This document shows positions 1 through 64,000 of a DNA stretch of 64,000 nt, in pieces. Each line of letters opens with the position of its first letter. The first letter of the stretch is position 1. The notes below the pieces were generated by a model. The model was given only the letters and a program-made list of their open reading frames with translations, was not told the DNA's origin and did no database searches. A program made the position numbers and the translations under genes. The DNA comes from Mercurialis annua (Eukaryota; Streptophyta; Magnoliopsida; Malpighiales; Euphorbiaceae): NCBI RefSeq assembly GCF_937616625.2, contig NC_065571.1, forward strand, positions 41,818,651 to 41,882,650, in the 5' to 3' direction.

Positions 1-991
1 AGCAATTTTATTTGAAAAGACTAAAATCTCAAACAAAAATTAAACCATATTACATGTGGTAATTATATTTATTAACAATAATTTTATTGCTTATAAAAAT
101 TACTAAGTGTAAAAAAAAGTTAAATCATAAAATTAAAGTCCAATACTGATTAGCTGACTAAATAAAAAAATCAAAATTTAATTATTTTTAAAAGTATATG
201 TATCGAGAAAAGCACACTATTTACTTTTTAAAAAAATTATTTATCATTTTACTATAAAATTGTAAAAATTATACATTATACTTGTTGAATTGAGCATTTT
301 ACTTCCTTTTAATTTTTATTTATAAAAATATTACATTAGAAAAAACCAGCAAAAAGGCCAAAAAACACCATTGTAATCCGGTGACCGGTTGCCGAAATTC
401 GACCGGAAAAATTCCTAACAAATAAAGGTCAATTGTGGTCAACTACGCGGTCAACATATCGTGTGTTCACTGTTGATCAATGAATTATTGATTTTGTTAA
501 TATTTTCATGTATGAGTGTTTTTTTAAGTGTTTTTTAGGTTTAACTCATATGTTCTTTTGATGTTTTTTCAGTGGTTCTATGGTGTATTTTTTTTTTATT
601 GACTGTTATATATAAGTGTTTTAAAGAGTTTATAAAATATGTCTTAAGTGTTTGTTTTGCGTTTGATTTTTACTTTATTTAATATAAACTGAAAAACACT
701 AACTAAACTTTTTATAAGACATAAACTAAAAATAAAGCTGGTCTAATTTTGGTTTATCTCAATTTTGTTTTTCATTTTTCAATCCAATACTTTTATGAAT
801 AATATTTTTTAATAGTTAAAATATCATGTTATAAAAAGTTATTTTTTATATGAGTTAATTCTTGAACTAAATTAGTTATTTATAAGTAAAATATTATTTA
901 ATAAGAGACCAATATATGATATTCTCCTCGATAAAACTAGTTATGTAGTCTTTCAAGTGCTTAAAAAAAGCATTTCAAGTGTTATATTTTA
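1..991. other. AT-rich intergenic DNA, no gene seen
   Basis: Homopolymer- and AT-rich sequence with no convincing coding region. A slightly GC-richer patch near 375-470 is not matched to anything else in the window. Nothing further can be supported. Confidence 0.6.
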
Positions 992-1783
992 GGTCTAATG
1001 TTTCAAAAAAATCCGACTTTTATCTTCTTTTCAATTTCACTCCGATGTTTAAAATTGTTAACTAATCATACTTTTGGATTTCAATTTCACCTTCAAATAT
1101 CAAATTGGTCTCTTTTAAAAAAAATTAAATCAATATTTCATATTTTAACATCTATTTTAAATAGCTCTTATTATTATAATTAAAATAAAATTGTTCTTCT
1201 GTAAATGTCCAAAAAATAATAAATTATTTGCTATTTAATACAAATAAACCAAATTTGTTTCCCTTCATGGAAAACTGTGCTTATCTTCCATGGAGAAAAA
1301 CGAGATGTTCGTCTTCTTTGAGGAAGACAAGTTGGTCGCCTTACTCAAGGAAGACAAGACTCTTTTTCCTTCCACAGAAGACGAGTTGTTCGTCTTCCGT
1401 AGAAGGAAGATAAGAACCAAATTTGGTTCGACATTCGGCTGGAGAAAAAAAAATTAATAAAATTTAAATTATTAATAAAATAGTTTTAAAAACATATTTA
1501 GATTTAATTAATTAATTAAAAATTTAAATTAATTTTAAATTAATTAAAAAATCTAAATTAGAGGATCTATTTGTATTTGTTCAAGTGGAAAAAGTATATT
1601 TCTAACCTGAAATTTAGTGTTTTTGAACAATTTCATCCCTGTATTGAAACAATCGTCCAAAACAAAAAATTGAGGGTGCAATTAAAATCTACAGATGTAG
1701 ATTTGGGTAAAGTTGACAATTTACAACGTTAGAATGAAATTGAAAATGAATTAAAAGATTGAGATATTTTGGGACAATAGGCC
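992..1783. mobile_element. Non-autonomous Mutator-like element (MULE) with GC-rich island
   Basis: The left end (GGTCTAATG...) and the reverse complement of the right end (GGCCTATTG...) align for about 70 bp as diverged terminal inverted repeats. They share the segment TTTTCAATTTCA and then AAATTGT-AACT. The flanks are 9-bp near-duplicates, TATATTTTA on the left (983-991) and AATATTTTA on the right (1784-1792), 8/9 identical, as expected of Mutator-type transposition. There is no transposase. The interior holds a GC-richer island (about 1267-1440) in which GAAGAC and its complement GTCTTC recur. It ends 26 bp before the Copia LTR. Confidence 0.7.
1267..1440. repeat. GAAGAC/GTCTTC word island inside the MULE
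   Basis: Within an otherwise AT-rich element this tract repeats the word GAAGAC and its complement at least five times (about 1311, 1323, 1350, 1377, 1393), mixed with TTCC/GGAA tracts. It can be read as protein for 61 codons, but the frame is a by-product of the repeats and I see no domain. Confidence 0.5.
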
Positions 1784-1809
1784 AATATTTTATGGTCAAA
1801 AAAACTATC

Positions 1810-2144
1810 TCTTACAGATTATGATTATTCAGCATTGGATTCATTACATCCTTAGCAGCATTGGATTCCTCTTTTCCTTCTTCTGCAAGTTATGAGCTAT
1901 GCTGATGAGCATGTGCAGATGCTGGATCACAAGCCTCGTGTGTGAAGCTCAGGTGTAAAGTTTGTTATTATTTTGCTGATGTGGCAGTAGTTAGTTTTGA
2001 GTTAGCTAGTTTGTTATACTAATATGGCATTTCATTCTTTTTATGTAACTAGATTTCTTCTAGTTTTCTCTCTATATAAAGAGAAAATCATAGGTTATAA
2101 TTCATTGTGAGATTAATAAAGACTGAGAGTTTTGTTTTCTAATA
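1810..2144 (+). repeat. 5' LTR of the Copia element
   Basis: It is 335 bp and aligns along its whole length with 9996-10330. The two differ by scattered substitutions (for example GCTGATGAGC versus ACTGAATAGC), so the insertion is not recent. The canonical TG start is changed to TC. It contains a TATATAAAGAG promoter-like box near 2074 and ends in CTAATA just before the primer-binding site. Confidence 0.9.
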
Positions 2145-2156
2145 TGATATTAGAGC
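2145..2156 (+). other. Primer-binding site (tRNA-iMet type)
   Basis: TGATATTAGAGC directly follows the LTR and is a two-mismatch version of TGGTATCAGAGC, the usual Copia site complementary to initiator methionine tRNA. Confidence 0.8.
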
Positions 2157-2281
2157 TTGTGCTCTGTATTACTTCTTTTCTTTCTTATTGAGCGATTAAT
2201 TTTTTCTCAGCTTTCAAACACTTTATGTGTTGATATTTTTCTTTTTCTGAATTAATCGTTGAAGCTTTAATCTTCTTATCA

Positions 2282-2470
2282 ATGATGAACACAAATCACA
2301 GAGTTGATGAATTTATGTCTAGTCCTTTCTTCTGGCATCCAGGTGAGAATCTCTCTCTGATTTTGGTTTCAGTTTTGTTAAATGGAGGAAATTATCATAA
2401 ATGGAGTAGATCAATGAGAATGGCTTTGTTATCCAAGAACAAGTATAAATTTGTGAACGAAGGATCACTT
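2282..2470 (+). pseudogene. Copia gag, N-terminal fragment
   Basis: Begins MMNTNHRVDEF and carries the plant Copia gag N-terminal signature HPGENLSLILVS...LNGGNYHKWSRSM (Retrotran_gag_3/UBN2 start). The frame runs into foreign sequence after FVNEGSL, where a transposon is inserted. The central gag region is missing and the zinc knuckle only reappears near 6391, so gag also lost several hundred bases at this junction. Confidence 0.85.
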
Positions 2471-2662
2471 TACCCCCCGAACTTGGCATAAAGTATCAAA
2501 AACGTCCAAATTAGCAAAACATGATCACTTTTACCTTGAACTTGTCAAATTTGGTACAACCCCCCCCCCCCCCTCCACACTCTCAACTAAGAGAGTGAGA
2601 TACACTGTTATAGTGGTTTTTTCTCTAGGTGGTTTTTCATGGTAAAAGGTTTAAAATGGTAT

Positions 2663-5645
2663 TGTCACGACCCATTTTCATGAATCGTGACCGGCGCTAG
2701 GGTATGGGTATGGTTGTACCAAAACCCGTAGCTAGCCTTGCGGATAACCAACTTAGATACATTTAAAACAAAGTACCTGCAGAAAATCACATGCTCGGGG
2801 GCAACCGAGACTTCAGCCTAATCTAGCAGTACAGATAAACAGCATATATTTAAAGTACGCTTAATCTCAAATAAACTCCAACATGGCAATATAATATAAA
2901 TGCCATAACACTGTAATCATGCCACAAGCGATAAGTAATAGTTGGACCAATCCAACAACAATAGTCTAAAATATAAACGTAAGACTAAGACATGAATAAT
3001 ATGAAACTACTACTGCGGTCTAAGAGTTTAAAATAGTTCGACTCATTTATTCTGAAATAAGATAAAGAACCTCCGAGAATGAAGAAACGGAGATCGACCA
3101 AACGCTCAAATCATAAACCTGGAAAATTTGGGAAAACAACGGGGTCAGATTTACTGAGTAGAGTTTATATAACCATTTACATTTATTAAGTTAAAAACCT
3201 TTAAAAGCGTTTAATAAAACATTTTCATTATGGATTATCAATGAAACCCTAAACCACAATTCTAAATCCATTGTCGTGTCGGTGAGACGTATCTCAATAG
3301 CCGATCCCCGACTATCACTTAATAAATAGTGAGCCCAGGAGACGTATCTTCCACCGGTGCCCTCACTGAGGTGAGACGTATCTCAAACCTACCTCAATAC
3401 CATAATCATTACCGGTGCGCACGCAGTCCCGATGATGCCCATCGAGTAGCACGTTCCAAATCAAATCCACAATGCCGAAAACAGTTCAAAAGCTGTTTAT
3501 ACATATATACATACAAAATATAACATTTGCTTAATAAAGAGGTAAATAGAGATATAAACTCACTGCTTGCTATTCCACGTGAAACTTGACAAGCACCTAA
3601 CTCTGGTTCGCCTCTGAAGTACGAACAGTCGACGGGTCTAAATAAAATATTAAAATCATAATTAAAATCAGACCCTAACTCTAAAGAGTACTAGACAACA
3701 CATAGGACTAGTACACACAACAACACGCCAATGAATAATCAAACACATAAGATTAAAACGTATTAAAACTATAACCCAAGTTATAGAAATCAAATCATAT
3801 AGTTATATATAATAAATTACACTTCAAGTAATTTATTAAACAATTTAATTTAACCCAAGTTAAAAATCCATATCAGTGAGTCAGCCGAGTTATTAAAAAC
3901 TACCAAGCTTCTTCCCACTTATTGGGCGACCACAGTCTAACCCAAACAAAATTTATAAATTTTATAAACCCGAGTTTATAAATTAAAAATACTTGATAAA
4001 ACCATTATCTATATTAAAATAGAATTTAATATCTTATAGTTCAAGTAACCCAAGTTACAATCCAAAAACTTAATTAGATAAGTCATAAAAGTTTAGGGAC
4101 TAAATTGTACTTTAGCCAAATAGGGACTAAACTGTACTTTAGCCAAAAAGGGCTAAATAGTACTTTAGTCAATTATGAAATCCAATAAATTTCCCATTCT
4201 TCATTTACTAATTAAAAATCAATTGGAAGTCCCAAAAGATAAAACATAACTTAAATAAGCTTTTAGAAACTTTTAGGGGCTAAATTGCAATTTAGTCAAT
4301 TGACATATCGATTAAGATTACATATAATTACCCGAGTAATTATATTAATTTAAGTTATAGAATATTTAGCGTATTCTAATTGTCTATTTAAAATCAACGA
4401 GTTCAAGTTATAAACGGAACCAAATTCAATAGATAAAACAACTTAAGGAATTCAATTTATTTAAACAAACAATTTTAGTGATTAGATGCTACTTTTAACC
4501 ATCTTTTTCAATCAAAGAATCAAACTCATTCTGCCATTAACAGTACCCGCCATTCTCAATTTCAAAAGTAAGCAAATCAAGAACAAGTTCACAACTCAAT
4601 AACTTTCATGATTCTTAACAATCAAAACTAAACAAGATCCTAATTATCAAACAAAACCAAGATAACACTTCCATCTAAAGTCCATAAACAATCAAAATCA
4701 AGCATCAATACCAATTAAACATCGCTGAAACTTCAAAACTCACGCACAGCCTACGCGATTTCAAAACGACGAAGAATCGAACCGTAAACTATGAAACAAA
4801 TTCTCAAATTGGAAGCTTAACCATTTAACAACTATCATACTAAGATTTGTAGTCTCAAATAAGGTAAAAATCATAACCAAAGTGAAGAAGGTAATCGGCA
4901 GAAATCAAAGAAATCAAGAACAGTGGATAGACAACTCAAAACGATAAACTTGCAGCGATTGAAACGGGATTGATTACGTACCGTTTTGGCGAAAACAAGG
5001 ATGGAAATTGAAGAGGCGTGTGTCTATAATCTTATCGACGAAACGGAACTGGATTCGATCAAGAAACGAAGGAGAACGAATCAATTAAAGCAAGGGACGT
5101 TTAAAGCTAAAACTGAAATTGAAAACAACTTACCACAGAAATTTTCTGTCAACTTCGGAAGGGATTACGGCTAACGATTCCTCAGCGAAAACGGAAAGGA
5201 ATGATGGCTACGGGTTGTTTGCAGCGTGGTGAATGTTTTAGGTCAAAAATATTAAGCATTTAAACGTAGGAATTAGGTTAAAAACGAGGTGGAAGTAGGG
5301 TTGGTGAAAGGGCAAAACTGCCCTTAAGAACCAAGCCTGGTTCTCGAACGAGACAGGCTGGTCTCGTTCGAGACCAGTGCAAAAATTGCACAGTCCCGTA
5401 CGGGACAGGCACAGTCCCGTACGGGACTGTGCGTGAAATTCCCAGGTCTCTTACGAGACCTGGGTTTTTCCTCCTTGGTTCAACCATTTGGTTGAACCAA
5501 GACCCAAAGGAACCGTGAACCAAACCCAAATTTGAAATTGAACCGAACCAAAATTTAACTACGAATCAAACCGCCCCCCGAAGAATTTAATTTAATACCG
5601 AAAATAAATTTAGAAAATTTTAAAAAAAAAATCCGGGATATTGCA
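2663..5645 (+). mobile_element. Gypsy-type solo LTR, 2,983 bp
   Basis: It starts TGTCACGACCC and ends GGGATATTGCA (TG...CA ends) and is flanked by perfect 5-bp duplications GGTAT (2658-2662 and 5646-5650). No gag-pol and no second LTR copy adjoin it. TGTCACGACCC starts are common in large plant Ty3/Gypsy LTRs, so recombination between the two LTRs of a full element probably left this solo LTR. Parts of 3170-3640 are similar to the reverse strand of 24540-25232. Orientation is assigned only from TG...CA and by family analogy. Confidence 0.8.
5330..5510. repeat. Hairpin cluster near the end of the solo LTR
   Basis: At least four inverted repeats in 180 bp: TGGTCTCG/CGAGACCA, CAGTCCCGTACGGGACTG (perfect, extending one or two bases each side, with GTCCCGTACGGGAC also repeated just upstream), CCCAGGTCTC/GAGACCTGGG and CTTGGTTCAACCA/TGGTTGAACCAAG. 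The words TCTCG and GTCCCG recur in both orientations. Confidence 0.8.
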
Positions 5646-5827
5646 GGTATATATTTTTTTTAATTATTTCAAATCAATCCATAATAAGTAAAAAAAACAA
5701 TTTAACTTTTTTAATTTTAAAATTTTACATATTAACTAAAAATAAAAGGGGCCTTTTTGTACTTTTTACAAATAAATCAATTTTTTTTAATAATTGATGA
5801 ACAACTGTCAGTGAAGAATCCGGCAGC

Positions 5828-5985
5828 TGCTCATCGTCGTCTCTCATAGAGACGACCTTCGTCTCAGTTGAGAGACGAACCCAGATGGGTTCGTCTCTCA
5901 ACGGCGACGAAGTTCAACGTCCCCGTTGAGAGACGACCCATCTGGGTTCGTCTCTGAACAGAGACGATCTGTAGTCTCTCAACGG
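5828..5985. repeat. GAGACGA/TCGTCTC hairpin island
   Basis: The word GAGACGA or its complement occurs about ten times in 160 bp. The strongest hairpin has 14-bp arms GAGAGACGAACCCA / TGGGTTCGTCTCTC separated by two bases (about 5868-5897). A second near-copy of that hairpin follows at about 5927-5955. A GC-rich GGCGGCGATGG / GCGGTGGT tract follows. Confidence 0.85.
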
Positions 5986-6204
5986 ATACTCCTCGATTGG
6001 GGCGGCGATGGATTTTTGGGCGGTGTTTTATGGGTTTCGAGCGGTGGTTTGTGGGTTTCGAGCGGTGGTTGGTGGAGGTGGAGAAAAAGGGACGGTGGTA
6101 GTAGCAGTGTAAAATAAAAAAAGCGATGAATTTATCGGTTTAGAATTACATTAAACATTTAGCTAAATTAGATTAATTAAGTTAATTGTTTAATTAGATT
6201 ATAG

Positions 6205-6585
6205 AGTAATGTCTTTGCTGCAAAGGCAAATTTGCAGAATTAGCAAGAATGTAGTCATGGATTCTATGATGATGAATACTCAACTTGATATGAATTACAT
6301 GTGAACTATGTGAGAGGTAGAGGAGCTCTTGCATTCAGAGGAGACTATGAAAGATCTGGCAATTCTGGCTTTGGAAATTTTCAATCCAGTAAAATGAAAC
6401 ATTGCTCTTTTTGTGGCCTCTTAAGACATACAGTGGATATATGCTATAGGAAACATGGATTTCCTCTTGGTTATCAATCAAAATATAAAAGAGAGAACAA
6501 TTTTACTCCTCAAGCTAACTATGCTTATGCAGAATCAAAATTTACAGATCCTAAGATGAAGGAATCAATGTCAGAGCAATCATAG
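6205..6585 (+). pseudogene. Copia gag, C-terminal fragment with zinc knuckle
   Basis: After the insertion gag resumes. A CCHC knuckle CSFCGLLRHTVDIC (C-x2-C-x4-H-x4-C) is followed by YRKHGFP, the usual Copia arrangement for nucleocapsid RNA binding. An in-frame stop at about 6301 and another at 6583 interrupt it. The junction with the inserted element lies within about 6120-6210. Confidence 0.8.
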
Positions 6586-6703
6586 CACAGGGAAATATTG
6601 TTTTTAATGAAAGTGAAGCATCAAGAGTTATTTTTCCTTTCACTCCAGATCAATATCAAAAGATCGTGGCATTGGTTCAACAACCTTATATGACTGGATC
6701 AAC

Positions 6704-8666
6704 TTGCCAGAAGCATCTCATGTCAATTCTCTCACAGCTTCTTTTAAAACTCAGAAAGAAACTCAAGCTATGATTTGGTCTTGTCAATCTAATGATGATT
6801 GTTATACAAACAAATGGATCCTTGATATGGGAGCAACTGATCATATCACTTGCAACCTTGATTATTTGATCAAATCTAAGGCAGTAATTGGTGTCCATGT
6901 TAGGTTTCCTAATGAGGAACTTATAGTAGTAACTCATATAGGATCAATAAAGATATATTTTGAGCTAATTCTTGATCATGTTCTTTATGTTCCTCAGTTC
7001 AACTTTAATCTTATATTTACCAGCAGACTGACTGATAATAAAAACACATGCTTGATTATTCATGGTGACTCTTGTTTTATTCAAGACCTTCATATATGGA
7101 GGATTATTGGACAAATTGAAAAAAGAAATGGGTTATATCAATTAGTTCAAAGTCAGAAATTAAACATTGTTACTAATCCTTCCTGTTTGAATAATGTTTG
7201 CCAAGTTGATAATTATGCAGAACTATGGCATTACAGATTAGGACATTTGTCTCCTAAGGTTCTTAGATTGATGAAAAGGATGGAACCATCAATGATGGAT
7301 TCTGTAGCACATGTTTGTGATGTTTGTCATTATGCAAAACAAAGAAAATTGGCTTTTCCTATCAGTATTTCTATTTCTAAAAGAATATTAGATTTAATTC
7401 ATGTTGATATCTGGGGACCTATGTCTGTGGCTTTAATGCATGGTTTCAAGTAATTCTTGACTATTGTGGATGATTATTCTAGACACACCTGGATCTTTCT
7501 CGTGAAACATAAATTAGAAACAAGAGGTATTCTAAACAACTTTGTAACTTATGCTCATAATCAAAGGAATAAAGACCATAAGATCAGATAATGGTCTAGA
7601 ATGCAAGCAGAATGAATCTTATCTCAAACATGGGGTTAAGCATCAAAGAAGTTGTGTATACATTCTAGATCAAAATGGATTATTAGAGAGGAAGCATCAA
7701 CACATTTTAAATGTTTCTCGAGCTCGAAAGTTTCAATCCTCTTTGCCTACTCATTTATGGGAACACTATGTTCAGTATGTTGTGTATTTGATCAATAGGA
7801 CACCCTCACATGTTATCAAAAATAAGACTCCCTATGAGATGTTGTATGAGTCTATGCATATTCAAAATTACTTAAGAGTCTTTGGTTGCTTGTGTTTTAC
7901 AAGCACCGTTGAAGCCACAAGAAGCAAGTTTGACAAAAGAGTTCTCAAATGTATTTTTTTAGGCATCCCTGCTTCCATAAAAGGTTATGTTTTATACTGC
8001 ATAAACACTTCTCAAATCTTAGTGTCACGAAATGTAGTGTTCTATGAACATAATTATCCTTATATGCATAAATTAGATTCATCTGATTTGTCTGCAACTG
8101 CTTCACAAAATCTGGACAGTAGTCATTTTTCTTTTCTTCCAGAACCAAATCCCTCTATTTCAGAACCAAACATACGTTACATACCTACTAGTCTAGGGTC
8201 CAATCCTTGGGCAACTCATCCTACTTCTTTTTCACCTCCCTCTATCTTTCAACCTTCTGATTTTACTGAGTTAAGAAGATCAACTAGATCATATAAAATT
8301 CCTGCACACCTAAAGGATTACTCAGTATCTTTACCTCCTTCATTGTATAAACCTCTAACAACCCCTCATGTTCTTTCATCTGTTCTTACCTATAAAAATC
8401 TTTCACAAAATCATAAAACTTTTACTTTAAACATAAGTTCCATTTCTGAACCAAAAAACTATAATGAAGCAGTCAAGCATCCATGCTGGAGAAATGGTAT
8501 GGAAGCAGAGATGAAAGCTTTAGAAAGCAATAACACCCGGATTGTATCTGATCTTCCACAAGGAAAACAAGTTATATATTGTAAATGGGTTTACAAAACT
8601 AAGTTTAAATCAAATGCCAGCATTGAGAGGTGCAAAGCAAGATTGGTTGCTAAGGGTTATAATTAG
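6704..8666 (+). pseudogene. Copia pol: protease, integrase and start of reverse transcriptase (broken)
   Basis: Protease: WILDMGATDHIT, where the catalytic DTGA has become DMGA. GAG-pre-integrase: LWHYRLGHLSPKVL with a CDVCHYAKQRK zinc-finger end. Integrase catalytic residues are visible as D in LIHVDIWGP, D in IRSDNGLE and E in LLERKHQ, but the frame is broken at 7453 (stop, then frame change before about 7551). The RT start (EAVKHPCWRNGMEAEMKAL, CKWVYKTKFK) follows and is cut by a stop at 8664. No functional polyprotein can be made. Confidence 0.92.
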
Positions 8667-9987
8667 CAGGAAAATTTGGATTACCTTGATACTTTCTCTC
8701 CTGTTGTTAAAATGACAAGTGTAAGAACTTTGTTGGCCCTTGCAGCAACTCATAATTGGCATTTACATCAGTTAGATGTCAATAATGCTTTCCTACATGG
8801 GGATTTGAATGAAGAAGTTTACATTACATTACCACAAGGCTTAAATCATTTCGAAGTCCAGTTCTAAAGTATGCAAGCTGCAAAAATCCTTATATGGTTT
8901 GAAACAAACAAGCAGGCAATGGAATGCAAAACCCAGCTCAACATTGGTCAGTTAAGGATTCAAACCATCAACAACATATTCTTCATTATTCATCAAGGTA
9001 TTTAGAAACCATTCCATTGCTCTACTTGTTTATGTAGATGACTTGATTATTGCTAGCAATAACATGGAAGAAGTTGAAAATATTAAGGATTATCTGCATG
9101 CAACTTTCAGCATCAAAGATCTTGGTACACTAAAGTACTTTCTTGGTCTTGAGGTAGCCAGATCCACCAAAGGTATAACACTTTATCAAAGAAAGTATGC
9201 TACTAACCTATTAGCATATACGTGATTTTCTGAAGCAAAACTAGTTTTTACTCCGATGGTGAATTCTAAGAGGTTAAGTAAAAATGATGGAACACCTTCG
9301 TCTGATAATTTTGCATACAGACAACTTGTTGGTAAGTTGTTGTATCTGTGTGTAACCAGGCCTAATCCTTCATATGGAGTCCAACAATTGTCACAATTCT
9401 TGGATTGTCCTACTTCCTTACATTTAGTTGCTACTCAACGTGTGCTTAGATATCTTAAATCAGCACCTGGTAAAAGCTTATTCTTCTCTTCTGAGTCAGA
9501 CTTAAACTTAAAGACTTTCTCTGATTCTGACTGGGCAACCTGCATTGATACAAAAAGGTCAATCTCAGGCTATTGTGTTTTTATAGGCACTTCCCTTATC
9601 TCATGGAAGTCAAAGAAGCAGACCACTGTCTCTAAGTGCAGTAGAAAAGCATAATACAGGGCACTAGTTACTTAAACTTGTGAACTGCAATGGCTTACAT
9701 ATTTGCTTCAAGACATTCATCAATCTCAGATTGGTTCAGCTCAATTATTCTATAATAATCAATCTGCGATCCAACTTGCACACAATCCATTTTATCATGA
9801 AAGGTCCATACATATTGACATTGATTGTCATATTATCAGAGAGAAGATTGCATTTGGATTGATTCACTTGCTTCCAGTTAGTTATGTTAACCAACTTGCA
9901 GACTGCCTCACTAAACCACTGCCTCCTACTTATTTTTCTCACTCCATATCCAAGATGGGCTTACTTGATATGTATGCTCCAGCTTGA
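8667..9987 (+). pseudogene. Copia pol: reverse transcriptase and RNase H (broken)
   Basis: Continues RT as [27 protein letters not shown] and, after a frame break near 8870-9020, VYVDDLIIASN with the catalytic YVDD. KDLGTLKYFLGLEV follows, then RNase H pieces DSDWATCIDTKRSISGYC and ADCLTKPLPP. At least four stops or shifts separate the pieces. It ends at the polypurine tract just before the 3' LTR. Confidence 0.92.
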
Positions 9988-9995
9988 GGGGGAGC
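9983..9995 (+). other. Polypurine tract of the Copia element
   Basis: CTTGAGGGGGAGC lies immediately 5' of the 3' LTR, the usual plus-strand priming site (canonical TTGAGGGGGAG). Confidence 0.8.
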
Positions 9996-10330
9996 TCTTA
10001 CAGATTATGATTATTCAGCATTGGATTCCTTAAGTTCTTAGCAGCATTGGATTCCTCTTTTCCTTCTTCTACAAGTTATGAGCTATACTGAATAGCATGT
10101 GCAGCTGCTGGATCACAAGCCTCGTGTATGAAGATCATGTGTAAAGTTTGTTATTGTTTTGCTGATGTGGCAGCAATTAGTTATGAGTTAGTTAATTTGT
10201 TATGTTGATGTGGCATTTCATTCTTTTTCTGTAACTAGATTTCTTCTAGTTTTCTCTCTATATTAAGAGAAAACTATAGGTTGTAATTCATTGTGAGATT
10301 AATAAATATTGAGAGTTTTGTTTTCTAATA
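9996..10330 (+). repeat. 3' LTR of the Copia element
   Basis: 335 bp, full-length partner of 1810-2144, followed by ATATC, which may be the second copy of the target duplication. Confidence 0.9.
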
Positions 10331-10990
10331 ATATCGGAGAAAACGCTTGTCCCTGCCAATGAAATATCTCATAAAATATTTTAGTGATTGAACTATTTTT
10401 TTTATAACAGAGTTGTTACCTTCCTTAACTAGGTTTCCCAATCATTAGCATTTGCTTTTTTTTTTTAATTAATGCTTGCTGCTTTTCAAATATATTGATG
10501 CAAACTAATTGCTTTTGATAACTATTTGTTTATAACTATTTTAACCTCTTGGCTAAAATTATAGCCAGCACAATTTAATTTTAACTCAACATAGAACTTT
10601 CCATCAAAACAAATAATCATTGTTTATGTTATAAATTTAAATATACTAACTCTTTTTTTTATTAAAATAATTGTCATCATTATCGTTATCATATCATTTT
10701 TACTTATTTTTCTCTATAAATTAATCTTTGAACCAGTGCAACAATTTAAATGGATACCAATTACAACATTTTAAAACAGACACATAGATAACTTTTGATG
10801 AATGATTATAGAGAATATTGTTTATTTATATCTTTTGGTCCACAAGTCCATTTCAAAACTTTCATTATATTTTTCATACACCATCTATATAAAAAGAAAG
10901 AATTAAGATTTGGAAAATCAAAAGAATCACAGATTTATATTATTTGTAAAGCTTCAATTTTCGTCAACAATGATCGGAGGTGCCGTTCTT
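10331..10990. other. AT-rich DNA, no gene seen
   Basis: No coding signature or terminal repeats recognised. The region just before 11000 may include a highly diverged start of the next Copia relic's left LTR. Confidence 0.5.
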
Positions 10991-11401
10991 TGTTTCTGCT
11001 TTTATGTGATTATATCATATTGTACATACCAGATTCGACACATATAACTTCTATATAAATAGACTTGTAATTCTTCATAATAAAATACTGTAAATTATTC
11101 TAATTGCTCAAATTATCACGGTATACGAGCAGGTTTAACATCTTTCTAAAAAAATTGTTATTTTTCTTTTGAAGATTTCTTCTTGTCTTTATATATCCTT
11201 TTTAAGGATCATTGCAATCTGGAAAAAAAATTAGTGTTCATAAACAAATGGATGGATGAGAATAATTTGAATTCATATCTGTCAAATTTAATGGTATAAA
11301 TTATGTTATTTGGGATATTCACTTCTCCATTATTGTTGAAGGCAAATGGTTCTCTTACATGCTTGATGGGTCTCTGCAGACACCTATTTTCCAGACAAAT
11401 A

Positions 11402-11805
11402 AAAAGTGATAAGGGATTAAAGCGTCTAATGATGATTTCTAGGGAAATTTGTCGGTGTGACGGGCTATCGATTTTTTTTATTTGAATTCAAGCAGGCGTG
11501 ACCAGTGCAGAACTACAAATTTGGGAGACTGAAACATAATTAGTTTGTCAGTTTATTCCGTCAAACTTGCAAATTGGTCCATAAACTTTTAAGGCACAAC
11601 AATTAGTCTGATTCCTCAGACTTTATTGTGACTGCTTTGGACTTTATGGGCTATTTGCGGCTAATTATGCTTCCATCTTGCAAATTCGTAAATATGCACC
11701 AATTTAGCCCGTTTGAATTCAAACAGGCGGACTCCAAGCTCGTCACACGGACAAATTTCTCTGAAAATTATCATCAGACGCTTCAGTCCCTTATCGCTTT
11801 TTACC
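11402..11805. mobile_element. Fold-back MITE inside the Copia relic
   Basis: About 90-bp inverted repeats: left AAAAAGTGATAAGGGAT..AAGCGTCT.ATGATGATTTC.. and right, reverse-complemented, AAAAAGCGATAAGGGAC..AAGCGTCTGATGATAATTTTC... Both arms end near TTTGAATTCAA and CAGGCG. No clear target duplication. It lies between the gag remnant and the RT remnant, near the site of the internal deletion. Confidence 0.75.
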
Positions 11806-11821
11806 TGTTAAAAAAAGAATG

Positions 11822-12730
11822 TTTACAGCATTGGTACCTTACTTCTTTATGTATATGATATTGTTATCATAGGCAGCGATCGACAAGGCATTTTAGAGCT
11901 AAAGCAGTTTCTTAAAGATTCTTATCATTTGAAAGATTTTAGAGCTCTCGCTTATTTTCTTAGATTAGAAGTTTCATACTCGCCACAGGGTATCCTTCTC
12001 ACTCAAATAAAATACATTGAAGACTTGCTCAAATTGGCCAACATTACGGATAATAATTTTAATTATGCATCAGTGGAACAAAACCTCAAGTTGAAGAAAG
12101 ATGATGGTGCACCGATTTCATATCCTACTTCATATTGACGCTTGGTGGGAAGTCCCATTTATCTCTGCAACAAGCGATATCTCATTTGTTGTCCAAGTTG
12201 TTAGTCAGTTTGTTCTCGAACCATAGAGGAATCATCTTTCAGCTCTACATCATTTTATTCTGTATCTTCATAGTACTTGTGATCGAGGCCTATTTTTCCC
12301 ATCTAATATTGTTCTTACTCTCACAACCTTTGCTGATGAATATTATACATGTTTTGTTGATACTCGGCGTTCGACTAATGGATTGTGTGTTTTTTGGGCG
12401 CTTCTCCCATTTTTTGGAAGTGTAATAAGGAGGATAAAGTCTCCAAATTCTCTATAAAGGCTGAATATTTGTCTTCAATTAGCTCAGAAATTGTATAACT
12501 TGGAATTTTTGTGTGGCTTGCACCCAACTAGTCACATTTTTTTGTGATAATACTAGTGCTATTAGCATCGCCACTAATCTAATGCACCATGAACATATTA
12601 AACACATCGAAGTTGATTGTCATTACATCTATGAATTGGTCCAAGATAAAATACACAATTTGGCATATATCTCTTCTCATGATTAAATTGCTGGCATGTT
12701 TACTAAGCCAATGTCATATGCCCGACATAC
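11822..12730 (+). pseudogene. Copia RT-RNase H remnant
   Basis: Recognisable Copia motifs in several frames: GSDRQGILELKQFL, LKDFRALAYFLRLEVSYS, GILLTQIKYIEDLLK, then RLVGSPIYL, and a 3' end with CHYIYELVQDK. Many stops. The YVDD motif is decayed to YVYD. Confidence 0.75.
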
Positions 12731-12993
12731 ATTTCTTATTAGCAAATTGATACTCTTTGACAACCATCATCAATTTGAGAAGGAATATCAAGAGGATAAG
12801 AATTAGTCTATAATCAGGGTTCAAAAGGAGAATATTTTAGTGTAAGATTTACGAGTTATTACTTACAGTCTTGTATCATTTAGGGCTATCATATTGTATA
12901 TACCATATATGAGAAGTAACTTGTTTATAAATAGACTTGTATAAGATATTGAAAATTATTCTTATTGCTCTATATATTAAAGGCCACATGATT

Positions 12994-13297
12994 AAAAAAA
13001 CATATTTTTCATACAAGTTTTATAGAAGTTCAAACTTTTTAATGTTGTCCAATTTGTCTTGAAACGCATGATTTCGTTTCAATTATGTTGAACTACGCGA
13101 TTTTACTTATGTGGCACTGATGTGTGGGATTGCCGCATCAGCGTCACATAGGCGTCACATCGGGAAAATCGCGTCGTTCGACATTATTGAAGCAAAAACA
13201 TACGTGAGGACGTTACATATAAAATTAAAAAGTTTGGAATTTTATGAAACTTTCATGAAAGGTTTGGCATTTTTTAGTTATTTTTCCTCAATTTAAT
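12994..13297. mobile_element. MULE-type MITE with perfect 9-bp duplication
   Basis: 304 bp. CACATGATT occurs immediately on both sides (12985-12993 and 13298-13306), a perfect 9-bp target duplication. The inner arms are inverted repeats: left CAAGTTTTATAGAAGTTCAAACTTTTTAAT matches the reverse complement of the right arm with a few changes. The centre contains a short GC-rich GCGTCACAT repeat. Confidence 0.8.
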
Positions 13298-13754
13298 CAC
13301 ATGATTCTAGCATTTGTTATCAAAATTATGATAAACCTTTACCGTGATTTTGTGTTTTCAAAATGATTGATTAAAATCTTGATTATTTGTCCTTTCAATT
13401 TTATATTCAAAAATCTGATTTTTAATAATTCTGAAATTAAAAATATTTTTATATATATATTTTCTGCATTTTTTTCTCGGTATTTATTGTCGTTGCGGCA
13501 TTTGGCTCCGGAATGAGTATCATTCGTGCCCTGCGAAACTGAACCATATGCAAAAGGAATGTGATGGAGTCGCTTATTCCTACAGTATGAAATGCTAAGG
13601 GCGCGCATGTACTGCTATCAGCATTGCTAATTCTGGTTTTAAGAGGAAAAAAAGGTCAATTTAGCCCTTACAATTTCGTTTCCTTACCAGTTCCTGTGGT
13701 CCACGCGTAATCATATAAAGATAAATCTTGGCAAAAAAAAGTATCATATAAGAA

Positions 13755-14030
13755 GGGAAAAGGGCCATTTATGCCCCTAACGTTTGCCTCAAGGATCAAG
13801 CAAGCCCTCAACGTTTAGAAAGGTTCACATAAACCCCCAACGTCTTAAAAAGTAAACAACTAGGCCCCCATTTTGACTTATAAATAAAACGTTGGGGGCC
13901 TGATTGTCAAAATTGGAGGGCCTGATTGTTCATTTTTCAAGAAATTAGGGGCATATTTGAACCTTTCTGGACGTTGAGGGCTTGCTTGATCCTGTAGGCA
14001 AACCTTAAAGGCATAAATGACCCCTTTCCC
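13755..14030. mobile_element. Fold-back MITE (MULE-type ends)
   Basis: 276 bp, almost entirely inverted repeat. Left GGGAAAAGGGCCATTTATGC...GGATCAAGCAAGCCCTCAACG; right reverse complement GGGAAAGGGGTCATTTATGC...GGATCAAGCAAGCCCTCAACG. Flanks ATATAAGAA and TATAGAGAA resemble each other with one indel but are not a clean duplication. Similar degraded wording continues at 14040-14100. Confidence 0.8.
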
Positions 14031-14209
14031 TATAGAGAAAAATCTGGCCTTGTAGTAAAAGGTCCAGTATGGTCCATTGAGTTTTTCATTTTTGCCAGAT
14101 TATCCATAAGTTCATATTCTTCCAATTAAATATGAAATAATTTACAGTTTAATTTGAATTTAAACCTTTTAATCCGTACTCATCCTGATAGATTATTAAG
14201 TCATAATTT

Positions 14210-15083
14210 TTGGGAGAGAAATATCAATTTTTGGGTCTTAATCTGTTATTTGAGCAGAATGGTAACGTTGGAGTCTTCGATCAAGACCAGCTGGTTTGGA
14301 AGCTTAGCAGTGGCGGGTTTTCAGCTGCCAGTATGGCCAAGCTGATTAATTCAGCAAATATAGTGAATGAGATTTCGGTTGTGATTTCAGCGGCAACATT
14401 GGGACGTTCAGCAGGTACAAGTAACTCCTCCTCGACTTCAAATAGTAATGCATCAGCTGTTTTTAGGGATAATTGGGATAGTGAAGCTCCTCCGAGAGTC
14501 AAGTTTTTCATGTGGACGGCTTTACATTATAGTACTCCAACTCTTTTCTTTCTTGCTTCGCGAAAAATTATTTCGGATACCAATTGTCGGTGTGGTGTTT
14601 ATGGTGATTTGGAGACACAAAATCATATTTTCTTGCATTGCATTTTTGTAAGAAAAACATGGTATGAGCTTTTCAAGAAATTGGGTGTTTCTTGGGTAAT
14701 GCCTTCATCTTTTGTCGATTTGTTTGGCTTAGTGGAATGCTATTATTTCTAAGAGAGGCTTTTGAAGCTTTGGACAACTATTTGGATTATCATTGTATGA
14801 GAAATTTGGAAGTGCCGTAATTATCGTGTTTTTCAGCATAAAGACTCGTCTACCATGGATGTAGTTTATAGAAGTTTTTATAGTGCCGTTTTTTATTACA
14901 AATGTAATCACCCGTCTTTTGTTTACTCCGGTTTAGACTTGTTTAGAAATCCGGATTCGATTTTTTTTTGTAATTTTCTTCTTCTATCTCAGAGTCGTAC
15001 CTTTTAGTGGCGTAAACTTTGAGTAGGGAAGTTTTTGCCACTTCTTGTAGCTTTCTATAAAATTCAATATTCATAAAAAAAAG
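14210..15083 (+). pseudogene. LINE 3' end with reverse-transcriptase zinc finger (zf-RVT)
   Basis: The reading frame has the plant LINE C-terminal signature: W....APPRVKFFMWTAL, then CRCGVYGDLETQNHIFLHC with spaced C/H residues, then W, as in zf-RVT domains that follow LINE reverse transcriptase. Later codons are interrupted by stops. The copy ends at an A-run (15076-15083) after a typical 3' UTR (TTTGAGTAGGGAAG, TTCTATAAAATTCAATATT). It is 5'-truncated, as usual for LINE insertions. Confidence 0.8.
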
Positions 15084-15084
15084 T

Positions 15085-16890
15085 CATAATACATGTCTTT
15101 TAAAGACAATTAATGAGATATCAATATAAAATATATTTATATTATAATTTTTTAATTTTTTTATGTATTTTTAATTTGACCTTTAATTGGTAATTGATTT
15201 ATATATACATAAGCTCAATCGGATTAGATTATTAATTTTTATTATGTGCTAATAAGTTATGATTAATAATAATTTTAGATCAAGTTGTTCAGTTTATTAT
15301 GTTTTTGGCCGATTTTATTGATTTTAAAACTGACAAGTAAGATGATACTATACGTGAAATAAAATAAAAAAGTTAAATATATGATAAGTAATAAGTACAG
15401 AAAAATATTGAGCAAAAAATAAAAAAAAATAAAAAAAATAAAAAAATAAAAGTTATTATAAAAAAATTAGAAAAATTATTCTAAAAAAAAAAAGAAAAGA
15501 AAAACAATTAGTATAAAATGTAAATTTTTCTGAAGGATAATAATTTTTTTTTGATAAAGATAGTAAAACATGTAAAAAGCTCTTCACTTTATTCAAGGAA
15601 ACACAAAACATCCGCCCTGTAATTTATTTTCTATCCTAAATTAAAAAAATTACAATCCTAATTATTCATTTATGTCAATAAATTTAAAATTATTATATTT
15701 CAATTCAATAGTTTAAAACAATATAATTGTATCTTACTTCTGAGTAAAAAATTAATTTATGTTATAAATTTGCGTATTTTAATAATTTATATTGATTTAG
15801 TAATGACAAATAATGAATTTGAAAAAAAAACTGCAACACATAAGTAATTTTACTATTATTATTATTTTATTTAATTGATATTAATTAGTAATTACAATTT
15901 AATTGATGATTCATAAATTGAATTTTTATTGTTTGATTGTTTTAAATTCAGCATAATTAACTTAATTTTTGTGTGTTTTACATAAATAAAAAATACGCTA
16001 TGTAAATCAATTTTATTTTGTTGAATTTTACATTAGTGGATTGATGAATAAATATGTAATTACTTTCATAAGTAAATTGTTCTGATTTTTTGTTTAATTT
16101 TTTGGATAAACAAAAAGAATATTTATTAAATTAAAAAAAGGGCCAACAAATCTTGATTCAAATTTCTCATAATCTTCTAAAGCAAGTAGTATTTTATAAA
16201 AGAAAATTCATAAAGAGTTTAATTTTGATGAATTTATTTTTGATATTCAAATTTGAAAATATAATAAAAAAATATGATACGATATCAAATTAACACAATT
16301 GTTAAAAAATTTGAGTCAACTATATAATTATGATTTTCTAAATAAATAAAAAAATATACAATGAGTTTTAAAGAAATATGATTAAATAAGGAGATATAAA
16401 GATATGCTTGGTAAAGAAATTTTAGAATATTTCACAAAAAAACGTAAAATTTACGGACAAACATTGCCACATTTTATATATTTATAATTTTTTTCATTTT
16501 TTTTGTTATAAAATTTAGCATATTTAATATATCTATCAGTATTTTTAAATGTCACTTCGTGATTTAAAATTTTAATTATGAAAATTATATTACTAATAGA
16601 GTTAGATTCTATTTTAGTAAAATGAAAAAGATAATACATGGGACTAAATCTATGAATAGTGACAAAAGTGACTAAATCTTGTAGATTGTTGTTTTGTCTG
16701 CCACAGTAATGCAAGTGGATTTGGCTATGATTGCTTGCTTGCTGTTCATATGGTTAGTATTCATAGACATTTTGATTCTACCTCTAATGTTCTGCATGAA
16801 ATAAAAGTGAAATCTTTTTTGTGGATGCATTCTGCATTTTTATGAAAATAAATAGTGATAGCATGAATTCTAATATTGAGGATCATATAA
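15085..16890. other. Very AT-rich DNA, no gene seen
   Basis: Long A/T runs, for example 15415-15520. No coding signature, terminal repeats or tandem array recognised. Confidence 0.5.
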
Positions 16891-16899
16891 TATAAAATT

Positions 16900-17659
16900 G
16901 GCCAAATCTTAAAAAAAATACTAAACCTTTGCAATCTTTGTCAGTTATAATCAAATCTTTTAAAATTTACAAATATAACTCAGTTTGGTAAATTATGTTC
17001 TTTTTATAGCCAATTTGAATCAAACCGATTTTTTTGCCAACATGACAACTATGCATATAAGATTAAAAAAAATTAATCACAATAAAATACCAAACCTTTA
17101 CATGTTGTGACATACTAAAAGGTTTAATCACAATAAAAAATCAAACCGATTTAAAAATGGCTATAAAATGAACATAATTTGTCAAACGGGTTATATTTGC
17201 AAATTTTAAAGGTTTAATTACTTAAAAACCACCCATCTTGAACTTTTTTTTCGTTTATACCATGACCTAGGAAAAAGTTCATTTATACCCTGACGTATGT
17301 GTTTATGTTTCACCTCTACCCCGAGGCACTAAATTAATCTCTTTTCATTTTAAAAAAAGTTCAAAATAGTCCTTCATTTAAAGAAAAATTCATTTCTAAT
17401 TAATCTCTAATTAGCTTAGGTTAAAAATGAAAAACTATTTTAAACTTTTTTCTTAATGAAAAGAGGTTAATTTAGTGCCTCGGGGTAGAGGTGAAACATA
17501 AATACATACGTCAGGGTATAAATGAACTTTTTCCTAGGTCATGGTATAAACAAAAAAAAAGTTCAAGGTGGGTGGTTTTTAAGTAATTAAGCCAATTTTA
17601 AAAGATTAGGTCATAACTGACAAAAATCGCAAAGGTTTGGTATTTGTTGAGGATTGGCC
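16900..17659. mobile_element. MULE-type MITE (outer element of a nested pair)
   Basis: Left GGCCAAATCTTAAAAAAAATACTAAACC and right reverse complement GGCCAATCCTCAACAAATACCAAACC are inverted repeats continuing for about 70 bp (CTTTGC..TTTGTCAGTTAT). Flanks TATAAAATT and AATAAAATT are 8/9 identical. A second MITE (17221-17583) sits inside its right half, which without it would be about 400 bp long. The centre repeats CCAAACC and CAATAAAA words. Confidence 0.78.
17221..17583. mobile_element. Fold-back MITE nested in the outer MITE
   Basis: 363 bp with arms over 150 bp long and nearly identical: CTTAAAAACCACCCATCTTG... and the reverse complement CTTAAAAACCACCCACCTTG..., continuing through CCTAGGAAAAAGTTCATTTA and ACCCCGAGGCACTAAATTAA. 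TAATTA occurs directly on both sides. High arm identity implies it is younger than its host. Confidence 0.88.
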
Positions 17660-17784
17660 AATAAAATTCCTAAAATACTAATTTAAGTTTTAATTATTAT
17701 ATTATAGTCATTAGAACTATTTATTTCATTTATCATTATTTATACGTCGAATGATATTAGAAATGACTACAACAATTTAAATAA

Positions 17785-18158
17785 GACTTAATCACCAAAA
17801 AGACACCCACCTTTTAGTCCCTTTTCAGTTGCACCCCAACGTTGCAATTTTATCAGCTGCACCCAAATTCGCACTTTTGGATCTCATTTCTATCATCAAA
17901 ATCAAATTGGACTTTTTTTCACTCGGAAAAAAATTCATAAAAATCATTATAAAGTATTTATTTGAACTCTTTTTCCATACAAAAAGTTAAAAATGAATGA
18001 CTTATTTTAATTTTTTTCAAATGGACAAGAGATCAATTTGTACTTGAGGGAGGAATTGAAACCTAAAGGTGCGAATTTAGGTGTAGCTAACAAAATTATA
18101 ACGTCAGGGTGCATTTAAAAAGGAGTTAAAAAGTAAGGGTTTTTTTGATAATTAAGCT
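17785..18158. mobile_element. MULE-type MITE with perfect 9-bp duplication
   Basis: 374 bp flanked by perfect TTTAAATAA duplications (17776-17784 and 18159-18167). Arms of about 100 bp: GACTTAATCACCAAAAAGAC... against the reverse complement AGCTTAATTATCAAAAAAAC..., sharing GCACCC(A/T)(A/G)ACGTT and CACC(C/T)AAATTCGCAC. Confidence 0.88.
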
Positions 18159-18492
18159 TTTAAATAAATATTATTAATATCACTTCATCCTTGTCTTCTC
18201 AGCATGTTACAGATATTAGAAAATATTTGATGAAAAAATATAGGCTTGAAACATCAATGAGACAGTGAGACCTAGTTTAATTAAAAGACTTAATGAAGAA
18301 AATGTTGTAGTATATAGGGATAATTACTAAAATAACTTTAAGGTAAAGCTTCATTAACTAAATTTTTCCTCATATTTTAAACATTTATTTTTAACGTCAG
18401 TTGAAGGTGTTAATTGACTTTTTTTTCCTCTAAAATTTATTTTAATCTCTAAACTTATTTTTCTTTCACAATACATTAAAAAAATTAGAGAT

Positions 18493-18755
18493 AAAGTCAT
18501 ATAAACCTCTAACATTTGTATTGATAATGATCTATACCTCATGATACGAAAAGGTGCATATGTACTTATAACGTTTTTAAATAGACTTTTTTAGATTCTC
18601 ACACTTAATACACTTAAGGATATATATGATTTTTTATAAAATGTTAGTATTTTAAGTTAGTCCATTTAAAAATGTTAGGGGCACTGTATGCACCTTTCCA
18701 AACCATGAGAATATAGATGATTCTGAAGTTAAATGTTGGGGGTATATATAATATT
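18493..18755. mobile_element. Fold-back MITE
   Basis: The left arm (ATATAAACCTCTAACATTT, then AATGATCTATA, GAAAAGGTGCATA) matches the reverse complement of the right arm (ATATATACCCCCAACATTT, AATCATCTATA, GGAAAGGTGCATA). The ends are approximate and no target duplication was identified. Confidence 0.65.
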
Positions 18756-18912
18756 TTTTAAAAAAAATTATAGAAATAAAAAAATTATAAAAATAAACAA
18801 AATGAAATACTTATTTCTAATTATATATAATAATAATTTATTATTATTTTAAAATAATTTATTAAAATGGGGATTTTTTTTCTCAAAAGTAGCATAATCT
18901 ATATTGATAGAA

Positions 18913-19650
18913 CTATACATTACAAAGATAATCCGCCTTAACTGAGTAGGCAAGATCATGAGCAACTGTATTAAAACGACGTTTAACATGTTGAACTATA
19001 GACTGATTAAACCAAGAACAGAGATGCCAAATATCATGACAGATACCCCAAGTATGATAATCCAACATAATGGCAGAATTAACAACCCGTGAAATCTGCA
19101 GAACGTCATCCTCGGAAATAACATTATGCGAACTACATGAAACAACCCAGTTCATAGATTCTCGTAAAACCAGAAACTCCAATATTCCCGGATCTCAAAT
19201 ATGTCTAAAGTAAGCATGAAAACGAGCAATAATAATTCTAAAAGAGTTTGTAGCAACCGTTGCAACAAAACCACATTTATGAATCAATGAAGTGGAAGCA
19301 TCGTAATTTACCTTAATAACTCCTATTGGTGGTTTGATCCATTCAGACTGAATAGGAGTCACAATGTTATCTAACGTAGTCAAAGATGTAGAAGAAACCA
19401 AATCTGAAAATTCCTGAAATGCTTCCACTGCTTCAGTTGCAACTTGATAAACTGTTTTCTCGTCATTCTCAAACAACTTCTTATTCCAATATTTCCAAAT
19501 AAACCAAAATTTAAAGCAACATAAATGTAAAACTTGCTTATACGGGTCTTGCTGAATTAAGAAAATTAAGTATTTCTTTTTTGTAAAAGTACCAAAACAA
19601 ATAAAAAAAATATTTATTTTCAGTGTACAAGTAAGCCGCAAATAACCCAT
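18913..19650 (-). pseudogene. LINE 3' end with RNase H-like domain (RVT_3)
   Basis: The minus strand reads a LINE tail: FWFIWKYWNKKLFE (linker typical before the domain), then WIKPPIGVIKVNYDAS with the conserved first Asp of the RNase H fold, then in another frame ESMNWVVSCSSHNVISE and HVKRRFNTVAHDLA. A frame change near 19190 and loss of the second catalytic Asp motif make it inactive. Confidence 0.8.
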
Positions 19651-20059
19651 AAAAGTCCAAAAGGGGTCATAATAAAAGTTTAAGAAATTGAACTAATTAC
19701 AATGTCTTAAAAATTTATGGGCGAATTGATAAATTTGACGAACTAAATTGACCATTCTAAAACCCTTGTAGCTTTAGAAGTTCTTTTTGATATTTTCAGA
19801 CACTAAAACAATCTTTTATCCATCTTTTTCATGGCATATATCATTAGTTCCGAATTTAATTAGTTAATTATCTAAGATAGACATTTAACCTAATCTAAAT
19901 ACATAATGGAGCAGTTTTAACCTAACTTATACTCTAGGAACTCTAACCCTAAACACTATAAATTCAGCCTTATGAAACCTTAGGCAGATGTGGTACCAGT
20001 ATGTAAGAAATCAAATATACAAACCCTAATTCTATTTTTTTTTGCCAAACCACGCCATC
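19651..20059. other. Intergenic, no gene seen
   Basis: Wording at 19655-19770 (GACTTTTATGGG, AATTGACCATTCT) resembles degraded MITE ends, but no partner end was found. Confidence 0.4.
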
Positions 20060-22880
20060 AAATATACACACACTGCACTCAATTTCAGGCCAAAAAACAA
20101 GTTTCTACACTTCAATCAGTCAAGAACACACTGCTACCTATTAATCCAGAGCTAGATTCAACATCTGGATCGCCATAAAACAATCCAAGAACTCATTATA
20201 GTATTTCTGAGGACATAATTTCATTCCTATCATATTTAAATATGCACATGTCAATTCTGTTTTGATTCTATTGTTTAGGTTGCATGTTTAGCCATAAACT
20301 GCCATAATTACTGTATTGCAATGGTTGCCATACTTTTATCATAGAAACATATTTTAGGGTTGTTTTTACTATTTTTATGTGTTTTTATCATTTTCGCATG
20401 ATATTTGGACCAAAAATCGGACCAAAGTGATACTGCCGGCGCCACCACAATGAAGTGGCGCTACCGCAAATTCTCTTGGCGCCGGCGCCAATTCTTCTAG
20501 TGTTAGTGTTCGTCTCTCCAGACCCTCTTCAGATCTTCAATTTGTAGTTGTACGCTTGTTTTTGTGTTTCTAAACTCGTTTGAGCTCGGAATTAGGCCCT
20601 GTTTGAGCCCACAGACATGTAATTAGTTGTAGAATTTATTTTTGTAATTTTCTGGACCTAGACCTAGCCAGATCAGCCTGCCACGTGAGATTCAGTGACT
20701 TCCATGTCATCACAGGCCTTGAAGCCCAAGCCCGCCACGATTAGAAACTTCCAGATGCTTAGCATGCAAGATTAGATACGAATTTAAATTAATTAATCTT
20801 AATGATTATAGTAAAAGCTAATCTTAATCCTAAAACTCTATCACTCCACAAACTTTCACCATCCCTGTACATCTCTAACTTTGATTAACAGACTCCTAAT
20901 ATAACTTAGACTCTAACTAGCACTACCCTAACTTAACCTATATATATAGGACTGCTAATCAGCCTAGCTAAAGGTCGGAAAAATTAATCACCAGAAAAGA
21001 ATACAAACCCGAAGAATCATTAATGTTGGTTGAACCCCCCTACATACACTAGATATTCAAAAATCTAGAAACGATTCAATCACTCAAGAACCCCCCGCAT
21101 CTCACTGATCCGAATCTAGATTCCACATCTGAATCACCGGAAAACGAGGTAAGGACTCAAAACGTACTTTTGAGAATCCATAAAATATATCTTATCACTT
21201 TTAATGATATTCCATTTATAACTGCTGATTTGGTATGTTTAGGATGCATGCTTAGTCTATTTTGTCTATTTTTGCTATAAACTGATGAAACTGCCATAAA
21301 CTGTCATAATTGCTAAATTTAATGCTATGATTTTCTTGAAAACATTTAGAAACATGTATTAGGCTTATTTTAACATGTTTTACACGTCATATCCAAATTT
21401 CATTCAATTCTGATGCTTAGAATGCATGTTAGGTTCAAATTTCCATGTTTTAGTGTTCTTAGTTGCTTTTCCATGATAGCCATAAAATCAGCTTAGAAAC
21501 TCATGTTTTAAGGTGTTTAATTCAGTTTTAGACATCATATTTCAATTTTAGTACTTTCCATAGTGTTTTCTTGTACGTTTGGCATGTTTTTTGAGCTGTT
21601 TTGCATGTTTCCCGAGCCCAAAAATTGCTCCTCGGACAAAGCCAGGATTGGCACTGCCGTCCATCCATTGTGCCGCCGTAACCATTGTGAAGTGGCGTCG
21701 CTTCCACTGCAAGTGGCGCCATTTTCTTTCTTTTCCCTGGCCCGGAATCGATTCCCAAATCCTTTGGACTCTAGTTTGACCTTGTTTTCGTGTTTCCGGG
21801 TTCGTTTGAACTAAGAATTGGGTCTCATTTTAGCTCACGTGTATATATATAACTGCAGAATCTTTTTTTAACTTGCAATGAACCTATCACAATTTATTTC
21901 GGGCCTTGAAGCCCAAACTTGCAATCTTCCAAGCTAACCAGGCCTTGAAGCCCACAACCGACAAAATCGGCAACTTCCAGAAGCCATTTCGGGTTTGTTT
22001 GAACTTGGAATCAACCCTAGTTCAAACAAGTGGATCCGTATTGACGATACAAAGGACGTACATGTTCTGACTGAGTTCAAATTCCGACTACCTTGACGGC
22101 CAAATTGCATCGCGTGCCAGGCACTCCGGTCTATAAGGTTTAAAAGTATTCTAACCTTGTATGCATATCCCATGCACAGTGTGTATGCTGATAATGTTTA
22201 AAATCTTTCCAAAAGCATGACAAATCCAATCATTAACAGGCTAAAGAACGAATCACGTTAATTTAGTAAATCCAGCAAATCTAGCAATTCACCTAAAAAT
22301 CTTAGGACTGCCATGAAAATGTAAATAGAGGTTGTGTAGGTTATTCAAGGTGACTAATAAATAAAATCAATCGCACCTAGACATCTGGTTTTTAGGCTTA
22401 AAATGATCTAGACCAGGCATTATCTGCTACATGATAGAAACCACTAGGGTTAGATGTATGCTTAGGAGTACTTGTTACTTGCCTCACATGCCATATCAAG
22501 TCATATGCGCGTCTTATATTGGGTCCCTTTACCGCTTTCATACATGTTTAATTTCCAGCAAATTATACCGTGAACTATATGAATGTCGAGATGGGATATA
22601 AACAAATATGTCCAGTGACCAACAATATAATCGATAAGCCAAGTACACGAGATTTGATAGAATGTCCACGAACTCAGTCTTTCGGTCCGGCATACGATAA
22701 TCTCACCCATAAGCGAGTGAGGTTATCTAGTCAGTAGAAAAGACATTTTCTAGCAGAGCTAGGTGGCGACTCCAAATTTTTCAAACCTTTCCAGAATAAA
22801 GATCATCCATAAGACTAAGCGAGCGTCCCCCTTCCCTGTGTTTTCAAACTTGATTTGTCGGCTTGGTTATCCTCTACAAA
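20060..22880 (+). repeat. Two diverged LTR-like segments in tandem, about 1.1-1.2 kb apart
   Basis: Matching landmarks occur in the same order twice: a GATTCAACATCTGGATC-type block (about 20154 and 21118), TAAACTG.CATAATT (about 20297 and 21298), a GAAGTGGCG block (about 20451 and 21690), TTTGTGTTTCTAAACTCGTTTGA (about 20560) against TTCGTGTTTCCGGGTTCGTTTGA (about 21787), and GGCCTTGAAGCCCA (20717, 21901, again 21941). GTGGCGACTCC at about 22763 resembles the tRNA-Arg-type primer site of Tat/Ogre Gypsy elements. This may be the LTR region of a Tat-like element with an internal duplication. No coding domains seen. Confidence 0.5.
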
Positions 22881-22899
22881 TTGGTTATTGGCATGCATT

Positions 22900-25232
22900 C
22901 ATTGTTCTTTTGCGCTTCAACATGTTTTTGTTATGTTTCTGATTTGTTTCTCGATTATTATAGGTTATAATTAAAAGTTGTGATGCCTTGGTAGTGTCTT
23001 ATTGAGTGTTTTTTATGTTTTCCATGAGCATTAATGTGTTCGATGCTGATTCGATTTATTTTTGGGTTTTTATCGAAACAGTGTTCGAGTGTTTTCCAAA
23101 TCTGTCATGCTTTAGTAAAACATCCATATCTCCCAATTGCACTGTTAGATCGAGTCCCCCTTCGAATATGTTGTTCATGAGAGGATTTACTAAACTCTGG
23201 TTGGTTAAAATTGTGTTTAGATGTCGCAAGCGCGACTTGAGCGCTACTAGGTTTCGCAAAGTCTATAAATAAACCCTAACTCAACCTAATCCGCCTCCTT
23301 TCAACTCCTAAACCCTAAAATGAGTATTTACACTAAAAAAATAATTACTTCATATCATTATCCCATGTGTTTTGGTGATTTCAAACAATTAAAGTGTGAT
23401 TTTTCATCCTTTCCAAAAAATCTACGTGGTTTCTATGTTGTGTTCTTCATTGGTGGCTTGTGGACCCGATTGGTTTAGGTATAGACCTTTGTTCTAGGGT
23501 TTAATCTATAGTTTACATTGTTGTTCATTATTATTAGGTAATGGTTTCTCATATTTATGACTTATAGTTTTGTTATTGTTTGTTTTGCATAGAATTGCAC
23601 TTCTTAAGGTTTTTAATGATTGAATCATTGTTATTGGCATGCAATGCTCATGCAACTGATTTGGTATTAATAGAATGAAGTTTTGGACTTATATATTATG
23701 ATGTTACATAAATCATTTATGAGTTGTATGATAAATCAATGATTAGTTTCTAGCAAATTATGAATTTAATTCGAATTAATGTTTTTGTGTTGATGTTGGA
23801 TCTGATTTGGCTTAATATTATTTGAATATATATGTTTTGGTACTGATCTAAACTATTGAGTTTTATCAAATACTTTTTCATGTAATAATTTGTGTTAGGC
23901 GATTTTGCGTAAAAATGGTGAATTCATGGCTTATGAACGTTATAGTTGCATGGTTGTTTTGGAATATTGTACCTACTGTTCTAGGATATTTTTTTATGAT
24001 GTTTATATGGTTTAAGGTCAGTGGTTACATGCTTTGAGTTGTTGGATGCGTGATTCAATTGTTTGGCATGTTTAGGCAATTTCTAATGAAATTACGTATT
24101 TGATTGTTTAAATGATTTTGGCATGAGTTTAGATCTGTGTTGTTTTGGTATATTCATTATAAGTATGATATACTACTGATCTAAATGAGTTTAGGATATT
24201 GAATTTTGATTGTTTCGGTACGAGGTAGCTTAATTGCAAAACTAGCTAGTTTTACGCTAAAATGCTTTGATTTCAGATTCGATGCTTTTTCATGACTTAT
24301 GATCTGAGTTGTTTGCATATTATTGTATATAGCATGTTTATTATCTGATCTTAGGTGTTTGGGTTAAGCGATGCATGTTTAGATCCATTGTTGGTTTAAG
24401 TGTTATAAATGCTTAGTTGGCTTGATTTTGTGAAAATCTTGTTATTTGATTCCAAATGTTTGGCTATGGAATGTGTTATTCCAAATATAATTATTAAGCA
24501 TGTTAGGGTTGTTTATATAATTATTTGATTTATGTTTTTTTAGACTCGTCGACTGATCGCCCGTTGGAGTCGAACTAGTTTAGTGCTTACCGAGCTTTGT
24601 TGGGTATTTACAAGCAGTGAGTTTGTATTATTATTTACCGCTTTATTAAGTAAGTAAATTACATATTTTGAATATATACGTAGTCTCGAAAGGGTTTTGA
24701 ATTCATTATGGATCTGGATTGGAACGAGCTACTCGATGGGCATCATCGAGACTGTGTGCACCGGTTTATACTTGTTATCGGCAGATTGTTATCTGGCCTA
24801 CTTTGGATTCGGCAGAGTTATCTCTGACCTACTTTGGATTTGGTGGAGATTCTTCTCACCTTATTTGTGATAGATTCAATATTTATTCCAAAATTATTAT
24901 ATACTCCCTCCGTCCCAATGGAGTTGTCAACTTTGAGAAATTTTTTTGTCCCAAAACTCTTGTCCACTTTCAAAAAATAACTATTTTTTACAGTCAATTT
25001 TCCTATACTACCCCTATTTAAAATCCACTAATGAGTAAATTGTAAGTGGACCCTATATTAAGTAGGGGTATGACAAGAAAAGTGAGGAAAATTTTACAAA
25101 ACCCATAAACAATAATTGCTTTTCTTAAACTGTGTGATAAAGGTAAAGTGGACAACTCTGTTGGGAAGGAGAGAGTATAAGTATAAAATATTTTATTATT
25201 TTAACGGTTTTCACTTAATAAATGTAAATGGT
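22900..25232 (-). mobile_element. Reverse-oriented LTR relic related to the solo LTR
   Basis: The reverse complement of 24541-24630 matches 3560-3640 (CACTGCTTG ... CGACGGGTCTAAA). That of 24718-24765 matches 3413-3461 almost base for base (ACCGGTGC.CACGCAGTC, GATGATGCCCATCGAGTAGC). That of 25182-25232 matches about 3168-3230 (CATTTACATTTATTAAG). A Stowaway MITE interrupts it, and a LINE fragment abuts it at about 25233. Similarity upstream of 24540 is not clear by eye, so the 22900 boundary is a guess. Confidence 0.6.
24904..25175. mobile_element. Stowaway-type (Tc1/mariner) MITE, copy 1
   Basis: It begins CTCCCTCCGTCCCAATGG and ends CTGTTGGGAAGGAGAGAG, inverted repeats flanked by TA on both sides, the Tc1/mariner target. 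It is the same family as 35059-35341 in opposite orientation (shared AAAGTGGAC, CTTTATCACACAGTTTAAG, ATAATTGCTTTT-like core). It splits the reverse LTR relic. Confidence 0.9.
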
Positions 25233-25760
25233 AGTACAAGAGACTATAATTAGCGTTGATAATGATATCTTCCTTGTGGATAACTTCAACGGTAAGAAAA
25301 CTATCCAACTCAAGAACTACATAACGATAACCTCTGTTCCATGCAGTCTCCAAGCCATCAAAAGCATCCCACAACTCGGCTTGTAGAACCGAACAACAAC
25401 CAATAAACCTACTGAAGCCAAATAGCCAATCACCATTGTTATTCCTAGCAAGACCTGCCGCAGCGGCCCTATTCGTCGGAGATCGCACTGTTCCATTAGA
25501 ATTGATCTTAATCCAGTTCGGCATGGGGGGTTTCCAGCTAATGTAAAGCTATGTCTTCAGACAGAGACCGGGATTGGAGATAGTAGCAAATTGTTGCGCT
25601 TTGACAATATAATTAACCATCGAAAGGATTGAATGCACTAACTCATTGAAACTACGTCTTTCGCCTTTGAATATAAAGTTATTGCGGTACGTAGTTCCAT
25701 AGACTCCAATATGTTATACCAAACAACTCTTTAGCTAATGAAATGTATTTCTAAAACAAA
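25233..25760 (-). pseudogene. LINE 3' fragment with RNase H-like domain
   Basis: On the minus strand: RNNFIFKGERRSFNELVHSI, then SWKPPMPNWIKINSNGTV, AAAAGLARNNNGDWLFGF, AELWDAFDGLETAW and LELDSFLTVE. This is the RVT_3 fold of plant LINE ORF2, with Asp changed to Asn in KINSNG (usually KINSDG) but the Glu of AELW and the Asp of LELDS retained. A stop precedes the RNase H part. The C-terminal Asp motif is missing, where it joins the LTR relic. Confidence 0.85.
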
Positions 25761-25800
25761 ATAGAAAAAAGGACATCGGCAGTTTACCAATTGAAATTAA

Positions 25801-26543
25801 GACTAATAGACTCAAAAACTTCCCACCTTTTAAATTTTTTTAATAGCACCATCACCTTATAAAACTGTCAATTGCACCCTATTTTGTATTTTTACATTTC
25901 AATAGCACCCTAAATTGGACAAATTAGATAATTTTATTTTTATAAGGATGAAAATATTTAAAAACAACTAAATTTAAGGGTGATATTATACTTTTTTATA
26001 TGTGGACAAATTTAAACAAGTCCTTTAACTTAAAATATATTCAAATAAGCACTATTCTCCATAAATTAACAAAAATAACAAAATGTACCTCGAGCTGCTA
26101 TCTTTCCCAACCTGCCACCACCCACCTCGCTCGATCTGCCCTCAGACCCGCTGCCGTCTTCCATGGGAGGAGGATTAGAGCTTGCTTGTACTCCAATGGA
26201 GGATGAGTTGTTCTTGACGGAGAACAGTGTGTTTCGTGGGGCGATGAGTCTGATGGAGGTGGCGATTGGTCGGAGTTTAATTATTTATATTAAATAATGT
26301 TTATTTTTATTAATTTTTAAATTTGTGGAATATATGGTTTTTTAACATTAAATGTTATTTAGAATATACTGTAAATATGAAGGATTTGTTTTGAATTTTA
26401 TTCAAATAAAAAGAGTTAAATTTGATGTTTTAGGGTGCTATTGAAGCGTAAAAATATAAAATAAGGTGCGATTGAAGGTTTAATAGAGTAATAGTGCCGC
26501 TGAAAAAAATTTAAAAGGTGGACAAATTTTGAGCCTATTCGCC
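25801..26543. mobile_element. MULE-type element with GC-rich insert
   Basis: Inverted ends: left GACTAATAGACTCAAAA..CCACCTTTT and right reverse complement GGCGAATAGGCTCAAAA..CCACCTTTT, continuing inward (TTTAATAGCACCATCACCTT, CAATTGCACC, CAATAGCACCCTAAA). Flanks TGAAATTAA and TAAAATTAA are 8/9 identical. The centre (about 26085-26275) is GC-rich, with CTGCC/CCACC words, CTTCCATGGGAGGAG and a trailing GATGGAGGTGGCGATTGG. No transposase. Confidence 0.75.
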
Positions 26544-26580
26544 TAAAATTAAAGTGGAGCTATAAAATAAATTCATAGAT

Positions 26581-26780
26581 GGATTAAGATTCCCTCAAAT
26601 TCATTTGGACTTGAGGAGGTCATGTTCACGATTTACACCGTTCATTGTAAAACGAATGGTGTAGATTAATTTGATTAAACTTGTGCTTTTTTAATCTACA
26701 CCGTTCATTACAAAAAGAACGGTATAGATCGTGAACATGACACCCTCAAGTTCAAAATGAATTTAAAGGAATCCCAATCC
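26581..26780. mobile_element. Fold-back MITE, family F copy 1
   Basis: 200 bp. Outer arms GGATTAAGATTCC / GGATTGGGATTCC and AAATTCATTT.GACTTGAGG. Inner arms TCATGTTCACGATTTACACC, CGTTCATT. Same family as 33876-34080 (shared GGATT...GATTC ends and the core TCATGTTCAC..T.TACACC.TTCATT). Confidence 0.82.
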
Positions 26781-26789
26781 ATGATTGAG

Positions 26790-27480
26790 TGCTGAAATCT
26801 TCACCCATAATATAATTATCTGTAATACATCTAAAAGAATTCAAAAAGATCGCTTGCAAAAATACAAAAAAAAATATGAAATTTTATAAATAAAATACAT
26901 AAATTATATAAATTTAATTAATAATTTATAAAAATATTTTATTTTAATTGATTTTTTATTTTTTTATTTTTGGAACATTAATATTTTATATTTATTCTCT
27001 TCAATTAAGAGGTGATGAAATTTTTATAAATAGAAAATAACATATCTAATATAATAAAAAAAATAAACATATAGCTATGTTATTTTGAGTAAATTATTCA
27101 AATAACATGTTTCTAATAAATTTATGAATTTTGTAATAATATAAATATTTTAAATATTAAAATTATTTTTGAATTTTTTTCTATATGATTATGAGAGACA
27201 TGTCAGTCATTAACGAATGTTTCCAATGGTGTTGGATGAAAGGGGTTATTTGTTCTATTTGAAAACAAAAAAGGCTTAGTTATATCTCAAAAAAGTAAAA
27301 GAGCTGATTTGTATTTTTGTGAAAACTACGAGGATTTTTTTGTACCTTTTACCTATTTAAGATAATAAAGTTGAAAAGGAATTAGGTCGGTGAGAATTTT
27401 CTGGATTCTACACGACCGTCTCTCCTTCCTCCTTCCTTCCTTATTTCTGGAAAATTCAGACAATTCTCTAGAGAGAAAAG
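26790..27480. other. AT-rich DNA upstream of the 67-aa gene
   Basis: No coding signature. A CT-rich stretch at 27418-27446 (CTCTCCTTCCTCCTTCC) lies just upstream of the TATA box and may be part of the promoter. Confidence 0.5.
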
Positions 27481-27493
27481 AGACACAGATATC

Positions 27494-27500
27494 TATAAAT
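27494..27500 (+). promoter_or_regulatory. TATA box of the 67-aa gene
   Basis: TATAAAT lies 66 bp upstream of the ATG at 27566, which leaves room for a leader of about 35-40 nt. It is downstream of a CT-rich tract typical of plant core promoters. Confidence 0.6.
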
Positions 27501-27565
27501 ATCAGGTATATAAGGAAATAGAGACGCAGTTAAACATTTACAACCTAATATTCAACAATCATACG

Positions 27566-27769
27566 ATGTGTTTGGTGTTTGTTTGCGATGAAGATGAGAG
27601 AGTAATAGGGAAGCAAGTGGCCCCCGGGGCGTGTCCGTACTGTGGAGGAATGATTCAGGCCATGGATGTCGAGACTCGCTGGAGGTTCTGCTTTTTACCT
27701 GTTTGCTTCAACAATAAAAAGAGATTCTATTGCTCTGTTTGTACCAGACGCTTGGTCACGCAGTATTAA
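27566..27769 (+). CDS. Small conserved plant protein with two CxxC pairs (67 aa)
   Basis: Single-exon frame with TAA stop. It has a hydrophobic start (MCLVFVC), CPYC at residues 23-26 and CSVC at 56-59, plus further cysteines at 2, 7, 42 and 47 and an aromatic tract WRFCFLPVCF. Two C-x2-C knuckles about 29 residues apart suggest a zinc-ribbon-like fold (inference). I recognise the pattern (acidic DEDERV, PGACPYCGG, FLPL/V, RRLV.QY) as a short protein family found across flowering plants with no assigned function as far as I know. There is no signal peptide. The ATG is the first after the TATA box. Codon use looks ordinary and no damage is seen, so it is probably expressed. Confidence 0.78.
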   Translation: MCLVFVCDEDERVIGKQVAPGACPYCGGMIQAMDVETRWRFCFLPVCFNNKKRFYCSVCTRRLVTQY

Positions 27770-29414
27770 TTGATTCATTTGTTAATATTAGTCTGTAATC
27801 TCATTTGTGATACAAATTATCTGTTCATAACTGAGTTTTGAATCTTCCTAACTTATTTGTACTAATCTATTCATTATTTTCATAGAAATTAGTCATTTTA
27901 TTGGTTTCATGTCATTACTTCTAACAATACACTATGTTCATGTTTAAGGGTTGTTTCCTTCAAGATATACTTATTAAGAATCTCAATCATGTTCCAATCT
28001 TTCATATTCACATCAACTACTTAATTGCTAGTGATGCTCAGAAACTTGTTTATTCATGCACAAAAGACCATTTACTGTGATTTATGATGACATAAAAAAT
28101 ATTCTTTGAATCAAAATCAGTTTTATTTTTGGGAACTTTAGCATTGCAAAGCAACTTCCATGCATTCTGGGTTTCTTGTAACTGCCTCATAGGCCCCAAT
28201 TAGAGTTTGTATTTTGAGATAGAAAGTGTGTGAGAATCAACCACAAGCCTTTTGATTGAGAATTAATTGAGGTCAACTGCTGTCACTTACAAATTTTTTT
28301 TATAATTTCACGAGGTATTGTGAACGAGTTCCAATTATGAAATGATATTTATAAATTTACAAAATTTAGATTAATTTCCACTCGAACCGGGTAGGTCTTT
28401 TACAGAAAGAAAAACTCTAACTTCAAATTTTAAATAGTAGCAGTCAATTACAAGTGTAAAATACAAAACTAACTGATAACTTTTCCCATTTTAAAAGACA
28501 TTATCTCACAACTAAAGAGACTACCGTTAGTGGCAATGCAATTAGTGAATGATGTAAACATAAATTTGTTGATGTTGGACTCGAGTGAGTTTATTGTGAG
28601 TTTGAGTTGGACTTCGGTTTTTTCAAGTAATGGTTAGTGATTACTTTGATGGTTTATCTTCGATGTTTGGGTAATATTAGATGTGATATTCATATTGTTT
28701 TAGTAGGCTGTGTCGAGTATGTTTCAAACATTATATTGTCAATTGTTTTTATTTTATGATTCATGTAAACATTACATGATAATTGTTTAGTGTTTTTAAA
28801 GCGGAAAAGAATTTATAGTAGATTTTCAGACTTGCTACACGTTTCGAAACTGCCACTGCCATTTTCTATCGCTAGTCTCGGACCAAAAATTTAGATCGTG
28901 ATATGTCAACAAAATAAAATCAATTAAATTATTTGTTGATAAATGTTTTATGATTTATAATAATTGATAAAAGAAAAATATTATAAAATAGCAAAGTTAT
29001 ATTTTTCTGAAAAAAATTATCTGATATTTTTTAAAATTAAAAATTACCTGAAATTAATTTCATTTAATTTATATTTTTAAATTTTTATTATAATTTTTTT
29101 AACAAAAGTAGAATTTATTATACTTTTACAGTAAAGTATTACAATTAGGCGTTAGATTTATTTTTTAAACAAATTGTATGATAAATTTATAGAAAGTTCT
29201 AAATCTTATATATTGAATAATTTTTAAAAGTAGCAAAAGATTTAACTATTTAACCCGCTATTATAATTTAAAGATCAAACTTAGCTTTTTTTTTTTCCAG
29301 CTAGTTTAACATAGACAGAGGATCTATTTTAAAGTTTTCTGAAACAATAAAGATTCATTTTGCTCTCAGAATTTGACACAAAAAATTAATTAAGGACAAT
29401 TTCACAGTTTCGAA
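27770..29414. other. Intergenic between the 67-aa gene and a LINE tail
   Basis: Probably includes the 3' UTR of the 67-aa gene in its first 200-300 bp. The rest is AT-rich with no gene or terminal repeats recognised. Confidence 0.5.
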
Positions 29415-29850
29415 CAAATGATTCATTTAACAGTGAAAAATAGATAAAATAATATTTAATTTATTAAAATTGATAAAGTAACTATAGAAAATATATTGGC
29501 AAGTTAGCAGAATAATTTTTCCTTTAGCAGGGGTTTGGCTTTTTTTGTTGAGGCTAAATCATATATTGAAATTACAAACGTTGATAGAGACTATTATCGT
29601 TTCATGACATTTAAAGTTCTTCATTTAATAATGATAGAATTATTTAAATGATAACTTTTCTTAATACGTTGCTAAGCTATAATTGGATGATTCATTGGTG
29701 GTTAAGTAAGCCCCTCTGGATCACTATTTTTACAGTATTATCATTTGTTTTTAGACTCACTCACTCAGCGTCTTAAAAAAATCACATATTTCTGTAATTT
29801 TAATAATTCTATCAATGAAGATTAACCTATGTTAAAAAAAAACATGAGAA
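29415..29850 (+). mobile_element. Dispersed repeat R1, copy 1 (probable LINE 3' tail)
   Basis: Aligns along its length with 45295-45734: TTGGCAAGTT.GC, TTTCATGACATC/T.AA/GAAGTTCTTC, TTTTCTTAATACGTTG, TTGATAATTCTATCAA.GAAGATTA. Both copies end in an A-run, as expected of target-primed retroposons. No coding domain is left. LINE rather than SINE is favoured because no tRNA-like boxes are seen. Confidence 0.7.
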
Positions 29851-30439
29851 CCATATTAAAGTAGCACAGAATGAATAGAATAATTGGAATTGAGATGACA
29901 ATAAATTATTGAGCCATTTAGAGTTGAAGGAATAAAACGAGCCGATATGCTTATATCAAGGGTGTGCTTTTTTTTTTAATCAAAAACATCTATTTTAAAG
30001 ATGTTTTTGGGCAAAGTCATAAAAATGTACGTAATTATTAGCTTATGTCAAAATAAGGAAGCGAAATGATCCTTTGTTGAAAGTTAAGGTTTGTTTTGAA
30101 TTAAAATTTATTAAAAAAATTAATTTGTCCATTAGATGGAGGACTAAATATTTAAATTTTTTTATTATTTTATTGCGCAACTAAAATTAAAAATATTTTC
30201 ATCGTTAATTATCAGTGAGAATTAATGAGCTTGAAATATAATATTAAAATTAGATTGATAGGATCTTGATAAAAGTAAATATCAATTCAAGTTATAATAA
30301 TTTTAAAGTGAATATCAATAATTTTGATGATTTTTCATACTTTTGCCTCATTAAATTCAAATTTAGTGAGTGTTCAAAAAACTTTTAGCATTACTAAAAA
30401 CAATCAAAAAAACAGAAACTAGAGTTGCCGCCATTTTAT
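29851..30439. other. Upstream region of HEI10
   Basis: AT-rich. No clear TATA box. The AAATC repeats at about 30463-30482 lie close to the presumed transcription start. No transposon ends recognised. Confidence 0.4.
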
Positions 30440-31201
30440 CTGATTCGAAATCAGAGAAGTGAAAATCAAATCAAATCAAATCGGAGAAGAGAAACATTTT
30501 CATTTTCTCTCAGGTTCGGAGCTTCTTCAGCTACTTATTTTTAGGTTTTCAATCATTTGATTTGCTCTTCTTTCATTTTTAATTAACGATTTCAATTCAT
30601 CAAAAAAAAATTAACGATTTCAATTTAACTTTTGAAATTAATTTTCAAGGATCAATCAGCCAGTTTTGAATCACGAGCGCTTTTTAAATATCACAATCAG
30701 AATTTAGTTATTTTTCAGGAGCGATTGATTAAGAAGCATTGGGGCGTCACAATTTGCAGGTAAAACCTAATTTCCATTTTTGCTTCTACTTTTTGTTCTT
30801 CACCTGTTTGGTTGCTGAGAAAACTTTTCAGAATTGTTTAGCAATTTTTGAAATCTCATGACAATCAAATTTTGTTAACTTGAAATTCATGCATTACTTG
30901 TATAGTTAGACTGAGAAGCTCAGTCATTTAGTAGTGTATAGTTTAAATTATTAATCCTATCCATTTTTGCCCTTTCTGATGCTGCTGAACTTTTTGATTT
31001 CAATCAACAATGTTATAGTCACTGTTATAGATTCACCTATGTGCGTGCTTTGTTTCACCAGTTACTGGCCATTAAAGTTAGATTGGGAAATTGGAAAGAA
31101 TGGCTCGCCTTGTGATGCTCAATTTGATGATTATACCTTCTTGTGATTGATATTCAGCAGATATATCCAGATATACATATTATGTAATCAAGGCTGTTGA
31201 A
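30440..31201 (+). promoter_or_regulatory. HEI10 leader with 5' UTR intron
   Basis: A plausible leader exon runs to 30759 and is followed by a donor (CAG/GTAAAA at 30760). The acceptor is TATTCAG ending at 31157, or the adjacent CAG at 31160. The remaining leader of about 40 nt reaches the ATG at 31202. The transcription start is not determined. A leader intron is common in plant genes. Confidence 0.5.
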
Positions 31202-33250
31202 ATGAGATGCAACGCGTGTTGGCGTGAACTAGAAGGACGGGCTATTTCCACTACTTGTGGTCACCTATTGTGTATCCAAAATTGCAGATTATGTTTCTCC
31301 TTCCCTTATATTTTTAACACTTTCATGTTTCCTTTTATAATAATTTAAGGAATATTGTACAGTTGCGTGTAGTTTGTTTCCTTAACATTGTATTAGGCAC
31401 TGAAGATGCCGGCAAGATCCTTAATAATGATGCAGCTTGTCCAATTTGTGATCAGGTGCTCTCTAAGAGGTCAGTGTCTTTTTTCACTGTTGTACTTGGT
31501 GTTATACAGTTATCTGCCTTGAACGTTTTACTTCTTTTTCAGTAACTCTGTGTGCAAGTTCAGGTATCTGTTTGCTAAAGATCTTGTTACTATAGATTGT
31601 AATGAAATAGTATTATGGAGCTCGGATTTAGGTATCATTTTTAAGGACACCAATTAAATTAATTGACAGCAATAGCTGATACTAATAGTTTACTTCCACA
31701 AAGATATCTTTATGCATGACTATAACTGTCATCACCACATATGCCCACTTGCACTTTCATTTTGAATTTTGCCAATGTTCTTTCAGTTTATTCTGTTTTA
31801 ACGTGCGTTGTTTTTAATTTTCCAGCCTTATGAAACCCGTGGACATCAATCCAAATGATGAATGGGTTAATGTAAGCAAGTGCTCCACTTGGAGTAATGA
31901 AAGTTTGTTTGTCTTTATTTCATTCAATGCTCTGTAGTTTTGTGTCTTTTCATATGAATGCAAATTTGTTATTTACTTGGTAATTGTTTGTTTAAGTTCA
32001 CAATTCATTTTGTTGCAGATGGCCATGGCTGGGGTATCTCCTCAAATATGTATCTTTTGCAGTTAGTTAATAAATTTTAGGCTTATTATTTATTTTCTTC
32101 AGATCTATAGAATACCATTACAAATGTGTACGTATGAACATCATATGAGTAGTTGTGCTTCTTGAAATTTGTCTATTTCGTTTGAGAGAGGATGTTTCCT
32201 ATAAAGTTCTTCTCATGAAAAAGTTCTGCTGAATTTATTTACTGAATATATGTCTTCCTTAAATGAACCAAGTGATGAAGAGTGCATACAGAAGTGTGAT
32301 GTTTTACATTGGGCAAAAGGAACTGGAGATGCAATACAAGATGAACAGAATCGTAGCTCAGTGTCGGCAAAAATGTGAGGTCATGCAAGAAAAGTTTACA
32401 GAAAAGTTGGAGCAGGTGCATACAGCATATCAGAAAATGACCAAGAGGTGTCAGCTGATGGAACAGGAGATGGAGAGTTTGTCCAAGGATAAGCAAGAGC
32501 TCCAAGAAAAGTTTTCTGAGAAATCCAGGTCAGTGGTTGTTCTTGTGCCCAGGTTCTGGCTCTGGTCATTTTGAATCTTATTTTGGGGTATCTGAAGCCT
32601 CTGAAACACTCCTGTATTCTAATTTCAGGCAGAAGAGAAAGCTTGACGAAATGTACGATCAACTGAGGAGTGAGTACGAATCAGTTAAAAGATCAGCGAT
32701 CCAACCTGCCAACAATTTCTTTTCAAGAAACGATGAGCCTGATTTTTTCTCGAATCCAGCAACTAATTTGATGGGTAACAGAGATCCTGTCCGAAAAGGT
32801 AATTTCCTTCTTTCTTTCTAAACAAAACTATAATATGTGGTTGATGATATTATAGCATAAGCCTCTTTACTGTCTCCAAAAGCAATTGACTTATTATATG
32901 CAGATTGGTCGGTTTTGAATCCTCCAACTCCAGGGCCTAAGGAAGATATATGGCCAGCAAGACAGAACAGTTCTAATTCCGGTCCATTCGATATATCTGG
33001 CGGTTCACCAGCAAAACAAACAGCTATACCTGTGGATGTTGGAAACAGAAGAACAGGAGCTCCTCATGCTTTTGGAGGCGGAGGTGGCAACTCGTCGATG
33101 ACATTAAGGAATTTGATTCTCTCCCCGATAAAGCGACCACAGTTATCTCGAAACCGTCCTCAGATGTTTACGTAAGTAGGTAAACCGAGGTTTGTTTCCC
33201 TGAAATATATATCTGTTTCTGAACCTATGCTGTGTATTTTCAGGCTATGA
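31202..33250 (+). CDS. HEI10: HEI10, meiotic crossover RING-type SUMO/ubiquitin E3 ligase (complete, 8 coding exons)
   Basis: Exons by splice sites and homology: 31202-31271, 31397-31469, 31826-31871, 32019-32049, 32273-32528, 32629-32798, 32904-33171, 33244-33250. The total of 921 nt gives 306 aa, against about 304 in Arabidopsis. Domains: N-terminal C3HC4-type RING (CNAC, CGHLLC, CPICDQ), central coiled coil (about residues 75-185, rich in E/Q/K), then a low-complexity tail with SSNSGPFDIS and TLRNLILSPIKR. HEI10 (human CCNB1IP1/yeast Zip3 class) accumulates at recombination sites on the synaptonemal complex and promotes class I crossovers, so it should act in meiotic nuclei. The last intron (33172-33243) has a strong donor GTAAGT; splicing gives a C-terminus ...MFTL, retention gives ...MFT. 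All exons are intact. Confidence 0.95.
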
Positions 33251-33597
33251 GCTTCTGGTTGATGCTTGGCAGTTTGATGGACAAGTAATTCTCTTTGGTG
33301 TCTATATTTACAGTGTGTTAAATGAGTAGAGGTTAGACATTAGAGAATTGGTGAAATTCATTTTACTATTTGGGTATAGGTAATGTACAAATGAAAACAA
33401 GGAAAAGAAACCTTTTTTACAATTGCTTGAAAATTGCGTAAATACGTTATCATAGTGACTAATCACAGATGCTCCTAAAAGTTTATTGCTGTTCATTAGC
33501 AAAATGAACAATTTATAGCAGATTTTTCTTTATTGAATGGATAATTGGGTTCAAAAACCAAAATATTATGCAACTTTTTAAACTAAGATAGTCATAT

Positions 33598-33751
33598 TTT
33601 TTTTTTATCAGTGATGTGTTATACATCAATGTTAGAAATTAGTTGAAATAACATTTAAAAGAAATTCACCAACGGAAGGCAGGGTCGAACCCCTGACTTT
33701 CCGAGGAATGTACGGCGAGGAGTGTAGCCACTAAACTACACCCTCATGTGC
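33598..33751 (-). mobile_element. tRNA-derived SINE with 13-bp target duplication
   Basis: On the minus strand the element starts near GCACATGAGGGTG and has a box A-like TAGTTTAGTGG (plus-strand 33728-33738) and box B GGGTTCGACCC (plus-strand 33682-33693), the pol III promoter of tRNA-derived SINEs. It ends in an A-run (T-run on plus, 33598-33608). AAGATAGTCATAT flanks it on both sides (33585-33597 and 33752-33764), a perfect 13-bp target duplication from target-primed insertion. At 154 bp it is within the plant SINE range. It lies about 350 bp after the HEI10 stop, in opposite orientation. The perfect duplication suggests a fairly young insertion. Confidence 0.88.
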
Positions 33752-33875
33752 AAGATAGTCATATGAATATCAGTACAAAATGTGAATTACTTGTAATTGT
33801 TTTTTTTTTTAAATATGAAACTAAAAGAATTAATAATACAAATGCTTATAACTTAAACTTGTTATTCATATTTTT

Positions 33876-34080
33876 TTGAATTGAGATTCTCTCATGTTCA
33901 AATGAACATGATAGGTCATGTTCACTAATCTACACCATTCATTATAAAATGAATGGTATAGATTATTTTAACCAAATTTGAACTTTTCTTATCTACACTA
34001 TTCATTTTATAATGAATGATGTAGATTTAATGAACATGACTTCTCATGTTCATCAAATGAACATGAGAGAATCCCTATCC
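33876..34080. mobile_element. Fold-back MITE, family F copy 2
   Basis: Ends GAATTGAGATTCTCTCATG and reverse complement GGATAGGGATTCTCTCATG. Internal TCATGTTCA and TCTACACCATTCATT / TCTACACTATTCATT repeats. Same family as 26581-26780. Confidence 0.82.
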
Positions 34081-35058
34081 TATTATTTTCTAATTCATTT
34101 CATTTCCTGACCAATTAACTGTCATAAAAAAAAGGCAAAACCCATCCTAAGGCCCCTCTATTTTACCATTTTAACTCGAGAAGCCCTTACTCCAAAGTTT
34201 TTCACGGCCGAGTCCTTTTACTTTCAAAAATCGCATTTTTAGGCCCTTATATGGATGGAAATTGGCAAGTGTAATTTACTCTCCGTTAATGAGAGTAGGG
34301 AGAAAAAGAAAGTCAGCAATCAGCCCCAAAAAATTAATAAATTATGACATGTAATTTTTTATTTGCTGATTGTGCACCTTCTTCCTCCCTTCATTTTTTT
34401 CTGAAATTCAATTAAACAGCAGCTACATTTTCTTGCTGAGGCTTATAAGAATCCACAGCTACATTTTTTCTGAATATTATATTTATAATATATATACTTA
34501 TAAGAAATTCATTTGACTGTTTCCCGTGTTTACTATTTATATTTCTGTACACAATTATAGGCGCAATTAGAGAGATTGAGCTCTTTAGATACATGTAAAG
34601 CATAGCTGGTTGAAAAATTGGGCATTTGTCATCAGATATTTGCAAAATAATGATGCAAATGATTAATTTAACCCATTTCAGTTTCTATCCGTTTCTATCA
34701 ATCCATCCATATGGGTTATGTTCAAACTCAATTTTAGCAAATGGGTTGATCTCAGATTTTCAAAATCATGATGCAAATGTTTTGATCTCAGAGCGTGCCG
34801 CGGTGTAAAGAAATCGACGACGGTGTTGACGACGCTATGTTACTAAAGCTTGAAGACCTATTTGTTTATTAAAGAATCCACATTATATTACTTCAATTAG
34901 TTTTATATAAATTCGTTGTTTGAAGTTTGAACTTCCAGTTTTTGTTACAGTAGGAGATGATAAAAAAGAGTCGTTTTGAAGAAGATGGTGAAACATTGAA
35001 TTTGGTCCCTCAAGTTTACTCTTTACTTTTAAAGTGAATTCTGATGTGGCATTATATA

Positions 35059-35341
35059 CTCCCTCCGTCCCAATAGAGTTGTCCACTTTGCCTTTATCAC
35101 ACAGTTTAAGAAAAGTAATTATTGTTTATGGATTTTGTAAAATTTACCTTACTTTTCTTGTCATACCCCTATTTAATATGGGGTCCACTTGCAATTTACT
35201 TTCAATTTACTCATTAGTGGATTTTTAATAGGGGTAATATAGAACAATTGAGTGTAAAAGTTAATTATTTTTTGAAAGTGGACAAGAGTTTTGGGACAAA
35301 TTTTTTTCTCAAAGTGGACAACTCTATTGGGACGGAGGGAG
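35059..35341. mobile_element. Stowaway-type (Tc1/mariner) MITE, copy 2
   Basis: Ends CTCCCTCCGTCCCAATAG and TATTGGGACGGAGGGAG are near-perfect inverted repeats, with TA on both sides. Reverse-oriented relative to 24904-25175. Better-preserved ends than copy 1. Confidence 0.93.
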
Positions 35342-35498
35342 TAACACTTTATTTTACATATTTTTATTTTATTTGACGGCAAATTCTGTAGTTAACGGCG
35401 AGTGTGATACACTGCCAATTTCCATAAACGTAAGGGTCTAAAAATGCGATTTTTGAAAATAAAAGGATTCGGCCGTGACGAACTTTGGGGTAGGGACT

Positions 35499-35921
35499 TG
35501 ATAATTGTGAAATTATCAACGACTTCGAGTGACCGGATTTAAGCTCCATTCTTGAGTTCAAGTGATGTAGGTCCGCCTGAGATTAAGAACAAACAAGTCA
35601 GAAGAACGCCGGAGAGGGTCTCCGGACGTTCACTCCGACGAGCAAGTCAGTATTTGTCTTTAAAAGAGTATATTAAAAGTATTATGTGAAAGAGGTGGAA
35701 AGCTTACCCCCCTATTGATGTGTTGTCTTGGCTTATATAGACACATGTTTTGTTGGTTTCTTGGTAAACTAGCAATGTGGGATAGAAATAGCATTTCTAT
35801 GTATGTTTATATGGAGACTCATCTTGGTATTTATGCTTATCAATGCTAGGTAATCAGTGTTGCTCTTTAGTAGAATTGGTCTCTTAGGTGATTTGCGGTA
35901 ATACCATCTATATTGTTATCA
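35499..35921 (-). repeat. 3' LTR of the satellite-filled retrotransposon
   Basis: 423 bp. It starts TGATAATTGTGAAATTATCA (itself a near-palindrome) and ends TTGTTATCA on the plus strand. It contains GGCTTATATAGACAC, a possible TATA region in plus reading. It is nearly identical to 40590-41012: GATGTAGG here versus GACGTAGG, and AGTAGAATT versus AGTAAAATT. Confidence 0.95.
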
Positions 35922-36048
35922 CAAGTCCCCCCTCGAGTATGTCGGATATTTATGTCCGAGGTATATGGCTTAGCTAGGAGATAAGCAACAGCTTAGGTAA
36001 ATAACTGTAAGTTCTATGGCTTAACTAGGCGATATGCAATAGCTCAGC

Positions 36049-39000
36049 TCGGCCATTAGCGATGACTTATGGAAATGTTCCTGAGCAAGTGCTTAGGTCA
36101 GCCATAAGAAAGAGCTTATGGAATTTTTCCTGAGCAAGCGCTCAGGTCGTCCATAAGCAAGAGCTTATGGAAGTTTTCCTGAGCAAGCGCTCAGGTCGGC
36201 CATAAGCGATGGCTTATGAGAATTTTCCTCACCAAGTGCTCAACTCAGCCATAAGCGATGGCTTATGGAAATTTTGGTGAGCAATGGCTCAACTCGACCA
36301 TAAGCTATGGCTTATGGAAATTTTGGTGAGCAATGGCTCATCTCGGCCATAAGCTATGGCTTATGGAAATTTGGTGAGCAATTGCTCATCTCGGCCATAA
36401 GCTATGGCTTATGGAAATTTTTGGTGAGCAATTGCTCAACTCGGTCATAAGCTATGGCTTATGGAAATTTTGGTGAGCAATGGCTCAACTCGGCCATAAG
36501 CTATGGCATATGGAATTTTTCGTGAGCAATGGCTCATCTCGGCCATAAGCTATGGCTTATGGAAATTTTGGTGAGCAATTGCTCAACTCGGCCATAAGCT
36601 ATGGCTTATGAAAATTTTGGTGAGCAATGGCTCAACTCGGCCATAAGTAAGAGCTTATGGAAATTTTGGTTAGCAATACCTCAACTCGGCCATAAGCTAT
36701 GGCTTATGGAAATTTTGGTGAGCAATTGCTCATCTCGGCCATAAGCTATGGCTTATGGAAATTTTCGTAAGCAATGGCTCAACTAGGCCATAAGCTATGG
36801 CTTATGGAAATTTTGGTGAGCAATTGCTCATCTCGGCCATAAGCTATGGCTTATGGAAATTTTCGTGAGCAATGGCTCAACTCGGCCATAAGCTATGGCT
36901 TATGGAAATTTTCGTGAGCAATGGCTCATCTCGGCCATAAGCAAGAGCTTATGGAAATTTCGGTGAGCAATGGCTCATCTCGGCCATAAGCTATGGCTTA
37001 TGGAAATTTTCGTGAGCAATGGCTCATCTCGGCCATAAGTAAGAGCTTATGGATATTTTGGTGAGCAATTGCTCAACTCGGCCATAAGCTATGGCTTATG
37101 GAAATTTTGGTGAGCAATTGCTCAACTCGGCCATAAGCTATGGCTTATGGAAATTTTCGTGAGCCATAGCTCAACTCGGCCATAAGCTATGGCTTATGAA
37201 ATTTTGGTGAGCAATGGCTCATCTCGGCCATAAGCTATGGCTTATGTAAATTTGGTGAGCAATTGCTCAACTCGGCCATAAGTAAGAGCTTATGGAAATT
37301 TTGGTGAGCAATTGCTCAACTCGGCCATAAGCTATGGCTTATGGAAATTTTGGTGAGCAATTGCTCAACTCGGCCATAAGCTATGGCTTATGAAAATTTT
37401 GGTGAGCAATTGCTCATCTCGGCCATAAGCTATGGCTTATGGAAATTTTCGTGAGCAATGATATGGCTTATGGAAATTTTCGTGAGCAATGGCTCATCTC
37501 GGCCATAAGCAAGAGCTTATGGAAATTTCGGTGAGCAATGGCTCATCTCGGCCATAAGCTATGGCTTATGGAAATTTTCGTGAGCAATGGCTCATCTCGG
37601 CCATAAGTAAGAGCTTATGGAAATTTTGGTGAGCAATTGCTCAACTCGGCCATAAGCTATGGCTTATGGAAATTTTGGTGAGCAATTGCTCGACTCGGCC
37701 ATAAGCTATGGCTTATGAAAATTTGGTGAGCAATTGCTCATCTCGGCCATAAGCTATGGCTTATGGAAATTTTGGTGAGCAATTGCTCAACTCGGTCATA
37801 AGCTATGGCTTATGGAAATTTTGGTGAGCAATGGCTTAACTCGGCCATAAGCTATGGCTTATGGAAATTTTCGTGAGCAATGGCTCATCTCGGCCATAAG
37901 CTATGGCTTATGGAAATTTTGGTGAGCAATTGCTCAACTCGGCCATAAGCTATGGCTTATGAAAATTTTGGTGAGGAATTGCTCAACTCGGCCATAAGCT
38001 ATGGATTATGAAAATTTTGGTGAGCAATGGCTCAACTCGGCCATAAGTAAGAGCTTATGGAAATTTTGGTTAGCAATGGCTCAACTCGGCCATAAGCTAT
38101 GGCTTATGGAAATTTTGGTGAGCAATTGCTCATCTCGGCCATAAGCTATGGCTTATGGAAATTTTCGTAAGCAATGGCTCAACTCGGCCATAAGCTATGG
38201 CTTATGGAAATTTTGGTGAGCAATTGCTCATCTCGGCCGTAAGCTATGGCTTATGGAAATTTTCGTGAGCAATGGCTCAACTCGGCCATAAGCTATGGCT
38301 TATAGAAATTTTGGTGAGCAATGGCTCATCTTGGCCATAAGCTATGGCTTATGGAAATTTTGTGAGCAATTGCTCATCTCGGCCATAAGCTATGACTTAT
38401 GGAAATTTGGTGAGCAATTGCTCATCTCGGCCATAAGCTATGGCTTATGTAAATTTGGTGAGCAATTGCTCAACTCGGCCATAAGCTATGGCTTATGGAA
38501 ATTTTGGTGAGCAATGGCTCATCTCGGCCATAAGCTATGGCTTATGAGCAATGGCTCATCTCGGCCATAAGCTATGGCTTATGTAAATTTGGTGAGCAAT
38601 TGCTCATCTCGGCCATAAGCTATGGCATATGGAAATTTTCGTAAGCAATGGCTCAACTCGGCCATAAGCTATGGCTTATGGAAATTTTTTTGAGCAATTG
38701 CTCATCTCGGCCGTAAGCTATGGCTTATGGAAATTTTCGTGAGCAATGGCTCAACTCGGCCATAAGCTATGGCTTATAGAAATTTTGGTGAGCAATGGCT
38801 CATCTCGGCCATAAGCTATGGCTTATGGAAATTTTGTGAGCAATTGCTCATCTCGGCCATAAGCTATGGCTTATGGAAATTTGGTGAGCAATTGCTCATC
38901 TCGGCCATAAGCTATGGCTTATGTAAATTTGGTGAGCAATTGCTCAACTCGGCCATAAGCTATGGCTTATGGAAATTTTGGTGAGCAATGGCTCATCTCG

Positions 39001-40310
39001 GCCATAAGCTATGGCTTATGAGCAATTGCTCATCTCGGCCATAAGCTATGGCTTATGTAAATTTGGTGAGCAATTGCTCAACTCGGCCATAAGCTATGGC
39101 TTATGGAAATTTTCGTAAGCAATGGCTCAACTCGGCCATAAGCTATGGCTTATGGAAATTTTGGTGAGCAATTGCTCATCTCGGCCGTAAGCTATGGCTT
39201 ATGGAAATTTTCGTGAGCAATGGCTCAACTCGGCCATAAGCTATGGCTTATAGAAATTTTGGTGAGCAATGGCTCATCTCGGCCATAAGCTATGGCTTAT
39301 GGAAATTTTGTGAGCAATTGCTCATCTCGGCCATAAGCTATGGCTTATGGAAATTTTGTGAGCAATTGCTCATCTCGGCCATAAGCTATGGCTTATGTAA
39401 ATTTGGTGAGCAATTGCTCAACTCGGCCATAAGCTATGGCTTATGGAAATTTTGGTGAGCAATTGCTCAACTCGGCCATAAGCTATGACTTATGGAAATT
39501 TTGGTGAGCCATAGCTCAACTCGGCCATAAGCTATGGCTTATGGAAATTTTGGTGAGCAATGGCTCATCTCGGCTATAAGCTATGGCTTATGGAAATTTT
39601 CGTGAGCAATGGCTCATCTCGGCCATAAGTAAGAGCTTATGGAAATTTTGGTGAGCAATTGCTCAACTCGGCCATAAGCTATGGCTTATTGAAATTTTGG
39701 TGAGCAATTGCTCAACTCGGCCATAAGCTATGGCTTATGGAAATTTTGGTGAGCAATGGCTCATCTCGGCCATAAGCTATGGCTTATGGAAATTTTCATG
39801 AGCAATGGCTCATCTCGGCCATAAGATATGGCTTATGGAAATTTTCGTGAGCAATGGCTCATCTCGGCCATAAGCAAGAGCTTATGGAAATTTTGGTGAG
39901 CAATTGCTCAACTCGGCCATAAGCTATGGCTTATGGAAATTTTGGTGAGCAATGGCTCATCTCGGCCATAAGCTATGGCTTATGGAAATTTTCGTGAGCA
40001 ATGGCTCATCTCGGCCATAAGATATGGCTTATGGAAATTTTCGTGAGCAATGGCTCATCTCGGCCATAAGCAAGAGCTTATGGAAATTTTGGTGAGCAAT
40101 GGCTCATCTCGGCCATAAGCTATGGCGTATGGAAATTTTCGTGAGCAATGGCTCATCTCGGCCATAAGCTATGACTTATGGAAATTTTGTGAGCAATTAC
40201 TCATCTCGACCATAAGCTATGGCTTATGGAAATTTGGTGAGCAATTGCTCAACTCGGCCATAAGCTATGGCTTATGGAAATTTTGGTGAGCAATTGCTCA
40301 GTTCTGCTCG
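36049..40310 (-). repeat. 49-bp tandem array, about 85 copies, with two hairpins per unit
   Basis: Typical unit: CGGCCATAAGCTATGGCTTA followed by TGGAAATTTTGGTGAGC and AATTGCTCAACT (49 bp). Each unit has hairpin 1, CCATAAGC-TATG-GCTTATGG, and hairpin 2, TGAGCAATTGCTCA (perfect) or TGAGC-AATG-GCTCA. Common variants keep the arms and change the loop (TATG versus AAGA in hairpin 1). Units at the left edge (36049-36230) are the most divergent, and the middle is homogenised. Some units are 48 bp (TTTGGTG), and a few are truncated. Confidence 0.95.
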
Positions 40311-40570
40311 GTTTATGCTCTGCTCGTTTTTTTTTTTTTTTTTAAGCAATAGCTTATGCTCGGTTTTTTCATTTGAAAAATATTTACACTGGGAGAGCAT
40401 AAAAGGTCATGGTTTATCTCGGCCAAATATGAGAGACAATAGCCAGACTCAGTAAAGCATGAAAGGCTATGGCCTATTTCTGATTTTTTGGAATGGCTTT
40501 GTCTAACTAGTTCTTCTATCTTCGTCGAACAATTGCCTTCAAGGATGACATAATGAATAGAGATGGTGTT

Positions 40571-40587
40571 TCCCACAGACGGCGCCA
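40571..40587 (-). other. Primer-binding site of the satellite-filled retrotransposon
   Basis: On the minus strand TGGCGCCGTCTGTGGGA begins two bases after the 5' LTR, the position and wording of a plant Gypsy-type PBS. It fixes the element's orientation. Confidence 0.8.
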
Positions 40588-40589
40588 AG

Positions 40590-41012
40590 TGATAATTGTG
40601 AAATTATCAACGACTTCGAGTGACCGGATTTAAGCTCCATTCTTGAGTTCAAGTGACGTAGGTCCGCCTGAGATTAAGAACAAACAAGTCAGAAGAACGC
40701 CGGAGAGGGTCTCCGGACGTTCACTCCGACGAGCAAGTCAGTATTTGTCTTTAAAAGAGTATATTAAAAGTATTATGTGAAAGAGGTGGAAAGCTTACCC
40801 CCCTATTGATGTGTTGTCTTGGCTTATATAGACACATGTTTTGTTGGTTTCTTGGTAAACTAGCAATGTGGGATAGAAATAGCATTTCTATGTATGTTTA
40901 TATGGAGACTCATCTTGGTATTTATGCTTATCAATGCTAGGTAATCAGTGTTGCTCTTTAGTAAAATTGGTCTCTTAGGTGATTTGCGGTAATACCATCT
41001 ATATTGTTATCA
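40590..41012 (-). repeat. 5' LTR of the satellite-filled retrotransposon
   Basis: 423 bp, partner of 35499-35921, followed by the second GGACT duplication at 41013-41017. Confidence 0.95.
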
Positions 41013-41369
41013 GGACTTCTCGAGTCAAAATGGTAAAGTAGAGGTGTCTTAGGATGTGTTTTGCCTTAAAAGAATAATATATACCTGTGATTTATTTTAC
41101 ATGCATTATATACTTTTAACTTTGTTTAAAAGAAATATTTTGATTTTAATTTTATTTTTTTGATAATTAAAAAGGAGAAAGCACTTGTGAAAGATATAGC
41201 TCATTGATTAGTTTTTTTGGCTATCAATCACCCATGCCCTGCCGCCTAACAAGGTGTCAGTGTCACACCAACCACCAACAACCAAGGCAAACAGTGGTGC
41301 ATCCGCCATCGACGACCACAACAACAAACTAGCAGTAAGGTATTGTTTCAATCCTTTATTAATCATGTT

Positions 41370-41640
41370 TTTTTTTTTGGCAAAGCAGCAATTGTATTAA
41401 TTTCGGTAAATAGAAGTACATAATGTTTGTGAGAACTAGATAACAAATATTACAATAATAACTCCTAAAAAGGAAGCTTTAAGGACTTTTTAGCCACTTC
41501 ATGGGCCATCCAAGTACACATTCGCTTAACATATGCAAAGTAAGCGAACGGTATAAAATTATGACTTCTATTATTGATGGAATATCTTTCTCGACTTATT
41601 CCAGTGTCTTCGCAACTTCGGGTGATATTATTCCTGAAAG
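41370..41640 (-). pseudogene. LINE 3' end (RNase H C-terminus and tail)
   Basis: On the minus strand: HNFIPFAYFAYVKRMCTWMAHEVAKKSLK resembles the C-terminal 'VRR..N..AH.LAK.SL' part of the LINE RNase H domain. A 3' UTR and an A-run (plus-strand T-run at 41369-41378) follow. Related to 59462-59690. Confidence 0.7.
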
Positions 41641-41770
41641 ACAATAAAAACTACAATAAGTGATAAAACTCAAAATTTTCATACAAATCATACCAATAAG
41701 TGTTACTATATTATAATTGCATCAGAACTTATCTTGAACATTGCAGTAGAGGCCTTCATCAACGTACTTT

Positions 41771-41879
41771 AACCTCACACGGAGTACAATATCCTCACAA
41801 GGAGTATGAAACCTCACAAGGAGTACTTAAACCTCACAAGGAGTACTTTAACCTCACAATGAGTACTTTAACTTCACAA
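41771..41879. repeat. 20-bp tandem repeat, about 5.5 copies
   Basis: Units AACCTCACACGGAGTACAAT, ATCCTCACAAGGAGTATGA, AACCTCACAAGGAGTACTTA, AACCTCACAAGGAGTACTTT, AACCTCACAATGAGTACTTT and a partial AACTTCACAAA. It reads as a repetitive peptide in one frame but looks non-coding. Confidence 0.9.
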
Positions 41880-41889
41880 ATTGATATGA

Positions 41890-42800
41890 CAAAATTTATG
41901 TATAATTAATGAAATCTAAATAGAGTAAAAAATAATATATAAGTATACAAATATTTTTAAAAAATATATGAACAATTTGATAATTTTCAGATTTTTTTAA
42001 AAACAAAAAAAAACTGCCACCATTAGAAACTGCCGCCATTGTGTGTTTAAGAGTGAAATTATAAATCAAAGAAATAAAATCTTTTGTACTTATGATTCAC
42101 TTTGATTTGGTTTATTAAAAAAAAACAGATAATTAAATGAAAAATCATGAAAAGCAACATAATTATTATAAAAAATAAAGAAGAGGCAAGTACCTTTTGT
42201 CGAATAGAGCAAAAACTTACTTGGTATTAAATTTGAACCAAACTTGAAAGTATGAAGAACTTAATTCTTTCACGATTGAACAACCACTATTCTGTTCTTC
42301 TTTTGTTTATGTATGTGTCAAGTAAGGCAGTTTTTCTTTTTGAATTTATTGAATAATATAGACTTGAAAATAAGTTTGATCGAGAAAGTCAATTTTTAAA
42401 AATGTAAAAACTTAAAAATTGGAAATTAAAATCATCAAATAAAGAAACAGTAGTGTTTTTTTATTGAATTGAAAAATAGCTGTTTTAAATTTTCAGCCAT
42501 TCTTTTTCTAGATACTTAAACATGATTTGTTTGATGCAAAGTAAAAATCGTGTGTACTACTTTAATTTTAACACTTATCCAGAAAATTTTGATAACATTC
42601 AATTTTTTCATCAAAATTTACCCTTTAAGGGTATTTTGAAAATCATATTTCTCAAATAACAATCATAAACATACCTTATTGCCTTTGAAGAATTAGTGGA
42701 TCAGCCAGCGGTGTCGAAAGTGAGGAACATGCAACATTATGATGGAGTATTTCATATATTTTTTGCTTTTCAATTCAGTATGTAACAATTAATTAACCAA
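41890..42800. other. AT-rich DNA, no gene seen
   Basis: CGCCACCATT-like words near 42015-42045 may be an edge of a MULE-type element, but no inverted ends were found. Confidence 0.4.
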
Positions 42801-42825
42801 ATTAGAAAAACAAATCCGTTGGTGG

Positions 42826-43080
42826 ATGGCAGGCAGTAAAGGACATGCTACTTCACTATTTGATCCTGTGATGCACGATAATTTCATAAAATTATTATCT
42901 TCTACTGATGGACGTGGCCACGATGAACACCACCGACCGGTTATTCATATTCTCCATGACTTTACTTTCTGGACTGGCGACTGTGAGAACGGACTGGGGC
43001 AGTGTGGACGGACTAGGGCGGCGAAAACGGGTTGTCGGTGTGATGGAGTCTGACGGCGTGGAAGACAAGATGGTGGCGGT
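42826..43080. other. GC-rich island of unknown origin
   Basis: GGATGGCAGGCAGTAAAGG... through GAACGGACTGGGGCAGTG, GGACGGACTAGGGCGGCG to AAGATGGTGGCGGTTTC. Two overlapping frames of 63-75 codons start here, but neither resembles a known protein. The trailing GGTGGCGGT resembles the end of the islands in the MULE-type elements at 25801-26543 and 45735-46580, so this may be a MULE interior whose ends decayed. Confidence 0.4.
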
Positions 43081-43582
43081 TTCTCACAATTACTGCTAAT
43101 TAATTTAAGTTAATTTTTTAAAACTGTTTAGTGTTCTATTAATCATGTTAGATTTGCATTTTTATGTGTTAAGCATTTAAAATATGTTTCAAACAAAATA
43201 AATGGACTTCGATACCATTTTTATGTTAAAACATATGATTTGAATCAAGGTCGAATCAAGATTATAAAAAGTGTTTCAAAGTAGATTAAATGGATTTCGA
43301 GAACATTTTTGTGTTAAAACTTGTTGTGTGAAACTTTTCATTTCTCGATTGTTGTCCATAAGCACAACAATTTGAACAATTCAATTGACAGTTATTTTAA
43401 ATTTTTAATTCTGGTTAACGGAGAACTTATAAGAAAATAATCTGTTAGCATATATTTTAACATCAAAATCTCCTGCAAGTTTTGGCTTCCTTCTCCCCTC
43501 ATTTTACAAATTGCATTTCTTGATCATGGATTTAAGAAGTTTGTTTGAATTTTGAATTGAACTGTCAATATTTGAATGGTAA

Positions 43583-44122
43583 GAGCATCCCCAATGGTGC
43601 TCTTCAAAATAAAGAGCATCTTTTGTAAAATAAAGAGCATCTTAAAGATGAAGAGTGATATTTAAAATTTTACTCCAATGGACTCTTTAATATTAGTCTT
43701 TTATTTTATTTAATTTTAATAAATAATAATTAAATAAAAATATGAAATAATATTAATATTAAATTAATTGACTCTCTAATATTAAATTTTATTTTATTTT
43801 ATTTTCATAAATAAAAATAAAAATAAAAATAAAATATTAAATATTAATAAAATAATTTTTTATTTCAGTTTTTATTCAGTTTTTTACTAAAAGTAAAAAT
43901 ATACTATTTTAAAGTAAAAATAACCACTTTGTTTTTTAAAATTTAAAATTCTACCATTTGAAAAATGAAGTAGAGAGTGAAAATGGCTCTCTACATGTAG
44001 AGAGCCATTTTCACTCTCTACTCTAAATATAAAGAATAGAGAGTCTATTGGACTCTTAATTTATTGTCAAACTCTTTAATTTAAAGAGTTTGACAAATTT
44101 AGAGAGTCCATTGGGGATGCTC
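43583..44122. mobile_element. Tourist-like (PIF/Harbinger) MITE
   Basis: 540 bp. Ends GAGCATCCCCAATGG and CCATTGGGGATGCTC are perfect 15-bp inverted repeats flanked by the 3-bp duplication TAA (43580-43582 and 44123-44125). Repeats of AAAGAGCATCTT near the left, AGAGTTTGACAAATTTAGAGAG near the right. The middle holds a 54-bp perfect palindrome. Confidence 0.88.
43969..44022. repeat. 54-bp perfect palindrome
   Basis: Left arm AGTAGAGAGTGAAAATGG continues CTCTCTACA, and the right arm is its exact reverse complement with no spacer. It sits in the right part of the Tourist-like MITE. Confidence 0.95.
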
Positions 44123-44244
44123 TAACAAGAAAACTTTTATTGTACCACAATGGTTTCTATACGAAAACAAAAACTTATTCTCATTTTTTTACAACTTAAA
44201 TAGTGAATTGTGCAATTAAATAGTAAAATTTATTTTTCGCATTT

Positions 44245-44890
44245 ATTATTATTTTGGCGTGATTTTATATCACTATTTTGGCCTGGAAAACATGGATATT
44301 AGAAAATACAAACACTTCAATATTTTTGCGTTTTCCGTTTCGCAAACTAAAAACTATCGAAAACCTATTCAAAATCTAATCCATTATTATAAAATTTATT
44401 ATTTAAATTACCTACTATATATTTTATGTTTGAATATTTATAGGATTATATTTTTTTTTTAACTCATTCAAGATCTCATCTATTACTAATAAAGTGTATT
44501 ATTCAAATTACCTACAAAATATTCCATTTTTAAATAGTTGTAGAATTACATAATATTTTTGTAATATTTATAAAATATAAACTTCAGTTTTTTTATAATT
44601 TGAAGATTTTATTTGATAAATTTGAATATATTTTAATGATCTATTTCAGTAAATTTCGTAAATATATAAATTAAATTTAGTAAATATAAAATTTGTAACT
44701 TTTTATATTTATAAATATTTTTTATATTTTTATTATTAACATTTTTTTTCATATTTCGTGTCTTTTGTTTTTTTAAATCTCATTTGACCATAACCGTTTT
44801 ATGTCTTTTCTGTATCCGTGCTACCTAGTTTTTGGCGTGATTTTACATCACTATTTTGGCGTGATTTTACATCACTATTTTGGCGTGAGG
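44245..44890. repeat. TTTTGGCGTGATTTTACATCACTA repeats flanking an AT-rich insert
   Basis: The 24-bp word (TTTTGGCGTGATTT-TA-ATCACTA) occurs once near 44250-44276 and twice in tandem at about 44829-44878, with a partial third copy. Between them is an AT-rich block whose ends, CATGGATATTAGAAAA and the reverse complement CACGGATACAGAAAA, are similar inverted repeats. It may be a hAT-type MITE inserted in a tandem repeat. Confidence 0.5.
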
Positions 44891-45294
44891 TTTCATTATT
44901 ATTTTGGTAATATTATATCATAATTTTTACACTATTCTTTTACATAATGAAATTACCATTTCTAGCTATTATATTATATATTTTTCTTATGAAATATTAA
45001 CAATAACGATAATTTTTCCTACAATCAAATGGAATGCATTGTTTTAATATTATATCATCTCAATATTTAGAACTAAAAGGATGAAGAATCAATATTTTAC
45101 GGCTATTTTATAGTTATTTTATGGAAAAAACCATATGTTACTTATATATAATTACTTGATAATTTATTAAATCATCAATGAGTATTAAAATAAAATAAAA
45201 ATTTATGGCAACAGTTTATTTGTATATTTTTACTGGCTTTTCTATAGTTACTTTATTTTGTTTATTTTATCAATTTTACTGTTAGATGAAAATG

Positions 45295-45734
45295 ATTTCA
45301 TCTAACGGTAAAAAATGGATAAAATATCTTTTAATTTGTTAAAATTAATAAAGTAACTGTAGAAGATGCATTGGCAAGTTGGCAAAATAATTTTATTTTG
45401 GCAGGAGTTTGGCTTTTTTAATTGTAGCTGAAGTATTGAGATTTCAAATGTTGATAGAGGAGTTGTTATTCACAGAATATCATCATTTCATGACATCAGA
45501 AGTTCTTCTTTTAATGATGATAGATTTATTTGGTTGATAGCTTTTCTTAATACGTTGTTACTATAATTGGGTGACCCATTGGTAGTTAAATAAGCCCTTG
45601 TGGATGACTGTTTTTGCAGTATCCAGTATCATCATTTTTTTTAGACTGGCTTACTCAGCTTGTTGAGGAGTCACATACTCTTGTAATTTTGATAATTCTA
45701 TCAACGAAGATTAGCCTTTGGTTAAAAAAAAAAA
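45295..45734 (+). mobile_element. Dispersed repeat R1, copy 2 (probable LINE 3' tail)
   Basis: Partner of 29415-29850 over about 430 bp. It ends GCCTTTGGTT plus an A-run, into or beside which a MULE has inserted. Confidence 0.72.
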
Positions 45735-46580
45735 TCACCCATGCCCTTGACTTTTGGGGTCCGATCACAAAACCCCTGATGTTTAAAAACGATCATAAAA
45801 CCCCCTGATTTTTGTGGCGGCGCCATTCACGGCTCTTATGGACGAAAATACCCCTTATGTTTGGGGGCTGTAATTCTAAAAAAAATCGGCGTCGTCAGGT
45901 GTCAGCTGACACGTCATTAAATATTAAAAAAAAGACCCAAAATACCCCTGAAAAACCTTAATCAAACCAAAATTCAACCACATTTAATTAAACCCAACTC
46001 TTCGGTCAACCTATCCACCGCCGCCCGTCGACCCAAACCACTCGCCGCCGCCGCTGCCACCAACGCCGCTCTCCGGTCGTCCTGTTCTTCAAAGAACATA
46101 TTTCTGTTCTTCAAGAACATATTTATGTTCTTCAAGAACTGAGAGAAGACGATCCAGCTAGGTCATCTTCGAGAGTTGTAAAAGATGACTGAAAAAATTT
46201 CCGGTCATCTTCAAATCGAAGAAGATGACCGGAAAATTTTCCGCCGATGGTGGGGTGGCGATGGTGGTGGTGGTGGTTGGGTTGGTTGTTGAGTTAATCA
46301 GATAGTTTAGTTTAAATTGGGTTGTTTTTTTTCTTTTTCTAAATTAAATTAGGGTATTTGAAATTTTTAAGATATTTTTCTGATGTGGCAGCTGACGTGG
46401 CGTCGTCAGTTTTTATTAAGACTGACACTCGACTGAAAAAGACGGCGCATGTTTTTTGGTCATATTTGGGATTTAGGGAATTCTGGGAGCACCGCCACAA
46501 ATATTGAGGGTTTTGTGATCGTTTTTAAACATCAGGGTTTTTTGCGATCAGACCCCCAAAAGTCAGAGGCCAGCCTAATT
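45735..46580. mobile_element. MULE-type element with GC-rich hairpin island
   Basis: Inverted arms of about 100 bp: left GACTTTTGGGGTCCGATCAC..CCCCTGATGTTTAAAAACGATCA..TTTGTGGCGGCGCC and right reverse complement GACTTTTGGGGGTCTGATCG..CCCTGATGTTTAAAAACGATCA..TTTGTGGCGGTGCT. The left end abuts the R1 A-run, which obscures the target duplication. The interior holds CCGCCG-rich sequence, the hairpin island and a GGTGGTGG tract. No transposase. Confidence 0.75.
46081..46240. repeat. GTTCTT/AAGAAC and CCGGTCATCTTC hairpin island
   Basis: GTTCTTCAAGAACATATTT-type units repeat three times. They are followed by GATGACTG...CCGGTCATCTTC and GAAGATGACCGGAAAATTTT, whose 12-bp arms pair as a hairpin. GGGGTGGCGATGGTGGTGG follows, as in the other islands. 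Confidence 0.8.
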
Positions 46581-46805
46581 TTTTACTCTTTCATTTTAAT
46601 ATTTTTATTTGCACTCCTTGAATTTATAGAGATGTTCCATTTAATTTTATTTGTAAATATTAAAAAAAATGTTATTTTCTTTTAAAAACTGTATTTAGAA
46701 ACAATTAAAATTTCTGTTTTTAAAAATCATTTGAAATCCCTTTAATTTTAGAATATGTTTTTCATAACGGTTGCAAATTATATTTTTAAAAACCGTTCAA
46801 AACTA

Positions 46806-48203
46806 TCTATACTATATATAAAAGCACGGATAGGGGGGGGGGGGACAGGCACATTTACCTTATAACCCTTTTTAATTTATAACTAATTGATCATTTAGAT
46901 TAAGGTTTTATGGTAATTTATTTAATTAATATTGTTATTATTTTTAATATTAATATTGGTAAAACTTTTGCCGTTTTAATTGTAACATAGAATGGCCAAA
47001 AGATGTTGTATTAGTATCTAATACTATCTTTGGATCAACACCACTTATTTTTCTGAAGTTCTTGTCAAATCATTCTAATTCCAACTTATTAAAAAACGAT
47101 GGCGAATTCTAACTTTCACTTCATTTATTAACCCATTAATCAAAGAATTAATCTTTTATCTACAACTTCGCACCTATAATCTATTATGAAAACACTGCTG
47201 AATTAAAGCTTTTTAAAAGGTAGTCACCGTTACTGCAGCAGCCGTAACCGCCATTGCTGAGTGCTAAAATTAAAATTTCTAATTAATTTGATAACATAAT
47301 TTATAATTGTATGGACACTTTAAGATAAGAGTTCGAGTGGGAGTATTATTAAGATGATATACGTTAAAATAAAATTGGAATTCTAATTATGGGAGATAAC
47401 ACAACTAGATAAGGAAGTAATGAGTTTGATTTGAATAAGGAATCAAAAAAATTTAATTACTGAAATAAGTTTATAAATTCTAATAAGCGGCAGAGGAATT
47501 CTTATGTAGACTCGGTCTACCACGTCATCCGTAGACTAGCCTATCACATTATGACACGTCATTAAAATGATGACAATCTTGTAAATTTGTTTTTTACTTA
47601 TTTACACCTTTGAATAGTAATATTACAAGATTGCCATCATTTTAATGATGTGTCATAATGTGATAAGTTTAGTCTACGGATGACGTGTTAGACCGAGTCT
47701 ACCTAAAAATTTCTCTAAACGAAAACTAATACAAGGTTATATATATATATGCTTATTGCTTATATGTATGCATTATACATGCACAACCTATCAATTACTA
47801 AAGAATTTTGGAAAATAGCCCTTAATACTAAATTAGATTGATGAATAAATTGTTCAATTTATTTACCATGTGTAATTTATTAGTATAACCAAATGCTAAA
47901 TATATTTTGTAATTTAATAAAATTCTAAATAATTTAATATTAATTATATAAAATATATTAATATAATTTCTATGACCCGTTAAATATTTAATAAACAATT
48001 AAATTATTAAATGAAATAATTTAATTGTTAATAAATTCTTAATCTTTTTAAATTCTTTTTTAATAAGAGTAGTTAAATGAATATTCTAATTATACAACTA
48101 ATTAATTAGTAAATTATTATAACACCATATTTTAAATAATTGATTAGTAATATGTATGAAGGCACACTACGAGCCACGTGCGTAGCACGTAATGCGAGAC
48201 TAG
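46806..48203 (+). mobile_element. Non-autonomous Helitron
   Basis: 5' end TCTATACTATATATAAAAGC (Helitrons start TC, commonly TCTCTACTA), inserted after A. 3' end: a hairpin ACGTGC-GTA-GCACGT then AATGCGAGA and CTAG, followed by T. This gives the A^T insertion, TC start, 3' hairpin about 10 nt from CTRR, and no duplication expected of Helitrons. It lacks Rep/helicase, so it would need a helper. It carries a 12-G run at 46833-46844 near the 5' end and a nested MITE. Confidence 0.78.
47492..47716. mobile_element. Fold-back MITE inside the Helitron
   Basis: Arms of about 95 bp: GTAGACTCGGTCTACCACGT..CATCCGTAGACTA.. against the reverse complement GTAGACTCGGTCTAACACGT..CATCCGTAGACTA.., continuing through TATCACATTATGACAC.TCATTAAAATGATG. 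No clean duplication was identified. Confidence 0.8.
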
Positions 48204-48274
48204 TTTTTTAAAAAACACAGATTATATTTTTGGAGTTAGATTTTATAATTTTTTTATTTTTTTAGGTATTTGTG

Positions 48275-49320
48275 GGCTAATAATCACCCACGGACCCTGA
48301 CTTTAGGGGTACCTTACGCTAAACCCCCTGATAAAAAAAACTGCCGTAAACCCCCTAAACTTTACCCAATAATTAGCTAAACCCCTTTTCGCATAAATTG
48401 ACCAAAATACCCTTCAAATCTGTAAATAAATACAAACAAACCAGACAGCTTCAATCAAACCACACTTAAAACCGATCCAATCAAATCAAACCAAACAATC
48501 TAATCAAACCTAAATTTATTTAAAAATTAAATAAAAAATTATTTTTAATTTAAATAAAAAATAATAATTTTTTTTCTAATCCGGTGAGCAGACCCACCGC
48601 GGTGGGTCTGCTCACCGGAAAGCAGACCCACCACGGTGGGTCTGCTATCTGCAGCAGACCCACCGGCCGGTGGGTCTGCTGCAGATAGCAGACCCACCGG
48701 CGTGGGTCTGCTGCAATGAGCAGACCCACCGCGGGTCTGCTCTTTGCAGCAGACCCGCGCCGGTGGGTCTGCTTCACAGAGCAGACCCACCGGCCGGTGG
48801 GTCTGCTGCAGACCCACCGTGGAGAGCAGACCCACCACGGTGGGTTCAAAATTAATTTAAAAAAAAAAATTATTTTTTTTATTTAAATTAAAAATAATTA
48901 ATTATTTATTTTTTAAAATTAAATGAGTTTTTATTTGAATAATTTTTTTTGCGGCAATGGACGGTGGTGGCCGGAAAAAACCGGCGGCGGCGGGTGGAAG
49001 TTTTCGGTTGGATGGTTTGATTTAGTTGAGTTGATTGGTGGTTTAAGTATGATTTGGATGGTTTATGTCTGATTTGATTAGATAATGACTTTAGATTTGG
49101 TTAGATTGGGTTGGTTTGGTTTTTGTTATTGACCTTAGGGGTATTTTAGGTATTTTTGAGAAAATAAAGGGGTTGGGGCGGTTTTTTGGGGCGGTTTTAG
49201 GGTAAAAGGGGTTTAGCTGATCATTAGGTAAAGTTTAGGGGGTTTACGGCAGTTTTTTTTTTATCAGGGGGTTTAGCGTAAGGTACCCCTAAAGTCAGGG
49301 TCCGTGGGTGATTATTAGCC
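48275..49320. mobile_element. MULE-type element with perfect 9-bp duplication and dense hairpin cluster
   Basis: 1,046 bp flanked by perfect GTATTTGTG duplications (48266-48274 and 49321-49329). Arms over 110 bp and nearly identical: GGCTAATAATCACCCACGGA...GGGGTACCTTACGCTAAACC...CTGCCGTAAACCCCCTAAAC. Interior: AAACCA/TCAAAT words, the GCAGACCCACC island, then GGCAATGGACGGTGGTGG and CCGGCGGCGGCGGG. There is no transposase. High arm identity and the perfect duplication make it one of the youngest DNA elements here. Confidence 0.93.
48583..48846. repeat. GCAGACCCACC/GGTGGGTCTGC hairpin cluster
   Basis: The word GCAGACCCACC and its complement alternate about twenty times in 264 bp, giving back-to-back hairpins such as AGCAGACCCACC-GCGG-TGGGTCTGCT and GCAGACCCACCGGC/GCCGGTGGGTCTGC. 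Frames of up to 99 codons exist on both strands but encode only RPT/VGLL/ADPP repeats and are artefacts of the word. Confidence 0.95.
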
Positions 49321-49329
49321 GTATTTGTG

Positions 49330-50251
49330 TAAACAATAAACATTCCTTATTATAGGTGCAAATAATGAATGGACCATACCCGAATTACAATGGACCATAC
49401 CCGACTGGATATCAGATTTTTCTAATCAATCTTATCCGATCCATTAAGACCCATACTCCGGATCCTATCTTCTGCTCCTTTCCCCAATTCAAACAACCGA
49501 ATCTCTTAACCTTTCTAATCGGATCCTCTGATAGTATTCCGTGAGTCCCAACAATCCATAATTCGAAGCTTTTGCTCCGATCCATGTAAGATCCGCCTTT
49601 AACATCTACCTTTGTAAATCATTATTTTTGCTAATTTTTCTATTTCATATCCGTTCATGTATTTGGGTCCATTTTGAGATGACCCGACCGTTTTTCTTTC
49701 GTTGCTGTTCTGTATGTTATGAATTGATGGTTGTAATGTGAATTAATGAAATTAAATGATGAAAATCATAGATTTTAGATGACAAATTCGATTAATTATA
49801 GCTTGTCTTCATTTGGTTGATTCAATGGTTTGACCTTATGAAGGAGATTGGAAGCTGAATTTTTAATTTAATTTAGATTAGTATTTGTTTGACGGAAAAT
49901 TGTTCAGTGTTCGAATTGCAAAAAATGATAGCTAAGATTGAAAGTTCGAGTTAAAATTGCAAAACTGATGATTTTTAAAACAATTAAGCCTTTTTTTTTA
50001 TGTCTAACTTGATGATTTGTTTAGTAACTTATAACATATATTTACTTCTTTTTTTAACTTGAAAACTTAGCTTACTTGAAGTTAGTTTATATTTAAGTGG
50101 AATCCTTATCCTGCTTATTTTTTAATTAAATTTTCATGAATTCGCTGTGCCTGTTTATGTTCTTGATGCTCTCGTGGGACATGGTGCAGTTGCCAAATTG
50201 TAATCTTATTAATTTGTGTGATCTACAGACTGTCCCATATAGCCTTATGCA
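49330..50251 (+). promoter_or_regulatory. Upstream region and probable leader intron of the hAT-derived gene
   Basis: TGGACCATACCCGA occurs twice in tandem (about 49370-49405). A donor CCATGTAAGAT (GT at 49586) and an acceptor GTGATCTACAG (ending 50228) suggest a leader intron of about 640 bp ending 23 nt before the ATG. The T-rich tract upstream of the acceptor is typical. The promoter itself is not clear. Confidence 0.5.
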
Positions 50252-52246
50252 ATGGAAGTATCAACGGAATCAGTCATTAAGAAACCGAAGAGGTTAACTT
50301 CTGTTGTGTGGAATCACTTCGAAAGAGTCAGAAAGGCTGACGTTTGTTATGCTGTTTGTGTGCATTGTAACAAGCGACTCAGTGGATCAAGTAATAGCGG
50401 AACTACGCATTTGAGAAATCACTTATTAAGATGCTTGAAAAGATCTAACTGCGATGTGTCACAACTACTATTAAAGAGAAGGAAAAAGGATACCTCCCTT
50501 AGTCTTCCAAATGTTAGTTACGATGAAGTGTCGAGGAAAGATGAATTTATGAAGCCCAAAGTGATAAAATATGATCAAGAACCGAGAAAAGATGAGGTTA
50601 TTAGCCTGGGAAGTAGTAGGTTTGATCAAGAGCGGAGTCAGTTTGATCTTGCCCGCATGATTATATTGCATGGTTACTCCTTGTCTATGGTAGAGCACGT
50701 CGGATTCAAAACATTTGTGAAAAATCTCCAGCCTTTGTTTCAGGTTGCACCAAATAGCTCGATTGAGAACTCCTGTGTGGAGATTTATAAGAAAGAGAAA
50801 CAGAAAGTGTATGAGATGATAAATAGACTGCAAGGCAGAATTAACCTTTCCATTGAAATGTGGTCTTCCGCAGAAAACACCGAGTACTTATGTTTGACAG
50901 CACATTATATCGATGAGGATTGGAAATTGCAAAAGAAGATTATAAATTTTGTGACACTTGATTCTTCTCACCCTGAAGATATGCTTTCAGAAATTATTAT
51001 CAGGTGCCTCATGGATTGGAACATTGAATGCAAGCTGTTTGCGATGACATTTGATGACTGTTCCATTGATGATGACATTGTCCTCACAATTAAGAATCAA
51101 ATCTCTCAAAATAGGCCTCTTAGGAATGGTCAGTTATTTGATGTGCGTTCTGCTGCTCATGTTCTTAATCAGATTGTTCAAGATACTTTGGAAGCCCTTA
51201 GAGAAGTTATCCAAAAGGTTCGTGCAAGTGTTAGATATGTTAAAACTTCACAGGAAGTGCATGACAAGTTTACCGAGATATCCCAGCAACTTGGAATCAG
51301 CACACAAAAGAACCTAGGTCTTGATTCCCAAGCTAGATGGAACTCAACATATCTAATGCTTGAATCATGCTTAGAGTACAGGGCCTCATTTTCTCTGCTG
51401 CAAGAACATGATCTGGGCTATACATCAGCTTTAACTGATACAGAATGGGAATGGATAAGTTGCATCACTAGTTATTTGAAATTTTTTATGGAAATAACCA
51501 ATGTCTTTACAGGGAACAGATGCCCAACAGCAAACATATATTTTCCAGAGATTTGTGATGTGCACATCAAGTTAATTGAATGGTGTAAGAGCTCAGATAA
51601 TTTCGTTTGCTCCATAGCATCTAAGATGAAGGCCAAGTTTGATAAATATTGGAGCAAGTGTAGTTTGGCTTTGGCAATGGCCGCCGTCTTAGATCCGCGA
51701 TTTAAGATGAAATTGGTAGAATATTATTATTCTCAGATATATGGTACTACTTCAGTGGATCGAATCAAAGGAGTTTCTGATGGTATCAAAGAACTTTTCA
51801 ATGCATACTCGATTTGTTCGACTTTGGTGGATCAAGGTTCAGCTTTGCCTGGGAGCAGTTTACCTAGCACCAGTAGTGATAGCAGGGATAGATTAAAAGG
51901 GTTTGACAAGTTCCTGCATGAGACTTCTCAAAGTCAAAATGCAGCATCTGATTTGGATAAATATTTAGAGGAACCCGTGTTTCCTCGTAATTGTGATTTC
52001 AACATACTGAATTGGTGGAAAGTTCACACACCGAGATATCCTATTTTGTCAATGATGGCACGTGACGTTTTGGGAACTCCAATGTCAACAATTGCACCAG
52101 AGTTGGCATTTAACAATGGAGGTAGGGTTCTGGATAGTCACCGAAGCTCACTAAATCCCGACATTCAACAGGCTATGATATGCGCACGGGATTGGCTGCA
52201 AGTCGACCCAGAAGGTTTGTTCACTCTCTCAAATTTATACAATTAG
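50252..52246 (+). CDS. Domesticated hAT-family transposase, DAYSLEEPER/RICESLEEPER-like (664 aa)
   Basis: Uninterrupted single coding exon. An N-terminal BED-type zinc finger includes W20, F23, C36, C39, H57 and C61 in SVVWNHFERV...CVHCNKRL...HLRNHLLRC. A basic KRRKKD stretch (about 75-80) may be a nuclear signal. The middle carries the hAT RNase H-like region (SIEMWSSAENTEYLCLTAHYID, CKLFAMTFDDCS, RWNSTYLMLESCLEY). The C-terminus is a hATC dimerisation domain (DLDKYLEEPVFPR, WWKVHTPRYPILSMMARD, GGRVLDSHRSSL). The usual hATC core ASESAFS is APELAFN here, and the TIR ends of a transposon are not seen, which fits domestication. Arabidopsis relatives act as nuclear DNA-binding regulators; a regulatory rather than transposing role is inferred. 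The presumed leader intron also suggests a host gene. Confidence 0.87.
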   Translation: MEVSTESVIKKPKRLTSVVWNHFERVRKADVCYAVCVHCNKRLSGSSNSGTTHLRNHLLRCLKRSNCDVSQLLLKRRKKDTSLSLPNVSYDEVSRKDEFMKPKVIKYDQEPRKDEVISLGSSRFDQERSQFDLARMIILHGYSLSMVEHVGFKTFVKNLQPLFQVAPNSSIENSCVEIYKKEKQKVYEMINRLQGRINLSIEMWSSAENTEYLCLTAHYIDEDWKLQKKIINFVTLDSSHPEDMLSEIIIRCLMDWNIECKLFAMTFDDCSIDDDIVLTIKNQISQNRPLRNGQLFDVRSAAHVLNQIVQDTLEALREVIQKVRASVRYVKTSQEVHDKFTEISQQLGISTQKNLGLDSQARWNSTYLMLESCLEYRASFSLLQEHDLGYTSALTDTEWEWISCITSYLKFFMEITNVFTGNRCPTANIYFPEICDVHIKLIEWCKSSDNFVCSIASKMKAKFDKYWSKCSLALAMAAVLDPRFKMKLVEYYYSQIYGTTSVDRIKGVSDGIKELFNAYSICSTLVDQGSALPGSSLPSTSSDSRDRLKGFDKFLHETSQSQNAASDLDKYLEEPVFPRNCDFNILNWWKVHTPRYPILSMMARDVLGTPMSTIAPELAFNNGGRVLDSHRSSLNPDIQQAMICARDWLQVDPEGLFTLSNLYN

Positions 52247-52793
52247 CAATCAGTTGCCGTAATCACTCAACAGGCTACTAACTTCCACTTTATTTGAATT
52301 GCGTCAGAGTTCAACCCGTCGCCTGCGGTAGCACTGTACATAGAAGGAAATTAGTTTGACTGGTAGGTTTTCTTGCTCCTTCCATCCTCGCTGCATCTTT
52401 ATAATATTTATGCATAACATTTTAGTATGACTTGATTTGTAACGAGGCTGTTGTACAGTTAAGCGTAGCGACTTGATGTTTGCATTGATGGTTTAGATTG
52501 ATAAAACTGCTTCATCCTCTACTTTCCAGGATGAGTTGTGTTGGACAGAGGCCAGTTTCATGCATCTTTATACCAAATAGTGGCCACTTTGCTGTAACAA
52601 TCTTATTCTCTTTTTCATGTTTATGCAGAATCTGTAACTATTATAATTTTTATTGCAAAATTTGGAGTAATCAACTGTAAATGCTCTCAAGTATGTCTCT
52701 TCTGCTGCTAGGAAATAAACCAATTCATGTAAAGACCAGTCCTCAATCAAACACTAGGAACCCAACTCTTTTAATCAAAATTCTATTAAGGAA
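52247..52793 (+). other. 3' flank of the hAT-derived gene
   Basis: Presumed 3' UTR with no further domain. TTTATAATATTTATG near 52396 could serve in polyadenylation. No other gene is seen. Confidence 0.4.
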
Positions 52794-53109
52794 TAGACTT
52801 AAGTGGCAATATGCCCCCTAAACTTGTAAGCAATGAGCAATTAACACATAAATTAACTTGGTGGGCAAATCAGTACACGAACTTGGTGATTATAGGCAAT
52901 TTGTCCCATTTTTGCAATTTGCCCCTTTAATTTGTAAGTTAATTGTATCTTAAATTGGCAATTTGCCCTCTAAACTTGTAAGTTAATTTGCCAAAATGGT
53001 CTAATTGCCCATAATCACCAAATTCGTGTATTGATTTGCCAACAAAGTTAATTTATGTGTTAATTGCTCGTTGCTTACAAGTTGAAGGGGCAAATTGCCA
53101 CTTACATCC
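52794..53109. mobile_element. Fold-back MITE, family G copy 1
   Basis: Arms AGACTTAAGTGGCAATATGC / GGATGTAAGTGGCAATTTGC, and inner repeats AATTTGCCC, AACTTGTAAG, ACATAAATTAACTT. About 315 bp. Same family as 53565-53877. No clean duplication seen. Confidence 0.82.
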
Positions 53110-53564
53110 AAAATGAATGAATCAAAAACCATACCAAATTGAATATACAGCAAAATTCTTCTTTGTTTAGTATTTTTGATTTTCATCAAATAAAAAAAAG
53201 ATATTTTGAATTTGGACTTGAGTCTTTTATAAATTTTGAAATTTATTCTAGTAGTATCCATCCCAGACAGACTAGCTGTAATAAAAACAAGTGAATTCAA
53301 ATATGTAAATATACAAGTACGGCAATCAACAAAAAAAATGGTAAATATACAAGCACACAATGATGAAAAATCAAATAATAATTTTTTTAATCATGGAAAT
53401 AATTGTTGGATATAATAATATATATACAATTGTGCATCGTCTCTTTTGGTGTTTTTATCATGGATTAAATTCTTTAATTTTCTTAACGAACAATATTTGA
53501 CTAAATAAATTAAATAAAAATACTTTTTTAGAAGAAATTAATATTACTTTAGTACTGCAAATAT

Positions 53565-53877
53565 TGACTTAAGCAGCAATTTGTCCCTTCAACTTGTAAA
53601 CAACGAGCAATTAACATATAAATTAATTTTATGGGCAATTTAGTCACGAACTTGTTGATTATGGGTAATTAACCCCATTTTGCCAATTTGCCCCCTCAAC
53701 TTGTAAGCTAATTGTTCCATAAATTGGCAATTTCCCGTTCAACTTGTAAGCTAATTTGCCCAAATGGGGTTAATTACCCATAACTACCAAGTTCATGACT
53801 AATTTGCTCACATAGTTAATTTATGTGTTAATTGCCCTTTGTTTACAAGTTGAAGGGGCAAATTGCCACTTGAGTCA
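53565..53877. mobile_element. Fold-back MITE, family G copy 2
   Basis: Ends TGACTTAAGCAGCAATTTG and reverse complement TGACTCAAGTGGCAATTTG. Contains repeated AACTTGTAAGCTAATT and CAATTTGCCC in both orientations. 313 bp. It lies about 455 bp after copy 1, in a region otherwise AT-rich. Confidence 0.85.
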
Positions 53878-54124
53878 TTCATTTTGGCTATGGTTAATAT
53901 TTTTATAAAATTCCATTAATTTGGTTGGGTTCGGTTTTAGATATGTAATTTTTAAATTAACCAAACTGGGTGAATCAATTGAAATATATGTGTACATGAT
54001 GCTAATTTTATAGTAATTTTTAGAGGTTTAAGGTATTTTGGTAATTTTATTTATAGAAGCTAGATATTAATTTTCCCTCTAAATTTATATAATTAAAAGT
54101 TAACATTAAAATTAATTTTTTTAT

Positions 54125-54303
54125 TGAAGGAAGATCATTGCCTTGATTATTATTGAATATGGCTGAGAATATATACAAATTACAATCACAGTGATAGACT
54201 ATGAATTAGCAGATCCTATGCTAAAATTATGGCTATTAAATATACACTTGCCAAAAATAAAAGCTAATTAAAGATAATTTCTATTTACATCTATTCTATT
54301 ACA
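54125..54303 (-). repeat. 3' LTR of the minus-strand Copia
   Basis: About 179 bp, about 90% similar by eye to 58596-58772. In minus reading it starts TGTAATAGAATAG, preceded by the purine run GCGAGGG (polypurine tract). Confidence 0.88.
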
Positions 54304-54304
54304 C

Positions 54305-55570
54305 CCTCGCAGTCAGAGCGGGAGGTGGCCATACGCTGAGACTGTCTTGAAAATCTTCAAATAATACTGATGGAAGACCTTTGGTGAAGATATCTGCAAT
54401 TTGATAGTGTGATGGAACATGTAAGACACGAACTTGGCAGCGAGCAACCTTTTTACGAACAAAATGGATGTCCATTTCGATATGTTTAGTGCGCTGATGC
54501 TGAACAGGATTGCCAGGGAGATAGATTGCACTAATATTATCACAATAAACCAGGGTAGCTTTCTAAAGAGGACAATGGAGCTCAAGAAGAAGATTTCGTG
54601 ACCAACATGATTCCGAAACTACATTGGCAACACCTTTGTATTCGGCTTCTGCGCTAGAATAAGATAAAGTAGCTTGCCGTTTCGAGGACCAAGTGAGCAA
54701 ATTATCACTAAGGAAAACACAATAACCAGATGTGGACCGTCTAGTGTCTGGGCAACCACCCCAATCTGCATCAGTGTGCGAAAGAAGAGTAGAGATGGGC
54801 AAAGGGTATAAATGCAAGCCATGATCTAGAGTACCCTTAATATAGCGCACAATGCGCTTGAAAGCCTGCATGTGTTCGACCATTGGGTTATGCATGAACA
54901 AACAAATCTGTGGAACGACATACAATATGTTAGGCCTTATGAAAGTAAGGTATTGTAGAGTTCCTGCAAGGCTGCGATAATGAAAAGAATCATCGTATGG
55001 TGTGCTAGAAGGAGCGCTCAGTTTTGTTTTTTTATCTACTAGGGTGGAAACGGGCTTGCATGTAGACATAACTTCTCGTTCTACTATTTCTTCAACATAT
55101 TTCTTGAGATAAAAAGAGACCTCACGTATGACGAGTTACAACAATCCCTAAAAAATAGCTTAGTAGCCCCAAGTCTTTCATGAAAAATTCTGAGCCGAGA
55201 AGAGTCATGATAGACTTGCGAAGATGATCAGAAGAAGTAGTTAAAATAATATCATCCACATAGAGAAGAATATAGGCCATCTCAGTACCTTGACAGTAGA
55301 TGAAGAGGGAGTGATCATATGTGCTATGAGAAAAACCAATTGATGAGACATAATCTGTAAATCTTTTGTACCAGGCACGAGGAGCTTGCTTAAAGCCATA
55401 CACAGATTTCTTAAGTAAACATACATAGTCTGGAAGAGTAGGGTCGCGAAAACCAATAGGCTGATGCATGTAGACAGTTTCTTTGAGTTCCCCATGTAAG
55501 AGAGCATTTTTGACGTCAAGTTGATGAATTTGCCATTTTTTAGAGAGAGCCAACGAATAGTACCCGGTTT
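54305..55570 (-). pseudogene. Copia pol: reverse transcriptase and RNase H (broken)
   Basis: Minus-strand RT motifs: WQIHQLDVKNALLHGEL, LKKSVYGFKQAPRAWY, LLYVDDIILTTSS with catalytic YVDD, MKDLGLLSYFLGI. After a frame break near 55100 come SLAGTLQYLTFIRPNI, DADWGGCPDTRRSTSGYC and SAEAEYKG of RNase H. The last segment (54310-54600, another frame) carries the C-terminal DIFTKGLP-type motif. Shifts or stops lie near 54590 and 55100 and before 55553. Confidence 0.92.
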
Positions 55571-55609
55571 TACTACTGGGCTAAAGGTTTCGCTACAATC
55601 TACACCAAC

Positions 55610-57135
55610 CTATTGAGTTTTGCCATCACCTACAAGACAAGCTTTGTGCCGCTCAAAAAAACCATCAAACTTTTCTTTATGTCTAAAAATCCACATAGAT
55701 CGAATTACATTAACATTAGGTGGACGCGGTACCAACTCCCACGTCTTATTTTGAATAAGAGCATTATATTCATCATCCATGGCCATTTTCCAATTCAGGT
55801 CTTTGAGAGTAGATAAAGGAGTATGAGGAAGAGGAGATTCAAAAATCTGGGTAATTAAGCTGTTTTCCTGGTTGGGTTTAAATATCCCATGTTGGCCGCG
55901 AGTGACGGGGCGTTGCACCAGAATTGAAGGTGGCTGATCAGAAGAGTGAGTGGAATGTTAAGGCGGTAGTGGACTTGTGGTGATGTTAGGCGAATTGGGC
56001 TCAGCTGGAGGCGGTGGAGTTGGGCTGTTCGGATGAATGTGAGGAGGAGTAGCTTGTTGGGGCTCTTTTTGTGATGTCAGGTGGTGCATCATGTAAGGAG
56101 ACAAGCCATCATCCAGAAATGCATAAGTGTGAGATTGAGGACTATGCAATTTAGCAAAGGGAAAATGTGTCTCATCAAAAATTACATGCGGCTAATGATG
56201 ATTTTATTAGAGGATAAATCAAAACATATATAACCATGATGATTAGATAGAAACCCAAAGAAGACACACGGAGTAGAGCGGGCTTGAAGTTTATTTATGG
56301 TGGTGGAAGGGAAAAGTGAAAAGCATAAACAACCAAACACCCTAAGATGAGAGTAAGATGTGTCTTTTTGATAAAGAAGTTTGAGAGGGGATTGATAGGC
56401 TAACTGTTTACTTGGAAGAATATTAAGAAGGCATGTTGCCTTGTAATGCGTGATGCCAAAAGGAAGGGGGCAATGATGCATGGGCTAGTAAAGTATGGAC
56501 AATATTGTTAATGGTGCGGATTTTACGCTCAGCTTTTCCATTTTGTGGAGAGGTGTGAGGACAAGAGAGATGAAAAGATAGTCCATTAGCTTTACAAAAA
56601 TCCCAAAAAGACCCATTATCAAATTCTCTCCCATTATCACATTGAATGTTCTTAATATTTTGTTCAAATTGAGTGTGAATGAAAGCACGAAAAGTAAGGT
56701 AGGTTTGAAAAACTTGAGTCTTTGTAGCCAAAGGAAAAGTCCATAGAAAGTTGGTATAATCATTCAACAAAAACATATAATAGCGATGCTCCGAAGAGCT
56801 CAAAACATGAGATGTCCAAAGATCACTATGGATAATATCAAATTGCATAGAAGTATAAGAATTAGAAGCAACAAAAGGTATTTTAACATGTTTTCCAAGC
56901 GGACAAGAGTGCAAACATTAGAACTACGAGTTCGATTACACTCTATAAATTTATTTAGCCTAAGGGAGTCAAAAACCGGTGTGCCCGGATGACCTAGGCG
57001 TGCATGCCATAGAGATTGCGTTAAAGCAGTAAAAGTTGTCGGTGAAGAAGTTGGATTTGTTGTGGTGGTGAAGGGATAGAGTTCGCCCCGACTATCGCAT
57101 CTCATGAGACGTGTCCCTGTCTGTAAATTCTTCAC
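55610..57135 (-). pseudogene. Copia pol: GAG-pre-integrase and integrase (broken)
   Basis: HARLGHPGTPVFDSL (pre-integrase), then integrase catalytic D in QFDIIHSDLW, D in IQCDNGREF and E in PQNGKAERKIR, followed by the C-terminal region RVFGCLCFSLFPS...RSTPCVFFGF and the RT start NWKMAMDDEYNAL. Frame changes near 56480 and 56180 and after 55918 break it. Confidence 0.92.
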
Positions 57136-58494
57136 ATAATAAAATCCAAAGGGATCAAATTCAACAAAAACAGAGTTATCAGTTGTAAACTTATAACTGA
57201 AACTAAATTCCTAACAAGGTCATGAGCATGGAGGACATTTTTCAAAGATAATGGCAAGTGCGGGGGAGACAAGAGGGTGTGACCATAACCACGAATTGGA
57301 ATAGAATGACTGTTTCTGACAAGTATACCACGATTACTGCTCAAATTAAAATAAGACGGGAGTTTACCTTGATCGGGTGTCATGTTAGAGGTCGCACCGG
57401 TGTCCATATACCAATTTCTATCTGGAGGATTAAGGCCAAGAGTGTACATTGCTTGCTCAATGTCTGTTGTAGATGGGGGGCTATTGTCGAGAAAGCTTGT
57501 TGAGGTCTGAGTCCTAGAATTCCAGCTTGTGGTAGGCGTTGTGGAACATAAGGTCTGGTCCAAGAAGAGGTTGGAAAGGGACAAGGAGGAATAGCCCACG
57601 ACATCCACTGCCAAGGCCATTGGGCACTTGTCCACTGATTTGGAGAGAGTTGTTGTCCATATTGCTGCGGCCTGCCACCATTTCAGTTGCCATTTCCATT
57701 ACTGCGACCACCGATACAGCCACCACCGCGATGCTTGCCATTATTACTATTGCAGTCTGAGTTTCTTTTTCCACCATTGTTGTAATGATTCTGAGAAGAA
57801 GTAGCGACCAAGGCGGAAGTGTCCTCAGTCTCTCTAACGACCATGGCGGCACTGGACCCATTAGCAGTACGTTTTGAGAGACCTGCCTCTTCGAGAGTGA
57901 GCATGGACCGAGCTTGGTAAAACTTAGGAAGAGGATTGCTTTGACGAATGAGCGTTCCAACTCCGGAATAAGCTTATATTAGGCCTGCCACTTTGAAGAA
58001 CAAGACTATCGTTCGAGACTAGTGCTCCAACATTTTTGAGTTGGTCCGATAAAACTTTAAGTCGTTGAGAATATGAGGAGGCATTTGGAAAATCCTCCAT
58101 GCTTGTGTGAGAGAACTCATGCTCAAGAGTTACAGCATGAGAATTTTTGTTGTCTTGGAATTTATCATGCAATCTATTTCAAGCTTCCATTGCCGTGGAG
58201 TCTGGTTCAAGAATTGTATGTAAGAGGTCAGTCGAAATGGTGGCATAGATCCATTGAAGAACCGTGGAATCAAGAGTCGACCATAGTTCCTTTCGTCATC
58301 GGTGACATGTATTGTTTCTTTGCCTGGTTCTGGTGGTATGATATGGTTGATGACCCGGTAAGATCGAGCGTGAATTTTAAAGAGTTCCGCCCATGTCACA
58401 TATTGCACGTTTTCCATCTAAAGAGTGATAGAGATATGATTTTTGATGTTGGAGACAACAAGAGCAGGTGAAAAGAGGATTTTGAGTTAGCCAT
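57132..58494 (-). pseudogene. Copia gag and protease (broken)
   Basis: A gag start MANSKSSF at 58494. The central gag [27 protein letters not shown] (58172 downward) is typical UBN2. A Gly/Asn/Arg-rich nucleocapsid region lies at about 57680-57830. Protease NWYMDTGATSNMT retains the catalytic DTGA (about 57400). In-frame stops near 58400 and frame shifts near 57930 separate the pieces. Confidence 0.88.
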
Positions 58495-58583
58495 GGTTGC
58501 TTACAGAAAGAGAAAATATAAGATTAGAGGCTGCAAAAAAAGCTAGGGCGCGGTGGAAGAAGAAAGGAATAATTGTGCCCTAA

Positions 58584-58595
58584 GCTCTGATACCA
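58584..58595 (-). other. Primer-binding site of the minus-strand Copia
   Basis: The plus strand reads GCTCTGATACCA; the minus strand TGGTATCAGAGC matches initiator-Met tRNA exactly and adjoins the 5' LTR. Confidence 0.9.
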
Positions 58596-58772
58596 TGAAG
58601 GAAGATCATTGCCTTGATTATTATTGAATACGGCTGAGAATATATACAAATTACAATCACATTGATAGGCTATGAATTAGCATATCCTATGATGAGATTA
58701 TGGCCATTAAATATACACTTGCCAAATATAAAAGCTAATCAAAAATTATTTCCATTTACATATATTCCATTA
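58596..58772 (-). repeat. 5' LTR of the minus-strand Copia
   Basis: About 177 bp, partner of 54125-54303. The outer TG has decayed (minus reading starts TAATGGAATA). Confidence 0.85.
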
Positions 58773-59461
58773 TTTATTATTAATTAAACCCGACCAAATC
58801 AAATAATTGTTTCGGTTATGTTACAATTCGATTACACATATTTCGATTATGGTTGCAGTTATAGCAGTTTGTTATTTAGCGGTTATATCATTTGAGCTAT
58901 CATGGACAATTAGAGAACTTACTAAATGTAATGCTAAGACTTGTTAAATGCAAGTAAAACGACTCTGATTATCCCGAAATATGTTTTTGGATGTCAATAT
59001 ATACCCTACACAGTAATTGTATTGTGTTTTACAAACTCTCAAGTTTTATGCATCAACTTATTCTCCCAAAGCAATATCTTCTTTGAAAAATATACTTTAT
59101 TTGGCATACATTATCATATTTTTCTCTACTTCATCCATCACCTTTATGATATTGACAATATAGGTGGTGTAATTACAATTTCATCCTTTGTCACCACTCT
59201 TGTCAAGAAAACCAAGGCTCTCAATTGAACCTTGATTATTTATCAAAAAGTAAATTTGAGACTATTTATGAGAATGAAAAAGTTTTTTCAAGAGATAAAG
59301 AAAATTAGTTGCGAAGAGGAGGGGACAACTCATTAAAAATCTAGTAGGACCTTTGAAAAGGAACACTATAAGAAAACTTGGGAGAGGCTACAAACATCAA
59401 TGGAAATGAAAAGTGGATAAGCCCCACGACAAACTTCGAAAATGGATATATGGAGACACTT
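58773..59461. other. Intergenic, no gene seen
   Basis: AT-rich, with no inverted ends or coding signature found. Confidence 0.4.
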
Positions 59462-59690
59462 TTTTTTGCCGAAAAATCTGATGAGATTTCATTGATAAGG
59501 ATTAAACGACTTACGAAAGTCTCGAGTCCAGCCACACCATTTGTGCTAGCGGATTACTACAAAAGGCGCTATCTTTAAGGACTTTCTTGGCTACTTTATG
59601 AGCCAACCAATTAAACTTACGTCTAACAAAGAAAAAGAAATACAAGTAAAAAAAAGCACATAATCTTTTGCAATCTTACAAAATTAGATC
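59462..59690 (-). pseudogene. LINE 3' end (RNase H C-terminus and tail)
   Basis: On the minus strand: RRKFNWLAHKVAKKVLKD, the conserved C-terminal end of plant LINE RNase H, then a short 3' UTR with ATCAATGAAATCTCATCAGA and an A-run (plus T-run 59460-59467). Similar in layout and wording to 41370-41640. Confidence 0.72.
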
Positions 59691-60739
59691 CACATTATCA
59701 TCCACCGAGCTTCACATATCCATTGCATCTATGATTACTTTCTTGAAGAATATGATGTCTTTAATGAAAAGAAATATGGGAAATATGGAGAGTAATCTTA
59801 AGCACCTGCAAGATGATGTGGATCGAATAAAGACAAACATAAACTTTGAGCAAGATGGAAGTGATGATAGAGATTGATAACTTGCATACCATTTCATATC
59901 ATAATTATTTTCATGTCTTTAAGATTTTTATGAGCTAATGCCTTAAATAATCTTAGGTGCTTATATTTTACGACAATAACTCGACAATCTTTTATGGTTA
60001 AATGTATTTCTCTCTTATTTGGTAATATTTTATGTGCTCTATTTTAAGCCTTCATTGTTTTAACAAAGGATGGGAGAATCCACAAGTTTGATAAGTTGTT
60101 AAAAAGGGAGAGAATATATAAACCCATAACGCCCCTTGTGCATTAGAAAAATTATAATTCTTAATTTGTTTTTGTTTTGTTTAGCTTTTTTGACCCTTTA
60201 AATATTTTGTTATACTTTCATGCCCCTCCAACTATCTAATTTTTTCTTTTCTTTCTCCTCCAAAAATAAATCCTAGCTTCACCCCTGCATTATGGCTTCA
60301 TTTGACAAAGTATTCATCAAGGTGTCAATATACATTGCATTAAGTGTCATGCATTTAATTTATTAATTTGACACATAGTTATGATCTAATTAAATTAATA
60401 AAAATTAATATAATATGGATCTATCTTATCCGTTGATTAAGTTATGTGATGGATGTACCCGATTGAATTAAAATGTCTATATATAATATGGAAAGCCTCT
60501 CTATTTAAAAAACAAACACAACTCTAATTCCATCTAAAAGCGTGTGATTAAGAAATTAGGGTTAAGGGAGAGAAATTAGTTTTTGAAGAAGTTTTCTATC
60601 AATATTTATTTATTGTATTATAAAATTATTTATTTTTAAAGATTTTTAGAATTTATGTTAATGATGTCTTGTTAATCCAAAATTTAACAAGTAGTATTAT
60701 GCGATTAATTTTATATACTCAAATTATGTCTAGAAGGTT
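59691..60739. other. Intergenic, no gene recognised
   Basis: A 69-codon frame at 59668-59877 encodes a coil-like charged segment (MKRNMGNMESNLKHLQDDVD), possibly the tail of a decayed transposon protein, but I cannot assign it. The rest is AT-rich. Confidence 0.35.
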
Positions 60740-61225
60740 GGTATTTAAGTAGTCCACTCGTGATCCTCCAATTTTTCCTGAAGGGCAAGCACCGGTGATA
60801 TTGGTATTAATCAACATATAAGTGATCATGATGCTAACTTTCCCATGCATGGCCATGCAAAGGAGACGTACGGTTCTATATGGGTTGAGGACATGCAAAC
60901 TGCACACCGATCATTCACAAGATGCTGCGAATAATAAGACGACAAATTACGATCCATTCCCAACTAGAAATTTATTGGAGGACTTACAAAATGTAGCAGC
61001 CGCTGTTGTGGAGGGAATGACTGATCAGAGTTCAACTCCAGTTGTTTCCAGCACGTTCAGAGGACGGTCTGGAAACGTTTGTTGCGGGAACTGAAAAAGG
61101 TGTTTCAGTTCAGTTTGAAAAGGAGGTTGAGTTGTCTATTAGTAATGAGCAGGGTGAAGTGAGGACATTTCCAAGAACTACAAAAGTGCTGAATATTTTT
61201 GGGAGATATTGTTTCATGTTCTAAT
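60740..61225 (+). pseudogene. Unidentified coding-like relic
   Basis: Base composition is closer to coding DNA than the surroundings, and long open stretches continue across frames: HSQDAANNKTTNYDPFPTRN.., LLEDLQNVAAAVVEGM (60822-61094), then FEKEVELSISNEQGEV (61042-61224). The frame switch at about 61070 and lack of a recognisable domain suggest a broken gene or transposon fragment of unknown family. Confidence 0.35.
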
Positions 61226-61618
61226 ACTCAGAAACATTCATAGGAGGAAATATCTTATTCAAACATTGCAAACATGAATCTGTGTCAATGTCACAGTAAG
61301 AATGGGTAATGTTTTTACTACTCCAGAAGAGGAAGCGATTTTTTTTTTGGCAAATTGGACAATGACCTTGGTATATTTAATAGAGAAACGAGATCAATGA
61401 CTTTTAAATAATTAGCTAACAATTTGGCGGTGAGTAGGAAGCGTCACCAGGTTTGAGTTCTTTTTTCTCGAGGTTCTTGTCGTTTCTATGTCTTATCCTC
61501 TTTCTTTTATTTTTTTGGGACTATAGAGGTGGTATTTTATCTCGGAAAAGCAAGGATTTATTCGTAATTTGGTTTCTAAGCATAATCGCGATTTCATGGG
61601 TTTGCTAGAGTCTAAAAC

Positions 61619-61690
61619 AAAATTAATTGATAATTTTTTTGTTAGAAAATTAATTGATAATTTTCTTGTTAGAAAATTAATTGATATTTT
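61619..61690. repeat. 27-bp tandem repeat, about 2.7 copies
   Basis: AAAATTAATTGATAATTTTT.TTGTTAG-type unit repeated nearly perfectly. Confidence 0.85.
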
Positions 61691-61699
61691 TTAAGTTTG

Positions 61700-63525
61700 A
61701 CTGAAAATTAATTGATGTAATGAGCATGTGAGCACTATTTCGATGTTTTAAATATACTTTATAATGCATACTAAAGATTAATAATTATATAAGTAAATTC
61801 TTGATTTATTAATCATAGAATTTAGAAAAATAAATAGATGTGAATTTAACCATTCAAGATGCTAATTACTAAAATCAATTTCTCTTATACTTTCAATTTA
61901 GAGTTTATGCATATAAATTGAATAATTTTTTTTGATTATGTGTTAGAAATGGTAAAAACCATCCCAAAATTTAGAAAATCTCTACCCTGAAAAATTTATC
62001 TTTCCAGTCGATATACTTATCAAATTCTATTTTTCATATCTTTTTGCGTGGAATGGATGAACAAAAATGCCAAAAAAAAAATACATGGACCGCAAAGGTA
62101 ACATTTTTGGTATAAGGGTATGAAAAATAAAAATTTGGCAAGTATATAGATTGTATTTAATTAGAGATTTTGATATAATATTGCTTATATAACAAGATGC
62201 TATATAATTTAAGGATATTTTACAAATTAATATTAATAATGGAAAATCCATGTTAGTTGAATCATATTCCATACCTATAATCTTTAAATTATACACGGCA
62301 TCTCATGCATCCGCAAGTGAGTGAAATATTCTATGTTGATATAAAAGACAGTTTTAGCGTGGTTAGATGGCTCCTCATCCATTCCAGGTCATTAAGTTTC
62401 AATAAGTCTAAGAAATCAGTATGGTTTGCAACCTACACTATTTTTAATGACAACCTAAGCAAAGTGATTTCAAAAATCTCTACTTGTTTTTTTTTTCTAT
62501 TAAAATTTTAATTTGGCCAATGTCGATCATTGTATTGATCGTCTGTCGACCACATTCTTCTTTGATTCAGTATTTAAGTTTGCTTTAATTCGCTTACACC
62601 ACTTATAATGTATACTTCTATAGAAAAAGAAGCTTGCGCTTCTTCTACAATTTCAAACTCCTTTCTCCAAAACCCTCCCACCACTTGGTTTTTTTAGATG
62701 AGAGGAGGTAACCTTTGCTCTATGGTCAAAAAGTCACCCAATCTCTATCCAACAAGTATATATTTATACGAGAAATTGTTCGTTTTTTTGTTTTTTAATA
62801 TTTGCTTTTGTGAAATAAGTGTAATCTTTTTGTTTGGTTAATCTAATCGATTTGGGCGGGTGCTGCTACCAATTCTTATTAGATCGAATTTTATTGTGTT
62901 TTTTGGTTCGTTCAAGTTCTTTTCGTGATAGTTCAAATTGCATGTTGCAAAATTATGTTGCTTTAACAATCTTTTTTGCGATTATATATTAAAATCTGTT
63001 TTGTTTCCTTAATAGTTTTTTTATACTTTTTTGTGATTATTATTTTTTCTTTTGTGAATTTTATCATTAGTTTATGGATATTTTGGGGAGTGTAGATCTG
63101 ATTTTTAATTCAAATTTTTTTTTTTAATTGTTTTCTCAATTGCTGTAATTCGAAAATCAAATAGTTTATTTGTGGGTTAAAATAAAACCTAGGAGGAGCA
63201 GATGAATTACTAAATTGCAAATTTAAAAAGCTACATAGATCGAAGAATGTAAAAATTGTTATTTATTAAATATTTTATTTATAATTCTTTATTTATTTTT
63301 GATTAAGTTGCACTTTTTATTTTTCTTTAGTGAATATTCATTATTATGTACTAAGCTTCTGTAGTTGGTTACACCCCTGGGTTTGGGAGCACTGCCTCCC
63401 AACCACAAATCACACCTACTCTTTTTTTTTTCATACCATTGCTCATCAAACCTACTCCTTCTTTACCATTACAAATAACATTTACAAACAATAAAAATAT
63501 TGTCAAAAAAATTTAATAATAAAAA
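61700..63525. other. Intergenic, no gene recognised
   Basis: AT-rich. 62640-62700 (CTTCTACAATTTCAAACTCC, CCCTCCCACCAC) resembles a leader, followed by T-rich sequence, but no coding exon is convincing. TTTGGGAGCACTGCCTCCCAA near 63380 is a short hairpin. Confidence 0.4.
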
Positions 63526-63530
63526 AATCA

Positions 63531-63812
63531 GTGTTTTAAAATCTAAACTGGTGGTTAAACCGGCGAGGCCATCAATTTCCGGTTTAATTAGTTGAATAAA
63601 TTTCAAATAAATTCTATTTCACCGGTTTTTGACCGGTTCAATCTTCGATCCATAGGTTCAACATCCGTTTTTTTACCAGTTCAATTGGGTCCAATTTGAT
63701 CCAACCCAGTTCGATCAAAAGATCCAATTTTTTGCAGTTTCAAAGCGGACAACTGGCGGATTCTCGGTTCAACCAGTTCGACCGGCCTGTCCGGTCCGGT
63801 TGTTAGAAAAAC
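63531..63812. mobile_element. MITE rich in CCGGTT/AACCGG words
   Basis: Ends TGTTTTAAAATCTAAACTGG and reverse complement GTTTTTCTAACAACCGGACC are similar inverted repeats. Inside, GGTTCAA, ACCGGTTTTTGACCGGT and GACCGGCC recur. This wording is widespread in plant fold-back elements. No duplication identified. Confidence 0.6.
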
Positions 63813-63957
63813 TCCAAAAGGAAACAAACGTAAATAGTGAAAACAATGGGGAGTATTATAGTCATTGGGTGGAAATTTACGGTTGTGCATAACATTCGCA
63901 ACATTATTTGACAGAAAATCACAATATTATAGACATAAAAAAACATTCACACTATAA

Positions 63958-63966
63958 CTATATATA
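63958..63966 (+). promoter_or_regulatory. Probable TATA box of a gene beyond the right edge
   Basis: CTATATATAA is followed about 15 bp later by a C/T-rich tract CTCCCTCCTCTTCCTCCTC running to the window end, the usual look of a plant core promoter and leader. The coding part would lie outside the window. Confidence 0.5.
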
Positions 63967-64000
63967 ACACATTCACTCCCTCCTCTTCCTCCTCACACTT

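What the first reader, a model, noticed from the sequence alone, without database searches (positions are those of the whole stretch)
35499..41012. LTR retrotransposon whose body is a 49-bp hairpin satellite
An LTR pair (423 bp, about two differences), a PBS, a PPT and a perfect GGACT duplication show a real retrotransposon. Yet the 4.67-kb interior has no genes and is about 85 tandem copies of a 49-bp unit. A satellite packaged in a mobile RNA could be copied genome-wide and seed satellite arrays. Some Ogre/Tat elements are known to carry tandem repeats in untranslated regions, but an interior made almost wholly of them is unusual. The near-identical LTRs mean it moved recently with borrowed proteins.
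Basis: partly seen in the sequence, partly recalled or inferred. Interest (0 to 1): 0.88.

Follow-up and report, generated by a model that had tools for sequence, protein, structure and literature searches.

The report
Gene-less retrotransposon filled with hairpin repeats
In what is most likely the plant Mercurialis annua, a recently inserted jumping element has lost all its genes and carries almost nothing but 87 copies of a 49-base hairpin-forming repeat; it looks like an extreme case of a known way in which plant retrotransposons spread repeats.

Summary
Two 423-bp LTRs (35499-35921, 40590-41012; 2 mismatches), a perfect GGACT duplication, a PBS-like and a PPT-like stretch bound a 4,668-bp interior. 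Of it 91% is 87 units of about 49 bp, and no ORF reaches 100 aa. The element reads on the minus strand. A second copy of the target sequence (34132-34289) aligns across the joined flanks (135/158), so the insertion is real and precise. Monomers differ by 4.7 positions on average, the LTRs by 0.5%: the array was already diverse when this copy inserted, which argues against purely local expansion. Each unit holds two hairpins.

Best reading: a non-autonomous, probably Ty3/gypsy-type derivative that lost gag-pol, kept its ends and an over-grown array, and moved with borrowed proteins. Comparable arrays (up to 85 repeats in Retand; 4.76 kb in soybean; in pol-less Lathyrus Ogres) and satellite birth from them are in print. 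Unusual are the total loss of genes and the paired hairpins.

Copy number, an autonomous partner and free arrays were not tested: the own-genome search did not complete in 14 attempts.

The parts
35494..35498 (.). target site duplication GGACT, left copy
35499..35921 (-). 3' LTR (423 bp; the element reads on the minus strand)
   Evidence: 421/423 identical to the other LTR; blastn 99.5%
35926..35934 (-). PPT-like purine tract GAGGGGGGA, 4 bp from the 3' LTR
   Evidence: function inferred from position
35935..36050 (-). 116-bp stretch between purine tract and array, with two half-unit-like hairpin matches (35982, 36033)
36051..40304 (-). array of 87 monomers of about 49 bp, two hairpins per monomer, 91.1% of the interior
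40305..40569 (-). 265-bp 5' leader with one half-unit-like match (40343); no homologue found for the 96-aa ORF overlapping it
40570..40587 (-). PBS-like stretch TGGCGCCGTCTGTGGGAA, 2 bp after the 5' LTR
   Evidence: matching tRNA not identified
40590..41012 (-). 5' LTR (423 bp), with TATATAA at LTR position 183
41013..41017 (.). target site duplication GGACT, right copy
34132..34289 (-). second copy of the target sequence, without the element (empty-site paralogue)
   Evidence: joined flanks align 135/158, no gap at the junction

Best explanation
A non-autonomous LTR retrotransposon, most likely a Ty3/gypsy non-chromovirus derivative, that lost gag and pol and kept what replication in trans needs: LTRs, PBS with leader, and PPT. 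A tandem array of the kind that Tat-lineage elements carry between pol and the 3' LTR grew until it made up 91% of the interior. Shown: precise insertion with a 5-bp duplication, near-identical LTRs, no coding capacity, monomer diversity far above LTR divergence, block duplications inside the array. Inferred: transcription on the minus strand from the LTR, packaging and reverse transcription by proteins of a relative, and array growth by strand transfer during reverse transcription and/or unequal exchange. The lineage is the weakest inference.
For: LTR pair and TSD; empty-site paralogue aligned across the junction, 135/158; no ORF of at least 100 aa in the element; array of 87 monomers; mean 4.7 differences between monomers and 24 mutually at least 3 apart, against 2/423 in the LTRs; exact internal duplications of 198, 192 and 160 bp at distances 948, 474 and 568; PBS not of the tRNA-Met type that most chromoviruses and the Ty1/copia lineages with complete tRNA primers use (PMC6317226 passages; the tRNA-Met sequence itself is recalled); published precedents for such arrays.
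Against: No coding domain, so lineage cannot be tested. No tRNA was matched to the PBS; the window holds none. The purine tract does not abut the LTR. No second copy was found in the window (best outside matches of LTR, leader, 3' piece and unit: E 0.022, 0.051, 0.074, 0.054) and the genome was not searched. 61 of 87 monomers join one cluster at up to 1 difference and only 54 sequences are distinct, so part of the array may have grown by duplication after insertion.
Confidence: 0.68

Rival explanations
1. Local expansion: this copy inserted with few units, and the array grew in place by unequal exchange; the mobile RNA never carried a large array.
For: Exact block duplications of 198, 192 and 160 bp; identity highest at a lag of ten monomers, 0.909, with 8 identical pairs; only 54 distinct sequences among 87 monomers and mean nearest-neighbour distance 0.8.
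Against: 24 monomers mutually at least 3 differences apart, and 37 at least 2 apart (greedy choice), cannot easily arise by mutation after an insertion with LTR divergence of 2/423. A long, diverse precursor array is needed.
Confidence: 0.15
2. The hairpins are a functional cis-acting RNA feature (packaging, dimerisation or strand transfer) kept by selection, and the array is the reason for the element's success.
For: Stem columns vary less than the others (2.5% against 10.6% non-consensus, permutation p = 0.003; 84 of 87 monomers, the 80-bp and two 37-bp units dropped). 85 of 87 monomers keep a stem of at least 6 bp in half A, 79 of 87 a stem of at least 5 bp in half B. A 392-nt stretch folds better than 50 dinucleotide shuffles (z = -13.7 on the element's strand).
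Against: No stem pair shows a change on both sides, so no covariation support. Homogenisation can mimic conservation, the columns are not independent, strong folding follows from any palindromic repeat, and the opposite strand folds more strongly (z = -20.7).
Confidence: 0.12
3. A pre-existing genomic satellite was captured by a gene-less LTR element, rather than an element's own array having grown.
For: Not excluded: free arrays were not searched for. PMC7004042 names this as the alternative scenario (passages).
Against: Half-unit-like matches lie outside the array on both sides (35982, 36033, 40343), against 14 plus-strand matches in the other 58.3 kb, as expected if the unit grew from the element's own sequence. 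That paper's size and phylogeny evidence favoured the element as source in Lathyrus.
Confidence: 0.12

Closest known systems
Ogre elements with 3'-UTR arrays in Lathyrus sativus, including pol-less derivatives with FabTR-54/57 (PMC7004042, passages read)
   Same: Tandem array inside an LTR element; some copies non-autonomous by large deletions; arrays can seed satellites
   Different: There the GAG domain was still found near the arrays of the pol-less copies; here no coding remnant was found
Retand elements (PMC11963269, passages read)
   Same: Arrays between pol and 3' LTR, units of 8-100 bp, up to 85 repeats; LTRs 315-1,194 bp; some copies lack coding domains
   Different: Interiors there are 7,380-12,869 bp and all contain antisense ORFs; here 4,668 bp and no ORF of at least 100 aa
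Soybean Gmr9/GmOgre minisatellites (PMC3305785, abstract and computational results section read)
   Same: Multi-kilobase array within an LTR element (longest unbroken 4,760 bp)
   Different: Five interleaved repeat families beside a coding region
Retrozymes (PMC4918200, passages read)
   Same: Gene-less LTR elements, also in a Euphorbiaceae (Jatropha curcas)
   Different: 4-bp TSD, tRNA-Met PBS, hammerhead ribozyme in the LTR, interior of about 300-600 bp; none of these here

Membership tests
LTR retrotransposon | near-identical direct LTRs with TG...CA ends and a short target duplication | tested here: met
   423 bp, 2 mismatches, GGACT/GGACT; empty-site paralogue
LTR retrotransposon | PBS complementary to a tRNA next to the 5' LTR | tested here: inconclusive
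   TGG-initial stretch 2 bp after the LTR; no tRNA available to match; likeness to Asp/Lys primers is recalled
LTR retrotransposon | PPT next to the 3' LTR | tested here: met
   GAGGGGGGA, 4 bp short of the LTR
non-autonomous LTR element | no gag-pol coding capacity | tested here: met
   no ORF of at least 100 aa; longest 96 aa, no homologue at E <= 0.01, no Pfam match above cut-off
non-autonomous LTR element | an autonomous partner sharing LTR ends and PBS | not tested
   own-genome search unanswered, 14 attempts
Ty3/gypsy Tat lineage (Ogre/Retand) | additional RNase H domain (aRH) in pol | not testable with these tools
   no pol in the element; partner not found
Ty3/gypsy Tat lineage (Ogre/Retand) | tandem arrays between pol and 3' LTR (common, not universal) | tested here: inconclusive
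   array lies on the PPT side and fills the interior; no pol to position it against
[quoted passage not shown]
   no ORF of at least 100 aa on either strand
Retand as surveyed in PMC11963269 | internal region 7,380-12,869 bp | tested here: not met
   4,668 bp
Retrozyme | hammerhead ribozyme in the LTR | tested here: not met
   no Rfam match at gathering score in the window
Retrozyme | 4-bp TSD and interior of about 300-600 bp | tested here: not met
   5-bp TSD, 4,668 bp
satellite DNA | long free arrays outside mobile elements | not tested
   own-genome search unanswered; no unit elsewhere in the window below E 0.05

The most novel reading that the evidence does not exclude
A 'retro-satellite': a repeat array that is the whole payload of a mobile RNA and whose paired hairpins promote strand transfer during reverse transcription, so that array length changes at each jump and each insertion is a potential new satellite locus.
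Probability: 0.12. Interest if true: 0.75.

Novelty: new variant of a known kind. Interest (0 to 1): 0.42.

Why it matters
That retrotransposon arrays can give rise to satellites is documented in legumes, but how the arrays grow is said to be undetermined, and their origin and function unknown (PMC7004042 and PMC11963269, passages). An element reduced to replication signals plus an array separates array growth from coding constraints. If a family of copies exists, comparing array length with LTR divergence would show whether growth happens during reverse transcription or in the chromosome. As a single copy it is instructive rather than revolutionary.

Tried and rejected
Own-genome search with the LTR: 14 identical requests, all unanswered, with waits of about 4.5 to 5 minutes before three of them.

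Exact 22-base piece of the unit in viral contigs and in prokaryote genome contigs: 0 matches each; neither collection is meant to hold plants. Protein search with an array translation: 1,644 candidates, none at E <= 0.01; with the 96-aa leader ORF: 10 candidates, none. PBS letters in papers: 0 papers for a 17-mer; four shorter strings gave one paper that looks unrelated by title. No tRNA gene in the window to match the PBS.

Rejected: retrozyme (no ribozyme, other TSD and PBS). Not claimed: selection on the hairpins, because no stem pair has changes on both sides. The half-unit comparison stopped with a script error after its empty-site part and was redone with a local aligner. The first, ungapped version of that comparison gave only 6 matches in 9 positions before it stopped.

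Literature: papers on M. annua repeats, two searches (17 papers held the terms, 15 listed; one held, 10 listed); one was opened (PMC6027223, passages: overall repeat content, 0 occurrences of 'satellite' and 'gypsy'). Searches that could have listed a gene-less LTR element made of an array (24 of 25, 25 of 76, 13 of 13, 5 of 5 and 12 of 13 papers listed) showed none by title or start of abstract; most were not opened, so this does not show absence from print. PMC9659126 and PMC12628747 were seen in passages only.
Full report
Organism. A BED/hAT-type protein encoded in the window (50243-52246) matches a Mercurialis annua protein at 100% identity over 98% of the query, on a contig of 58.1 Mb; the next named hit is Ricinus communis at 85%. 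The window is therefore most likely from M. annua (Euphorbiaceae); GC is 33%.

The element. Two 423-bp LTRs at 35499-35921 and 40590-41012 differ at LTR positions 68 and 375 only. Both begin TG and end CA, and the 5-bp flanks GGACT match on both sides. On the minus strand the order is 5' LTR, CT, TGGCGCCGTCTGTGGGAA (PBS-like), 265 bp of leader, array, 116 bp, GAGGGGGGA (PPT-like), 4 bp, 3' LTR. The element therefore reads on the minus strand. The LTR has TATATAA at its position 183, and the 5' LTR ends in the palindrome TGATAATTTCACAATTATCA, 2 bp from the PBS.

Independent evidence of insertion. The target sequence exists a second time in the window, inverted, at 34132-34289. The flanks joined with one GGACT and without the element align to it with 135/158 identities; the single gap is well away from the junction.

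Age. Two differences in 423 give K = 0.0047, with a 95% interval of the difference of 0.0006-0.017. With recalled plant rates of 0.65-1.3e-8 per site per year the point estimate is about 0.18-0.36 million years, with wide limits.

The array. 36051-40304 holds 87 monomers. Mean pairwise identity is 0.89, and the four monomers at the PPT side are the most diverged of those of 48-50 bp. Exact internal duplications of 198 bp (distance 948), 192 bp (474) and 160 bp (568) show growth in blocks; of lags 1-24, identity is highest at ten monomers (0.909).

The array was diverse before this insertion. Monomers differ by 4.7 positions on average; a greedy choice finds 24 that are mutually at least 3 apart and 37 at least 2 apart, whereas 2/423 between LTRs predicts far less than one change per monomer since insertion. 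The RNA behind this copy therefore probably already carried a long array. Against a fully pre-formed array: only 54 of 87 sequences are distinct, the mean distance to the nearest other monomer is 0.8, and 61 of 87 fall into one cluster at up to one difference. Later growth by duplication is thus possible in part.

Hairpins. The consensus unit holds CCATAAGC-TATG-GCTTATGG and TGAGC-AATT-GCTCA. 85 of 87 monomers keep a stem of at least 6 bp in the first half and 79 of 87 at least 5 bp in the second. The halves align at 11 of 13 positions; 7 of 2,000 plain and 16 of 2,000 palindrome-keeping shuffles score as high, so the 49-mer may be a dimer of one half-unit of about 24 bp. Half-unit-like matches (up to 3 mismatches) lie outside the array at 35982, 36033 and 40343, against 14 plus-strand matches in the other 58.3 kb. 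Stem columns vary less than the others (2.5% against 10.6% non-consensus, permutation p = 0.003; 84 of 87 monomers, the 80-bp and two 37-bp units dropped). No stem pair has changes on both sides, and homogenisation could give the same picture. A 392-nt stretch folds better than 50 dinucleotide shuffles on both strands (z = -13.7 on the element's strand, -20.7 on the other), as a palindromic repeat would in any case. I do not claim a function for the hairpins.

Coding. No ORF of at least 100 aa lies in the element. The 96-aa ORF that crosses the PBS has no homologue at E <= 0.01 and no Pfam match above its cut-off. The array translation has none either.

What it is. The anatomy is that of a non-autonomous LTR retrotransposon that moves with proteins made elsewhere. 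The lineage is an inference. Its PBS does not look like the tRNA-Met type (sequence recalled), which a survey reports in most chromoviruses and in the Ty1/copia lineages that use complete tRNAs, while non-chromoviruses mainly use tRNA-Ala, Arg, Asp, Lys or Trp (PMC6317226, passages); likeness to Asp or Lys primers is recalled and was not tested. 3'-UTR tandem arrays are described as common in the Tat lineage (PMC7004042, passages). Retand arrays reach 85 repeats of 8-100 bp, and Retand LTRs measure 315-1,194 bp (PMC11963269, passages). I do not file it as Retand: the antisense ORFs and long interior of that surveyed set are absent here.

Mechanism. The array most likely grew by strand transfer between repeats during reverse transcription or by unequal exchange. 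The first idea is already in print: PMC7004042 cites illegitimate recombination or abnormal strand transfer between co-packaged copies as the hypothesis for such arrays, with the mechanism undetermined (passages).

Known or new. Satellites derived from arrays inside retrotransposons, arrays in pol-less Ogre copies and multi-kilobase arrays (4,760 bp in soybean; PMC3305785) are in print. This element differs by having no coding remnant, an interior that is 91% array, and a unit of two hairpins. I rate that a variant, not a new kind.

What could not be done. The search of the window's own genome was unanswered in all 14 attempts, and the two collection scans made do not target plants. Copy number, partner, array-length variation and free arrays are open, and every genome-wide statement in the finding remains a prediction. 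Within the 64 kb no second copy of LTR, leader, 3' piece or unit was found (best outside matches E 0.022-0.074).

Noticed in passing
48275-49320: A second mobile element with a palindromic tandem interior: inverted ends of about 125 bp (93.6% alike), a perfect 9-bp flanking duplication GTATTTGTG, and a GC-rich 32-34-bp palindromic tandem repeat at 48587-48812. The size of the duplication suggests a Mutator-like element (recalled).
   Followed up: partly
40590-40609 and 35499-35518: Each LTR carries a 20-bp palindrome with 8-bp arms at one end; in the 5' LTR it lies 2 bp from the PBS, possibly a U5 stem.
   Followed up: no
1809-10330 and 54125-58772: Two decayed Ty1/copia-type elements: LTR-like pairs of 336 bp (91.4%) and 177 bp (91.5%), with Pol_BBD and gag_pre-integrs, and RVT_2, between them.
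   Followed up: partly
50243-52246: Intact ORF of 667 aa, hAT-type (BED finger, RNase H fold, dimerisation region), named RICESLEEPER 1-like by its sources and found in many plants: probably a domesticated transposase.
   Followed up: partly
34132-34289 and 35392-41067: The target of the insertion is itself a repeat, present inverted about 1.1 kb away.
   Followed up: yes
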